From NCBI GenBank assembly GCA_025934635.1, contig JAICWX010000025.1, positions 1 to 46,545 on the forward strand: 46,545 nucleotides of DNA. Direction: 5' to 3'. The translations under genes and the position numbers were made by a program. The stretch is from Streptosporangiaceae bacterium. Its GTDB lineage: Bacteria; Actinomycetota; Actinomycetes; Streptosporangiales; Streptosporangiaceae. This document shows positions 1 through 46,545 of the stretch, piece by piece; positions within the stretch are counted from its first letter, which is position 1, and every line of letters begins with the position of its first letter. The notes under the pieces were generated by a model. That model was not told the DNA's origin. It made no database searches and worked only from the letters and a program-made list of their open reading frames with translations.

Positions 1-213
1 ATGCAGGGGCTGTTCCTGCTGATCACCGTGGCGGTGCTGTTCGCGATCCTGGTCGCGGACATCCTCACCGCACTGCTCGACCCGCGGACGAGGACGGCGC
101 GGTCGCCATGGCCATGCCCGTTTCCGGGGTCCCCACCGAAACCCCCGTCAGCCAGGCCCCCGAGCTCGGGTCCGGTCGCGGGCTCGGCCGGATCGGCCGC
201 GCCGTCCGGCTGA
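1..213 (+). CDS. ABC transporter permease, DppB/OppB type (C-terminal fragment)
   Basis: Only the last 70 codons are inside the window, so the first ATG is an internal Met and the gene begins upstream. A hydrophobic helix (residues 1-25 of the fragment) followed by LLDPRTR is the usual end of DppB-type permeases, which form the membrane channel with the DppC-type partner encoded next. Family members normally stop within a few residues of the DPR motif. Here the frame stays open for about 40 more residues of Pro/Ser/Ala-rich, low-complexity sequence and overlaps the next gene by 106 nt. That tail is probably translated because an earlier stop has been lost, though a sequencing frameshift is possible. 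It is the first visible gene of an operon running to 7214. The permease assignment rests on the short helix plus DPR motif and on the neighbours. Confidence 0.75.
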   Translation: MQGLFLLITVAVLFAILVADILTALLDPRTRTARSPWPCPFPGSPPKPPSARPPSSGPVAGSAGSAAPSG

Positions 214-1061
214 ACCGCAAGGCGACGATCGGCGCCGTGATACTCGGGATCTTCGTCCTGATCGCGCTGTTCCCCTTCGTGATCGCGCACGACAGCCCGA
301 CCCAGGACGCCTACCCGGCCCAGCTGGGCATCTCGACCGCCCATCTGCTCGGCACCAACCACTACGGCCAGGACCTGTTCGCCCAGCTCGTGTACGGCAC
401 CAGGAACGTGCTGATCATCGCGTTCACGGTGGGCCTGGCGACGACCGGGATCGCGGTCCTGATCGGGGTGGCCGCCGCCTACCTCGGCGGCCTGTGGGAC
501 AGCTCGCTCAACGTGCTGACCGACGTGCTGCTCGTCATCCCGCTGTTCCCGCTGCTCATCGTCATCGCCGCTTACGCGCACGGCGGCACCACGCCGGTGC
601 TGATCGCCGCGATCACCCTGACCAGCTGGTCCTATACCGCCCGGCAGCTCAGGTCGCAGGCGCTGACGCTGCGCAACCGGGATTTCCTCGAGGCGGCGCG
701 GGTGCGCGGCGAACGGCGGCTCTACATCATCGTGGTCGAGGTCATCCCCACCATGACCTCGCTGATCGTGGCGAGCTTCCTGACCAACGCGCTGTACGCG
801 GTGCTGTTCTCGTCCAGCCTGCAGTTCATCGGCCTCGGCGACCCGAACACGATCAGCTGGGGCACCACGCTGTACTGGGCGCAGAACAACGCGGCGCTGC
901 AGACCGGCGAGCCGCTGTGGGCCATCGCGCCCGGCGCTCTGATCGCCGTCCTCGGCGCCGCCTTCGCCCTGCTCAACTACGCCTTCGACGAGATCGGAAA
1001 CCCGGCCCTGCGGCCGGTGCGGAAGGCACGGCGGAAGAAGGGGGTACTGCAGCGTGGCTGA
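108..1061 (+). CDS. ABC transporter permease, DppC/OppC type
   Basis: This 317-residue inner-membrane permease has the OppC plan: a cytoplasmic N-terminus of about 40 residues, a first membrane helix (GAVILGIFVLIALFPFVIA), an extracytoplasmic stretch containing the family landmark LLGTNHYGQDLFAQLVYGTR, then five further helices. The EAA loop that contacts the ATPases is present around residues 190-210 (DFLEAARVRGERR). Opp/Dpp-type transporters import peptides but in many bacteria also carry oligosaccharides. Here the neighbours (GH4, GH9, sugar kinase) argue for a sugar oligomer. The ATG at 108 lies inside the previous reading frame. Later starts would shorten the non-conserved N-terminal region only, so the start is uncertain by up to about 30 codons. 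It overlaps the next gene by 8 nt, indicating coupled translation. Confidence 0.9.
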   Translation: MAMPVSGVPTETPVSQAPELGSGRGLGRIGRAVRLNRKATIGAVILGIFVLIALFPFVIAHDSPTQDAYPAQLGISTAHLLGTNHYGQDLFAQLVYGTRNVLIIAFTVGLATTGIAVLIGVAAAYLGGLWDSSLNVLTDVLLVIPLFPLLIVIAAYAHGGTTPVLIAAITLTSWSYTARQLRSQALTLRNRDFLEAARVRGERRLYIIVVEVIPTMTSLIVASFLTNALYAVLFSSSLQFIGLGDPNTISWGTTLYWAQNNAALQTGEPLWAIAPGALIAVLGAAFALLNYAFDEIGNPALRPVRKARRKKGVLQRG

Positions 1062-2031
1062 CGAGCTGGTGCTCGAGGTCAGCGGCCTGTCCGTGGACTA
1101 CGTCCTGGACCGGGGCAACGTCCGGGCCGTCGATGACGTGTCGTTCACGGTCAGCCGGGGCGAGTTCCTCGGCATCGTCGGCGAGTCGGGCTGCGGGAAG
1201 TCCACGCTGCTGTTCGCCGTGGCCCAGCTGCTCTCTCCCCCGGCGGAGGTGGCGGCGGGCAGCGTCACGTTCGGCGGGAACAACCTGGTCGGGCTGACCG
1301 ACGGGCAGCTGTCCGCCATCCGCTGGCGGGACATGTCGGTGGTCATGCAGAGCGCGATGAACGCGCTGAACCCCGTCAAGACCATCGGGGCCCAGTTCAA
1401 GGACGCGATGCGGGCCCACGGCAAGGTCCCCGACCGGGAGATCGCGGCCCGGTCGGCCGAAGTGCTCAAGATGGTCGGCATCGATCCGGTGCACCTGCGC
1501 AGCTACCCGCACCAGCTGTCCGGCGGGATGCGGCAGCGCTCGATGATCGCGATGGCCCTGCTGTTCACCCCGGACCTGGTCATCATGGACGAGCCGACCT
1601 CGGCGCTGGACGTGGTGGCCCAGCGGTCGCTGATGGTGCAGATCAAGGAGCTGCAGCTGGCGTTCGGCTTCGCGGTCATCTTCGTCACCCACGACATGTC
1701 GCTGATCAGCCACTTCTCTGACCGGCTGATGGTGATGTACGCCGGCCAGGTGGACGAGATCGGCGCCACCCGGACCATCTTCGACCGTCCGCTGCACCCC
1801 TATACGCAGGGCCTGCTCGAGGCCTTCCCGTCCATCCGGGGACCGCGCGTCCCGCTGAAGGGAATCCCGGGCAGTCCGCCTGACATGGCCCGGGTGCCGT
1901 CCGGCTGCCGGTTCCGGCCGCGCTGCCCGTACGCGGTCGACAAGTGCGCCGAGGTCGCGCCCGACCTCTACCCGCTGGACGAGGCGCTGGTCCGCTGCGT
2001 GCGCCGCGAGGACGGGAGCCTCCCATCATGA
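1054..2031 (+). CDS. ABC transporter ATP-binding protein, DppD/OppD type
   Basis: This is the 325-residue cytoplasmic ATPase that energises the permease pair. Walker A is GESGCGKST (residues 43-51), the ABC signature LSGGMRQR is at 155-162, and Walker B LVIMDE (175-180) is followed by PTSALD. The C-terminal oligo_HPY extension with CRFRPRCPYAVDKC is typical of the peptide/opine/nickel branch, whose related members also serve oligosaccharide systems. The start is GTG at 1054, overlapping the permease stop by 8 nt. The stop overlaps the next start in an ATGA. Nothing appears to be missing, and the length is normal for the family. Confidence 0.93.
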   Translation: MADELVLEVSGLSVDYVLDRGNVRAVDDVSFTVSRGEFLGIVGESGCGKSTLLFAVAQLLSPPAEVAAGSVTFGGNNLVGLTDGQLSAIRWRDMSVVMQSAMNALNPVKTIGAQFKDAMRAHGKVPDREIAARSAEVLKMVGIDPVHLRSYPHQLSGGMRQRSMIAMALLFTPDLVIMDEPTSALDVVAQRSLMVQIKELQLAFGFAVIFVTHDMSLISHFSDRLMVMYAGQVDEIGATRTIFDRPLHPYTQGLLEAFPSIRGPRVPLKGIPGSPPDMARVPSGCRFRPRCPYAVDKCAEVAPDLYPLDEALVRCVRREDGSLPS

Positions 2032-3134
2032 CCGCTGAGCTGCTGAGGACCGAGGGGCTGACCCGGCACTTCAAGATCGGCAGCGCGCTGTCCCGGCGGA
2101 CACTGCACGCGGTGGACGACGTCAACTTCGCGATCGGCGACCGGGAGATCGTGGCGCTGGCCGGGGAGAGCGGCAGCGGCAAGTCCACCATCGCCCGGGT
2201 ACTGGCCCGGATCTACCCGCCCACCGCGGGCGAGGTGTACTTCGAGGGCAAGCCGCTGTCCGCGATGAAATCGCGGGCCGAGCAGCTGCGCTACAGCGGC
2301 CTGGTGCCGATGGTGTTCCAGGACCCGTTCAGCTCGATCAACCCGGTGTTCCGGGTCAGCCATGGCGTGCTGCGCAGCCTCAAGCTGCACCGGCCGTCGC
2401 TGTCCGAGGCGCAGCGGCGGGAGGAGGCGGCCCGGGTCTTCGAGGTGGTCGGGCTGAACCCCGACATGCTGGAGCGGTTCCCCTACGAGCTGAGCGGAGG
2501 CCAGCGGCAGCGGGTCGGCTTCGCCCAGGCGCTGGCGATGAAGCCGCGGCTGATCCTGGCCGACGAGCCGGTCTCGATGCTGGACGTATCGATCCGGGTC
2601 GGCCTGCTCAACCTGATGGCCAAGCTGCGCGACGAGGAGGGCGTGTCCATCCTCTACATCACCCACGACATCGCCAGCGCCCGGTACGTGGCGGACCGGC
2701 TGATCGTGATGTACGCCGGCCAGATCGCCGAGACCGGGCCGATCGAGGACGTGCTCACCCATCCCCGGCACCCGTACACCCAGCTGCTGCTGTCCGCGGT
2801 CCCCGACCCGCGCGCGCCGTTGTCGGTGGCGGCCGAGACCGACCGGGGCGAGCCGCCCCGGGTCATCGACCCGACTCCCGGCTGCCGGTTCCGCTGGCGC
2901 TGCCCGCTTGCCATCGACACCTGCGCGCAGGTCACCCCGGAACTGGCCGAGCTACGGCCTGCCCACAGCGCGGCCTGCCACGTTGCCCAGAACAGTCCCG
3001 AGGAAGTAAAGGCCTTCTCACATGAAGATCGCAGTGATCGGCGGGGGATCGACCTACACGCCCGAGCTCGCGGACGGGATCGGGCGGCTGCTGCCGGACG
3101 TGACCGACCTCGTACTCGTCGATCCCGACCCTGA
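2028..3134 (+). CDS. ABC transporter ATP-binding protein, DppF/OppF type
   Basis: This second ATPase (368 residues) would pair with the DppD-type protein. Walker A GESGSGKST is at residues 46-54, with the LSGGQRQRVGFAQALA signature, LILADEPVSMLD Walker B region and an oligo_HPY tail (CRFRWRCPLAIDTC). The ATG at 2028 is chosen because it forms an ATGA overlap with the upstream stop and starts right before the conserved TRHFKIG region; in-frame codons upstream to 1944 are shadow. Normal members end near the AQNSPEEVKA stretch. Here the frame continues about 37 residues in Arg-rich, non-conserved sequence and overlaps the GH4 gene by 113 nt, the second abnormally long overlap in this operon. Confidence 0.92.
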   Translation: MTAELLRTEGLTRHFKIGSALSRRTLHAVDDVNFAIGDREIVALAGESGSGKSTIARVLARIYPPTAGEVYFEGKPLSAMKSRAEQLRYSGLVPMVFQDPFSSINPVFRVSHGVLRSLKLHRPSLSEAQRREEAARVFEVVGLNPDMLERFPYELSGGQRQRVGFAQALAMKPRLILADEPVSMLDVSIRVGLLNLMAKLRDEEGVSILYITHDIASARYVADRLIVMYAGQIAETGPIEDVLTHPRHPYTQLLLSAVPDPRAPLSVAAETDRGEPPRVIDPTPGCRFRWRCPLAIDTCAQVTPELAELRPAHSAACHVAQNSPEEVKAFSHEDRSDRRGIDLHARARGRDRAAAAGRDRPRTRRSRP

Positions 3135-4272
3135 CCGGCTCGCCGCCGTGGGCCCGGTATCGGCCCGGATCATGGCCGCGCACGACCACCCGGCCGACGT
3201 GAGCTGGACGGACAGCGTCGACGAGGGCACCGAGGGCGCCGACGCGGTCCTGTTCCAGCTCCGCATCGGCGGCCAGGCCGCCCGCCACCGGGACGAGACC
3301 TGGCCGCTGGAGTGCGGCTGCGTCGGGCAGGAGACCACCGGGGCCGGGGGGCTGGCAAAAGCGCTCAGGACCGTGCCGGTGGTGCTCGAACTGGCCGAAC
3401 GGGCCCGCCGTCGGGCTTCGCCCTCAGCCTTCATCATCGATTTCACCAACCCGGTCGGGATCGTCACCCGGGCGCTTCTGACCGCGGGCCACCGCACGGT
3501 CGGCCTGTGCAACGTGGCCATCGGGTTCCAGCGCGATTTCGCCCGGATACTCGGCGTCGACCCCGGGCGGATCTCCCTCGGGCACGTCGGCCTGAACCAC
3601 CTGACCTGGGAGCGCTCGGTCTTCCTGGACGGCGCCGACGTGCTGCCCGAACTGCTCGCCAAGCACGCGGACGAGATCGCGCCGCATACCGGGATGCCCG
3701 CCGACTTCGTCCGGCACCTGGGCATGGTGCCCTCGTCCTACCTGCGCTACTACTACGCGCACGACGCGGTGGTCGAGTCGCTGCGGGGCGCGGAAACCCG
3801 GGCCCAGGCGGTCGCCCGGCTCGAGGCCGAGCTCCTCGACCTGTACGCCGACCCGGACCTGGACACCAAGCCGCCGCAGCTGGCCCAGCGCGGCGGGGCC
3901 TGGTACTCCGAGGCGGCGGTGGACCTGCTGGTCTCGCTGACCGCGGACCGCCGCGACACGCAGGTGGTGAACACGTTCAACCACGGCACGATGCCGTTCC
4001 TGCCGGACGACGCGGTGATCGAGGTGCCGGCCGTGATCGGCGCCGGCGGCGCGGAGCCGGCGGCCGTCGATCCGGTCCAGCCGCTGCTGCGCGGGCTGAT
4101 CGCGCACGCCTTCGCGTACGAGGAACTCGCGCTCGACGCCGCCCTGCGCGGCGGCCGCGACCGGGTTTACGACGCGCTGCTCGCGCACCCGCTGGTGGGC
4201 CAGGCCGACCAGGCGGAATGCCTGACCGACCGGCTGCTCGCGGAGAACGCGTCCTACCTGCCCTGGGCCTGA
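3022..4272 (+). CDS. Glycoside hydrolase family 4 (6-phospho-beta-glucosidase-like)
   Basis: This 416-residue cytoplasmic enzyme is of the NAD+- and divalent-metal-dependent GH4 family, which cleaves glycosides by an oxidation/elimination route at C3. Family features are the N-terminal Rossmann loop GGGST (residues 7-11), FTNPVG (141-146), and the metal ligands Cys163 in GLCNVAIG and His193 in GLNHLTW. The CNVAIG form resembles LicH/ChbF-type 6-phospho-beta-glucosidases more than alpha-galactosidases. In GH4 many substrates carry a 6-phosphate; a BadF-type kinase is encoded two genes downstream, so intracellular phosphorylation before cleavage is conceivable, but this is inference. The ATG at 3022 precedes MKIAVIGGG, the correct family start, even though the upstream ATPase frame overlaps it. 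Exact substrate (cello-, chito- or other beta-linked disaccharide) cannot be read from the sequence. Confidence 0.9.
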   Translation: MKIAVIGGGSTYTPELADGIGRLLPDVTDLVLVDPDPDRLAAVGPVSARIMAAHDHPADVSWTDSVDEGTEGADAVLFQLRIGGQAARHRDETWPLECGCVGQETTGAGGLAKALRTVPVVLELAERARRRASPSAFIIDFTNPVGIVTRALLTAGHRTVGLCNVAIGFQRDFARILGVDPGRISLGHVGLNHLTWERSVFLDGADVLPELLAKHADEIAPHTGMPADFVRHLGMVPSSYLRYYYAHDAVVESLRGAETRAQAVARLEAELLDLYADPDLDTKPPQLAQRGGAWYSEAAVDLLVSLTADRRDTQVVNTFNHGTMPFLPDDAVIEVPAVIGAGGAEPAAVDPVQPLLRGLIAHAFAYEELALDAALRGGRDRVYDALLAHPLVGQADQAECLTDRLLAENASYLPWA

Positions 4273-4282
4273 GGAGACCACG

Positions 4283-6193
4283 ATGAGACGAGCATGGCTG
4301 GCGCTCCTGGCGACGGCCGGCATCACGCTGGCGGCGGTCATCCCGGCGGCGGCGCCGGCCGCGGCCGCGCCGGCGGCCCCGGCGCAGGTGCGGGTCAACC
4401 AGGTCGGGTACCCGACCAGCGGGACCAAGGTGGCGTACGCCATGCTGCCGGCGAAGGTCGCGCGGGTGAGGTTCGAAGTCACCACGCCCTACGGCGTCGC
4501 GTACCGCGGGGTCTCGGCCGATGACGCCGGCGCCTGGAACGCGAACTACAAGGCGGTGTACAAGCTCAGCTTCTCCGGGCTGCGGCTGCCGGGTCAGTAC
4601 CGGATCAGGCTGCTGTCGCCCGCGACCGCGGTCTCCCCCGGCTTTGCCGTCGGCGACGGCGCGCAGCTGTACCAGCGGCTCGTCGGCAACGCCGTTCGGT
4701 ACTTCACTTCTGAGCGGGACGGGCCGGACGTCGTCTCCTCGGTCCTCGGCCGGCGGCCGGCCAACCTGACCGACGCCAAGGCCTACGTCTACGCCGACCC
4801 GCGCTATGACGACAATGACAGCCTGCTCGGCTCGCTGAAGAAGACCGGCGGCCCGGTCGACGTCTCCGGCGGCTGGTTCGACGCGGGCGGCGGCTACGAG
4901 AAATTCGGCTACACGGCCAGCTACGCCGACGCGCTCATGCTGCTCGCGGCGAGGGACAACCCCAGCTCGTACAGCACGCTCGCGCCGGAGGCGGCGTTCG
5001 GGCTGCAGTGGATCACCAGGCTGTGGAACCCGGCCCGCAAGGTGCTCTACGCCCAGGTCGGCATCGGCAGCGGCAACGCCAGCAACACCATCCAGGGCGA
5101 CTACAACTTCTGGTTCCTGCCGCAGGCCGAGGACCGGATGAAGGTGGGACCCGGCACCGATCCCGGGCCGAGCGCGTACTACGTCAAGTACCGGCCGGTG
5201 TTCCCGGCCGCCCCGGCCGGGGCGACGGTCAGCCCCAACCTGGCCGGGCGTTACGCCGCGGACTTCGCTCTCGGCGCTCAGCAGGCCGGTGATGCCCCCC
5301 AGGCCGCGCACCTGCTGAGCCTGGCCCGCAGCGTCTACGCCATGGCCAAGACCGCCGGCGTGGGCCAGCTGGTCACCGCGTACCCGCACGACTTCTACCC
5401 GGCCACGCAGTGGAAGAGCGACATGGCCTGGGGAGCCGCCGAGATCGCCCTGGCCGACGAGGCGGCCGGGGCTCCGGCCGGGCAGGTGCGGGCGGACCTG
5501 TCGGTGGCGGCGCGCTGGGCGCGGGCCTACCTGGCGCAGGGTCACGACGACACCTTCAACCTCTACGACACCGGAGCGGTCGCCGAGACGGAGCTGATCC
5601 AGGCCATGCGGCAGGCCGGTGACTTCCCGGTCCCGCCCGGCACGCTGCTCGGCGACCTGGCCGCGCAGCTGCGGGCCGGCCAGGCCCAGGTCAAGGGCGA
5701 CCCGTTCGCGACCGGCACCCAGCTGGGCGCGTCCGACGCGTCGCCGCACGCGTTCGGCCTGTACATCACCGACGCCCTGTACCAGAAGTACGGCGGCTCC
5801 GCCCAGTTTGCCGCGTTCGCGCAGCAGCAGCTGAACTTCGCCCTCGGCGCGAACGCCTGGGGCACCTCGTTCGTGGTCGGCGCGGGCACGGTGTTCCCGC
5901 ACTGCCTGCAGAGCGAGATCGCCAACCTGGCGGGCTCGCTGACCGGGCGCGGCAATATCCAGCTGGGCGCGGTCACCGACGGGCCGAGCGCCCCGGACAA
6001 CTTCCAGGGCCTGGGCACGGTCGACGGGATGCGCGCCTGCAGCGCGGGCAGCTTCGCCCCGTTCAACACCAAGACCGCCGCCTACGAGGACAACGTGGTG
6101 TCCTGGCCGTCGGTCGAGCCGGCCAGCGACTACACCGCCAACTCCCTGCTGGCCTTCGCCCTGGGCGCGGATCAGGGTTCCGGCGTTGGGTGA
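4283..6193 (+). CDS. Secreted glycoside hydrolase family 9 protein
   Basis: The product is 636 residues. A signal peptide (Arg-Arg start, hydrophobic core, Ala-rich cleavage zone ending near residue 34) is followed by an Ig-like CelD_N domain beginning VRVNQVGYP (residues 36-130) and a GH9 (alpha/alpha)6 barrel. The conserved DVSGGWFDAGGGYEKF lies at 193-208. In classical GH9 cellulases this is DAGD, with both Asp residues taking part in catalysis; here Asp200 is kept but the second Asp is Gly203. The proton-donor region is kept (Glu612 in SVEPASDY) and so is the substrate-binding His of FPHCLQ. There is no carbohydrate-binding module. The change at the base fits a non-classical specificity, such as the exo-glucosaminidases known in GH9, rather than an ordinary endoglucanase. 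It lies 10 nt after the GH4 gene. Confidence 0.88.
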   Translation: MRRAWLALLATAGITLAAVIPAAAPAAAAPAAPAQVRVNQVGYPTSGTKVAYAMLPAKVARVRFEVTTPYGVAYRGVSADDAGAWNANYKAVYKLSFSGLRLPGQYRIRLLSPATAVSPGFAVGDGAQLYQRLVGNAVRYFTSERDGPDVVSSVLGRRPANLTDAKAYVYADPRYDDNDSLLGSLKKTGGPVDVSGGWFDAGGGYEKFGYTASYADALMLLAARDNPSSYSTLAPEAAFGLQWITRLWNPARKVLYAQVGIGSGNASNTIQGDYNFWFLPQAEDRMKVGPGTDPGPSAYYVKYRPVFPAAPAGATVSPNLAGRYAADFALGAQQAGDAPQAAHLLSLARSVYAMAKTAGVGQLVTAYPHDFYPATQWKSDMAWGAAEIALADEAAGAPAGQVRADLSVAARWARAYLAQGHDDTFNLYDTGAVAETELIQAMRQAGDFPVPPGTLLGDLAAQLRAGQAQVKGDPFATGTQLGASDASPHAFGLYITDALYQKYGGSAQFAAFAQQQLNFALGANAWGTSFVVGAGTVFPHCLQSEIANLAGSLTGRGNIQLGAVTDGPSAPDNFQGLGTVDGMRACSAGSFAPFNTKTAAYEDNVVSWPSVEPASDYTANSLLAFALGADQGSGVG

Positions 6194-7214
6194 GGTGACC
6201 GCGCTGCGGCCCGCCGTGCTGGCCATCGACGGCGGGAACAGCAAGACCGACGTGGCCCTGGTGGCCGAGGACGGGACGCTGCTCGCGTCCGCTCGCGGCC
6301 CCGGCATCAACGCGCACCTGACCGGCATCGACCAGACCGCGCTCATCCTCGACGCCGTGGTCAAGCAGGCCGCGGCGCAACTGGATCACGGGATCCCGTC
6401 CGGCTGGATAGCCCGGCACACCGTGGCCTGCCTGGCCAACGCCGACTTGCCGGAGGAAGAGGCCGAGCACGCCGTGGCGGTGCAAGGACTGGGATGGAGC
6501 CCCACCGCCACGGTGGTGAACGATATGTTCGCGATCTTGCGCGCGGGCGTGGCGGACGGAGGCGAGGCGCACTGGGGTATCGCCGTGGTCTGCGGCGCCG
6601 GCATCAACGCGGTGGGCGTCGCCCCGGACGGCCGGGTCGCCCGGTACCTGGCTCTGGGCACGATCTCGGGCGACTGGGGTGGCGGCCACGGCCTCGGTCT
6701 CGAGGTGCTCTGGCACGCGATTCGCGCGGAGGACGGCCGCGGCCGGGAGACCGTCTTGACCGGCTACCTGACCAGCCACTTCGGCGTGGAGAGGGTCGAA
6801 GAGGTCACGATCGGCATCCATAAGGGCAAGATCGGCCACGACGACCTGACCGGCCTGGCGCCCATCCTGCTGCGGGCGGCCGACGAAGGTGACCCGGTGG
6901 CCGTCGCGGTGGTGAGCCGGCTGGCCGACGAGATCTCGGTGATGGCCGTCAACGCCATGCGCCGCCTCGGACTGACCAGCCTGGCCACCCCGGTGATCCT
7001 CGGCGGCGGCGTCATCACCGCGCGGAACCCGCTGCTGATGTCCGGCGTCACCCGGCAGCTCGCCGAGGCCGCCCCGGCCGCCGAGGTCCGCGTGATCGAC
7101 GTCCCGCCGGTGGCCGGCGCCGCCCTGCTCGGCCTGGACCAGGTCAAGGCGCCCCCGGCCGTCGCCGCCCGGCTGCGCGCCGCCTACGGCATCGCCCGCC
7201 CCAGCGAGCTGTAA
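6186..7214 (+). CDS. BadF/BadG-type sugar kinase (N-acetylglucosamine or glucosamine kinase-like)
   Basis: This 342-residue kinase belongs to the ASKHA fold. The phosphate-1 loop is DGGNSKTD (residues 15-22), phosphate-2 includes VCGAGINAVG, and the adenosine loop is near VILGGGVI. The BadF/BadG/BcrA/BcrD family includes GlcNAc kinase and the glucosamine-specific kinase of Vibrio. It would phosphorylate the monosaccharide released from imported oligomers. The reading frame opens with TTG at 6186, overlapping the GH9 stop by 8 nt; GTG at 6195, one base after that stop, is an equally credible start. It is the last gene of the operon, ending just before a strong hairpin. The sugar (GlcN, GlcNAc or glucose) is not determined. 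Confidence 0.85.
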   Translation: MGEVTALRPAVLAIDGGNSKTDVALVAEDGTLLASARGPGINAHLTGIDQTALILDAVVKQAAAQLDHGIPSGWIARHTVACLANADLPEEEAEHAVAVQGLGWSPTATVVNDMFAILRAGVADGGEAHWGIAVVCGAGINAVGVAPDGRVARYLALGTISGDWGGGHGLGLEVLWHAIRAEDGRGRETVLTGYLTSHFGVERVEEVTIGIHKGKIGHDDLTGLAPILLRAADEGDPVAVAVVSRLADEISVMAVNAMRRLGLTSLATPVILGGGVITARNPLLMSGVTRQLAEAAPAAEVRVIDVPPVAGAALLGLDQVKAPPAVAARLRAAYGIARPSEL

Positions 7215-7215
7215 A

Positions 7216-7253
7216 TGACCAGCAGCCCGCGCCGTGGCGCGGGCTGCTGGTCA
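7216..7253. terminator. Strong hairpin, probable bidirectional terminator
   Basis: A perfect inverted repeat has 17-bp arms (TGACCAGCAGCCCGCGC and its complement) around a CGTG loop. It begins 2 nt after the kinase stop and lies 12 nt from the stop of the convergent lipoprotein gene. There is no clear U-tract, as is common for actinobacterial hairpins. It probably serves both convergent transcripts. Confidence 0.85.
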
Positions 7254-7265
7254 GGTAAACGCGGG

Positions 7266-7904
7266 CTAACCGATGTTGCTGGCCGAGAGCTTGACCACGT
7301 GCCAGACGCCGCCCTGGCCGTTGCCGGTCGTCAGCAGCGGCTTGGCCCCCTTGAGGGTGTAGAGCGGGAGGCCGTCGTAGGTGATCTGCTTGACGCCGCC
7401 CGCGGTGGTGACGACGCCGAACTGGCCCGAGAAGTGGTCGGCCGGGCCGGCCTGGGGCACTCCGGTGGCCGGCAGCCAGGTCCGCGCGCAGGTGCCGGTG
7501 CAGGTCGGCTTGCCGCCCTTCTTGTCCTTGTCATAGGTGTAGACCACGTCGTGATTGGCCTCGGCCATCACGAAGCCGATGGCGGATTTCTGCACGATCA
7601 TGACGGTCGTGCCCACCGGCGGGATCGACCGCTCGTCGGCGGCGCCGCTCGGCAGCGGCCCGACCGACTTGTGCGGCGTCGCCTTGGCCTTCGCCGTGGC
7701 CGTTGATCCCCCGCCCTGGCTGGCCGTGGAGGCGGCCGTCGCCGAGGACGCGGTGACGGCCGGAGCCGACCCGCTGCTCGCCGAGGGCTGGCCCGAGGCG
7801 GCCCCGGCGGCCGAGTTCGTGCTGGACGACGAGCCCCCGCACGCGGCTAGCAGCAGGGCCAGTGAACCGATCCCGGCAGCTGCTGCAAACCCGCTCTTAC
7901 GCAT
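7266..7904 (-). CDS. Lipoprotein with COG4315 secreted repeat (Lipoprotein_15 family), copy 1
   Basis: This 212-residue exported lipoprotein has a signal peptide MRKSGFAAAAGIGSLALLL followed by the lipobox LAAC, and a Ser/Thr/Ala-rich linker to about residue 95. The C-terminal domain holds the paired repeats of family PF03640 (VYTYDKDKKG..CTGTC..TWLP and ITYDGLPLYTLKGA). The two Cys of CTGTC could bond. Members are widespread in actinobacteria and other soil bacteria. Their role is not established, though they often sit beside cytochrome or redox proteins. It is a tandem paralogue of the gene at 8027-8557, and both share an almost identical signal-peptide DNA block. Copy 1 has a longer linker than copy 2. 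Confidence 0.88.
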   Translation of the reverse strand: MRKSGFAAAAGIGSLALLLAACGGSSSSTNSAAGAASGQPSASSGSAPAVTASSATAASTASQGGGSTATAKAKATPHKSVGPLPSGAADERSIPPVGTTVMIVQKSAIGFVMAEANHDVVYTYDKDKKGGKPTCTGTCARTWLPATGVPQAGPADHFSGQFGVVTTAGGVKQITYDGLPLYTLKGAKPLLTTGNGQGGVWHVVKLSASNIG

Positions 7905-7908
7905 AACG
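7834..7908 (-). repeat. 75-bp direct repeat, copy 1 (signal-peptide block)
   Basis: These 75 bp over the start codon and lipobox of lipoprotein copy 1 match 8487-8561 with only three differences by eye. The rest of the two genes is much more diverged, which points to recent duplication or gene conversion of this block. Confidence 0.9.
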
Positions 7909-7982
7909 TCTCCAATTTCACAGGGATGGCTCGCCGTCTCCAGGCCAGCCGTTCCTGGCTCCGGGGCGAGCCGGTACAGAGC

Positions 7983-8016
7983 GTTCCCGGGCCGTCAGCC
8001 TGCCCGGCCCGGGAAC
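7983..8016 (-). terminator. Hairpin downstream of lipoprotein copy 2
   Basis: Perfect 11-bp arms, GTTCCCGGGCC at 7983-7993 and GGCCCGGGAAC at 8006-8016, enclose a 12-nt loop. The structure lies 10 nt past the stop of the copy 2 lipoprotein and before the promoter region of copy 1. It likely ends the copy 2 transcript, so that the two paralogues are transcribed separately. No U-tract is visible. Confidence 0.7.
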
Positions 8017-8026
8017 CCTCGAGTCT

Positions 8027-8557
8027 TTAAGCTCCGCCGACGATGTTGCTCGCCGACAGCTTGACGACGTGCCACGCGCCGCCCACGCCGTTGCCGGTGG
8101 TGGTCAGTGCCTTGGCGCCCTTGTACAGGTACAGCGGCAGGCCGTTGTACGTGATCTGCGTCACGCTTCCGTTCGCGACCGTGCCCAGCGTGCCCAGGCC
8201 GGTGTCGGCCGGGCTGACGGCCGGCTTCTTGCCCGCAACCGGAATCCAGGTGTCAGCGCAGGAGCCGGTGCACGTCGGCGCGCTGCCCTTGGTGTCCTTG
8301 TCGTACGTGTAGAGAACCTGCCCGTTGCCCATGGCGAGGACATAGCCAATGGCGGACTTCTGCACGTGCAACACGGTCGAGCCCGGCGTCACGCCCAGCG
8401 CGCCAGAGGTCCCCTGCGCGTCAGGCTGAGCAGTCGAAGTCGAGGTCGAGGCCGGCGTCGAGGTGGCCGACGACGATCCCGACGATCCCCCGCACGCGGT
8501 TAGCAGCAGGGCCAGTGAACCGATCCCAGCAGCTGCTGCAAACCCGCTCTTGCGCAT
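8027..8557 (-). CDS. Lipoprotein with COG4315 secreted repeat (Lipoprotein_15 family), copy 2
   Basis: This 176-residue lipoprotein has the same N-terminus as copy 1 apart from the lipobox residue (LTAC instead of LAAC), a shorter Ser/Thr linker, and the same two-repeat PF03640 domain: VLYTYDKDTKG, CTGSCADTWIP, ITYNGLPLYLYKGA and a shared end KLSASNI. It has a good ribosome site (GGAGAG, 6 nt before the ATG). The function is unknown. A surface-exposed redox or ligand-binding role has been proposed only from context in other genomes. Confidence 0.88.
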   Translation of the reverse strand: MRKSGFAAAAGIGSLALLLTACGGSSGSSSATSTPASTSTSTAQPDAQGTSGALGVTPGSTVLHVQKSAIGYVLAMGNGQVLYTYDKDTKGSAPTCTGSCADTWIPVAGKKPAVSPADTGLGTLGTVANGSVTQITYNGLPLYLYKGAKALTTTGNGVGGAWHVVKLSASNIVGGA

Positions 8558-8561
8558 AACG
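8487..8561 (-). repeat. 75-bp direct repeat, copy 2 (signal-peptide block)
   Basis: Partner of 7834-7908, offset by 653 bp and with no gaps. It covers the start codon, signal peptide and lipobox of the second lipoprotein. Confidence 0.9.
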
Positions 8562-8697
8562 ACTCTCCATTCGAAGGTTCAGTGGGTCCTTGGGATGCCG
8601 TGGGGCCCGCCGGGGTTCCTTACAGAGGCGAGCCCGGTCCCAATACGCCGGAAACGTACCAGACTGACGGGCCGTCCGTCGGCGTCTTAGCCGGTAC

Positions 8698-9732
8698 TTA
8701 GTGATCCGGATTCATCCGGTCACAGAGCCAGGCCAGTGACATCGGGTAACGATAGTCGATGCCCCCGTGCCCGGCGTCGAAAAGCTCGAAGTGCACGGCG
8801 CCGCCGGCCACTCCGATGTCCGCGAGCGCCGCCCGGAACGCCCCGGCGCCCAGGTCCAGGTGGAATTCATCCCTGGTCCCGGCATCGATCCAGATGCCCT
8901 GCAGCCCGCGCAGCGCGTCTGCGTAGGCGGGCACCATCCGCACCGGGTCCCAGTCCAGCCACCGCTGCCATACGGCTGGCCGCAGTACCCCGGTCACCGG
9001 GTCGAACGGCAGGTCTACGCTACCGTCCGTGTTCGCGGAAAAGCAGGCCGCCACGCCGAGGATCGAGATCAGTGACATGTCCTCCTGCTTGGTGAAGGAT
9101 GCCCGGGACCCGAAGTCCTGCCACCAGCGCCAGATGTCGCCGTCGTAGCGGCGCAGGTGCCGGCAGGCCGCGGGGAACCCGGGGATATAGCAGTACTCGT
9201 ACAGCGCATCTCCCGCGTGGGTGGCCAGCGCACCGAACAGGTCCGGCCGGAGCATCGGCGTGATCATCGCGCCGAACCCGCCGCTCGACTTGCCCATGAT
9301 GGCCCGGTGCGCGGCCGCGGGCAGCGTCCGGTACCGGGCGTCCACCCAGGGCACTACCTCGTCGCAGAGATAGGAGTGATACCGCCCGGTGCCCGGCGAG
9401 TCGACGAACTGGCTGCCGCCGTAACCGGTCCACGCATCGACGTAGACCACGATGGCGGGCGGCGCCTCGCCGCGCGCGAACACCGCGTCGGCGGTCTCGG
9501 GGAACGGCTGCCTGAACGCCGACCGGTTCCGCCACATGGCCACGTGCCCGGTGTAGCCCTGGATCACGTACACCGCCGGGTACCGGCGGCTCGGCTCGGC
9601 GTCGTAGCCCGGGGGCAGGTAGACGTACAGCGGGCGCTCGTGCGGGTCGCCGAGCGGGTTGCCGCGCAGCAGTTCGCTGTCGATGACGCGCTCGTCGATG
9701 CGGCCGGCCAGATCCGCGGACCAGGGCAGCAA
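8698..9732 (-). CDS. Esterase D/tributyrin-esterase-like alpha/beta hydrolase
   Basis: This 344-residue cytoplasmic hydrolase is of the PF00756 esterase family. The nucleophile elbow is GKSSG with Ser149; an Asp in the WIDAGTRDE region and His in FDAGHGGIDYRY complete a plausible triad. The RPLYVYLPPGYD start of the domain is typical of S-formylglutathione hydrolase, feruloyl-esterase and enterochelin-esterase relatives. No signal peptide is seen. The start is TTG at 9732, preceded at 7-nt spacing by GGAGG. It follows pcaG by 37 nt on the same strand and may belong to the protocatechuate transcript. An esterase releasing aromatic acids (for example feruloyl- or other phenolic esters) would suit that position, but this is inference. 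Confidence 0.82.
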   Translation of the reverse strand: MLPWSADLAGRIDERVIDSELLRGNPLGDPHERPLYVYLPPGYDAEPSRRYPAVYVIQGYTGHVAMWRNRSAFRQPFPETADAVFARGEAPPAIVVYVDAWTGYGGSQFVDSPGTGRYHSYLCDEVVPWVDARYRTLPAAAHRAIMGKSSGGFGAMITPMLRPDLFGALATHAGDALYEYCYIPGFPAACRHLRRYDGDIWRWWQDFGSRASFTKQEDMSLISILGVAACFSANTDGSVDLPFDPVTGVLRPAVWQRWLDWDPVRMVPAYADALRGLQGIWIDAGTRDEFHLDLGAGAFRAALADIGVAGGAVHFELFDAGHGGIDYRYPMSLAWLCDRMNPDH

Positions 9733-9769
9733 GGCTGTTCCTCCTCGAGCTAGAGGATCAACAGCCTAC

Positions 9770-10339
9770 TCAGACGTCGAAGAAGACGGTCTCGCGGTCG
9801 CCCTGGAGGTAGATGTCGAACCTGAGCTCACCCTCGGGCTCGGGCACGGCGATGAGAGTGGCCCGCCGCCGTGGCGGCCGAATCGAGCTCAGCACCGGGT
9901 CGGCGGCGTTGGCCGTCTGCTCGTCGGGGAAGTACATCCTGGTCACCACCCGGTCGAGCAGGCCGCGGGCGAACACCGAGACGTCCAGGTGGGGCGCCTC
10001 GATGCTGCCGTCGGGAGCGGGCAGCGGGCCGGGCTTGAGGGTGACGATGCGGTACGAGCCGTCCGGCGCGGTGGGGCACCGGCCGAAGCCGCGGAAGTCG
10101 CGGTAACCGGCCGGGACGGGCCCGCGCGGGTCGTCGGGATGGGCAAAGCGCCCGTCCGGGGTGGCCTGCCAGGTCTCGATCAGCCCGTCCGGGATGATGT
10201 TCCCGGCCCCGTCGTAGAGCCGCCCGGTGATCGCGACCGCCCCCCGGGTGCCCTCGGGCACCACGAACGGGCCGTCGGGCCACGGCAGCCGCATCGCGAA
10301 GTACGGGCCTACCGTCTGTGAAGGCGTCAGTCCTGGCAC
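9770..10339 (-). CDS. pcaG: Protocatechuate 3,4-dioxygenase alpha subunit
   Basis: The 189-residue alpha subunit of the intradiol ring-cleavage dioxygenase converts protocatechuate to 3-carboxy-cis,cis-muconate. It opens with the family start LTPSQTVGPYFAM and carries the ITGRLYDGAG..PDGLIETWQA fold segment and the HLDVSVFARGLLDR core. It lacks the iron ligands found in the beta subunit, as expected. The start is GTG at 10339, 15 nt after the pcaH stop, so the two subunits are made from one message. Length is normal. Confidence 0.95.
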   Translation of the reverse strand: MPGLTPSQTVGPYFAMRLPWPDGPFVVPEGTRGAVAITGRLYDGAGNIIPDGLIETWQATPDGRFAHPDDPRGPVPAGYRDFRGFGRCPTAPDGSYRIVTLKPGPLPAPDGSIEAPHLDVSVFARGLLDRVVTRMYFPDEQTANAADPVLSSIRPPRRRATLIAVPEPEGELRFDIYLQGDRETVFFDV

Positions 10340-10354
10340 TGTGTCGTCCCGTCC

Positions 10355-11101
10355 TTACTCGAAGACAGTCGCGCCGCGGCCGCGCAGCACGATGTCCCAC
10401 TCATAGCCAAGGGCCCACTCGGGCTGGGTCAGCTCGATGTCGAACCGGGAGACCATCCGCTGCCTGGCCTTCTCGTCGGGTACCGAGTTGAAGATCGGGT
10501 CGATCGGCAGCAGCGGGTCGCCGGGGAAGTACATCTGGGTCACCAGCCGCTGGGTGAAGGCCCGGCCGAACAGCGAGAAGTGGATGTGCGCCGGGCGCCA
10601 GGCGTTGTAGTGGTTCCCCCACGGATAGGAGCCCGGCTGGATGGTGATGAAACGGTACCGGCCCCCCGCGTCGGTCACGCACCGCCCGAGACCGCCGAAA
10701 TTCGGGTCGAGCGGGGCGGGGTGGTGCTCCTTCCAGTGGCGGTAGCGGCCGGCCGCGTTCGTCTGCCAGATCTCGACCAGCGTGTCCGGCACCGGCCGCC
10801 CGTCCGAGTCGAGCACCCGTCCGGTCACGATGATCCGCTGCCCCTGCGGCTCGCCGTCGTACTGGGTAGTCAGGTCCGAGTCGGCCGCGGTGATCAGCTC
10901 CTCGCCGAGCAGCGGCCCGGTCACCTCGGTCAGCCGGTGCGGGAGCATGACCAGCGGCTGCTTCGGGTGGCGGAGCGCGGTCGAGCGGTATCCCTCGAAG
11001 TCCAGCGGCGGGTGCACGCCCGCCGGGCGCTCGTACGACGGCAGGACCAGGCGGCCGCTCTCCGGGGCGGCCAGGGACGGCGATACGTCAGCGGTGGTCA
11101 T
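10355..11101 (-). CDS. pcaH: Protocatechuate 3,4-dioxygenase beta subunit
   Basis: The 248-residue catalytic subunit holds the non-haem Fe(III). The four ligands align with spacing identical to the Pseudomonas enzyme: Tyr120 in AAGRYRHW, Tyr159 in SYPWGNHY, and His172 and His174 in RPAHIHFS. It cleaves protocatechuate between the two hydroxyl-bearing carbons. The start ATG overlaps the pcaJ stop (ATGA at 11098-11101), and pcaG follows after 15 nt. The beta-before-alpha order is the usual one. Confidence 0.96.
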   Translation of the reverse strand: MTTADVSPSLAAPESGRLVLPSYERPAGVHPPLDFEGYRSTALRHPKQPLVMLPHRLTEVTGPLLGEELITAADSDLTTQYDGEPQGQRIIVTGRVLDSDGRPVPDTLVEIWQTNAAGRYRHWKEHHPAPLDPNFGGLGRCVTDAGGRYRFITIQPGSYPWGNHYNAWRPAHIHFSLFGRAFTQRLVTQMYFPGDPLLPIDPIFNSVPDEKARQRMVSRFDIELTQPEWALGYEWDIVLRGRGATVFE

Positions 11102-11886
11102 GATGGCTCCTTGCTCTGCAGGCCGGGCCGCTGCGCGGCGGGGCCTTGCCGGAACGCGCGGAGCGCGCTGAGCTCGGCCGGCGTGGGCGCGGCGATGATC
11201 TCCGGATCGGCCGCGATCGCCAGGTCCCAGCCGGTGTGCTCTTTCGCGGCGGCAGCGGACACGCCCGGGTAGAACCCGGTCATGGTGAACTCGAGGGTCT
11301 GCGGGTCGGGCTCGAGGACGCCGAGGTCGGTGATGATCTTCTTCGGCCCGGCGCCGGTGAGGCCGAGCCGCTCGCGATCACCCGGCCCGGAGCCGTAGCC
11401 GACCGAGGTGATGAAGTCCGCCCGCTCCACGAAGGAGCGGTGGCTCTGCCTGATCACCACGATCACCTCACGGCACGAGGCGGCGATCTCCGGTGCCCCG
11501 CCCGCGCCGGGCAGCCGTACCTTGGGGTGGCGGTAGTCGCCGCCGACGACGGTGGTGTTGATGTTGCCGAACCGGTCGATCTGAGCGGCGCCGAGGAAGC
11601 CGACGTCGATGCGGCCGGGCTGCAGCCAGTAGTTGAAGATCTCGGGCACGCTCACCACCGCGTCGGCCGTCTCGGCCAGCATGCCGTCGCCGATCGACAG
11701 CGGCAGCCGGTCCGGCTTGGCTCCGAGCGTGCCCGACTCGTAGATGAGCACCAGCGACGGCGCGTGCGTGGCCCGGGCCAGGTTGGCGGCCGCGCTGGGC
11801 AGGCCGATCCCGACGAAGCAGGTCATGCCGTCGCGCAGCGCGCGGGCGGCGGACACCGTCATCATCTCGTCCGCGGTGTAGGTCAT
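11098..11886 (-). CDS. pcaJ: 3-oxoadipate CoA-transferase subunit B
   Basis: This 262-residue beta-type CoA-transferase subunit carries the catalytic Glu50 in LIYESGTLG, which forms the enzyme-CoA thioester. FVGIGLPSAAANLA and FLGAAQIDRFGNIN are standard family blocks. With PcaI it would move CoA from succinyl-CoA to 3-oxoadipate late in the pathway. The sequence belongs to the glutaconate-transferase-like branch used by actinobacterial pca/cat operons, so activity on another dicarboxylate cannot be excluded. It overlaps both neighbours by 4 nt. Confidence 0.88.
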   Translation of the reverse strand: MTYTADEMMTVSAARALRDGMTCFVGIGLPSAAANLARATHAPSLVLIYESGTLGAKPDRLPLSIGDGMLAETADAVVSVPEIFNYWLQPGRIDVGFLGAAQIDRFGNINTTVVGGDYRHPKVRLPGAGGAPEIAASCREVIVVIRQSHRSFVERADFITSVGYGSGPGDRERLGLTGAGPKKIITDLGVLEPDPQTLEFTMTGFYPGVSAAAAKEHTGWDLAIAADPEIIAAPTPAELSALRAFRQGPAAQRPGLQSKEPS

Positions 11887-12752
11887 GACCGGACCGCCGG
11901 CCCAGAATTAACTGGCACAGTGCTTACCGGCATGGCGTAGATCTGCTCATCCAGCCAGCGGGTAAACGCGTCGCGGTCCCGGGCGATGGCGTCCCAGGCG
12001 ACGTAGTAATCGTTGTCCCGGACCGAGTAACCGAGCGCGTAGGAGGGGCGCGCCCCGTCCGGCACCGTCGCCACGAAGGTCACCGTCCAGCCGGGCAGCA
12101 CCACCGCCCCGGGACGCGGGTCGAGTTCGTCGACGATTTCCTCCACCGTGACCACGGAGCGCCGGGAGGCCAGCACGGCCTCCTTCTGCACGCCGGTGAT
12201 CCCCCATAGCTGGACGTTCCCCGACCGGTCGGCCCGCTGGGCGTGGATGACGGCCACGTCGGGCCGCAGGGCCGACACGGCGGTCAGCGTCTCGCCGGTG
12301 AACGGGCAGGTGATCGGCTTGATCGTCGGCGTCGTCCCGGGCGTGCCGTTGAGCGACTCCAGGCCCGTGCCGTTATAACCGCGCAGGACGGCGAACGGCA
12401 GCCCGGACGCGCCGGCCACGTAGCGGTTGGCCATCCCCGCGTGGCTGTGCTCCTCTATCTCCAGCGGGACGGGCCAGGCGTGCTCCACCGCGTCGCGGAA
12501 CCGGTGCAGCGAGCCGACGCCGGGGTTGCCGCCCCAGGAGAAGATCAGCTTGCGCGCGCAGCCGGCCCCGATGAGCTGGTCGTAGATCAGGTCGGGGGTC
12601 ATCCGGATCAGGGTCAGGTCACGGCGCCGCTGCCGGATCACCTCATGCCCGGCCGCGAACGGGATCAGGTGCGTGAACCCTTCCATCGCCACGGCGTCGC
12701 CGTCATGGATCGCGCGCTCGACGGCCTCGGCGAGTGAGACGATCTCCGCCAT
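11883..12752 (-). CDS. pcaI: 3-oxoadipate CoA-transferase subunit A
   Basis: This 289-residue alpha-type partner of PcaJ has the Gly-rich CoA-binding strand DAVAMEGFTHLIPFAAGHE and the block KLIFSWGGNPGVGSLHRFRDAVE. The start is ATG at 12752, close behind a GGGAGG ribosome site. The stop overlaps the pcaJ start (ATGA). An 88-nt gap separates it from pcaC upstream, and a secondary promoter could lie there. The family assignment is firm and the substrate is inferred from the operon. Confidence 0.88.
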   Translation of the reverse strand: MAEIVSLAEAVERAIHDGDAVAMEGFTHLIPFAAGHEVIRQRRRDLTLIRMTPDLIYDQLIGAGCARKLIFSWGGNPGVGSLHRFRDAVEHAWPVPLEIEEHSHAGMANRYVAGASGLPFAVLRGYNGTGLESLNGTPGTTPTIKPITCPFTGETLTAVSALRPDVAVIHAQRADRSGNVQLWGITGVQKEAVLASRRSVVTVEEIVDELDPRPGAVVLPGWTVTFVATVPDGARPSYALGYSVRDNDYYVAWDAIARDRDAFTRWLDEQIYAMPVSTVPVNSGPAVRS

Positions 12753-12840
12753 GATCCTCCCGGTGAGACGGTTCGTTTGCCTAGGCTAACGATAACGCCT
12801 CACCTGCCGCCATGTGTACAGCCGTTCGCATGTCGGACGC

Positions 12841-13257
12841 TCAGGGCGCCGCGGTGCCGTCTTCCTGGGCTTCGGCGATGGCGCCCTCTTCCCGTAGTGC
12901 GCGCTGCGCGACCGGGAAGGCCCGGTTGGCGACGGGCACCCCCGCGTACACCGACACGTGCAGGATGACCTCGCGGATCTGCTCCGGGGTGAGGCCGTTG
13001 CGCAGCGCGGCCTTGACGTGCATGGCCAGCTCGGTTTCGTGCTGCATGGCGGCCAGGACGCCCAGCGTGACCAGGCTCCGCTCGGCCCGGGTCAGGCCCG
13101 GCCGGGACCAGACGTCACCCCAGGCGAAGCGGGTGATGAAGTCCTGGAACGGCTCGGTGAACGGGGTGGTGGCCGCCACCGCCCGGTCCACGTGGGCGTC
13201 GCCGAGCACCTCGCGGCGCACGGCCATGCCCTGCCTGGCCCGCTCGGTGTCATCCAT
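12841..13257 (-). CDS. pcaC: 4-carboxymuconolactone decarboxylase
   Basis: This 138-residue single-domain member of the CMD/AhpD-like fold decarboxylates 4-carboxymuconolactone to 3-oxoadipate enol-lactone. The body matches the family: RRVVLGDAHVDRA-type start (here RREVLGDAHVDRAVA), EPFQDFITRFAWGDVWSRPGL, SLVTLGVLAAM and VYAGVPVANRAF. The ATG at 13257 is chosen because MDDTERARQGM is the normal family start and it overlaps the pcaB stop by 8 nt. An in-frame ATG at 13308 would add 17 residues read from inside pcaB. The gene is not fused to an enol-lactonase, unlike the PcaL form common in actinobacteria. Confidence 0.94.
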   Translation of the reverse strand: MDDTERARQGMAVRREVLGDAHVDRAVAATTPFTEPFQDFITRFAWGDVWSRPGLTRAERSLVTLGVLAAMQHETELAMHVKAALRNGLTPEQIREVILHVSVYAGVPVANRAFPVAQRALREEGAIAEAQEDGTAAP

Positions 13258-14689
13258 ATGGGTTACCCCCTGGTCGGTGTGCGCCCAGGGCCGCCGTGAT
13301 GAAGGCATCCGCGGAGCCGAGGTAGCCGGCCGGGTCGAGGGCGGAGTCGATCTGCTCGGTGGTGATGCCGGCCGTGGTGAGCCGCTCCTCGAGCCCGGGC
13401 ACGGCCAGCAGCACGTCGCCCAGCGGGAGGCCGGCCCCGACCGCCCGCGCGCTCGCCTGGGCCACCAGGTCGTGGGCCTGGGCGCCGCCGAGGACGCCGG
13501 CCAGCAGCGAGGCCACGTGCTCGGCGAGCGGCAGGCCCTTGGTCGCGGCCAGGTTGGCGGCCATCCGCGAGGTGTCCACGACCAGCCCGGGCAGCAGCTC
13601 GGCCCCCCAGCTCGAGGCCGAGCCGGTCAGCCTGAGCAGGGCGGTCAGCGGCTCCCACTCGGCGTGCCAGGCGCCGGCCGCGCGCTGCAGTTCCTGCTCG
13701 GCCGCCGCCGCCAGGGTCGCCAGCAGCCCGGGGACCTGCCTGGTGCAGCCGAGGATGGCGATCGCCGCCACCGGGTTGCGCTTGTGCGGCATCGCCGACG
13801 AGCCGCCCCGCCGCGGGGCGGCCGCGGTCCCCGGCTGCTCGGCGCCGCGCCGGTCAGTACCGCGCGCTTCCGGCGGCCCTCCCTCGCTGACCTCGCCGAC
13901 CTCGGACTGGGCCAGCAGGGTGACGTCCCGGGCGACCTTGCCGAGCGCCGCCGCAACCCGGGCCAGGGCGGCGCCCAGGTCGATGATCCGCAGCCGGTCG
14001 GTGTGCCAGGGCAGCACGGGCAGCGCCAGGCCGAGTTCCTCGGCCAGCAGCAGCGCGACTTGCGGGCCCGCCTCGCCCAGCGAGGCGAGGGTGCCCGCCG
14101 CCCCGCCGAACTGCACCGCCAGCCGCTGCGAGGCGATGACGGCCAGCCCCTCCCGCGCCTCGTCCAGGCTGGTCAGCCAGCCTGCCGCGACCAGGCCGAA
14201 GGTCACCGGGACGGCCTGCTGCAGCAGCGTGCGCCCGATCATGATCGAGGTCCGGTGCGCGTCGGCCAGGCCGGCCGCGGCCCCGGCCGCCCGGGCCAGG
14301 TCGCCCTCGATGACGGCGATGGCCCGCTTGGCGAGCAGCATCGCGGCCGTGTCCAGGATGTCCTGGCTGGTGGCGCCGCGGTGAACGGCGCCCGCCGCGG
14401 CCGACGGCACCAGCCGGGCCAGCGCCCGCGCCAGCCCAGGCACCGGGTTACCGGTCAGGGCGGCGAATCCGCCGAGCTCGTTCGGGTCAAAGTTCTTGGC
14501 CTGGGCCGCCGCGGTGACCGCCTGGCCCGAGCCGGCCGGCGTCAGCCCGGCGCGCTCGAGGGCGCGGGCCAGCCCCGCCTCGGCGTCCAGCATCGCCTGC
14601 AGCCACGCGGTGTCGCCCGCCTCGACGCCGCCCCGGCCGAAGACGCCGCCGAACAGACCACGCTCGTTCGGCTTCTCAAGGTCAGGCAT
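13250..14689 (-). CDS. pcaB: 3-carboxy-cis,cis-muconate cycloisomerase
   Basis: This 479-residue member of the fumarase/argininosuccinate-lyase superfamily lactonises 3-carboxy-muconate to 4-carboxymuconolactone. The superfamily signature SSAMPHKRNP lies in the middle of the protein and gives the catalytic Ser loop. The preceding stretch of about 25 residues rich in Gly/Arg/Ala (GGPPEARGTDRRGAEQPG) is an insertion just before the signature loop that most homologues lack or have shorter. The N-terminal FGGVFGRGGVEA and HRGATSQDILDTA blocks are typical. It is the first gene of the - strand pca block and is divergent from the aminotransferase at 14799. Confidence 0.93.
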   Translation of the reverse strand: MPDLEKPNERGLFGGVFGRGGVEAGDTAWLQAMLDAEAGLARALERAGLTPAGSGQAVTAAAQAKNFDPNELGGFAALTGNPVPGLARALARLVPSAAAGAVHRGATSQDILDTAAMLLAKRAIAVIEGDLARAAGAAAGLADAHRTSIMIGRTLLQQAVPVTFGLVAAGWLTSLDEAREGLAVIASQRLAVQFGGAAGTLASLGEAGPQVALLLAEELGLALPVLPWHTDRLRIIDLGAALARVAAALGKVARDVTLLAQSEVGEVSEGGPPEARGTDRRGAEQPGTAAAPRRGGSSAMPHKRNPVAAIAILGCTRQVPGLLATLAAAAEQELQRAAGAWHAEWEPLTALLRLTGSASSWGAELLPGLVVDTSRMAANLAATKGLPLAEHVASLLAGVLGGAQAHDLVAQASARAVGAGLPLGDVLLAVPGLEERLTTAGITTEQIDSALDPAGYLGSADAFITAALGAHRPGGNPYG

Positions 14690-14798
14690 GTGCGAATCCA
14701 GTCCTCTCCCCTGTCCGGGTCACCACCATAGACTCCCGGCCCGGTACGTATGGCTACCTCTGCTTTAGCTGCCGGCCTTCATGACTTATCGTCAGATC
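14690..14798. promoter_or_regulatory. Divergent intergenic region pcaB / aminotransferase
   Basis: These 109 bp must carry the promoters for the pca block (leftward) and the aminotransferase/oxidase pair (rightward). No clear palindrome or consensus promoter is evident by eye. No pca regulator (IclR or LysR type) is encoded inside the window. Confidence 0.5.
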
Positions 14799-16154
14799 AT
14801 GACCGAGCACGTTCCGGGCGACGACGCCCGCATTGCCCAGCGCAGAAACCTCGTTACCGAGATCCCGGGACCTGTCTCGCGTGAGCTCCTCGCCCGGCGC
14901 GAGCGCTCCGTCGCCCGCGGCCTCAGCCACGTCCTGCCGGTGTTCGTCACCGACGCCGGCGGCGGGGTGCTCGTGGACGCCGACGGCAACTCCCTGATCG
15001 ACTTCGGGTCCGGCATCGCCGTCGTCTCCGTGGGCAACGCCGCGCCCCGGGTGAGCGCGCGGGTCGCGGAACAGGCGGCGAGGTTCACCCATACCTGCTT
15101 CATGGTCACGCCGTACGAGAGCTACGTCGAGGTCTGCGAGGAACTCGGCCGGCGGACGCCGGGGACGCATCAGAAGCGCTCGGCGCTGTTCAACTCCGGT
15201 GCGGAAGCGGTGGAGAACGCGGTCAAGATCGCCCGGCACGCCACCGGCCGGCAGGCCGTCGTGGCCTTCGACCACGCCTATCACGGGCGCACCAACCTCA
15301 CCATGGCGCTGACGGCCAAGAACATGCCGTACAAGGACAAGTTCGGCCCGTTCGCGGGCGAGATCTACCGGATGCCGATGGCGTACCCGCTGCGCTGGCC
15401 CGGCGGCCGGGAGGCGTGCGCGGCGAACGCGCTGGACACCGTCAAGTCCCTGATCCACACCCAGGTGGGCGAGGACAACGTGGCCGCGGTGATCATCGAG
15501 CCGATCCAGGGCGAGGGCGGGTTCGTGGTCCCGCCCGACGGGTTCCTGCCGGGCCTGGCCGAGTTCTGCCGCGAGAACGGGATCGTGTTCATCGCGGACG
15601 AGATCCAGACCGGGTTCTGCCGGACCGGCGACTGGTTCGCCTGCGAGCACGAGGGCGTGGTGCCGGACATGGTCACGACGGCCAAGGGCATCGCCGGCGG
15701 GCTGCCGCTGGCCGGGGTGACCGGCCGGGCCGACCTCATGGACTCGGTGCACTCGGGCGGCCTCGGCGGGACCTACGGCGGCAACCCGGTGGCCTGCGCG
15801 GCCGCGCTCGGCGCGATCGAGACGATGGCGGCGGAGGACCTGGCCGCCCGGGCCCGCCGGATCGGCGAGATCATGCTGCCCCGGCTGCACGGGCTGGCGG
15901 AGAAGTACCCGGTCATCGCCGACGTGCGCGGGCGCGGCGCGATGCTGGCGATCGAGATGACCAGGCCGGGGACGCTCGATCCCGACCCGGCCACCACGGC
16001 GGCCGTCGCCAAGGCCTGCCACCAGGCCGGCCTGGTCACGCTGACCTGCGGGACGTTCGGCAACGTGATCCGCTTCCTGCCGCCGCTGGTGATCGGCGAG
16101 GACCTGCTCGACGAGGGGCTGTCCATCCTCGAGGACGCCTTCGCCTCCGTCTGA
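14799..16154 (+). CDS. gabT: 4-aminobutyrate aminotransferase-like class III aminotransferase
   Basis: This PLP enzyme of about 451 residues moves the amino group of GABA (or a related omega-amine) to 2-oxoglutarate. Class III marks are present: LFNSGAEAVENAVKIAR, AFDHAYHGRTN, EPIQGEGGFVVPP, the PLP-phosphate region FIADEIQTGFCRTGDWFA, and the Schiff-base Lys in TTAKGIAGGLPLAG. The ATG at 14799 (MTEHVPGDD) is preferred since homologues begin shortly before QRRNLVTEIPGP; an in-frame ATG at 14781 would add six residues. Its stop overlaps the next start as TGATG, so the two enzymes are coupled. The pairing with an amine oxidase points to putrescine, GABA or other amine catabolism. Confidence 0.88.
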   Translation: MTEHVPGDDARIAQRRNLVTEIPGPVSRELLARRERSVARGLSHVLPVFVTDAGGGVLVDADGNSLIDFGSGIAVVSVGNAAPRVSARVAEQAARFTHTCFMVTPYESYVEVCEELGRRTPGTHQKRSALFNSGAEAVENAVKIARHATGRQAVVAFDHAYHGRTNLTMALTAKNMPYKDKFGPFAGEIYRMPMAYPLRWPGGREACAANALDTVKSLIHTQVGEDNVAAVIIEPIQGEGGFVVPPDGFLPGLAEFCRENGIVFIADEIQTGFCRTGDWFACEHEGVVPDMVTTAKGIAGGLPLAGVTGRADLMDSVHSGGLGGTYGGNPVACAAALGAIETMAAEDLAARARRIGEIMLPRLHGLAEKYPVIADVRGRGAMLAIEMTRPGTLDPDPATTAAVAKACHQAGLVTLTCGTFGNVIRFLPPLVIGEDLLDEGLSILEDAFASV

Positions 16155-17557
16155 TGGAGACTCCGGACGCGCGGCGCGCGGAGCTGACCCGGCTGGTCAT
16201 GGCGGCCCAGCCGACGCCGTTCTGGCTGGACCGGCCCGACGCGCCGGCGCCGCGCGAGCCGCTGCGCGGCGAGGTGAGCTGTGACCTGGCCGTGGTCGGC
16301 GGCGGGTTCGGCGGCCTGTGGGCCGCGCTGCTGGCCAAGGAGGCCAACCCCGGCCGGTCCGTGGTGCTCATCGAGGGCAACCGGATCGGCTGGGCGGCCA
16401 GCGGGCGCAACGGCGGCTTCTGCGACGCCAGCCTGACCCACGGCGCGGCCAACGGCCTCGAGCGGTTCCCGGCCGAGTTCGACACGCTGCAGCGCCTCGG
16501 GGCGGAGAACCTCGACGCCATCGAGGCCGCGACGAGCCGGTACGGCATCGACTGCGAGTTCGAGCGGACCGGCTCCATCAGCGTGGCCACCGAGCAGTAC
16601 CAGGTCGAGGAGCTGCGCGCCGCCGACGGCGCGGACGGGGCGAAGTTCCTGGACGCCGAGGCGGTCCGGGCCGAGGTGAACTCCCCCACCTACCTGGCGG
16701 GCAGCTGGGATGCCGCCGGCACGGCCATGATCCACCCGGCCCGGCTCGCCTGGGGGCTGGCCGCGGCCTGTGAGGGGGCCGGGGTCCGGATCGCCGAGCG
16801 CACGCCGGCCACCGGCCTGGCCAGCGACGCCGACGGCGTGACGTTGCGGACCCGGCGCGGCGTGCTGCGGGCCAGGCGCGCGGTGCTCGCCACCAACGCA
16901 TTCCCGTCGCTGGTCAAGCGGCTGCGGCCGTATACCGTGCCGGTCTACGACTACGTGCTGGTGACCGAGCCGCTCAGCCCGGCGCAGCTCGCCTCGGTCG
17001 GCTGGCGGAACCGGCCGGGCGTGTCGGACTCGGGCAACCAGTTCCACTACTACCGGCTGACGGCGGACAACCGGATCCTGTGGGGCGGGTACGACGCCGT
17101 GTACCACTTCGGCCGCGTCATGCGCGCCTCCTACGACCAGCGGCCGGCCACCTTCGCCCGGCTGGCGGAGCATTTCTTCACCACGTTCCCGCAGCTGGAG
17201 GGCATCGGCTTCAGCCACCGCTGGGGCGGCGCCATCGACACCTGCAGCCGGTTCTGCGCGTTCTACGGCACCGCTCACCGCGGCCGCGTCGCCTACGCCC
17301 TCGGCTACACCGGCCTCGGCGTGGGGGCGACCAGGTTCGGCGCCCGGGTCATGCTCGACCTGCTCAGCGGCGAGCGGACGGAGCTGACCGAGCTGGAGAT
17401 GGTGCGGAGCAAGCCGGTGCCGTTCCCGCCCGAGCCGCTCGCCTACCTGGGCGTGCAGGCCACCCGCTGGTCCCTGGACCGGGCCGACCAGCGGTCCGGC
17501 CGCCGGAACCTGTGGCTGCGCGCCCTGGACGCGGCCGGCCTGGGGTACGACTCATGA
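16154..17557 (+). CDS. FAD-dependent amine oxidase, DAO family (gamma-glutamylputrescine oxidase-like)
   Basis: This 467-residue flavoenzyme has the dinucleotide-binding fingerprint DLAVVGGGFGGLWAALLAKEA followed by VLIEGNRIGWAASGRNGGF, the arrangement seen in DadA/PuuB-type oxidases that deaminate amino acids or N-acylated polyamines. The C-terminal FAD contact YALGYTGLGVGATRFGARV is also present. The ATG at 16154 overlaps the aminotransferase stop by one base; the longer open frame upstream is shadow. With the aminotransferase it could turn a diamine into an amino acid and then a semialdehyde. The substrate is not resolved by sequence. Confidence 0.85.
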   Translation: METPDARRAELTRLVMAAQPTPFWLDRPDAPAPREPLRGEVSCDLAVVGGGFGGLWAALLAKEANPGRSVVLIEGNRIGWAASGRNGGFCDASLTHGAANGLERFPAEFDTLQRLGAENLDAIEAATSRYGIDCEFERTGSISVATEQYQVEELRAADGADGAKFLDAEAVRAEVNSPTYLAGSWDAAGTAMIHPARLAWGLAAACEGAGVRIAERTPATGLASDADGVTLRTRRGVLRARRAVLATNAFPSLVKRLRPYTVPVYDYVLVTEPLSPAQLASVGWRNRPGVSDSGNQFHYYRLTADNRILWGGYDAVYHFGRVMRASYDQRPATFARLAEHFFTTFPQLEGIGFSHRWGGAIDTCSRFCAFYGTAHRGRVAYALGYTGLGVGATRFGARVMLDLLSGERTELTELEMVRSKPVPFPPEPLAYLGVQATRWSLDRADQRSGRRNLWLRALDAAGLGYDS

Positions 17558-17578
17558 CCTGTCCGGCGCGGTCGTGAC

Positions 17579-17618
17579 GTGTTCGGTTCGGTAGCGGCGT
17601 GTTCGGTTCGGTAGCGGC
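17579..17618 (+). repeat. 20-bp perfect tandem duplication
   Basis: GTGTTCGGTTCGGTAGCGGC is repeated twice without a gap. The second unit supplies the GTG start used for the SRPBCC gene. Because 20 is not a multiple of three, the duplication shifts any frame read through it. Confidence 0.9.
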
Positions 17619-18144
17619 GGGAGCGGCGGAGCGCCGGGCGGCCCGCCCGGGCGACGACCTCATCGCCCGGCCCGACGTCGTGATGGACCGCGCGTTCACC
17701 GTGGCCGCGCCGCCCGCCGCGGTGTGGCCGTGGCTGGTGCAGCTGGGCAAGAAACGGGCCGGCTGGTACCTGCCGGCGGCGATCGAGCGCTTCGTGCCGC
17801 CGGGGCGCCGCGCGGCGCGCGGCATCCAGCCGGCCTGGCAGCAGCTCGGGCCCGGGGACGTGATCCCCGACTACGGCGGCCGGGACGAGACCTTCGAAGT
17901 GGTGGCCATCGAGCCGGAATCCGCCCTTGTCTACCGGTCGGTCCGGGGGCGGATGAACGTGACCTGGGCGATCACGCTGCTCCCGGTCGCCGGGGGCTCG
18001 CATACCCGCGTGCACCTGCGGCTCCGGCTCGGGCCGGTGCGGCGCAAGTGGCTGGCCCGGACGGGGGGCGAGTTCATTGACGCGCTGACCATCGCCGGGA
18101 TGGCGGCGGGGCTGCGAGAGCGGCTGACGGACCAGCCGCTATGA
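17599..18144 (+). CDS. SRPBCC (START-like) ligand-binding domain protein
   Basis: This 181-residue protein has a helix-grip fold and no signal peptide. DVVMDRAFTVAAPPAAVWPWLVQLGKKRAGWYLP opens the SRPBCC domain, and the sheet continues through FEVVAIEPESALVYRS and WAITLLPVAGGSHTRVHLRLRL to a closing helix (FIDALTIAGMAAGLRERL). Such proteins bind hydrophobic ligands; no ligand can be named. It has a GTG start at 17599 inside the second unit of a 20-bp tandem repeat; homology appears to begin at RPGDDLIARP, so a few residues at the start are uncertain. The stop overlaps the convergent membrane gene by 6 nt. A 30-codon copy of its 3' end is found at 33968-34057. Confidence 0.75.
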   Translation: MFGSVAAGAAERRAARPGDDLIARPDVVMDRAFTVAAPPAAVWPWLVQLGKKRAGWYLPAAIERFVPPGRRAARGIQPAWQQLGPGDVIPDYGGRDETFEVVAIEPESALVYRSVRGRMNVTWAITLLPVAGGSHTRVHLRLRLGPVRRKWLARTGGEFIDALTIAGMAAGLRERLTDQPL

Positions 18145-19401
18145 GGATGCCTGCGGGCTGAGCAGGCCGAGCAGGCTTGGCGCGGTGAACTCGATCCGGA
18201 GCACGGCCCGGTCGTCCGCCAGTACCTCGGTCGCCATGCTGGCCGGGCGCAACATGACGGTCAGCGTGTTCAGGTTGACGCGAACGGCCCGGACGTACGC
18301 GGCCGGGGATAGCCGGCCGCTGCGGTCACGTTCCGCAAGGTCGGCGTAGCGGAGGGGAACACCGGGGCCCGCGCCGGGACCGGGGTTGCCGAATCGCACG
18401 ATGTCAATCGGCTGGCGGCCGGCCAGTGCGGCCAGTGCCAGCAGCAGCCGCGAGTCAACTTCGCCCGCGGTCAGCTGCCCGCTGGCCTGCGGGGTCACCG
18501 AGATCTGGGTGTCGTTGAGCAGCGCGGCGCCTGCCGTCTTCCGGTCAGCCAGGTCGGCGCTGAGCCTGGCCTGGTACGCGGCAGCTCCGGTAGCGGCGAT
18601 CACCCGGACGGTGACGAGGGCCGCCCCGGACCCGAAAGACGCGAGGATGGCCGGCGCCCACGCGGTAGCGAGGCTGCTGCCGAACAGGCTCAGGACGGCC
18701 GGCGTCTCGACTACCACGGCGGAGCCGGTCGGCACCGCCGAGGTCGACTCGAGCACGAGCATCTCGCCCGGGGGGAAACCGCGCGCCCTGAGCGCCGCGC
18801 ACATCACCGGGTCACAGGAGACCTTGACGTCCCGGCTAACCTGCCGGGCCACCCAGGAAGCGGCCGCCCCCCGGGCCGCCGCCTGCGCGCGGCGGGTGGC
18901 GGCGTCGGCTGGGCCGCCCGCCGCCGGGTGGCCGAAATACCTGACCGCCGTCACCGCCAGCACCCCGATGACCAGGACCGCGGCCACGAGACGGGCCGCC
19001 CGCCGGGCCCCGGGCCGCCCTGGACCTCCTGCGGAGGAAGCGGCGACGGGAAGGCTGCCGCCGGCCGACGGCTTAATCTCGGGCCGGGGCTTGATCTCGG
19101 GCCGGGGCTTGACCTCGGGCCGGGGCTTGACCTCGGGCCATGAAGTGGTCTCGGACGGCGGCTTGGCCGTGGGGCCGAGCCACTGGGTGACCTCATCCTC
19201 GGCGGGAGGGCCGGCCTCCGGGGCCTCGCCGGACCCGGTGGCCGCGGCTCCAGAGCGCTCGGCGGCAACCGCTGCCCGTATCCGCTCCCGTAGCTCCTCG
19301 GAGAGAACCGGAGAGGGCGACTGCGCCCGGGCAGGCGGGCCGGGCCGGGCCGCCCCCCGGGCGCGCTGCGGCAATTCCCTGCCAGCGTCCTCATCCGCCA
19401 T
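18139..19401 (-). CDS. Single-pass membrane protein of unknown function, copy 1 (island left flank)
   Basis: The protein has 420 residues: a cytoplasmic Pro/Arg/Glu-rich region of about 130 residues, one membrane helix (LVAAVLVIGVLAVTAVRYF), and an extracytoplasmic domain of about 260 residues. The cytoplasmic part contains the short motif EDEVTQWLG, also present in copy 2 as EDDVTEWFG, and a hexapeptide repeat RPE(V/I)KP. The outer domain has a conserved close Cys pair (VSCDPVMCAALRARGFP) that probably forms a disulfide, then VVVETPAVLSLFGSSLATAWAPAILASFGSG. I do not recognise the family. The ATG at 19401 (MADEDAG) is chosen to match copy 2; the frame is open to 19467. Its position beside the polysaccharide genes suggests a role there, but nothing in the sequence proves it. 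Confidence 0.8.
   Translation of the reverse strand: MADEDAGRELPQRARGAARPGPPARAQSPSPVLSEELRERIRAAVAAERSGAAATGSGEAPEAGPPAEDEVTQWLGPTAKPPSETTSWPEVKPRPEVKPRPEIKPRPEIKPSAGGSLPVAASSAGGPGRPGARRAARLVAAVLVIGVLAVTAVRYFGHPAAGGPADAATRRAQAAARGAAASWVARQVSRDVKVSCDPVMCAALRARGFPPGEMLVLESTSAVPTGSAVVVETPAVLSLFGSSLATAWAPAILASFGSGAALVTVRVIAATGAAAYQARLSADLADRKTAGAALLNDTQISVTPQASGQLTAGEVDSRLLLALAALAGRQPIDIVRFGNPGPGAGPGVPLRYADLAERDRSGRLSPAAYVRAVRVNLNTLTVMLRPASMATEVLADDRAVLRIEFTAPSLLGLLSPQASS
19071..19140 (-). repeat. 18-bp tandem repeat, about four units
   Basis: Units of consensus GCTTGACCTCGGGCCGGG start at 19071, 19089, 19107 and 19125 (the last partial). They encode the hexapeptide RPE(V/I)KP in the cytoplasmic part of the membrane protein. 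The paralogue at 33987-35144 lacks them, so they expanded after duplication. Confidence 0.9.
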
Positions 19402-19755
19402 GCCGATCAACCCCCAATGCGGTACCCATATAGGGCGATACGACCGCACGGGTATAGCGCAGCACAAGACAGACGGCTATTCAAGCAGGTGAATGAAACG
19501 TGATAGGAATACGCCGCTTCTGTCGTACCACGACACCTCCCGGAGTCACACCGCCACGCGAAGCGGGTACTTTCTTTCACCAAATTTGCGGATTACACCT
19601 CATGGCCGGGAACCGGAAGTTACCGTCTGGTTTGCGGTGTCCTAAATTTCGTACAGAAGCGCTGCGTAAGGTGACACCTTCAGCACGGTAGGTCAGCTGC
19701 CGGGGGGCGGATTCCACGCACCCCCGTATGCCTTGATTTCAGGCAGGTGCCACCC
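19402..19755. promoter_or_regulatory. 354-bp divergent intergenic region at the left end of the polysaccharide locus
   Basis: This is the longest stretch without a gene in the window and is visibly less GC-rich than its surroundings, with AT-rich patches at 19565-19600 and 19640-19665. It separates the leftward membrane gene from the rightward polysaccharide operon, so it should hold both promoters. On the left it contains a 40-bp block conserved upstream of the paralogous membrane gene. An interrupted inverted repeat GGTGTC...GACACC spans roughly 19635-19678. No coding ORF with good codon use was found. A GGCAGG ribosome site lies 8 nt before the ATG at 19756. Confidence 0.6.
19450..19489 (-). 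promoter_or_regulatory. Conserved upstream block of membrane-protein gene, copy 1
   Basis: GGGTATAGCGCAGCACA (19450-19466) and TTCAAGCAGG (19480-19489) recur with identical spacing at 35195-35234, upstream of the paralogue. Read on the - strand this gives TTGAA and, 22 nt on, TATACC, the latter a plausible -10 hexamer. A promoter or operator kept after duplication is the likely explanation. Confidence 0.6.
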
Positions 19756-21375
19756 ATGGATCCAGGCCCGGCGATCCAGCCGTCGGCAACGCCGTCGGCC
19801 TTGGCCCCGCAGGCCGCGGCGCAGACGGCCGCAGGCACCCACTCCGCGCCCCGGCGGACGGCCAGGCTGCGGGCGCCGGGCAACTGGCCGCTGCTCGCGG
19901 TGCTCGCCGTCCAGGCTGCTCTCTCGCTCCGGCTGACCGGGGCGGACACGGCGTTCCAGGATGAGGCGCTCTACCTGTGGGCCGGCCATCTGGAATGGGC
20001 CTGGCTGCTGCACGGCACCCCGGTGCCGCAGTTCCCCACGTACTTCTCCGGGGCGCCCGTCATCTACCCGCCGCTAGCCGCGCTGGCCGACAGCGCCGGG
20101 GGCCTGGCTGCGGCCCGCATCCTGTCCCTCGTCTTCATGCTCGGCGCCACCGCGCTGCTGTGGGCCACCGCCCGCCTGCTGTCCGGCCGCCGGGCCGCGT
20201 TCTTCGCGGCAGCGCTGTTCGCCGTGCTCGGGCCGACGCTGCACCTGGGCTCGTTCGCCACTTACGACGCCATGTCGCTGTTCGGCGTCGCGCTGGCCTG
20301 CTGGCTCGTCGTCCGGGCCGGGAACCGGGCGGATGCGACCGGCTGGATGATTGCCGCCGGGGCCGCGCTGGCGCTGGCGAACGCGACCTCCTACCCGTCG
20401 GCCCTGTTCGACCCGGTAGTGCTGGCGCTCGCCCTGCTCGCCGCGTTGCCCACGCCGGGCGGCAAGCCGGCCGTGGCGCGCGCGCTGACCCTGCTGACCG
20501 TCCTGGCCTTCCTGATCACGCTGGCCCTGCTGATCGGCGGCAGCCGCTACCTGCACGGGATCGACATCACCACGCTGGAGCGGGCACCAGGCACCGACGC
20601 GCCGATGACGGTCCTCGCGCACTTCGGCTCGTGGACCGGCGTCATCCTGATCGCCGCCGTGGCCGGCGCGATCATCGCCTGGGTCAGCCACGCCGGCCGC
20701 AGCCAGGCGTGGCGGCTGACCCTGCTGGCCGGGGCGGCACTGCTCGTGCCGGCCGAGCAGGCCAGCTTGTACACCACCGCCTCGCTCAATAAGCACGGGG
20801 CCATGGGCGCCTGGTTCGCGGCCGTGGCCGCGGGTTACGCGGTGGACCGGCTTATCGCCGCCGCGGCCGCGGGAACCGCGCGCACCGTCACCTGCGCCGC
20901 CTGCGTGGTCGCGCTCTCCTACCCGGCCACCGTGGGCGCCGCCCAGTCGTGGACGTTCGCCACCAGCTGGCCGTCGTCCTCCGCCTTCGTCGCTATCCTG
21001 CGGCCGCTGGCGGACGGCAGCAGCGGCCGCCTGCTGGTCGAGGACCCGTCGCTGGCCGAGTACTACCTGCCGTCCGGCAGCCAGTGGCAGCGCTGGTCGA
21101 GCACCCGGAACATCGTCCTGCCCTCCGGTGCCCCCACCGGCGGCCCGAGCGTCAAGGCCGGGGTTGTCGGGGACGGCAACGCGGGCACCTACGCGATGTA
21201 CATCGCCCAGGGCTACTTCTCGCTGGTGGCGCTGAACTTCACCGACACCAAGCCGCTCGACCAGAGCATCGCGGCGGACCTGCGGCGCAATCCCCGGTAT
21301 CACATCATCGACGTCATCCCCTACGGCCCCGCCCCAGGTACCTACGTGATCTGGCGATACGAGCCGCCGTCGTGA
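19756..21375 (+). CDS. GT39/PMT-like integral membrane glycosyltransferase, module 1
   Basis: This protein of about 539 residues starts with a Pro/Ala-rich cytoplasmic N-terminus (about 45 residues), then roughly 11-12 hydrophobic helices. The first loop carries DTAFQDEALYLWAGHLEW, matching the acidic DE motif of GT-C lipid-linked-sugar transferases (PMT_2/ArnT type), followed by FSGAPVIYPPLAA. GT-C enzymes take sugar from a polyprenyl phosphate on the outer membrane face. The C-terminal soluble part (ILRPLADGSSGRLLVEDPSLAEYYLP) is typical of actinobacterial members. ATG 19756 is preferred over GTG 19747 because GGCAGG lies 8 nt before it. The next gene begins in a GTGA overlap. It is a paralogue of 23901-25460; the exact sugar is unknown. 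Confidence 0.82.
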   Translation: MDPGPAIQPSATPSALAPQAAAQTAAGTHSAPRRTARLRAPGNWPLLAVLAVQAALSLRLTGADTAFQDEALYLWAGHLEWAWLLHGTPVPQFPTYFSGAPVIYPPLAALADSAGGLAAARILSLVFMLGATALLWATARLLSGRRAAFFAAALFAVLGPTLHLGSFATYDAMSLFGVALACWLVVRAGNRADATGWMIAAGAALALANATSYPSALFDPVVLALALLAALPTPGGKPAVARALTLLTVLAFLITLALLIGGSRYLHGIDITTLERAPGTDAPMTVLAHFGSWTGVILIAAVAGAIIAWVSHAGRSQAWRLTLLAGAALLVPAEQASLYTTASLNKHGAMGAWFAAVAAGYAVDRLIAAAAAGTARTVTCAACVVALSYPATVGAAQSWTFATSWPSSSAFVAILRPLADGSSGRLLVEDPSLAEYYLPSGSQWQRWSSTRNIVLPSGAPTGGPSVKAGVVGDGNAGTYAMYIAQGYFSLVALNFTDTKPLDQSIAADLRRNPRYHIIDVIPYGPAPGTYVIWRYEPPS

Positions 21376-22934
21376 CCGGCCGGGCCGCCAGCACCGGCAC
21401 CATAGCCCGGCCGGCCGCGGCCGGCCGGGGCGAGCTGCTGCCTCCTCGCCCGCCCGACGACGACGAGAAGTACCTCTACGTCCAGCGGAACCTGTCCTAC
21501 CTGACCACCGTGATCCTGATCGGCTCGGTATGCCTCGTCGCCAGCCAGCTCAGGCTGGAGACCGCGGACCTGACGCTCTCGCCGCTCCTGCTGTTCACCG
21601 TGACGTACGTGGTGTACCAGGCCATCAGCCTGCCGGTGAACTTCGCAGGGGCCGGGTTCGACCTAGCCGCGCACCAGGCCCTGGTGACGGCGTGGCACCC
21701 GCCCGCCTACCCGGACGTGGATATCTACCTGCCCGTCTGCGGCGAGCCGGTCGAGTTGCTGCGCAACACCTGGATTGCGGTGTCCGCGCTCATCGAGGCC
21801 TACCAGGGCCGCGCGCGCGGCTACGTCCTCGACGACGGGCCCGACGAGCAGGCCCGCTCGATGGCCGGCTCGTTCGGCTTCCGGTACCTCCGCCGGCCCG
21901 ACCGGCCGGCCGGCAAAAAAGCCGGCAACCTGCGCTACGCCTTCGCCCAGACCTCGGCCGAGTACCTGGTCATCCTGGACGCCGACTTCGCGCCGCGGCC
22001 GGATTTCCTCGCCGAGACCCTGCCGTACCTGGATGATCCGGCGATCGCGATCGTACAGACGCCGCAGTATTTCCGGACCAGCCCGGCACAGACCTGGATC
22101 GAGCGCGCGGCCGGCCCGATCCAGGAGGTGTTCTACCGGACCGTCCAGGTGGCCAGGCAGCGGCTGGACGCGGCCGTGTGCTGCGGGACCTCGGCGGTGT
22201 ACCGGCGGGCCGCGCTCGCGCCGCAGGGCGGCCCGACGCTCATCCCGTACGCCGAGGACGTGCACACCGGCCTGGACGTGCGCCGGGCCGGGTGGTCCAT
22301 GACCTACCTGCCGATCCTGCTGTCCACCGGGATCTGCCCGGACAACCTGGACGCGTTCGTCCGGCAGCAGTACCGGTGGTGCTCAGGGAACGTGGGCATC
22401 GTGTTCTCCCGCCGGCTGTGGTCGATACCGATGCGGCTGCCCGCCCGGCTGGCTTACGTCTCCGGGTTCTTCTATTACGCCTACACCGCGCTGATCACCT
22501 TCTTCGGGCCGCTCATCCCCGTCATCATGCTGGCCTTCCTGCCCGGCCAGGTCAGGCTGAGGAACTTCGTCATCCTGCTCCCGGCCATGCTGACCGGGTT
22601 CGTGCTCTACCCGCTATGGCACCGGTCCCGCTTCGGCCCGGGGATCTGGCCGCTCGGCATCGCCCGCGGCTGGGCACACGTGTTCGCCATCTGGGACGGC
22701 GCCTGGGGCCGGTCGATGAGCTGGCATCCGACCAGGACGCCGGGCAGTTCGCTGCGGCGGTTCCGGATCGGCATCAGGTGGTGGAGCGGCAGCGTGGCCG
22801 TGCTCTGGCTGGCGCTGGCCCTGTGGCGGACCGCGGCCCTCGGTTCCCCGCAGTTCGCGGTCCTGCTGCTCTTCGGCCTGCTCAACCTGGCCATGGTGGC
22901 CCGCGTGATCTTTCCTGGAGGCCAGGCCGCATGA
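21372..22934 (+). CDS. BcsA-like processive GT2 synthase, module 1
   Basis: This 520-residue membrane glycosyltransferase would polymerise a beta-linked glycan and pass it through the membrane. All processive GT2 motifs are visible: DDG (154-156), KKAGNLRYA (182-190), DAD (203-205), YAED as the TED equivalent (293-296), and QQYRW (332-336). Two helices precede the catalytic domain and about five follow it. No PilZ domain and no BcsB partner are seen, so it is cellulose-synthase-like rather than a bacterial Bcs complex. The start is GTG at 21372, overlapping the upstream stop by 4 nt; the frame extends further upstream only as shadow. The donor is likely a UDP- or GDP-hexose; GH26 neighbours hint at a mannan- or glucomannan-like polymer, which is inference. 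Confidence 0.9.
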   Translation: MTGRAASTGTIARPAAAGRGELLPPRPPDDDEKYLYVQRNLSYLTTVILIGSVCLVASQLRLETADLTLSPLLLFTVTYVVYQAISLPVNFAGAGFDLAAHQALVTAWHPPAYPDVDIYLPVCGEPVELLRNTWIAVSALIEAYQGRARGYVLDDGPDEQARSMAGSFGFRYLRRPDRPAGKKAGNLRYAFAQTSAEYLVILDADFAPRPDFLAETLPYLDDPAIAIVQTPQYFRTSPAQTWIERAAGPIQEVFYRTVQVARQRLDAAVCCGTSAVYRRAALAPQGGPTLIPYAEDVHTGLDVRRAGWSMTYLPILLSTGICPDNLDAFVRQQYRWCSGNVGIVFSRRLWSIPMRLPARLAYVSGFFYYAYTALITFFGPLIPVIMLAFLPGQVRLRNFVILLPAMLTGFVLYPLWHRSRFGPGIWPLGIARGWAHVFAIWDGAWGRSMSWHPTRTPGSSLRRFRIGIRWWSGSVAVLWLALALWRTAALGSPQFAVLLLFGLLNLAMVARVIFPGGQAA

Positions 22935-23887
22935 AATCCAGGCTGGTGATGTTCGTGGCCATCGCCCTGGCCGCCGCCGCCCTCGGCGCAGCGGCCGGCC
23001 GCCTGATCGGGCTGGCGCCTGGCAGCCCGCCGACGGTACACGCGACCCTGTCCCCCGAACTGGCCTCCTACCTGGGGGCCTTCGAGCCGGGGGCGCCGCC
23101 CGGCTACGCCCCGGCGGCGGCCTTCGCGAAGGCGGCGGGCCGGCAGCCGAACCTGCTCGGTTACTACAGCGGCTGGGCTCAGCCGTTCGACATGGCGTTC
23201 GCGCGGATGATGCGCACGCACGGAGTCGTTCCGTTCGTGCAGATCGACCCGACCGACGCCTCGGTCGCGGCTATCGCGGCCGGCACCTACGACGAGTACC
23301 TGCGCGCCTACGCCGGCCGCGTCCGTGACTTCGGGCATGCCGTGGTCATCGGGTTCGGGCACGAGATGAACGCTCCGTGGTACTCGTGGGGTTACGGTCG
23401 CACCCCGCCCGGCACCTTCGTGGCTGCGTGGCGGCACATCGTGACGCTGTTCCGCGACGAGGGCGCCCAGAACGTCACCTGGCTGTGGACGCTCCAGGCA
23501 GCCGAGCCCGGCACCGGTCCTATCCAGGACTGGTGGCCGGGCGCCCGGTACGTCACGTGGGTCGGCATCGACGGGTACTACTACCGTCCCAGCGACAGGT
23601 TCGCCACCGTCTTCGGCAAGACCATCGATCAGGTCCGGGCCTTCACCGGCAAGCCGGTGCTGCTGTCGGAGACCGCGGTGGGCCCGCGGGCCGGCCAGTT
23701 CGCCGAGATCCAGGACCTGTTCCACGGCATGGCCACATACAAGACGCTGGGCCTGGTCTGGTTCGACAAGCCCCAGCACGACGGCATCTATCACCAGGAC
23801 TGGCGGATCGAGGACAACGTGCAGGCCGAGATCTCCTTCCGGCTGGGCGTGCGCGACGAGCTCGCTCCGTACCGGGCCGGCAGTTAG
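22931..23887 (+). CDS. Exported GH26-like glycosidase, paralogue 1
   Basis: This 318-residue protein has an N-terminal signal anchor (residues 5-25) and a (beta/alpha)8-type domain. The two catalytic Glu expected for clan GH-A family 26 are present: acid/base Glu145 in GFGHEMNAPWYSWGY and nucleophile Glu247 in KPVLLSETAVG. The repeated family frame is SYLGAFEPG, YYSGW, TFVAAWRHIVTLFR, NVTWLWT, WWPGARYVTWVGIDGYYY and GLVWFD. GH26 enzymes are mostly beta-mannanases, with some beta-1,3-xylanases and mixed-linkage glucanases. It starts in an ATGA overlap with the synthase, so synthase and hydrolase are coupled, which suggests trimming or release of the polymer as it leaves the cell. Paralogues are at 27036, 28069, 29043 (complement) and 33014. 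Confidence 0.85.
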   Translation: MKSRLVMFVAIALAAAALGAAAGRLIGLAPGSPPTVHATLSPELASYLGAFEPGAPPGYAPAAAFAKAAGRQPNLLGYYSGWAQPFDMAFARMMRTHGVVPFVQIDPTDASVAAIAAGTYDEYLRAYAGRVRDFGHAVVIGFGHEMNAPWYSWGYGRTPPGTFVAAWRHIVTLFRDEGAQNVTWLWTLQAAEPGTGPIQDWWPGARYVTWVGIDGYYYRPSDRFATVFGKTIDQVRAFTGKPVLLSETAVGPRAGQFAEIQDLFHGMATYKTLGLVWFDKPQHDGIYHQDWRIEDNVQAEISFRLGVRDELAPYRAGS

Positions 23888-23900
23888 GCGCGGCACGACC

Positions 23901-25460
23901 ATGACGCACCTCTCCGCGGGCGGCATCACCGTCCCGAGACGCCCGCGGCCAGCGCCACCAGGCCAGCGGGCCGGGCCCGCGCCATGGTGGCCGCTGCTCG
24001 TCGTGCTGGCCGTCCAGGCCGTGCTGTCCCTGCGGCTCGTCTGGTCCGCCACGGCGTTCCAGGACGAGGCCCTCTACCTGCGGGCCGGGCACCTGGAATG
24101 GGCGCACTGGCTGCACCACGCGCCAGTTCCCGGGTTCGGCGCCTACTTCTCCGGGGCGCCGGTCCTCTATCCGCCGCTGGCTGCCGCGGCCGACAGCCTG
24201 GGCGGCCTGGCGGGCGCCCGCCTGCTCTCGCTGTGCTTCATGCTCGGCGTGACCGGCCTGCTCTGGGCCAGCACAGTGGGACTGTACGGGCGGCGGGCGG
24301 CGCTGCTGGCATCGGGGCTGTTCGCTACCCTGGCCGGCACCCAGTTCCTCGGCGCGTTCGCCACCTTCGACGCGATGGCGCTGTTCCTGCTGGCCCTGGC
24401 GACATGGCTGGCGGTCCGGGCCGCAACCCGGGCCACGGCCGGGCAGGCTGGCGGGTCCCGGAGCCGGGCGGCGCTGCTCGCCGCCGCGGGGCTTGCGCTG
24501 GCCGCGTCTAACGCCGTCACGTATCCGACTGTGCTGTTCACCCCGGTGGTGCTGGTCGTGGCCGCGCTGGCGGCACGGCGGGAGCAGCCGGGCCGCAGGT
24601 GGCTGACCGCGCTCGCCATCGCGGGCGGCACCTGGCTCATGCTGGCCGGAGCAGCCATCGCGGCGGGCGGCCAGGCCTACTGGCGGGGCCTTACCGCCAG
24701 CACGCTGGCCCGGCCGCCCGCCGGCGCCGCGGTGACGACCGTACTGCGCAGCGCGTACGTCTGGACCAGCCTGATCTTCGTGCTCGCCGTGCTCGGCGCG
24801 GCGATGGCGCTGGCCGGGCGGGCGGACGCCCGGGGCAAGCCGCTGCCCGCCGTGCTGGCCGCGGCGGCGCTGCTCGCCCCGGCCGGACAGGCCGTGCTGC
24901 ACACCACGGTCAGCCTGCATAAGCACGTGGTGCCGGGCGCCTGGTTCGCCGCGATCGCCGCGGGATACGCGATGGCCAGGCTGAGCCGGGTCGATCCCGG
25001 GCACGGCTGGGCCGCCGTGATGGCGCTGCCCATCGCCGCGGCCACGCTGTTCGGCTCGCTGGGTCAGGCGACGACCCTGTTCCGGGTGTGGCCGGACTCG
25101 GCAGCGGCCATCGCCGTCCTGCGCTCGGCGGTCCGCGCCCACCCCGGCCAGTACCTGGCCGAGGACTACGATGTCGAGGCCTACTACCTCAGGGACCAAG
25201 TGCCCTGGCCGCGCTGGTCGGGCACCTGGTACTTCCGCTACGGGCGGGCCGCACCGGGACCGCCCTCGTTTGCCGCCGCGATCAGCCGGCACTACTTCTC
25301 GCTGGTGATCCTGGACTTCGGCGATACCGTGGCCGCCGACGTGCTGGTTACCGCGGACATGCGCCGCGCGGGCGGCTACTACGTGCTGGCGCGGGCCGGG
25401 CCGTTCACGGTCTGGGCGGCACGGGCACCCGGCTCCGGAGGTGAGCGTGGCCGTCACTGA
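23901..25460 (+). CDS. GT39/PMT-like integral membrane glycosyltransferase, module 2
   Basis: This 519-residue protein is a paralogue of 19756-21375 along its whole length: ATAFQDEALYLRAGHLEWAHWLHH matches the DE-motif loop of module 1, then FSGAPVLYPPLAAAADSLGGLAGARLLSLCFMLG. It has about 11-12 predicted helices and a C-terminal soluble segment with AEDYDVEAYYLRDQVPWPRWSGT. The ATG at 23901 is 13 nt after the GH26 stop. Its 3' end overlaps the next synthase gene. The strong similarity in sequence and in gene order shows that modules 1 and 2 arose by tandem duplication. Confidence 0.82.
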   Translation: MTHLSAGGITVPRRPRPAPPGQRAGPAPWWPLLVVLAVQAVLSLRLVWSATAFQDEALYLRAGHLEWAHWLHHAPVPGFGAYFSGAPVLYPPLAAAADSLGGLAGARLLSLCFMLGVTGLLWASTVGLYGRRAALLASGLFATLAGTQFLGAFATFDAMALFLLALATWLAVRAATRATAGQAGGSRSRAALLAAAGLALAASNAVTYPTVLFTPVVLVVAALAARREQPGRRWLTALAIAGGTWLMLAGAAIAAGGQAYWRGLTASTLARPPAGAAVTTVLRSAYVWTSLIFVLAVLGAAMALAGRADARGKPLPAVLAAAALLAPAGQAVLHTTVSLHKHVVPGAWFAAIAAGYAMARLSRVDPGHGWAAVMALPIAAATLFGSLGQATTLFRVWPDSAAAIAVLRSAVRAHPGQYLAEDYDVEAYYLRDQVPWPRWSGTWYFRYGRAAPGPPSFAAAISRHYFSLVILDFGDTVAADVLVTADMRRAGGYYVLARAGPFTVWAARAPGSGGERGRH

Positions 25461-27039
25461 GCCGCGGGTGGCCGCGCCTGCGCCGCCGGCCTACCTGCCC
25501 GCGCCGCCGGACGACCGGGAGAAGTACGCGTACTTCGGCCCGCCGCGCCGCTGGGTCTTCTGCTGGCTGCTGGTAGCCGCGGCGGGCGTCCTGTACGGGT
25601 ACATCAAGGTGGCCGAGCGCGCCTGGCTCATCGCCCCGGTCATGTGGCTGCTGCTCATGGTCATGGTGCCGCCGGTGGTCGTCAACTTCTGGCTGCGCAC
25701 CGGCCGGCCCCGGCTGAGCCTGGCCGCGCACCAGGCCACCGTGGCCCGTTACCGGGCCGAGGCCGCCCGCGGGCCCGCGGCCGAGACGGTGGACGTGTTC
25801 CTGCCCAGCTGCGGTGAGCCGCTGGCCGTGCTGGACAACACGTTCCGGCATGTGAGCGCGCTGACCTGGCACGGGCCGATGACCGTCTACGCGCTTGACG
25901 ACTCGGCCCGAGCGGACGTGCGCGACCTCGCGGACCGGTACGGCTTCCGGTACGTGGTGCGCCCCCGGCCAGGGGAGATGAAGAAGGCAGGCAACCTAGC
26001 CCACGCCCTCGGCATCAGCAGCGGCGATTTCATCGCGGTCATCGACGCCGACTTCGCGGTGCGGCCGGAGTTCCTCTACGAGACCATGCCCTACTTCGAC
26101 GACGCCGCGGCCGGCATCGTCCAGACCGCCCAGTACTACGACGTGACCGGCCGGTCGTTCTCCTATATCCAGCGCTACGCCGGGACCCTGCAGGAGATCT
26201 TCTTCCGGTTCATCCAGCCCGCCCGGGACCGGCACAAGGCCGCCATCTGCGCGGGCACGAACCTGATCTACCGGCGGGCGGCGGTGCGGGCCGCCGGAGG
26301 CTTCGCCCAGGTGCCGATCGGCGAGGACGTCCACTCCGGGGTGAAGCTGTGGTGGGCCGGCTTCGAGACCAGGTACCTGCCGCTGTGCCTGGCCAAGGGC
26401 GTGGCGCCGACGGATTTCCCGTCGCTGGCGAACCAGCAGGCGCGCTGGTGCCGGTCATCGATGATGCTGATGACCGAGCGGCATTTCATCGAGACGCCGT
26501 TCAGCTGGCAGCAGCGGACCGCCTTCTGGGCGGCGTTCCTGTACTACATGTCCTCGGCGGCACTGCTGCTGACCGGGCCGTTCCCGACGCTGACGATGAT
26601 CTGGTGCTACCCCGGCCGCGTCTACCCGCACAACTACCTGCCGATCCTGCCCGCCCTCGCGGCGAGCCTGTTCGCGTTCCCGGTGCTGAGCCGCGGCTGG
26701 CGGCCGACCATCTACCGGGTCTGCGTCATCAATTCCTGCTGCCACCTGTACTCGGTGTGGTCCGCGATCCGCGGGCGGGTGGCCGAGTGGGTACCGACCG
26801 GCGCATCGCCCGGCCGGGGACAGGTTCCGGTGATGGTCAACCGGATCCTGTGCACCTGGATCGTCGCCGTGCAGGCACTCCTCTGGGCGGGCCTGGCCCT
26901 GAGGGTGCACCAGTACGGGTGGCAGCAGTACTGGGCGACAGAGATCCTGGGCGGCATCCAGCTCTACATGGTGGCGCCGCTGATGACACCGGCGAAGGGC
27001 GTGTGGAAACGCGCCCGGCCGGGGGAGGGAACAGCATGA
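25447..27039 (+). CDS. BcsA-like processive GT2 synthase, module 2
   Basis: This synthase of about 530 residues is paralogous to the one at 21372. Motifs: LDDS (DDG position, near residue 151), MKKAGNLAHAL, DAD (near 200), IGEDVHSG as TED, and QQARW as QxxRW. DDG has become DDS, a mild change that keeps the UDP-binding Asp pair. There are two N-terminal helices and about five C-terminal ones; there is no PilZ domain. GTG 25447 is preferred since GGAGG ends 5 nt before it; an in-frame GTG at 25441 would add two residues. It overlaps the end of the GT39-like gene by 14 nt, and its stop overlaps the next ATG. The differing catalytic details leave room for a different polymer from module 1. Confidence 0.88.
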   Translation: MAVTEPRVAAPAPPAYLPAPPDDREKYAYFGPPRRWVFCWLLVAAAGVLYGYIKVAERAWLIAPVMWLLLMVMVPPVVVNFWLRTGRPRLSLAAHQATVARYRAEAARGPAAETVDVFLPSCGEPLAVLDNTFRHVSALTWHGPMTVYALDDSARADVRDLADRYGFRYVVRPRPGEMKKAGNLAHALGISSGDFIAVIDADFAVRPEFLYETMPYFDDAAAGIVQTAQYYDVTGRSFSYIQRYAGTLQEIFFRFIQPARDRHKAAICAGTNLIYRRAAVRAAGGFAQVPIGEDVHSGVKLWWAGFETRYLPLCLAKGVAPTDFPSLANQQARWCRSSMMLMTERHFIETPFSWQQRTAFWAAFLYYMSSAALLLTGPFPTLTMIWCYPGRVYPHNYLPILPALAASLFAFPVLSRGWRPTIYRVCVINSCCHLYSVWSAIRGRVAEWVPTGASPGRGQVPVMVNRILCTWIVAVQALLWAGLALRVHQYGWQQYWATEILGGIQLYMVAPLMTPAKGVWKRARPGEGTA

Positions 27040-28034
27040 CGAGCGAGGGCACCAGACGGCGGGTGAGAGAGGGACAGGGCACCGGCAGGCGCCGGTGGTG
27101 GGTCAGGACCGGCGCGGCGGTGGCGGCCGCGGCCGCGATCGCGGCGGGCATCGTCGTCTACAACCAGTCGTCCTCTGGCCCGACCGGGCCGCTGCCAGTG
27201 CACCTTCCCCCGGCATCCGGTTCCTACCTCGGGGTGTACACGCCGACCGCCCCGCGCACGTACGCCGGGGTGACGGCGTTCAGGAACACCACCGGTACCC
27301 GGCCGGACGTGGTCATGTACTACAGCGGCTGGTATCAGTCGTTCCCGGCCGGCTTCGCCCGGACCGTGGCCAGGGAGGGCGCCGTGCCGCTGGTCCAGAT
27401 GGACCCGGAGAACATCAGCGTCGCGGCCATCGCCTCCGGGCACTACGACGGCTACCTGACCTCGTATGCCGAGGCCGTGCGGCACTACCGCTACCCGGTC
27501 ATCGTGAGCTTCGGTCACGAGATGAACGGCGACTGGTACTCCTGGGGCTACAAGAAAACGTCCCCCGCCACCTTCATCGCCGCCTGGCGGCACATCGTCA
27601 GCCTGTTCCGCGCGCTCGGGGCCGGCAACGTCACCTGGCTGTGGACCGTCAACGTGAAAGATGACAGCCGGCACGGCCAGATCCCGAGCCCGGCCCGGTG
27701 GTGGCCGGGCGGAAAGTACGTGACCTGGGTCGGCATCGACGGCTACTACCTCAAGTCATCGTGGCAATTCGCCCCGCTGTTCGGGCCGACCATCGCCGCG
27801 GTACGCGCGCTCACTTCGGCTCCGATCCTGATCGCCGAGACGGGCGCGGTACCCGCCGCGGGGCAGCCCGCCAAGATCAGCGACCTGTTCCGCGGCATCC
27901 ACTCCTACGGGCTGCTCGGATTCGTGTGGTTCAACTCCACGAACGATGTCGGCCAGGCCTTCGGCCTCAGCAGCCCGGCGGCGATCGCCGCGTTCCGCCA
28001 GGGCGCCCGCACCTACAGCAGGCCCGGCTCGTGA
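27036..28034 (+). CDS. Exported GH26-like glycosidase, paralogue 2
   Basis: This 332-residue protein has an Arg-rich cytoplasmic N-terminus (residues 1-24) and then a membrane anchor (TGAAVAAAAAIAAGIVVY). Catalytic Glu162 lies in SFGHEMNGDWYSWGY and Glu268 in APILIAETGAV. It lacks the HDGxYHQDW segment found near the C-terminus of paralogues 1, 4 and 5, having FNSTNDVGQAFGLSS instead, so it falls in a subgroup with paralogue 3. It starts in an ATGA overlap with the module 2 synthase. A 149-bp stretch is almost identical in paralogue 3. The N-terminus is of signal-anchor type, so the enzyme may stay attached to the membrane. Confidence 0.84.
   Translation: MTSEGTRRRVREGQGTGRRRWWVRTGAAVAAAAAIAAGIVVYNQSSSGPTGPLPVHLPPASGSYLGVYTPTAPRTYAGVTAFRNTTGTRPDVVMYYSGWYQSFPAGFARTVAREGAVPLVQMDPENISVAAIASGHYDGYLTSYAEAVRHYRYPVIVSFGHEMNGDWYSWGYKKTSPATFIAAWRHIVSLFRALGAGNVTWLWTVNVKDDSRHGQIPSPARWWPGGKYVTWVGIDGYYLKSSWQFAPLFGPTIAAVRALTSAPILIAETGAVPAAGQPAKISDLFRGIHSYGLLGFVWFNSTNDVGQAFGLSSPAAIAAFRQGARTYSRPGS
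27505..27653 (+). repeat. 149-bp near-identical block shared by GH26 paralogues 2 and 3 (copy A)
   Basis: The block covers the acid/base Glu motif and the following helix. It matches 28511-28659 with a single difference (position 27624), including 119 identical bases in a row. The flanking parts of the two genes differ at many positions, so this looks like a gene-conversion tract. Confidence 0.92.
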
Positions 28035-28068
28035 CCGCTTTCCCCCGCCGCTGCCGGAGGGCCGAACG

Positions 28069-29046
28069 GTGAGAAGGGCCCGGGCAAGCCGGGCCTGGCT
28101 CGCCGCGGCGGTCACCAGCGCCGTCCTCGCGGGGGCGGGCACGCTGGCCCTGATGCTGCCCGGCCCGGGCGCCCCCGCACCGCCCCGGCCGTCCGCCGGG
28201 CGCTTCGCCCTCCCGGCCACCCCAGCCTCCTATCTGGGCTGGTACCCGGCTGGGGTGCCCCGCTCCTACGCGGGGGTTTCCGCGGTCAGCGCCGCCACCG
28301 GCGTCAAGCCGGGCCTGGTGCCTTACTACAGCGGCTGGTTCGAGCCGTTCCAGCTCTCCTTCGCCGCGGCCGTGGCGAGCGACGGGGCGGTGCCGATCGT
28401 GCAGATGAACCCGGATGGTATCCGGGTCGCCGCCATCGCGTCCGGGCGGTACGACGGCTACCTGCGCCGCTACGCCGGGGCCGTCCGCGGCTATCACCGC
28501 CCGGTCATCATGAGCTTCGGTCACGAGATGAACGGCGACTGGTACTCCTGGGGCTACAAGAAAACGTCCCCCGCCACCTTCATCGCCGCCTGGCGGCACA
28601 TCGTCAGCCTGTTCCGCGCGCTCGGGGCCCGCAACGTCACCTGGCTGTGGACCGTCAACATCATCGACGACCCGCACTACGGCAAGATCCCGAGCCCGGC
28701 CCGGTGGTGGCCGGGCCGCAAGTACGTGACCTGGGTCGGCATCGACGGCTACTACTACCACCCGTCGACGGCGTTCAGCTCGCTCTTCGGGCCGACCATC
28801 GCGGCCGTGCGCCAGATAACGGGCGCCCCCATCCTCATCGCCGAGACCGCTGCCGTGCCCGCCGCGGGCCAGCCCGCGAAGATCGCCGACCTGTTCGCCG
28901 GGGTCCGCCTGTACGGGCTGCTCGGGTTCGTCTGGTTCGACGTCACGCACCCGGAAAACTGGCGGCTGAGCAGTCCGGGGGCCCTGGCGGCCTTTCGCAG
29001 GGGCGCCCGGGAGTACCGCCGGCCCACCTCCGGCAGCGCCTCCTAG
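28069..29046 (+). CDS. Exported GH26-like glycosidase, paralogue 3
   Basis: This 325-residue protein has a short Arg-rich start, a signal anchor (LAAAVTSAVLAGAGTLALML), a Pro-rich linker and a GH26-like domain. Glu153 (SFGHEMNGDWYSWGY) and Glu259 (APILIAETAAV) are the expected catalytic pair. Like paralogue 2 it lacks HDGxYHQDW near the end. The GTG at 28069 is chosen because GGAGG lies 8 nt upstream and it precedes an Arg-rich n-region; frames to 27946 are shadow. It is the last gene of the rightward operon; its TAG shares the tetranucleotide CTAG with the stop of the convergent paralogue 4. No terminator separates the two. Confidence 0.84.
   Translation: MRRARASRAWLAAAVTSAVLAGAGTLALMLPGPGAPAPPRPSAGRFALPATPASYLGWYPAGVPRSYAGVSAVSAATGVKPGLVPYYSGWFEPFQLSFAAAVASDGAVPIVQMNPDGIRVAAIASGRYDGYLRRYAGAVRGYHRPVIMSFGHEMNGDWYSWGYKKTSPATFIAAWRHIVSLFRALGARNVTWLWTVNIIDDPHYGKIPSPARWWPGRKYVTWVGIDGYYYHPSTAFSSLFGPTIAAVRQITGAPILIAETAAVPAAGQPAKIADLFAGVRLYGLLGFVWFDVTHPENWRLSSPGALAAFRRGAREYRRPTSGSAS
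28511..28659 (+). repeat. 149-bp near-identical block shared by GH26 paralogues 2 and 3 (copy B)
   Basis: Partner of 27505-27653 at an offset of 1006 bp, with no gaps and one mismatch by eye. Confidence 0.92.
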
Positions 29047-30008
29047 GGCCGCCCGGGCAGGCCGGCCGCCTCGAGGGTGCCCGGCGCCGGGCCCCGGTAG
29101 GAGCGCAGGGCGCGGCGGAACGCGGCCAGTCCGGCCGGGTTGCCCTCGAGCCGCCAGTCCTGATGGTAGACGCCGTCCGCCTGCGTCTGGTCGAACCAGA
29201 CGAAGCCGAGCAGGTGGTTGGCCCGCACGCCGGTGAAGAGGTCAGGTATCTTCGCCGCCTGCCCGGCCCGCTGGCCGACACCGGTCTCGGACAGCAGGAT
29301 CGGCCGCCTGGTGAAGATCCGCACCTCGGCGATGGTCGGCAGGAATGCGTTGTCGAAGGTGTAGTCACGCTGGAAGTAGTAACCGTCGATGCCGACCCAG
29401 GTCACATAGGAGGCTCCGGGCCACCAGTCCTGGACGGGACCGGTGCGCGAGTCGGTCACGTTGACGGTCCAGAGCCAGATCACGTTGGCCGCACCCTGCT
29501 GGCGGAACAGGGTGACCAGATGCCGCCACGCGGCCACGAACGTCCCGGCGGGAGTGTGCCGGTATCCCCAGGGATCCCAGTCGCCGTTCATCTCGGCTGC
29601 GAAGCCGATGATCACCGGGTGCCCGTACGCCCTGACCTGGCCGGCGTAGGAGCGGATGAAAGCGTCATCGCGGCCCGCGGCAATCGTGGCCAGGCTGGTG
29701 TGACCCGGATCGATCTGCACGAACGGCATCGCCCCGTGCGCGTGTACCTGCCGGGCGAAGTGCGTGTCGAAGGCTTCCTTCCAGCTGCTGTAGTACAGCA
29801 CGATGTTCGGCTGGCGGCCGACGGCGGCGGCGAAGTCCTCGACCGGCTGGTAGGAGGCGGTCTCGCCGGCCTCGGCCACGCCGAGGTAGCCGCCGGCCGC
29901 GAGCTTGACCGGCTTGGGGGCGTAGGCGCCCAGGATCAGGCGGGCGGCCACGGCCAGGACGATCAGCACCACCCCGGCCGCCATGGTTATCACGGCCGCC
30001 CGCTTCAC
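29043..30008 (-). CDS. Exported GH26-like glycosidase, paralogue 4 (altered active site)
   Basis: This 321-residue protein has a signal anchor (residues 4-27) and a GH26-like domain. Glu139 and Glu241 keep the catalytic positions, but the motif around the acid/base reads GFAAEMNGDWDPWGY: the His before the Glu, present in the other four paralogues and usual in GH26, is Ala, and Tyr-Ser is replaced by Asp-Pro. YYSSW replaces YYSGW. It keeps ADGVYHQDWRLE near the C-terminus, grouping it with paralogues 1 and 5. The start is GTG at 30008, in a GTGA overlap with the synthase upstream, so it is coupled to a HasA-like enzyme rather than to a BcsA-like one. It may be changed in specificity or be a binding protein. 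Confidence 0.82.
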   Translation of the reverse strand: MKRAAVITMAAGVVLIVLAVAARLILGAYAPKPVKLAAGGYLGVAEAGETASYQPVEDFAAAVGRQPNIVLYYSSWKEAFDTHFARQVHAHGAMPFVQIDPGHTSLATIAAGRDDAFIRSYAGQVRAYGHPVIIGFAAEMNGDWDPWGYRHTPAGTFVAAWRHLVTLFRQQGAANVIWLWTVNVTDSRTGPVQDWWPGASYVTWVGIDGYYFQRDYTFDNAFLPTIAEVRIFTRRPILLSETGVGQRAGQAAKIPDLFTGVRANHLLGFVWFDQTQADGVYHQDWRLEGNPAGLAAFRRALRSYRGPAPGTLEAAGLPGRP

Positions 30009-31198
30009 GCCGGGCCGGCCTTGATCTTGACCGTCCTCGTCTGCCAGCGGTTATCGTGCAGCCGGGCCAGTGCGTAGTAACGGGTCGGCATGAGCAGCGC
30101 CAGGTTGAGCAGGATCGCGGCCGGGGTGCCGACAAACACTGACAGCATCTTCTGCCGCTTGGACATCCCGGGGCGCCCGGCCAGGTAGAGCACGGACAGC
30201 GCGATCCTGATCACGGCGTAGGCGCCGACGAAGGCCAGCGCGGCCTCGGGATGGGACAGCCGCAGCCGGAAGCCGATCACCCATGAGGCGACGGCCCAGG
30301 TCATCACCAGCGGCGTGATGACCAGCTCGACCAGGCCTACCGTCGGCGAGGCGAGCTGCTTCAGGTTCAGCCGCGCGAAGGCGAACGGCAGCATCCACCA
30401 CCAGGACCTGGCCCAGCGCAGGCGCTGCCGGAACGTCCCGCGCAACGAGGCGGGCATGTCGGTCTCCACCCCCGCCTCGTAGACCCCGACGACCTGGCCG
30501 CGCAGCAGTGCCCGCATGGCCAGCCACCGGTCGTCGCCGGTCCCGCACTCCACCGCGTACTCCTCCAGGTGGTCGTACAGGATCTCCGAGCGGTAGAGCG
30601 CCAGCGCACCGGAGGTGGTCTCCAGGGCGCCGAGCATGGACCGGGAGGCACGCATCATGACGCAGGAACCGCCGATGTCGATGTCGGCCGCCCTGGCCAC
30701 CAGGCTTTCCTGGTAGTTGCGAACGTAGATCCACCCGGTAGCCGCCTGGACCTTCTTGTTGCTCATCGCCCGGAGCAGGTGCTCGAGCGCGTCCGGGTAC
30801 GGCGTGGAGTCGCTGTCCACCGTCATCACGAACTGGAACTCGTCGCGATGGAACCGGCGCAGCGCCGCAACCTGGGCACCCCGCTTGCCCACGTTGGGCT
30901 GCCTGACCCACTCCACCCCGGGGGCATCGAACGGCACGACCGGCTCGGCCGAGCCGTCGTCCATGACGATGATCTTGTCCAGCTTCACCGTCTGGGCCAG
31001 CAGGCTGCGCACGCAAGCGTCGAGCTTTTCCCGCGGTTCGTTATAAGCCGGGATGATCGCTATCGTGCGGCCGCGGGCAATAGGAAAATTGACGAACTTG
31101 CGTCCTCGGACGAACGCGAGAAGGCATATGGCGATAAGCGCAGCACCGAAAATCCAGTAACTTATCAGGACCGCGCTGGCGGCCATGCGCGCGACCAT
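30005..31198 (-). CDS. HasA/NodC-like GT2 polysaccharide synthase
   Basis: This membrane synthase of about 397 residues has one long N-terminal helix region, a GT2 domain with DDG (80-82), DSDS (128-131), GDDRW (221-225) and QRLRW (258-262), then three or four helices. GDDR together with QxxRW is the pattern of hyaluronan, chitin and NodC synthases. It lies downstream of a nucleotide-sugar dehydrogenase, as HasA does with HasB, so a uronate-containing polymer is likely. The start is unsure: ATG 31198 (or 31186) lacks a good ribosome site, yet the same frame is open back to an ATG at 31528 that forms a TGATG junction with the dehydrogenase. Codon use upstream of about 31200 is poor in this frame and good in the 52-residue ORF, so I favour the short form. 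Confidence 0.82.
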   Translation of the reverse strand: MVARMAASAVLISYWIFGAALIAICLLAFVRGRKFVNFPIARGRTIAIIPAYNEPREKLDACVRSLLAQTVKLDKIIVMDDGSAEPVVPFDAPGVEWVRQPNVGKRGAQVAALRRFHRDEFQFVMTVDSDSTPYPDALEHLLRAMSNKKVQAATGWIYVRNYQESLVARAADIDIGGSCVMMRASRSMLGALETTSGALALYRSEILYDHLEEYAVECGTGDDRWLAMRALLRGQVVGVYEAGVETDMPASLRGTFRQRLRWARSWWWMLPFAFARLNLKQLASPTVGLVELVITPLVMTWAVASWVIGFRLRLSHPEAALAFVGAYAVIRIALSVLYLAGRPGMSKRQKMLSVFVGTPAAILLNLALLMPTRYYALARLHDNRWQTRTVKIKAGPA

Positions 31199-31251
31199 GT
31201 AAGCGGTCGCGCCCAGGGTCGGTACGGCAATAGCAATGGTGCAGCGGTGGA

Positions 31252-31410
31252 CTACCTCCGAGCCTTTATGGTTGCTAGCCGGTACAGCGTGAGCCCCCCG
31301 AGGACGACGGCGAAACCGGCGCCGATGACCCACGTCATCATGTGCATGCCCGCGGTCAGCAGGGCGCCCGTCGCGATCGTCCCCGACGCCACGCTCATCT
31401 TTCCGTACAT
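31252..31410 (-). CDS. Small membrane peptide, 52 residues
   Basis: This short ORF encodes MYGKMSVASGTIATG..., a mostly hydrophobic peptide with a strong membrane segment (WVIGAGFAVVLGGLTLY) and a basic end (KARR). The ATG at 31410 follows AGGAG by 7 nt. About nine in ten third codon positions are G or C, against many A/T in the overlapping frame of the synthase, which supports real translation. It lies between the dehydrogenase and the HasA-like synthase, on the same strand. A small subunit of the synthase or export complex is a reasonable guess. I do not recognise a family. Confidence 0.55.
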   Translation of the reverse strand: MYGKMSVASGTIATGALLTAGMHMMTWVIGAGFAVVLGGLTLYRLATIKARR

Positions 31411-31527
31411 CCGGATCTCCTCTCTGGGTGGTTAGCGGACTGTCCGCTCCGGCCTGGGATGCGTGCAGGCTGAGCAGCACGGCCAGGCTGGTGTCCTGGG
31501 ACGAGGGCGGCGCCTCGATGAAATCCA

Positions 31528-32829
31528 TCACAGGCGCTCCCCCGCCGCGGTGAAACCGCGGGTGTCGAGCAGCAGCCGGGCGCGGCGCCCGATCTCGGCC
31601 GGGTCGAAGGCGCCGTGCGCCTGCAGCAGGATGACCAGGTCCGCCGCCGCCACCGCGTCGGCCACCCGGCCGCAGGCCTCGACGCGCCTCCCGTCGACGA
31701 ACCACTCGGCCACGTAAGGGTCGCAGTAGGCCACCTGGGCTCCGGCCCGCCAGAGCTGGCGGGCCACGGCGGCGGCCGGCGTCTCGCGCAAGTCAGCGCA
31801 GTCCTTCTTGTAGGTGACGCCGAGCAGCAGCACCCTCGAGCCGTTCACCGGTTTGAAGTTCCGGTTCAGCAGCTCGGTGGCGCGGGATACGACGTACCCC
31901 GGCATCCGGCCGTTGATCTCCTGGGCCAGCTCGACGAACCGGAACGGGTAGCCGAGCCTCCGCACCTGGTAGGAGAGGTAGTTGGGGTCGATCGGGATGC
32001 AGTGACCGCCGACACCGGGACCGGGGAAGAAGGGCTGGAAGCCGAACGGCTTGGTGGCCGCGCACCTGATCGCGTCCCACAAGTCCACGCCGAGCTCGCG
32101 GCAGAAGATCGCCATCTCGTTGATCAGCGCGATGTTCACGTGCCGGTAGGTGTTCTCCAGCAGCTTGGCCATCTCCGCCTCACGCGCCGAGGCGGCCCGG
32201 ACCACGTGATCGCAGATCTTGCCGTAGAAGGCCGCGGCCGCCTCGGTGCACGACGGCGTGAGCCCGCCCACCACCTTGGGCGTGTTCCTGATGCCGTAGG
32301 CCTGGTTGCCCGGGTCGATCCGCTCCGGGGAGAAGGCCAGCGCGAAATCCAGGCCCGCGGTCAGGCCCGACTCCTTCTCCAGCAGCGGGCGCACTACTTC
32401 CTCGGTGGTTCCCGGGTAGGTGGTCGATTCCAGCACGACCAGCGCGCCGGGCCGCAGCCGCCGGGCCGCCATCACGGCCGCCGACCTGACCGCGCCCAGG
32501 TCGGGGCCGTTGTCGGCGGTGAGCGGGGTGGGCACGCAGATCACGATCGTCGCGGGACGGCCGACGGCGTCTTCGGCGTCCGTCGCCAGGAAGCGGCCCG
32601 CGAGCATGGCATGGACATCGTTACCCGATACGTCCCCGATGTGCGACCGGCCGGCGTTCAGGCCGCTGACCACGGCGTGGTCCGGGTCGTAGCCGGCTAC
32701 GGTCAGGCCGGCCCTGGCCGCTTCGGCGGCGAGCGGAAGCCCGACGTAGCCGAGCCCGATGACCAGCAGATCTGGATCGCGGAGCGATGAAGAGCCTGGT
32801 GCAGGAGCAGGCTTGCCGTAACCGATCAA
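31528..32829 (-). CDS. Nucleotide-sugar 6-dehydrogenase (UDP-Glc/UDP-HexNAc dehydrogenase family)
   Basis: This 433-residue NAD+-dependent enzyme oxidises the C6 hydroxyl of a nucleotide sugar twice to give a uronate donor. The Rossmann loop is GLGYVG (25-30), CVPTPL (98-103) and STTYPGTTEE (135-144) follow, and the catalytic Cys277 lies in GPGVGGHCIPIDP with Lys260 in ATKPFGF. GGHCIP is the WbpA/TviB form (UDP-GlcNAc or UDP-GalNAc dehydrogenase), whereas the classic UDP-glucose enzyme has GGSCFPKD, so a hexosaminuronate donor is as likely as UDP-glucuronate. The start is TTG at 32829, no ATG being present until residue 74. The stop overlaps a downstream ATG in TGATG. It supplies the polysaccharide locus. 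Confidence 0.9.
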   Translation of the reverse strand: MIGYGKPAPAPGSSSLRDPDLLVIGLGYVGLPLAAEAARAGLTVAGYDPDHAVVSGLNAGRSHIGDVSGNDVHAMLAGRFLATDAEDAVGRPATIVICVPTPLTADNGPDLGAVRSAAVMAARRLRPGALVVLESTTYPGTTEEVVRPLLEKESGLTAGLDFALAFSPERIDPGNQAYGIRNTPKVVGGLTPSCTEAAAAFYGKICDHVVRAASAREAEMAKLLENTYRHVNIALINEMAIFCRELGVDLWDAIRCAATKPFGFQPFFPGPGVGGHCIPIDPNYLSYQVRRLGYPFRFVELAQEINGRMPGYVVSRATELLNRNFKPVNGSRVLLLGVTYKKDCADLRETPAAAVARQLWRAGAQVAYCDPYVAEWFVDGRRVEACGRVADAVAAADLVILLQAHGAFDPAEIGRRARLLLDTRGFTAAGERL

Positions 32830-33013
32830 GATCCCCCCAGATCAGTAGGCGTGCGGATTACCGGTGCGCCGACTGCCTGACGAGGGCCTACGTTATCGCA
32901 CAAGAAGCTACATCTAGGGGGAAATCGGTTGATGATGAGGTGTTTCAGGCAGACGTAAGATTTCCGCTGCTTTTTCGTGATTAAGGATGTTTGGTTTCTG
33001 TGGCCAGAGCAAC
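32830..33013. promoter_or_regulatory. Divergent intergenic region, dehydrogenase / GH26 paralogue 5
   Basis: These 184 bp separate two divergent transcripts and are clearly less GC-rich than the rest, with AGAAGCTACATCTAGGGGGA and TTTTTCGTGATTAAGGATG among the AT-rich parts. Both promoters should lie here. A G-run GGGGGG is 3 nt before the TTG start of the dehydrogenase. No clear palindrome was recognised. Confidence 0.5.
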
Positions 33014-33955
33014 ATGAAGTCTCGTTTGATGCTGTTGATAGCTGCTGTGATTGTCGTGGCGGGCGTGGTGTTTGCGGTCGGCCACCTGGTCTCGCCCGCC
33101 ACCCCGGCAGGCACCGAGTTCGCGGCCCTCCCCGTCGCTCCCGCCTCCTACCTGGGGATTTACGAGAAGGGACCGCCGTCCAGCTATCAGCCGGTCGCGG
33201 CGTTCACGCGGAGAGTCCGGCCGCCGAACCTGGTCGGGTACTACGGCGGGTGGGGCGAGCCGTTCGAATCGTCGTTCGCGACTATGGTGCGCGACCACAG
33301 CGCGGTCACGCTGCTGCAATGGGATCCGACGGCCGCCTCGGTCGCGCGGATCGCAGCCGGAGGTTATGACAGCTATCTGCGCTCGTTTGCGGACAGCGTC
33401 CGCCGGTTCGGCAGCCCCGTCGTCATCGGCTTCGGCCACGAGATGAACGCCTACTGGTATTCATGGGGCTATCAGCACACCCCCGCCGCGACGTTCGTGG
33501 CGGCGTGGCGGCATATCGTCACCGTGTTCCGGATCCGGAACGCTCGCAACGTCACCTGGCTGTGGACCGTCCAGGCGGACGAACCCGGCACTGCCCCGGT
33601 CGCCTCCTGGTGGCCAGGGCAGCACTACGTCACCTGGGTCGGTATCGACGGCTACTACTACCGTCCGTCCGAGACGTTCTTCAGTATTTTCGGCCAGACC
33701 ATCGCCCAGGTCCGGATGCTCACCGGCCTTCCCGTCCTGCTCTCCGAGACTGCGGTTGGCCCGCAGGCCGGGCAAACGGCGAAGATCCCCGGCCTGTTCG
33801 CCGGGATGCGCCAGTACGGCACGCTCGGGCTGGTCTGGTTCGACATCGCCCAGCACGACGGGCTCTACCATCAGGACTGGCACGTCGAGGACGACGCTGC
33901 CGCCGCCGCGGCTTTCCGGCGGGCCGCCTCCGGTCTGTCCCTGGCCCGCTTCTGA
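33014..33955 (+). CDS. Exported GH26-like glycosidase, paralogue 5
   Basis: This 313-residue protein opens with MKSRL, as paralogue 1 does, then a signal anchor (LLIAAVIVVAGVVFAV). Catalytic Glu143 (GFGHEMNAYWYSWGY) and Glu245 (LPVLLSETAVG) are in place, and HDGLYHQDWHVEDD is kept, which places it closest to paralogue 1. YYGGW replaces YYSGW, and LLQWDP replaces FVQIDP. The ATG at 33014 is chosen by analogy with paralogue 1; a frame from 32987 would add nine non-conserved residues. Third codon positions near the start are less GC-rich than usual here. It is monocistronic and directly precedes the SRPBCC remnant that marks the right flank of the island. Confidence 0.84.
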   Translation: MKSRLMLLIAAVIVVAGVVFAVGHLVSPATPAGTEFAALPVAPASYLGIYEKGPPSSYQPVAAFTRRVRPPNLVGYYGGWGEPFESSFATMVRDHSAVTLLQWDPTAASVARIAAGGYDSYLRSFADSVRRFGSPVVIGFGHEMNAYWYSWGYQHTPAATFVAAWRHIVTVFRIRNARNVTWLWTVQADEPGTAPVASWWPGQHYVTWVGIDGYYYRPSETFFSIFGQTIAQVRMLTGLPVLLSETAVGPQAGQTAKIPGLFAGMRQYGTLGLVWFDIAQHDGLYHQDWHVEDDAAAAAAFRRAASGLSLARF

Positions 33956-33967
33956 CGCAGGTGGCCG

Positions 33968-34057
33968 GCCCGGACGGCGGGCGAGCTCATTGACGCCCTG
34001 ACCATCGCAGGGAGGGCGGCGGGGCTGAAGGAACAGCTGGCGGATCCGTCACGCTGA
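33968..34057 (+). pseudogene. Remnant of the SRPBCC gene 3' end
   Basis: Thirty codons including TGA read ARTAGELIDALTIAGRAAGL..., matching the last 30 codons of the SRPBCC gene at 18055-18144 (ARTGGEFIDALTIAGMAAGL...) at about two thirds of residues and more of the bases. The rest of the gene is absent: GH26 paralogue 5 ends 12 nt upstream. As at the left flank, the fragment is convergent with a membrane-protein gene, so it is the leftover edge of a duplicated segment. Confidence 0.8.
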
Positions 34058-35144
34058 GGCCGCCGTCGGGCGGGCTGGGCGCGGTTACCTGCACGCGCAG
34101 CACGGCCGGCCCGTAGGGCGGCACCACGGTCGTCACCGGAGTCAATCCGTCCATGGCCCGCACCGTGTCCAGGTACGCCCGGACGGAACTGACGTAGGCG
34201 GCGCGCGTGAGGTGGGCGGCCGGGTCGTTCTGCGCCAGGTCGGCGAAGCGGAGCGGCAGCCCCGCGTTCACCCCCGGGCCGGCGTTCCCGAACCCCACGA
34301 TGCTGATCCGATGCTGCCGGGCCAGCCCGGTCAGCGCGTGCAGCAGCCGCGAGTCGACCAGGCCGGCGCCGAGCTGCCCGGCGGCGGCCGCCGGGATCTC
34401 GACCCGCGGGTTGCGCAGCAGGGCGGCGGCGGCCTTCTCCCTGGTGACCAGGCCGGTCCGGAGCAGGACCTGGTAGGCGGCGGCCCCGTGCGGAGCGATT
34501 ACCCGGACGGTGATGCCGTCGGCCCCGGAGCCGAAAGACGCCAGGACATCCGGCGCCCAGGCCGCGTCCAGGCCGGTGCCGAACAACTGCCGGACGGCCG
34601 GGGTCTCGACGACCACGGCGGTCACGGCCGCGGAGTCCGAGGTTGGCCCGAGCGTGAGCAGGTCGCGGGCGGGGAACCCGCCGGCCCGGAGGGCCGCGCA
34701 CATCGCCGGGTCGCACGAGACCGTGATGTGACGGCTGACCTGCTGGGTAATCCAGCTGGCGGCCTCGTGGCGGACCGCGGCCCGGCGGCTCGCCGCGACG
34801 GCGTCCGCTGACGGGCGGGTGTAGTGCCTGACGGCCGCGGCCGCCAGCGCGCCGATGACCAGGCCGGCCACCACGGCACAGGCCGTCAGCCGGGTTCCCG
34901 GCCACCACGACCCGGTGCCGGCCGGTATGGTGCCGGCCTGCACGGCCTGAGCGGGCCCGGTGCCGTCCGGCCCGGGGTCAGCCGGCCCGGCGCCGGCGGC
35001 ACCGAACCATTCGGTGACGTCATCCTCGGCGACGGGCCCGGCGTTGGCGGTGCGTGCGGGCGGGGGCCCGCCCGGGCCGCCGCCCGGGCCGGGGAACGTG
35101 ACGTCGCCGCCGCGTTCGTCGCCTGCCTTGCCGATATCTGCCAT
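33987..35144 (-). CDS. Single-pass membrane protein of unknown function, copy 2 (island right flank)
   Basis: This 385-residue paralogue of 18139-19401 has the same order of parts: cytoplasmic Gly/Pro-rich region with EDDVTEWFG, one helix (ACAVVAGLVIGALAAAAV), and an outer domain with the Cys pair in VSCDPAMCAALRAGGFP, then VVVETPAVRQLFG and LASFGSGADGITVRV. It lacks the RPE(V/I)KP repeats. The stop used by copy 1 is lost, and the frame runs about 17 residues further, antisense through the SRPBCC remnant. ATG 35144 is taken to match copy 1; the frame opens at 35153. Function unknown; the conserved Cys pair and paired flanking position are the only leads. Confidence 0.8.
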   Translation of the reverse strand: MADIGKAGDERGGDVTFPGPGGGPGGPPPARTANAGPVAEDDVTEWFGAAGAGPADPGPDGTGPAQAVQAGTIPAGTGSWWPGTRLTACAVVAGLVIGALAAAAVRHYTRPSADAVAASRRAAVRHEAASWITQQVSRHITVSCDPAMCAALRAGGFPARDLLTLGPTSDSAAVTAVVVETPAVRQLFGTGLDAAWAPDVLASFGSGADGITVRVIAPHGAAAYQVLLRTGLVTREKAAAALLRNPRVEIPAAAAGQLGAGLVDSRLLHALTGLARQHRISIVGFGNAGPGVNAGLPLRFADLAQNDPAAHLTRAAYVSSVRAYLDTVRAMDGLTPVTTVVPPYGPAVLRVQVTAPSPPDGGLSVTDPPAVPSAPPPSLRWSGRQ

Positions 35145-35194
35145 GCCGGTCAAAACCCCCTAGGCCCCGGGCATAGAGGCCGGCGCGGACCGCA

Positions 35195-35234
35195 GGGTAT
35201 AGCGCAGCACATGACGGCCGGCTGTTCAAGCAGG
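35195..35234 (-). promoter_or_regulatory. Conserved upstream block of membrane-protein gene, copy 2
   Basis: GGGTATAGCGCAGCACA at 35195-35211 and TTCAAGCAGG at 35225-35234 repeat the block at 19450-19489 with the same spacing, although the surrounding sequence has diverged. This supports a conserved promoter or binding site. Confidence 0.6.
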
Positions 35235-35312
35235 ACGGCGAATCGTAATGAGAAACACCGAAATCGCGGTCGCGGTGCGGCCGGGCCCGGGGTGAACGTC
35301 ATGATGCGGCGC

Positions 35313-36194
35313 TCAGGCCATGCCGGTGGCGGAAGCAGAACGGGACCTCGGGTCGCGGGCCGGCCAGGAACCGCGGGCGACGCTGGCCAGGAAGGCGTCG
35401 ACGGCGCGGTTGAAGACATCGGGCTCTTCCAGGTTGGCGGTGTGGCCGGTGCGCGGCAGCACGGCCAGGCCGGCGGCCGGGATGGTCCGCTTGAGCATCA
35501 GCGCGGGCTCCAGGCAGCCCTCGTCCTCGTCGCCGACCAGCACCAGCACCGGGACGGCGATCCGGGCCAGGTCGTCGGCGAGCTCGTACAGCGAGGGCCG
35601 CGCGGCCTGCACGCCGCGCATGGTCAGGGCGCTGCCCAGCGAGGAATGGCCGGCCAGCGCCGCGGCGAACTCAGCCCAGCCCCGCGGGTTCTTGTTCTGG
35701 AACTGGACCCGGGCCGGGCCCACCGCGTACCGTTCCGCCACCTTCGCGGCGCCCTCGGCGGCGAAGGCGGCCCCGGTGAGCACCGATTCGGCGCGGAAGG
35801 CATCGGCCCGCTCGGGCTGGGCGCCGTATCCGGCTCCGGCCACCACCGCGGACCGGACCCGCTCCGGGTGCCCGAGCGCCAGGTGCAGCGCGGTGAAGCC
35901 GCCCATGGACAGGCCGACGACGTGCGCCTGCCCGATGCCCAGGCCGTCCAGCACCGCGACCGCGTCCGCGACCGCCCGCTCCTGGGAGTAGGCCCCGGGA
36001 TCGGTGGGCACGTCGGAGGGCGGGTAGCCGCGGGCGGCGTAGGTCACGCACCGGTAGGCCTGCGAGAAGAACCGCACCTGAGGTTCCCAGCTGCGGTGGT
36101 CGCCGGCGAACTCGTGCACGAACAGGAGCGGCTCGCCCTGGCCGGTCTCCTCGGCGTGCAGCGTCACGCCGTCGTCGGTCACGATCGCTGGCAT
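35313..36194 (-). CDS. Alpha/beta hydrolase (3-oxoadipate enol-lactonase-like)
   Basis: This 293-residue hydrolase has nucleophile Ser96 in GLSMG, an acid in LVGDEDEG, and His in TGHTANLEEP, the triad order of the alpha/beta fold; LFVHEFAGDHRSW carries the oxyanion region. It resembles enol-lactonases and C-C hydrolases such as PcaD. It overlaps the GntR gene by 16 nt and so is the last gene of the molybdenum-hydroxylase operon; the natural substrate is more likely an intermediate of that pathway. PcaD activity for the protocatechuate block, which lacks one, is possible but the position argues against it. A C-terminal Arg/Ser-rich tail of about 20 residues is not part of the fold. Confidence 0.82.
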   Translation of the reverse strand: MPAIVTDDGVTLHAEETGQGEPLLFVHEFAGDHRSWEPQVRFFSQAYRCVTYAARGYPPSDVPTDPGAYSQERAVADAVAVLDGLGIGQAHVVGLSMGGFTALHLALGHPERVRSAVVAGAGYGAQPERADAFRAESVLTGAAFAAEGAAKVAERYAVGPARVQFQNKNPRGWAEFAAALAGHSSLGSALTMRGVQAARPSLYELADDLARIAVPVLVLVGDEDEGCLEPALMLKRTIPAAGLAVLPRTGHTANLEEPDVFNRAVDAFLASVARGSWPARDPRSRSASATGMA

Positions 36195-36856
36195 CGCGGC
36201 TCCTCCCCTGCTCCTTGCTGGTCCGTACCCGGTACTTCTTTTACCGGATCCGCGCCCATGATGTGCTGATATGTCCGAGCTGAGGCGGCGGCGGCGTCAC
36301 CTTCGGCCAGGGCGGCCAGGATCTCGTCGTGCTGCCGGGCGGACTCGGCGTGGCTGCGGGTCACCCGCGGGCCGCCCTGCAGCGACGCCCAGAGCAGTCT
36401 CATCAGCGACAGCAGCAGCGGGCTGTGCGCGTATTCGTAGACGGTGAAGTGGAATTCGCGGTTCAGCTCGGCGTAGCCGGGGTCGTCGTCGGCGAGCGCG
36501 CGCATCCGGTCGTTCAGCGCGCGCAGCCGGTCAAGCCCGGCGGGGTCGACCTTGCGGGCGGCCAGCGACGCGCCCAGCGACTCCAGGGCCGCGCGGATCT
36601 GGAAATTCTCCTCGACCCGGCCCACGTCGGGCGCCACCACGGTGAACCCCCGGTGGGTGTCGCAGACCAGCAGGCCTTCCGATTCCAGCCGCCGCATCGC
36701 CTCGCGGACCGGGGTCTGGCTCACGCCGAAGCGCTGCGCCAGGTCACGCTGGCGCAGCTGCTCCCCCGGCTCGAGACCGCCGGTGATGACCAGCTCGCGG
36801 ACCAGGGCGGCCACCAGGTCGGTCTTGCTGACGTAGCCAGGGGATTCCGTGCTCAT
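36179..36856 (-). CDS. GntR-family transcription regulator with FCD domain
   Basis: This 225-residue regulator has an N-terminal winged helix (LVAALVRELVITGGLEPGEQLRQRDLAQRFGVSQTPVREAMRRLESEGLL, given here in two parts of the GntR signature: ELVITGGLEPGEQL and RFGVSQTPVREAMRRL). The all-helical FCD effector domain has AELNREFHFTVYEYA and SHAESARQHDEILAAL, with Asp/His residues that usually bind a metal and an acid ligand. The ATG at 36856 overlaps the preceding stop in ATGA. Lying inside the operon, it probably controls it and the divergent genes through the palindrome at 42892-42901. Confidence 0.9.
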   Translation of the reverse strand: MSTESPGYVSKTDLVAALVRELVITGGLEPGEQLRQRDLAQRFGVSQTPVREAMRRLESEGLLVCDTHRGFTVVAPDVGRVEENFQIRAALESLGASLAARKVDPAGLDRLRALNDRMRALADDDPGYAELNREFHFTVYEYAHSPLLLSLMRLLWASLQGGPRVTRSHAESARQHDEILAALAEGDAAAASARTYQHIMGADPVKEVPGTDQQGAGEEPRCQRS

Positions 36857-39144
36857 GCGGTGCCTCCGCACCCGGGGCCTCCGATCGCACCCGCCAGGGC
36901 ACAGACCCGGGCCGGGGTGAGGGGCAGCTGGCCGACGCCGTCCGGCAGGCCCAGCGCGTCGCGGACCGCGTTGGCCACCGCGGCGCCGGCCGCGCTGATG
37001 CCGCCCTCCCCCGCGCCCATCACGCCCAGCGGGTTACCGGGAGACGGGGCGTCCTGGCACAGCAGCACGTCGACCGGCGGGATCTCGGCCGCCGTGGGCA
37101 GCCGGTACTCGATGAAGGTGACGGCTTGCGGCTGGCCGTCCTCGTCGTAGCGGAACTCCTCGAGCAGGGCCCCGCCGATGCCCTGGGCGACGCCGCCCCG
37201 CAGCTGGCCCTCCACCAGCATCGGGTTGATCGCGCGGCCCACCTCGTACGCGACCAGGTAGCGCAGCACCCGGACCCGGCCGGTGCCGGTGTCCACCTCG
37301 ACCAGCGCGGCGTGCACGCCGTAGGGGTACGTCATGTGCGAGACCTCGAACCGGCGGCGGGCGGACAGCCCGGCGGGTTCGCCCGCCCGCAGGTAACGGC
37401 TGGCGGGCGCCGCGGCCTGCGCGAGATCGGCGAGGGTCAGCCGGGCCGCCGGGTCACCGCGGACGCTGACCGACCCGCCGGCCAGCTCGAGGTCTTCCTC
37501 GGCCGCCTCCAGGACGCGCGCGGCCAGCTCGATGGCCCGGCGGCGGACGGCGAGCGCGGCCTGGTGCACCGCGCTGCCGCCGACCACCGTCGACCGCGAC
37601 GCCCAGGACCCGGCGCCGAACGGCTGGGCGGCGGTATCCCCGGCGGTGACGCGGACGGCCCGGGGGTCGGCGCCGAGGGCGTCCGCCGCGATCTGGGTGA
37701 GCACCGTCTCGATGCCCTGGCCGAGTGATGTCCCGCCGGAAAAGACGTGCACGGCGCCGGACCGGCTCACGGTGACGTCGGCGGTTTCCTGCGGCCCGAG
37801 GCCGCTCTTCTCCACGAACATGGCCAGCCCGAAGCCGCGGCGCCTGCGCGTTCCCGCGGCCGGGACGCGGTAGCCGAGGCGCCCGGCCTCGGCGACGGCG
37901 GCCGCGAGCAGCGCCGGGTAGTCGCCGGTGTCCAGGATCATGTCGGTGCCGAGCGTGCTGATCGGCCGCTCGTGCGGCAGTTCGCTCCGGGTGAGCAGGT
38001 TGCGCTCGCGCAGCTCGACGGGGCCGAGGCCGAGCCGGGTGGCGGCCACGTCGAGCAGGTGCTCGCGCGCCGCCGTGCCCTCGAACCGGCCCGGTGCCCG
38101 GTAGGTGCCGCACGGCGTCTTGTTGGTGAGCACCACCCGCACCCGGCCGCGGTAGGCGGGCACCCGGTAAGGGCCGGGGAGCATGGCCACGGTGAGCTCG
38201 GGCACCGCGACGCCGTGGGTGCGGCAGTAAGCGCCGTTGTCCTGGACGACCTCGTCGGTCAGGGCCAGGATCCGGCCGCCGGCGTCGAAGGCGGCCGCGA
38301 TCCGGTGATACTGCTGCCGGGAGTGGTTCACCGCCATCAGGTGCTCGGCCCGGTCCTCGGCCCACTTGACCGGGCGGCCGAGCCGCAGGGCCAGCCAGGG
38401 GATGAGGAAGTCCTCGGGGTAGAACTCACCGCGGACGCCGAACCCGCCGCCCGCGTCGATCGCGTGCACGCGGATCAGCGTCTCGTCCACGCCGAGCAGG
38501 TCCGCCAGCAGGTCCCGGTTCCACACCGGGACCTTGGTCATGCCGAAGATGGCCAGCTCGCCCGGCTCCCGGCCGGGCACCGCCAGCAGGCACCGCGGCT
38601 CCAGCGGCACGCCGCTGTGCCGGCCGATGGCCAGGTCGATCCGGACCACGTGCGCGGCGCGGGCGAAGGCGGCGTCGGGGTCGCCGTAACCGCGGGTGAG
38701 CTCGGCGGCGACCCGGGGCGGGTCCTGCCGGGCATCGAGGACCGCGGGCCTGCCCTCGATCTCGATCCCGACCAGCTCGGCGGCGTCCTCGCAGGCGTAC
38801 GGATCCTCGCCGACGACGACGGCGAGCGGCTCGCCCACGTAGCGGACCGTGTCCCGGGCCAGCACCGGCTGCAGGAAGCCGCTCAGGTCGGTGCCGGCGA
38901 TGGCGAGCCGGACCGGGATCTCCAGCTCCCGCGGGAGGTCGCCCGCCGTGACGACGGCGGCGATGCCCGGGACGTTCCGGGCCTGCGTGACGTCGAGCGC
39001 GCGGACCTCGCCGTGGGCGGCGGGGGAACGGACGACCCTGGCCCACAGCTGCCCCGGGGCGCTGAAGTCGTCGCCGAACCGGCCGCGCCCGCGCAGCAGG
39101 CGCGGGTCCTCCGCCCGCGGCAGCCGGGTACCGATGACGGTCAT
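36853..39144 (-). CDS. Molybdenum hydroxylase large (Mo-binding) subunit, second copy
   Basis: This 763-residue member of the xanthine oxidase family binds molybdopterin-cytosine-dinucleotide. IGTRLPRAEDPRLLRGRGRF opens the protein, DAGGGFGVRGEFYPED and CGTYRAPGRFEG line the cofactor cleft, GGTSLGQGIETVLTQIAADAL follows, and Glu713 in GAGEGG is the catalytic base. GTYRAPGR is of the form II type, not the VAYRCSFR loop of true CO dehydrogenase. ATG 39144 overlaps the 2Fe-2S gene's stop; the longer frame upstream is shadow. The operon has another large subunit at 39647, so this one may form a second enzyme sharing the small and medium subunits, or act on the next intermediate. Confidence 0.9.
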   Translation of the reverse strand: MTVIGTRLPRAEDPRLLRGRGRFGDDFSAPGQLWARVVRSPAAHGEVRALDVTQARNVPGIAAVVTAGDLPRELEIPVRLAIAGTDLSGFLQPVLARDTVRYVGEPLAVVVGEDPYACEDAAELVGIEIEGRPAVLDARQDPPRVAAELTRGYGDPDAAFARAAHVVRIDLAIGRHSGVPLEPRCLLAVPGREPGELAIFGMTKVPVWNRDLLADLLGVDETLIRVHAIDAGGGFGVRGEFYPEDFLIPWLALRLGRPVKWAEDRAEHLMAVNHSRQQYHRIAAAFDAGGRILALTDEVVQDNGAYCRTHGVAVPELTVAMLPGPYRVPAYRGRVRVVLTNKTPCGTYRAPGRFEGTAAREHLLDVAATRLGLGPVELRERNLLTRSELPHERPISTLGTDMILDTGDYPALLAAAVAEAGRLGYRVPAAGTRRRRGFGLAMFVEKSGLGPQETADVTVSRSGAVHVFSGGTSLGQGIETVLTQIAADALGADPRAVRVTAGDTAAQPFGAGSWASRSTVVGGSAVHQAALAVRRRAIELAARVLEAAEEDLELAGGSVSVRGDPAARLTLADLAQAAAPASRYLRAGEPAGLSARRRFEVSHMTYPYGVHAALVEVDTGTGRVRVLRYLVAYEVGRAINPMLVEGQLRGGVAQGIGGALLEEFRYDEDGQPQAVTFIEYRLPTAAEIPPVDVLLCQDAPSPGNPLGVMGAGEGGISAAGAAVANAVRDALGLPDGVGQLPLTPARVCALAGAIGGPGCGGTA

Positions 39145-39650
39145 TTCCGCCGGGCCCGCGCGGTGGCCACGATGGCGTCGATGATGCCCCGGTAGCCAGT
39201 GCAGCGGCACAGGTTCGACGCGACAAGCTCGCGGGCCCGCGCCTCCGCCGGGCCAGGCGCGCCGGCCAGGCCGGCCTCGCCGGTTTCGCCGGCCTCGGCC
39301 AGGTAGGCCTCGGCGAGCATGAGGAAGCCGGGCGTGCAGAACCCGCACTGCAGGGCGTGATGATCGCTGAACGCCTGCTGCAGGTCGGACAGCTGCTCCC
39401 CGTCGGCGAGCCCTTCCACCGTGCGGATCTCGGTCCCGTCGGCCTGGACCCCGAACACCAGGCAGGCGCGGACCGGCTGGCCGTCCATGAGCACGGTGCA
39501 GGCGCCGCAGATGCCGTGCTCGCAGCCGAGGTGGGTGCCGGTGTAGCCGAGGTCGTGGCGGAGCATGTCGGCCAGGGTGCGGCGGGCCTCGACCGCGACT
39601 TCGTGCTGGCGGCCGTTGACGCGCAGGGCGATGGCGTGCACGTCCTTCAT
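39141..39650 (-). CDS. Molybdenum hydroxylase small (2Fe-2S) subunit
   Basis: This 169-residue electron-transfer subunit has a plant-ferredoxin-type cluster ligated by Cys43, Cys48, Cys51 and Cys63 (CEHGICGAC and RAC), and a second cluster in the helical domain by Cys102, Cys105, Cys148 and Cys150 (CGFC and CRC). Between the last two pairs lies an insertion of about 18 residues rich in Gly, Glu and Ala (GETGEAGLAGAPGPAEA), which most homologues lack. It would pass electrons from the Mo centre to the FAD subunit. It overlaps both large-subunit genes by 4 nt and is the only small subunit in the operon. Confidence 0.94.
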   Translation of the reverse strand: MKDVHAIALRVNGRQHEVAVEARRTLADMLRHDLGYTGTHLGCEHGICGACTVLMDGQPVRACLVFGVQADGTEIRTVEGLADGEQLSDLQQAFSDHHALQCGFCTPGFLMLAEAYLAEAGETGEAGLAGAPGPAEARARELVASNLCRCTGYRGIIDAIVATARARRK

Positions 39651-41986
39651 GGCAGCTCTCCGGCATCGCTGAGGGCGGCGCTCACCTCGTGCGGCAGCAC
39701 CGGGATGTGGTCGAAGCGCACCCGCGTGCCGGACAGCGCGTCGTTGACGGCGTTGAGGACGGCGGCCGGGGCGCCGATCGTGCCGCCCTCCCCCATGCCC
39801 TTGGCGCCGGTCTCGCTGAACCGGGAGGGGGTTTCGAGGTGGATGATGTCGACCGGGCACATCTCCGCCGCGGTCGGCGCCAGGTAATCCATCAAGGTGG
39901 CGCTGGCCGGCTGGCCGTCGGGGTCGAAGCAGACCCGCTCGAGCAGCGCGGCCGCCATTCCCTGGGTGACGCCGCCGCGCACCTGCCCGTCCACCACCAC
40001 CGGGTTGATGACCACGCCGCAGTCCTCGACCACCAGGTACCGGTGCAGCCGGATCGCGCCGGTACCCGGGTCGATCACCACCATGGCCGCGTGGCAGGCG
40101 TTGGAGAAGGTGCCGGGGGGGTCGAACGTGGCCCGCGCCTCCAGCCCGTAGCGCAGCTCCTCGCTGACCCGGTGGGCCTGGAAATGGGCGAGCCGGGCCA
40201 GCTCGGAGATGGCGATGGCCGCGTTGTCGTCGCCGCGGACCCGGGCGGCGCCGCCGGCCAGCTCGATGTCGGCCGGGCTGGCCTCCAGCTGCCCGGCCGC
40301 GATCTTCCGCAGCTGCCCGGCCACCGCGTCGGCGGCGCGGCCGGCCGCGCCGCCGCCGATCACCACGGACCGGCTGCCCCAGGTGCCCCAGCCGTAGGAG
40401 GCCAGGTCGGTGTCGCCCTGCCGGAGCCGGATCTGGTCCGGGTGGATGCCGAGGCGGTCGGCGACGATCTGGGCGAACGTGGTCTCGTGGCCCTGGCCGT
40501 GCCCGCAGGTCCCGGTGGTGACGATGACCTCGCCGGTGGGGTCCATCCGGACCATCGCGGTGTCGTAGCCGGGCGTCATCCGCATCCGGCGCTGGGACAT
40601 GGTGGGCGTGCCGTAGGCGGTGCGCTCGGAGAAGCACGCGTAACCGATACCCGCGAGCTGTCCCCGGGCGCGCAGGACCGCCCGTTCGGCCGTCCAGCCC
40701 TTGGCCTTGACCTGCTGCTCGGCCAGGTCGAGGGACTCGCGGTAGCTGCCCTCGTCGTAGGTGATCTTGTTGATCCCGGTGTAGGGGAACTCGGGCCGGC
40801 CGATCAGGTTGGCCCGGCGCACCCGCAGCGGGTCGAGCCCGAGCGCCTCGGCCGCCTTCTCCATCAGCCGCTCCATCACCAGCACGATCTGCGGCCGCGA
40901 CACGCCCCGGTACGGCGCGGCCGGGGCCTTGCTGGTGGCGATGGCCCGGCCGCGGGCCCGGTAGGCGGGCACCTTGTACACCCCGGGCAGCTCGGTCGCG
41001 GCCATCAGCGGCTCGACCGCGCAGGTGAACGGGAACACCGAGTAAGCCCCGGTGTCGCAGTCGATCTCGGCATCGAGGCCGAGGATCCGCCCCTGCTCGT
41101 CGAAGGCGGCGGTGACCCGGTAGCGCTGCTCGTGGCCGTGGAAGGCGGCGGTCAGGTTCTCCTGCCGGTCCTCGGCCCAGCGCACCGGCCGCCGGAGCCG
41201 CAGCGCGGCCGCCGCCACGGCCACCTCTTCCCGGCCCACCACGCACTTCAGCCCGAACCCGCCGCCGACGTCGGGGGCGATGACCCGGACGGACCGCTCG
41301 GGCAGGTTCAGCGCCTGGGCGACGCCGGAACGGACCTGGTGCGGCACCTGGGTGGAGACGTGCATGACCAGCTGGTCGTCGCGGTCGTCCCATTCGGCCA
41401 GGCAGGCCCGTCCCTCGAGGGGCAAGGCGGCGAGCCGCGCGCTGGCGAAGGTCGCGCTGACGCAGGTCTTCGCCGCGGCGAAGACCTGCGGGAGCCGCTC
41501 GTCGTCGAACATCAGCAGGTCGACCAGGCAGTTACCGCGGTCGTGCAGGCGGGGGGCGCCGGGCGCGGTGGCGGCCTCGATGCTCGCCGCGGCGGGCTGC
41601 GGATCCCAGTCCACCTCGGCCAGCTCGGCCGCGTCCTCGGCCCGGTAGTCGTCATCGGCGACCACGATCGCCACCGGCTCGCCGACGAACCGGACCCGGT
41701 CGCCGGCCAGGATGGGCATCGCAGTGGGCACGAACTCGTCCCGTTCCAGCATCGCCAGCAGGGCCGGGTGCCCCAGGTCGGCCGCGGTGAACAGGGCCTG
41801 CACGCCGGGGGCCAGCCGGGCCGCGTCCGCGTCGATGCCGCCGACCAGGGCGTGCGCGTGCGGGCTGCGGACGAACGCGGCGTGCAGCAGCCCCGGCCGG
41901 GTCAGGTCGGCGGTGAACCGGCCCCGGCCGAGAAGCATCCGGCGGTCCTCCTTGCGCGGCAGCGGGGCGCCGATCCACTGGCTCAC
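39647..41986 (-). CDS. Molybdenum hydroxylase large (Mo-binding) subunit, first copy
   Basis: This 779-residue large subunit has [25 protein letters not shown] at the start, [26 protein letters not shown] in place of the CoxL active loop, [23 protein letters not shown], and Glu733 in GMGEGG as base. PYRGVSR marks the form II group, whose members hydroxylate varied aromatic or N-heterocyclic substrates. It is only distantly similar to the copy at 36853, so the two are not a recent duplication. It follows the FAD-subunit gene and overlaps it by 4 nt. This gene with the FAD and 2Fe-2S subunits gives one complete L-M-S enzyme. Confidence 0.92.
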
Positions 41987-42843
41987 TGGCTCACCCGCCC
42001 CGCCTCGTCCAGCGCGCGGGCGACCAGGGTCGCGGTCAGCCTGCGCCGGTAGGCGGCGTCGCCGTGCGTGTCACCGGGCGGGTCGATCTGGCCGGCCGCG
42101 TGCTCGCCCATGGCCCGCCAGGTTTCACCGCTGGCGGGCTGCCCGCTCAGCGGGCCGGCGTCCACCTCCACCGGCTGCGAGCCGACCCCGCCCAGGACGA
42201 CGCGGCCGGACCGGCAGGTGCCGTCCGCGATGTCCGCGGACACCGCGGCGGCCACGACCGCGAAGTCCCCCTGCCGCTGGGCGAACTCGGTGAGCACCGC
42301 GGCCGGGGCGGCCTCGGGGAACCACAGCTCGGTGATCATCTCGTCGGGCGCGGCCGCGGTGCTGTAGTAGCCCTCGAAGAACCCGGCGGCCGGGACGGCC
42401 CGGTCCCCGGCCGGCCCGGTGAGCACGATCCGCGCGTTCAGCAGGACGGCCAGCAGGCACCATTCCGCGGCCGGGTCGGCGTGGGCGATGCTGCCGCCGA
42501 ACGTGCCCCGGCTGCGGATCGGGTAGTGCCCGATCCACCGGGCCGACCGGGGCAGCACGCCGAAGCCGCCCAGGACGGCCGGGTCGCGGCTGGTCTCGAC
42601 GGCGCGGTGGGTGGTCAGGGCGCCCACGCGCAGCCCGTCGCCGGCCCGGACCCGCAGGTAGCTCAGGCCGCCGATCCTGGACACGTCCACCAGGGCGGCC
42701 GGCCGGGCCAGCCGGAAGTTCATCATCGGCACCAGGCTCAGGCCGCCGGCCAGGATCTTCGCCTCGTCACCGAGCTCGGCCAGCAGCGCCACCGCCTCGG
42801 CGACGCTGTGCGCGCGATGATAGGCGAACGGCGCTGGCTTCAC
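41983..42843 (-). CDS. Molybdenum hydroxylase medium (FAD) subunit
   Basis: This 286-residue FAD-binding subunit has the two flavin motifs [17 protein letters not shown] (residues 32-48) and [14 protein letters not shown], and the CO-dehydrogenase flavoprotein C-terminal domain. It passes electrons from the Fe-S subunit to an acceptor. It is the first gene of the - strand operon and starts 48 nt from the palindrome that probably binds the GntR regulator. Only one FAD subunit is present although there are two large subunits. Confidence 0.93.
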
Positions 42844-42891
42844 CTGGCTCCCCTGGCCTGTGGGGTCCCTCGGCTGATGGGTCCGTTCACT

Positions 42892-42901
42892 TGGTATACC
42901 A
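42892..42901. promoter_or_regulatory. Probable GntR/FCD operator
   Basis: TGGTATACCA is a perfect 10-bp palindrome in the 119-bp region between the divergent FAD-subunit and crotonase genes. FCD-type GntR proteins bind TNGTNNNACNA-like or TGTATACA-like palindromes, and this site fits. The surrounding TTGGTATACCATATTT is also the most AT-rich spot of the region, so it may overlap a -10 element. Confidence 0.7.
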
Positions 42902-42962
42902 TATTTCAGGCGTTTCGGAAGCCCCCGGCAGGGCGGGGCCCGTACCGTTCGGGAGCCTGGAC

Positions 42963-43643
42963 ATGCCGCATCCCCACCTGGCCGTCGAGGCCAGCCCGGC
43001 CGGCTACCGCTGGCTGCGCCTGTCCCGGCCGGAGCGGCGCAACGCGCTCGACGTGAGCCTGCTGCGCGCGGTGACCGACGCGCTGGCGGCCGATCCGGAG
43101 GTCCCGGTCCTGCTGGCCAGCGCCGATCCGAGGGTGTTCTGCGCCGGGGCCGACCTGACCATCACACCGACCGAACGGGCGGCCGTTTCCGACCTGGTCT
43201 ACGACTGCTGCGAAATCATCCTGACCAGGCCCGGGCCGGTGATCGCGGTCCTGGCCGGGCCGGCGGTGGGCGGCGGCGCGCAGCTGGCCGCCGCGTCCGA
43301 CCTGCGGATCGCGAGCCCGGCGGCGCGGCTGCGCTGGACCGGGCCGCCCGGCGTGCACCTGTCGGTGGGTGCCTGGCTGCTGCCCGACCTGGTGGGCCGG
43401 GGCACGGCCATGGACCTGGTGCTGACCGGACGCTGGGTGGAGGCGGCCGAGGCGCTGGCGCTCGGCCTGGTCAACCAGGTCTGCGAGGACCCGGAACCGG
43501 TCGCGGCGGCCATCGCGGCCGGCCTGGCCGGGTACGGCCCGGGGGTCAAGACCGTGATGGCGGCGGGCGGCCTGCTGGACCGGATGCAGGCCGAGCGGGC
43601 GGCCAACCGCGCGGCCTGGGCCCGGCTACTGGCGGCCCCGTGA
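42963..43643 (+). CDS. Enoyl-CoA hydratase/isomerase family protein
   Basis: This 226-residue crotonase-fold enzyme has [19 protein letters not shown] at the start and the oxyanion-hole segments FCAGADL and [20 protein letters not shown]. The catalytic Glu pair of classical hydratases is not clearly present in the [23 protein letters not shown] stretch (no Glu in the usual places), so isomerase, hydrolase or lyase activity is as likely as hydration. ATG 42963 is chosen, as [10 protein letters not shown] is followed at once by the fold; an in-frame TTG at 42891 lies within the operator. The stop overlaps the ligase start (GTGA). Confidence 0.83.
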
Positions 43644-45220
43644 GCAGCGACGATCTCGTGAGCAGCGGCTTGCTCAGGGGCGGCGGTTACGAGGACTGGA
43701 GCCTGGCCGGGTGGCGGACGCACCTGCCGGGCGTGGCCGGCGTGCGGGAGTACGCCGCGGGACTGGGCGATCAGGCCGTACCCGGGCTGGCGGCCGCGGC
43801 GGCTAGCCGCTTCCCCGGCCGGGTCGCGGTCACCGTGGACGGCGAGCCGGTCACCCACGCCGCGCTCGACGAGGAGTCGGGCCGGGTGGCCGGATGGCTG
43901 GCCCGGCGGGTGGCACCCGGTGACCGGGTGCTGCTCGCGGCCGGCGCCAGCCTCGGCTTCGTGCGCTGCTACCTCGGCGCGCTGCGGGCCGGGGCAGTCG
44001 TGGTCCTGGCCAACCCGGGCTACACCGCCGCCGAGCTCCGGCACCTGGTCGCCGACTCCGGCGCCGTGCTGGCCTTCGCCGACCGGGAGCCCGCGGGCCG
44101 GCTGGCCGCCCTGGGGCCGGGCCTGGGGCTGACGGTCGCCGATGTCAGGGAGCCGCCCCCGGACACGGCGCCGGTAACCGGAATCGCCGTCGGGCCGGAC
44201 GACCCGGCGCTGCTCGCCTATACCTCCGGCACCACCGGCCGGCCCAAGGGAGTGCCGCTGACCCACCGCCAGGTGGCGGTCTCGGTCCGCGCGGTGATGG
44301 CGGCCTGGCGCTGGCAGGCCGATGACGTGCTGGTGCACGCCTTGCCGCTGTACCACCAGCACGGCCTGGGCGGCCTGCACACGGCGCTGTTCGCGGGCAG
44401 CACGGTGCACATCCGGTCCAGGTTCGCGGCGGCTGACCTGGTGCAGGCGGCCGCCCGCACCCGGGCCAGCGTGCTGTTCGCCGTGCCCACCATCTACCAG
44501 GCGCTGGCGGACAGCCCGGCCGCGCAGGCCGGCGGCCTGCGCGGCCTGCGGCTGGCGGTCTGCGGCTCGGCCCCGCTGAGCCCGGACCTGGCCGGCCGGC
44601 TGCCGCCGGTGCTCGGACGGCTGCCCCTGGTCAGGTACGGCACCACCGAAAGCGGCCTGGACGTCTCCAACCCGCTCGCCGGTCCCCGCGCGGACACCCT
44701 CGGGGTGCCGCTGCCCGGCGTGCTGGCCCGGATCCAGGGGGCGGAACGCCCGGCGGATCCCGGGCAGGACGGCGAGATCCAGGTCCGCGGGCCGCACGTC
44801 TTCACGGGCTACTGGAACGACCCGGCCGCGACCGCGGCCGCGTTCACCCCGGACGGCTGGTTCCGTACCGGCGACATCGGGGCCGTCGACCCCGCCTCCG
44901 GGCACCTGGTGATCCGCGGCCGGACCAAGGAGATGATCATCAGCGGCGGGCTGAACGTCTACCCGCGCGAGGTGGAGATCGCCCTGGAGAGCCACCCGTC
45001 GGTGGCCGAGGCCGCGGTGGCGGGGGTTCCCGACGAGCGCTGGGGCGAACGGGTGACCGCCTGGGTGGTACTGCGGGACGGGTGCGGATTCGACGAGGCG
45101 GCGCTCATCGCGCACGCCCGGACGGTACTGGCCGGGTACAAGTGCCCTAAGCGGGTGTTCCAGCGGGCCGAGCTGCCGCGCAACTCACTCGGCAAGATCG
45201 TCCGCAGCCAGCTGCGCTGA
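43640..45220 (+). CDS. Acyl-CoA synthetase, ANL superfamily (malonyl-CoA-synthetase/FadD-like)
   Basis: This 526-residue enzyme activates a carboxylic acid by ATP to the adenylate and then the CoA thioester. Motifs: P-loop YTSGTTGRPKG (194-204), PLYHQHGLGGLHTALFAG, the aromatic/acid motif RYGTTES, the GWFRTGDIG hinge region, and the Lys of NSLGKIVRSQLR at the end. HQHGLGGLH and RYGTTE resemble MatB-type malonyl-CoA synthetases, but the acyl pocket cannot be read with certainty. The start is GTG at 43640, overlapping the crotonase stop. It would hand a CoA ester to the crotonase and so work in the same pathway as the divergent Mo hydroxylase. Confidence 0.86.
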   Translation: MSSDDLVSSGLLRGGGYEDWSLAGWRTHLPGVAGVREYAAGLGDQAVPGLAAAAASRFPGRVAVTVDGEPVTHAALDEESGRVAGWLARRVAPGDRVLLAAGASLGFVRCYLGALRAGAVVVLANPGYTAAELRHLVADSGAVLAFADREPAGRLAALGPGLGLTVADVREPPPDTAPVTGIAVGPDDPALLAYTSGTTGRPKGVPLTHRQVAVSVRAVMAAWRWQADDVLVHALPLYHQHGLGGLHTALFAGSTVHIRSRFAAADLVQAAARTRASVLFAVPTIYQALADSPAAQAGGLRGLRLAVCGSAPLSPDLAGRLPPVLGRLPLVRYGTTESGLDVSNPLAGPRADTLGVPLPGVLARIQGAERPADPGQDGEIQVRGPHVFTGYWNDPAATAAAFTPDGWFRTGDIGAVDPASGHLVIRGRTKEMIISGGLNVYPREVEIALESHPSVAEAAVAGVPDERWGERVTAWVVLRDGCGFDEAALIAHARTVLAGYKCPKRVFQRAELPRNSLGKIVRSQLR

Positions 45221-45222
45221 CT

Positions 45223-46545
45223 TCAGAGGTCGCGGGGGGAACTCTTCGCCAGGCCGTAGCGGGCCGCGACCGGGTTCCACACCTGCACGAACGCCGCCTT
45301 GGCGGCGTCCGCCTGCTGGCTGGTGCTGAACGCGGCATTGTAAGTGAAAGACTGGCTGGACGGGATGCACCCGCTCGCCTTCTGCTGCCGCGCCCAGCTC
45401 AGGTAGTCCTGGTCGGCCTTCAGCGAGCGGCTCAGCGCGGTGATCAGAGCGGACTTCACCTTCGCGCCGTCCGGGAGGGCCGAGACCGTCAGGGCCGACG
45501 CCCGGTGGTACTCGCTGGTCCGCTGGTTCACCACGTCCTGCAGCTGGCTGGCCGCGCCGCCCAGGTTCACGCACGAGCCGACCTGCTTGACGGCCTGGTG
45601 CAGGGCCGTCCGGGCGTCCGCGCTCGAGGCCAGCAGGGTGTCCAGGGCGACCGCCTGCCGGGCGGCCGCCGACGACGCAGGCGAGGATGACGTCGCCGGC
45701 GGGGACGCCGGCGACGCGGACGCCGTCGGCGGGGACGCCGGCGAGGATGCCGGGGCCGCCCCGGCGGAGTGGCCGGAAGCCGGGCGGTTGGACAGGATGA
45801 ACCCGGTCACGACCGCGGCGATCACCACGACCACGGCCAGGGCCGCCAGCGCGGGCCGCAGCCAGCGCCGGCCCGGCGGGGAGCTCTGCGGAGGGCTCGG
45901 CGGCGGACCGGAGCCGGGCCGGGGCGCGGGCCCGGCCGGCCAGTCGGCCGTGTCCGCGGGCGGCCCGGCGGGCGCGGCCGCGATCGGAGCGAATTCCCCG
46001 GCCGGGGCGGCGGGCGAGGTGAAGTCCGGGGCGAGCGGGGCGGCCGGCGTGAGTTCCCTGGGCCTGGGCGCAATCAGCAGGGACGGCCCGGCCAGGCTGA
46101 CCGGGATGCGCTGGGCGGCCGGGCCCGGGCCGGCCGGGGCCTGCTGGCGGGCCGGCGCCGGCCCGGCCCGCAGCACCGACCCGAGGCCCAGGGCGGCGCG
46201 CAGTTCCGCGGCGAACCGGCCGCAGCTCGGGTACCGGTCGGCCGGCTCCTTGGCCAGCGCCCGGGCCAGCACCGCGTCCACCGCGGCGGGCAGGCCCGCC
46301 CGCCGCGCCGCCGCCACCGGCGGCGGCGCGTACAGCTGTGAGTACATCAGCGTCAGGCCCTGCTCCGCGCCGAACGGCGGCGCCCCGCAGAGCAGCTCGA
46401 ACGCGGTGCAGGCGAGCGCGTAGAGGTCGGCCCGGCCGTCGAGCACGTCCCCCTCGATCTGCTCGGGGGCGAGGTAGTCGAGGGTGTCGGCGATCTGGTC
46501 CGCCGCCGTGACCAGGCCGGGCGGGAACACGCGGCCCATCCCGAA
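45223..46545 (-). CDS. PknB-type Ser/Thr protein kinase (N-terminus beyond window)
   Basis: The gene enters from the right edge. The first codons in the window read FGMGR, the rest of a DFG motif, so the N-lobe and HRD loop are outside. Seen are the activation segment TLDYLAPEQIEGD, the F-helix region DLYALACTAFELLCGAPPFG, and the Arg of EPADRYPSC. A Pro-rich linker of about 120 residues, one membrane helix (LAALAVVVVIAAVVTGFIL), a Ser/Ala/Pro linker and a C-terminal outer domain with two Cys follow; there are no PASTA repeats. The outer domain, about 150 residues with VGSCVNLGGAASQLQDVV and ASGCIPSSQSF, may sense a signal. The ATG at 46539 is the Met after DFG, not the start. It is convergent with the ligase, 2 nt apart. 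Confidence 0.9.
   Translation of the reverse strand, partial: FGMGRVFPPGLVTAADQIADTLDYLAPEQIEGDVLDGRADLYALACTAFELLCGAPPFGAEQGLTLMYSQLYAPPPVAAARRAGLPAAVDAVLARALAKEPADRYPSCGRFAAELRAALGLGSVLRAGPAPARQQAPAGPGPAAQRIPVSLAGPSLLIAPRPRELTPAAPLAPDFTSPAAPAGEFAPIAAAPAGPPADTADWPAGPAPRPGSGPPPSPPQSSPPGRRWLRPALAALAVVVVIAAVVTGFILSNRPASGHSAGAAPASSPASPPTASASPASPPATSSSPASSAAARQAVALDTLLASSADARTALHQAVKQVGSCVNLGGAASQLQDVVNQRTSEYHRASALTVSALPDGAKVKSALITALSRSLKADQDYLSWARQQKASGCIPSSQSFTYNAAFSTSQQADAAKAAFVQVWNPVAARYGLAKSSPRDL

Follow-up and report, generated by a model that had tools for sequence, protein, structure and literature searches.

In the bcsA-bcsB-bcsZ cluster, a processive GT2 synthase of the BcsA fold is accompanied by a hydrolase gene, and in the has operon a hyaluronan synthase adjoins a UDP-glucose dehydrogenase. 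The mixed-linkage glucan synthases RiGT2, BgsA and CslF6 join beta-glucosyl units by both 1,3 and 1,4 linkages, and the GH26 lichenase CtLic26A (Endoglucanase H) comes from a degrading system. CslA-GlxA-CslZ of Streptomyces, as described in PMC11022532, is an actinomycete BcsA-like synthase with a translationally coupled membrane partner and a glucanase gene downstream. In Actinoplanes missouriensis, the wps-1 cluster encodes the GH26 protein WpsE and is needed for normal sporangium formation, according to PMC13390465. No description of a GT2-GH26-GT39 operon was found in the literature searched (titles and abstract openings, with most subscription journals outside the search), nor any biochemistry of a member, the latter counting against the explanation that we favor below.

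The window, i.e. the whole stretch of DNA analysed, is 46,545 nt from a Streptosporangiaceae bacterium, a soil actinomycete (assembly GCA_025934635.1, contig JAICWX010000025.1, positions 1 to 46,545, forward strand); its genes were called with a simple codon-score script. An island at 19747-33955 (Table 1) holds two BcsA-like GT2, one HAS/NodC-like GT2, two GT39-like GT-C transferases, one UDP-sugar dehydrogenase and five GH26 genes, an inventory first drawn up in an earlier note and confirmed by Pfam and PDB matches. As that note also stated, each synthase gene (3/3) is directly followed by a GH26 gene that overlaps it by 4 nt (ATGA or GTGA); two of the five GH26 genes (GH26c and GH26e) have no synthase directly upstream. 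Assembly artefact was rejected, since the island genes recur on two contigs (loci L001 and L007) of a related MAG, G002. Elsewhere in the window, ABC-transporter, GH4 and GH9 genes share an operon at 108-7214.

Table 1. Genes of the island, in window coordinates.
Feature	Position	Strand	Remarks
GT39-like (PMT_2) GT-C membrane glycosyltransferase a	19747..21375	+	start 19747 or 19756; PF13231 38.2 bits vs cut-off 26.1; 3' end GTGA, 4-nt overlap with GT2a gene
GT2a, BcsA-like processive GT2 synthase	21372..22934	+	PilZ match absent
GH26a, partner of GT2a	22931..23887	+	PF02156 above cut-off; ATGA overlap with GT2a; both catalytic Glu; N-terminal hydrophobic segment
GT39-like GT-C membrane glycosyltransferase b (GT39b)	23901..25460	+	
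GT2b, BcsA-like processive GT2 synthase	25441..27039	+	Pfam GT2 families; PDB BcsA E 1.3e-27; PilZ match absent
GH26b, partner of GT2b	27036..28034	+	PF02156 above cut-off; ATGA overlap with GT2b; catalytic Glu kept
GH26c, synthase not directly upstream	27946..29046	+	start 27946 or 28069 (alternative from codon scoring); PF02156 above cut-off
GH26d, partner of GT2h	29043..30008	-	PF02156 above cut-off; GTGA overlap with GT2h; closest PDB CtLic26A E 1.4e-27
GT2h, HAS/NodC-like processive GT2 synthase	30005..31237	-	start 31198 or 31237, uncertain; PF00535/PF13641 on longer ORF 30005-31705
UDP-sugar 6-dehydrogenase (UDP-HexNAc or UDP-glucose type)	31528..32829	-	start 32829 or 32673; PF03721/PF00984/PF03720; TIGR03026 above cut-off
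GH26e, divergent from dehydrogenase, synthase not directly upstream	32987..33955	+	PF02156 above cut-off

The BcsA-like synthases of the window have the BcsA fold and a processive GT2 core with the D,D,D and QxxRW motifs all present, and like bcsA-bcsB-bcsZ they have a hydrolase gene in the cluster. The island differs from that system in lacking BcsB, in lacking a PilZ match (neither GT2a nor GT2b has one at E 0.001), in its added GT-C transferases, and in synthase scores (156.8 and 131 bits) far under the NCBIfam BcsA/CelA cut-off of 699.1. The hydrolase differs too, being GH26 or GH16-like in the island and its sister loci, with a gene that often overlaps the synthase gene. No BcsB was found among the scanned window proteins or in any of nine searched genomes (9/9) carrying the GH26 family, and no Wzx/Wzy flippase or polymerase gene among the scanned window proteins, so that the absences of bcsB, PilZ and wzx/wzy noted earlier stand. 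The wps-1 cluster, also from an actinomycete, likewise has a GH26 gene among its polysaccharide genes, but is described as a predicted Wzx/Wzy cluster rather than a processive-synthase pair (PMC13390465). RiGT2 of Romboutsia ilealis, like the island synthases, is a Gram-positive GT2 whose gene is not clustered with bcsB (PMC10374906); the main text of that paper does not use the words glycoside hydrolase or GT39, and our comparison with RiGT2, as with CcsZ, BgsA and matAB, is by description only.

CslA-GlxA-CslZ resembles the island in its actinomycete BcsA-like synthase with a translationally coupled membrane partner, and in having a glucanase gene downstream. A galactose-oxidase-like (PF09118) gene, which we infer to be glxA, was not found among the scanned window proteins; all five searched genomes (5/5) carry one at other loci, and in four a GT2 match that is separate and weaker lies some 2 kb away from it. 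That locus is thus distinct from the GH26-paired one, and identity with CslA-GlxA was rejected. An oddity is G002, which has a PF09118 gene although a third BcsA-like GT2 is absent at E 1e-10. By gene content, then, the island is not Bcs, CslA-GlxA or Wzx/Wzy; the wording of the earlier note that it fits none of the standard pathways was too strong, since the system follows, with changes, the synthase-plus-hydrolase plan known for bcsA-bcsB-bcsZ and, as described in PMC11022532, cslA-glxA-cslZ.

The proposed check of whether synthases and GH26 are linked in other genomes was run on 296 sampled genomes of the class, and the link held. GH26 lies within 8 kb at 18 of 26 places with a strong BcsA-like GT2 (same strand in 17), and two further places have a weak GH26 match, one on the opposite strand. 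Conversely, among the 60 best-scoring of 98 GH26 places, 34 have a GT2 within 6 kb, the fraction by falling GH26 score being 10/10, 18/27, 3/8 and 3/15; the top ten are drawn from 7 genomes, with 8 on the same strand as the GT2. None of 40 control regions (0/40) was positive, and chance neighborhood was rejected on that count. The search models derive from GH26-chosen loci. Only 7 (GH26) or 5 (GT2) first-look candidates were scored per genome, so that the class sample may undercount. Some places share a genome or overlap in stretch (L118/L122, L141/L145, L154/L155, L166/L167), and some stretches end at contig ends.

A further 78 loci were picked by GH26 match, from the best 80 of at least 488 confirmed, and their counts are therefore not prevalence. 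Among these loci and the window, a BcsA-like GT2 stands directly before 57 of 115 GH26 genes, with an exact 4-nt overlap in 31. Seventeen of the 78, each titled Streptomyces, have the operon flanked by truA on one side and the L13-S9 genes on the other (locus families, including truA, the ribosomal genes and a small GT2, are named from Pfam matches of the L031 members). The synthases paired with GH26 are of BcsA-like, shorter CelA-like, HAS/NodC-like and PgaC-like kinds, where the names 'PgaC-like', 'CelA-like' and 'NodC-like' reflect sub-cut-off NCBIfam matches, given, in addition to the window, by two, one and three tested members respectively. The synthase-GH26 pairing is conserved beyond the window, in Streptomyces and other relatives, and the recurring pairs point to a kind of bacterial surface polysaccharide that has received little study. 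Counting against our explanation, GT2 of these kinds are absent within 6 kb at 26 of those 60 best-scoring GH26 places and within 1 kb upstream for 84 of 183 GH26 genes. The GH26 proteins could instead be scavengers of plant or fungal glucans that lie near glycosyltransferases by accident, as the missing synthase at 12 of 15 places in the weakest class of those best 60 and the ABC-transporter/GH4/GH9 operon of the window would allow; we consider this very improbable given the 31 exact overlaps, the ten out of ten top-scoring places near a GT2 and the empty controls.

All five window GH26 proteins score above the PF02156 cut-off (32.8 to 40.5 bits vs 20.2). The catalytic acid/base and nucleophile Glu, both aligned with those of CtLic26A, are invariant across the five, and each is kept in 168 of 170 aligned GH26. 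CtLic26A is the closest solved GH26 (profile 5.8e-40 vs 3.8e-10 for the next enzyme). By this closeness the proteins are lichenase-like, with cleavage of 1,3-1,4-beta-glucan predicted at most. GH26 enzymes are described as chiefly beta-mannanases (PMC13390465), which counts against a beta-glucan reading, and several homologues among the matches listed are named by their source as mannan endo-1,4-beta-mannosidase. The BcsA-like synthases might then make beta-mannan or glucomannan, trimmed by ordinary mannanases; we think this unlikely, because the lichenase is the nearer relative by some 30 orders of magnitude and because sister synthases have GH16-like proteins instead of GH26.

GH16 is a family with 1,3- and 1,3-1,4-glucanases and is not known to include mannanases. 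A GH16-like glucanase is found at the synthase in five of the six BcsA-like places without GH26: (i) In L217, a GH16 gene adjoins the synthase. (ii) In L220-L222, an AT3-SGNH protein bears a GH16-like C-terminus, that of L222 matching endo-1,3-beta-glucanase at 2.3e-94; those of L220 and L221 are sub-cut-off Pfam matches, which counts against them, and part of the L220 neighbors were scanned. (iii) In L223, an AT3-SGNH gene is followed by a GH16 gene. L219 has an AT3-SGNH gene and no glucanase among the four neighbors scanned, a part of its neighborhood. Taken with the lichenase-like GH26, the GH16-like replacement in sister loci suggests that the product of the BcsA-like modules is probably a beta-glucan with 1,3 linkages, either pure 1,3 or mixed 1,3/1,4.

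The idea that each hydrolase is matched to its synthase held in part. The GH26 tree is clustered by synthase type, and the residue preceding the catalytic acid/base differs for two types, but it is unchanged in most HAS/NodC-like partners. GH26 and GT2 trees correlate, with a Mantel r of 0.38 over the full 92 pairs, 0.69 over 65 BcsA pairs and 0.58 over 18 HAS pairs (p 0.0005 in every case); the test leaves shared species history in, and shared descent alone may produce the correlation. Another reading makes GH26 chiefly a membrane-tethered partner subunit in place of BcsB or GlxA, with catalysis secondary. The GH26 gene directly after the synthase with frequent overlap, the nine genomes in which BcsB was not found, and an N-terminal hydrophobic segment in 55 of 62 BcsA-paired GH26 all agree with it. 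However, the catalytic Glu are almost never lost; the segment is not special to paired GH26, occurring also in 67 of 88 unpaired ones; a lipobox-like motif in 31 of 62 paired GH26, by a rough motif test, suggests lipid rather than helix anchoring; and GH16 or acyltransferases take the same slot in sister loci. We regard this reading as improbable.

The explanation we favor, with a little more confidence than doubt, is of synthase-dependent surface-polysaccharide modules with a coupled, tethered glucanase, the BcsA-like ones making beta-glucan. The processive GT2 would polymerize a UDP-sugar and pass the growing chain to the outside by a membrane channel of its own, with no need of BcsB or PilZ, and the membrane-tethered GH26 endo-glucanase would trim, release or edit the emerging chain. 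What the sequences show is, for the synthase, its fold and the gene content around it and, for GH26, gene overlap, conservation and intact catalytic residues. A bolder version, which we put forward tentatively as somewhat less probable than not, is a widespread actinomycete exporter class in which GH26 has repeatedly joined unlike synthases, the active site shifting with some. Its BcsA-like branch would make a beta-1,3 or mixed-linkage glucan that carries side chains, with the truA/L13-S9 locus as the source in many Streptomyces, and a GH16 glucanase or acyltransferase-GH16 fusion could fill the GH26 slot. New here are the prevalence figures with controls, the GH26/GH16 exchange pointing to beta-glucan, and the recurrence with several synthase kinds. 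If the explanation is right, many Streptomyces and relatives, including cultured strains, hold a glucan-export system besides CslA-GlxA. A glucanase travelling with its synthase would be a sequence-only clue to the polymer, where the product of many processive GT2 is otherwise hard to infer. If unlike synthases have repeatedly recruited a single hydrolase family, this would further suggest that the tethered glucanase is a working export part, not an accessory, across the thick Gram-positive wall.

GT39b has the GT-C fold, and its first external loop carries an acidic pair, as in GT39/PMT. A profile search of the GT39-like proteins against PDB sequences and an NCBIfam scan of GT39-like and flanking unknown proteins gave nothing informative. 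The two GT-C enzymes would use a polyprenyl-phosphate donor to attach side sugars on the outside of the membrane, a role suggested by donor-synthase-like or GtrA-like genes alongside in other genomes. In L216 a GT-C gene is followed by one for a GT2+GtrA protein, and 20 loci have a small GT2 of one family; its L031 member matches Pfam PF00535 and is under every NCBIfam cut-off. Neither a donor-lipid synthase nor GtrA was seen in the window, which counts against the side-sugar step.

The HAS/NodC-like module most likely makes a different polymer, which with the UDP-sugar dehydrogenase would contain uronic acid. A six-sequence profile of GT2h has hyaluronan synthase 1 as best PDB match (E 5.5e-31), and the synthase reaches 116.5 bits against the NCBIfam NodC cut-off of 550. 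As in the has operon, a HAS-like GT2 adjoins a UDP-sugar dehydrogenase; the module differs in its attached GH26 and in a dehydrogenase that scores nearer UDP-HexNAc types. The nearest PDB chain is named as UDP-ManNAcA dehydrogenase, yet the scores fall under the NCBIfam cut-offs of the UDP-HexNAc enzymes, which counts against a firm sugar assignment for this polymer. GH26d, the partner of GT2h, aligns both catalytic Glu with CtLic26A but has Ala for the usual His before the acid/base, and a nearby Asp replaces the usual Tyr, consistent with a putatively altered active site. Window-type HAS pairs number three, two of them (window and L001) close orthologues, and the rarity of this synthase type, which at E 1e-40 or lower turns up in 4 of the 80 genomes covered in the family of G002, counts against our explanation.

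The island matches the arrangement claimed in an earlier note, in which each synthase is directly followed by its own GH26 gene: all three synthase genes (the BcsA-like GT2a and GT2b and the HAS/NodC-like GT2h) overlap the downstream GH26 gene (GH26a, GH26b and GH26d, respectively) by 4 bases, as do the GT39-like a and GT2a genes, and no synthase lies directly upstream of GH26c or GH26e. The absence of bcsB, PilZ, wza/wzc and wzx/wzy also stood: none of the BcsB, PilZ, Wza/Wzc, Wzx and Wzy families was reported by a Pfam scan of 40 window proteins. The island is real, a relative having a matching gene set; this genome (G002), a soil MAG titled Nocardiopsis sp., has the island genes split over two contigs (L007 and L001), 5 GH26 matches in total, and a GH26d region 91% identical to that of the window. 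The proteins flanking the island, one per side, are paralogous (47% identity over 349 columns, no Pfam or NCBIfam match), and a related stretch adjoins a GH26 in locus L004.

Features of the window and of compared loci, in gene order where several are named
Place	Position	Strand	Content
Window	108-7214	+	ABC transporter region
Window	18139-19467	-	flanking paralogue
Window, island	19747-33955	+ and -	surface-polysaccharide gene set
Island, first genes		+	GT39-like a, GT2a (BcsA-like), GH26a, GT39-like b, GT2b (BcsA-like), GH26b, GH26c
Island, next genes		-	UDP-sugar dehydrogenase, GT2h (HAS/NodC-like), GH26d
Island, end, after minus-strand genes		+	GH26e
Window	33987-35153	-	flanking paralogue
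Window	36853-42843	-	molybdopterin dehydrogenase gene set
L007			GT39, GT2a, GH26a, GT39, GT2b, GH26b
L001			GH26e, dehydrogenase, GT2h, GH26d, GH26c
L031	3880-4863		Streptomyces BcsA-paired GH26
L126	about 5848-6811		BcsA-paired GH26
L217			GH16 gene near BcsA-like synthase
L219			acyltransferase-SGNH gene; no glucanase among neighbours scanned
L220, L221, L222			acyltransferase-SGNH protein, C-terminus GH16-like
L223			acyltransferase-SGNH gene, then GH16 gene

The synthase-GH26 pairing is conserved beyond the window. A genome scan by GH26 alignment gave 78 loci (from the best 80 of at least 488 confirmed matches), 77 with actinobacterial titles and one with a Verrucomicrobiota title. Among the 115 GH26 genes of these listed loci and the window, 57 directly follow a same-strand BcsA-like GT2, 31 of the 57 pairs with the exact 4-base overlap; a GT39-like gene follows in 36 and a second GT-C family in 10. 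Because these loci had been chosen by GH26, we added 296 genomes from the class of G001, the genome to which L031 belongs, and found GH26 (E <= 1e-15) in 70 of them, at 98 places. With GT2 as the anchor, a GH26 at that threshold lies no more than 8 kb away from 18 of 26 strong BcsA-like places (E < 1e-140), and a weaker match near 2 of the remaining 8. Anchored on GH26 (best 60 of the 98 places, graded by GH26 score), a GT2 lies within 6 kb at 10/10, 18/27, 3/8 and 3/15 from highest to lowest score class, 34/60 in sum and on the same strand in 30; GT-Cs of the GT39-like or second families are nearby in 8, 7, 1 and 1. No control region (n = 40) had such a neighbour. The synthase-GH26 link, part of the co-occurrence that the earlier note proposed to seek in other genomes, is present from either anchor.

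The operon sits between the truA family and the ribosomal L13-S9 pair in 17 of the listed 78 loci, each with a Streptomyces title, and the L17 family is upstream of truA in 15 of them (within the fetched stretch); in Kitasatospora L041 it is beside these genes, not between them. The usual order is GT2, GH26, GT39-like, second PMT_2 GT-C, at times UDP-sugar dehydrogenase, small GT2, this last being a PF00535 protein under every NCBIfam cut-off. In locus L216 a GT-C gene precedes one for a GT2-GtrA fusion, and the opposite strand bears a weak GH26; this is compatible with GT-Cs using lipid-linked sugars but no proof of it.

A GT2 lies within 1 kb upstream of 99 of 183 GH26 genes (79 and 20 by best model; none for 84). 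The 98 pairs with a sufficiently long GT2 reduce to 92 without duplicates: 65 BcsA-like, 18 HAS/NodC-like and 9 others. Along the GH26 tree, synthase type switches 11 times, versus a mean of 25.2 and a minimum of 19 in 1000 shuffles. GH26 and GT2 tree distances correlate (r 0.38 for all pairs, 0.69 for BcsA pairs, 0.58 for HAS pairs), which shared descent could explain. Window GH26d and its counterparts in L001, L057 and L003 cluster with BcsA-paired GH26s of related loci, apart from the Streptacidiphilus HAS-paired GH26s (joining branch support 68); this grouping suggests more than one recruitment.

Immediately before the catalytic acid/base, 55/57 BcsA-paired GH26s have His and 3/3 partners of a PgaC-like family have Pro; the three HAS pairs of the window type (those of the window, L001 and L057) have Ala, as do close database homologues of GH26d. 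Partners of GT2 families 19 and 23 (NodC-like) keep His in 11/11 cases; most HAS/NodC-like partners therefore bring no change. The window-type HAS-like synthase is rare (4/80 genomes of G002's family). In L031, Asp replaces His ahead of the acid/base Glu, and a second pair nearby in that genome keeps His; the L126 GH26 aligns without this Glu, possibly through misalignment or as a dead enzyme.

At the six strong BcsA-like places where no GH26 matched, other genes lie nearby (L217, L219-L223 in the table). The L222 C-terminus matches endo-1,3-beta-glucanase at 2.3e-94, and the GH16-like call for L220 and L221 comes from weak Pfam matches; in all three the apparent fusion directly adjoins the synthase, and a single chain may combine acylation and trimming. 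GH16 and lichenase-type GH26 are separate families, both active on beta-1,3 or mixed 1,3-1,4 glucans. Given the slot they share and their overlapping substrates, the polymer of the BcsA-like synthases is probably a beta-glucan that contains 1,3 linkages. The island probably encodes an export scheme whose anatomy and conservation are as observed here and whose chemistry is predicted: the synthase would polymerise a chain and thread it through, a tethered glucanase outside the cell would trim it or set it free, and the GT-C enzymes would decorate it, while the HAS-like unit and dehydrogenase would likely make a second, acidic polymer.

The synthase-plus-hydrolase plan is already known, and we file the island operon as a variation on it; bcsA-bcsB-bcsZ and cslA-glxA-cslZ are established examples (PMC11022532). 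In four of the genomes compared, PF09118 (galactose-oxidase-like) genes, taken as glxA, are located elsewhere, some 2 kb away from weaker GT2 matches; CslA-GlxA therefore has a locus of its own and was rejected as the identity of the island-type operon. BcsB was found in 0/9 genomes searched. The actinomycete cluster wps-1, reported in PMC13390465, shares with the island a GH26 gene in a polysaccharide cluster, but is itself predicted to be Wzx/Wzy. No published account of a GT2-GH26-GT39 operon was recognised in the literature searched, which is weak evidence of absence.

Elsewhere in the window, the ABC transporter genes stand with GH4, GH9 and BadF-family ATPase genes in what looks like an oligosaccharide uptake operon, and the molybdopterin dehydrogenase (CO-dehydrogenase-like) set adjoins GntR-type regulator and alpha/beta hydrolase genes.
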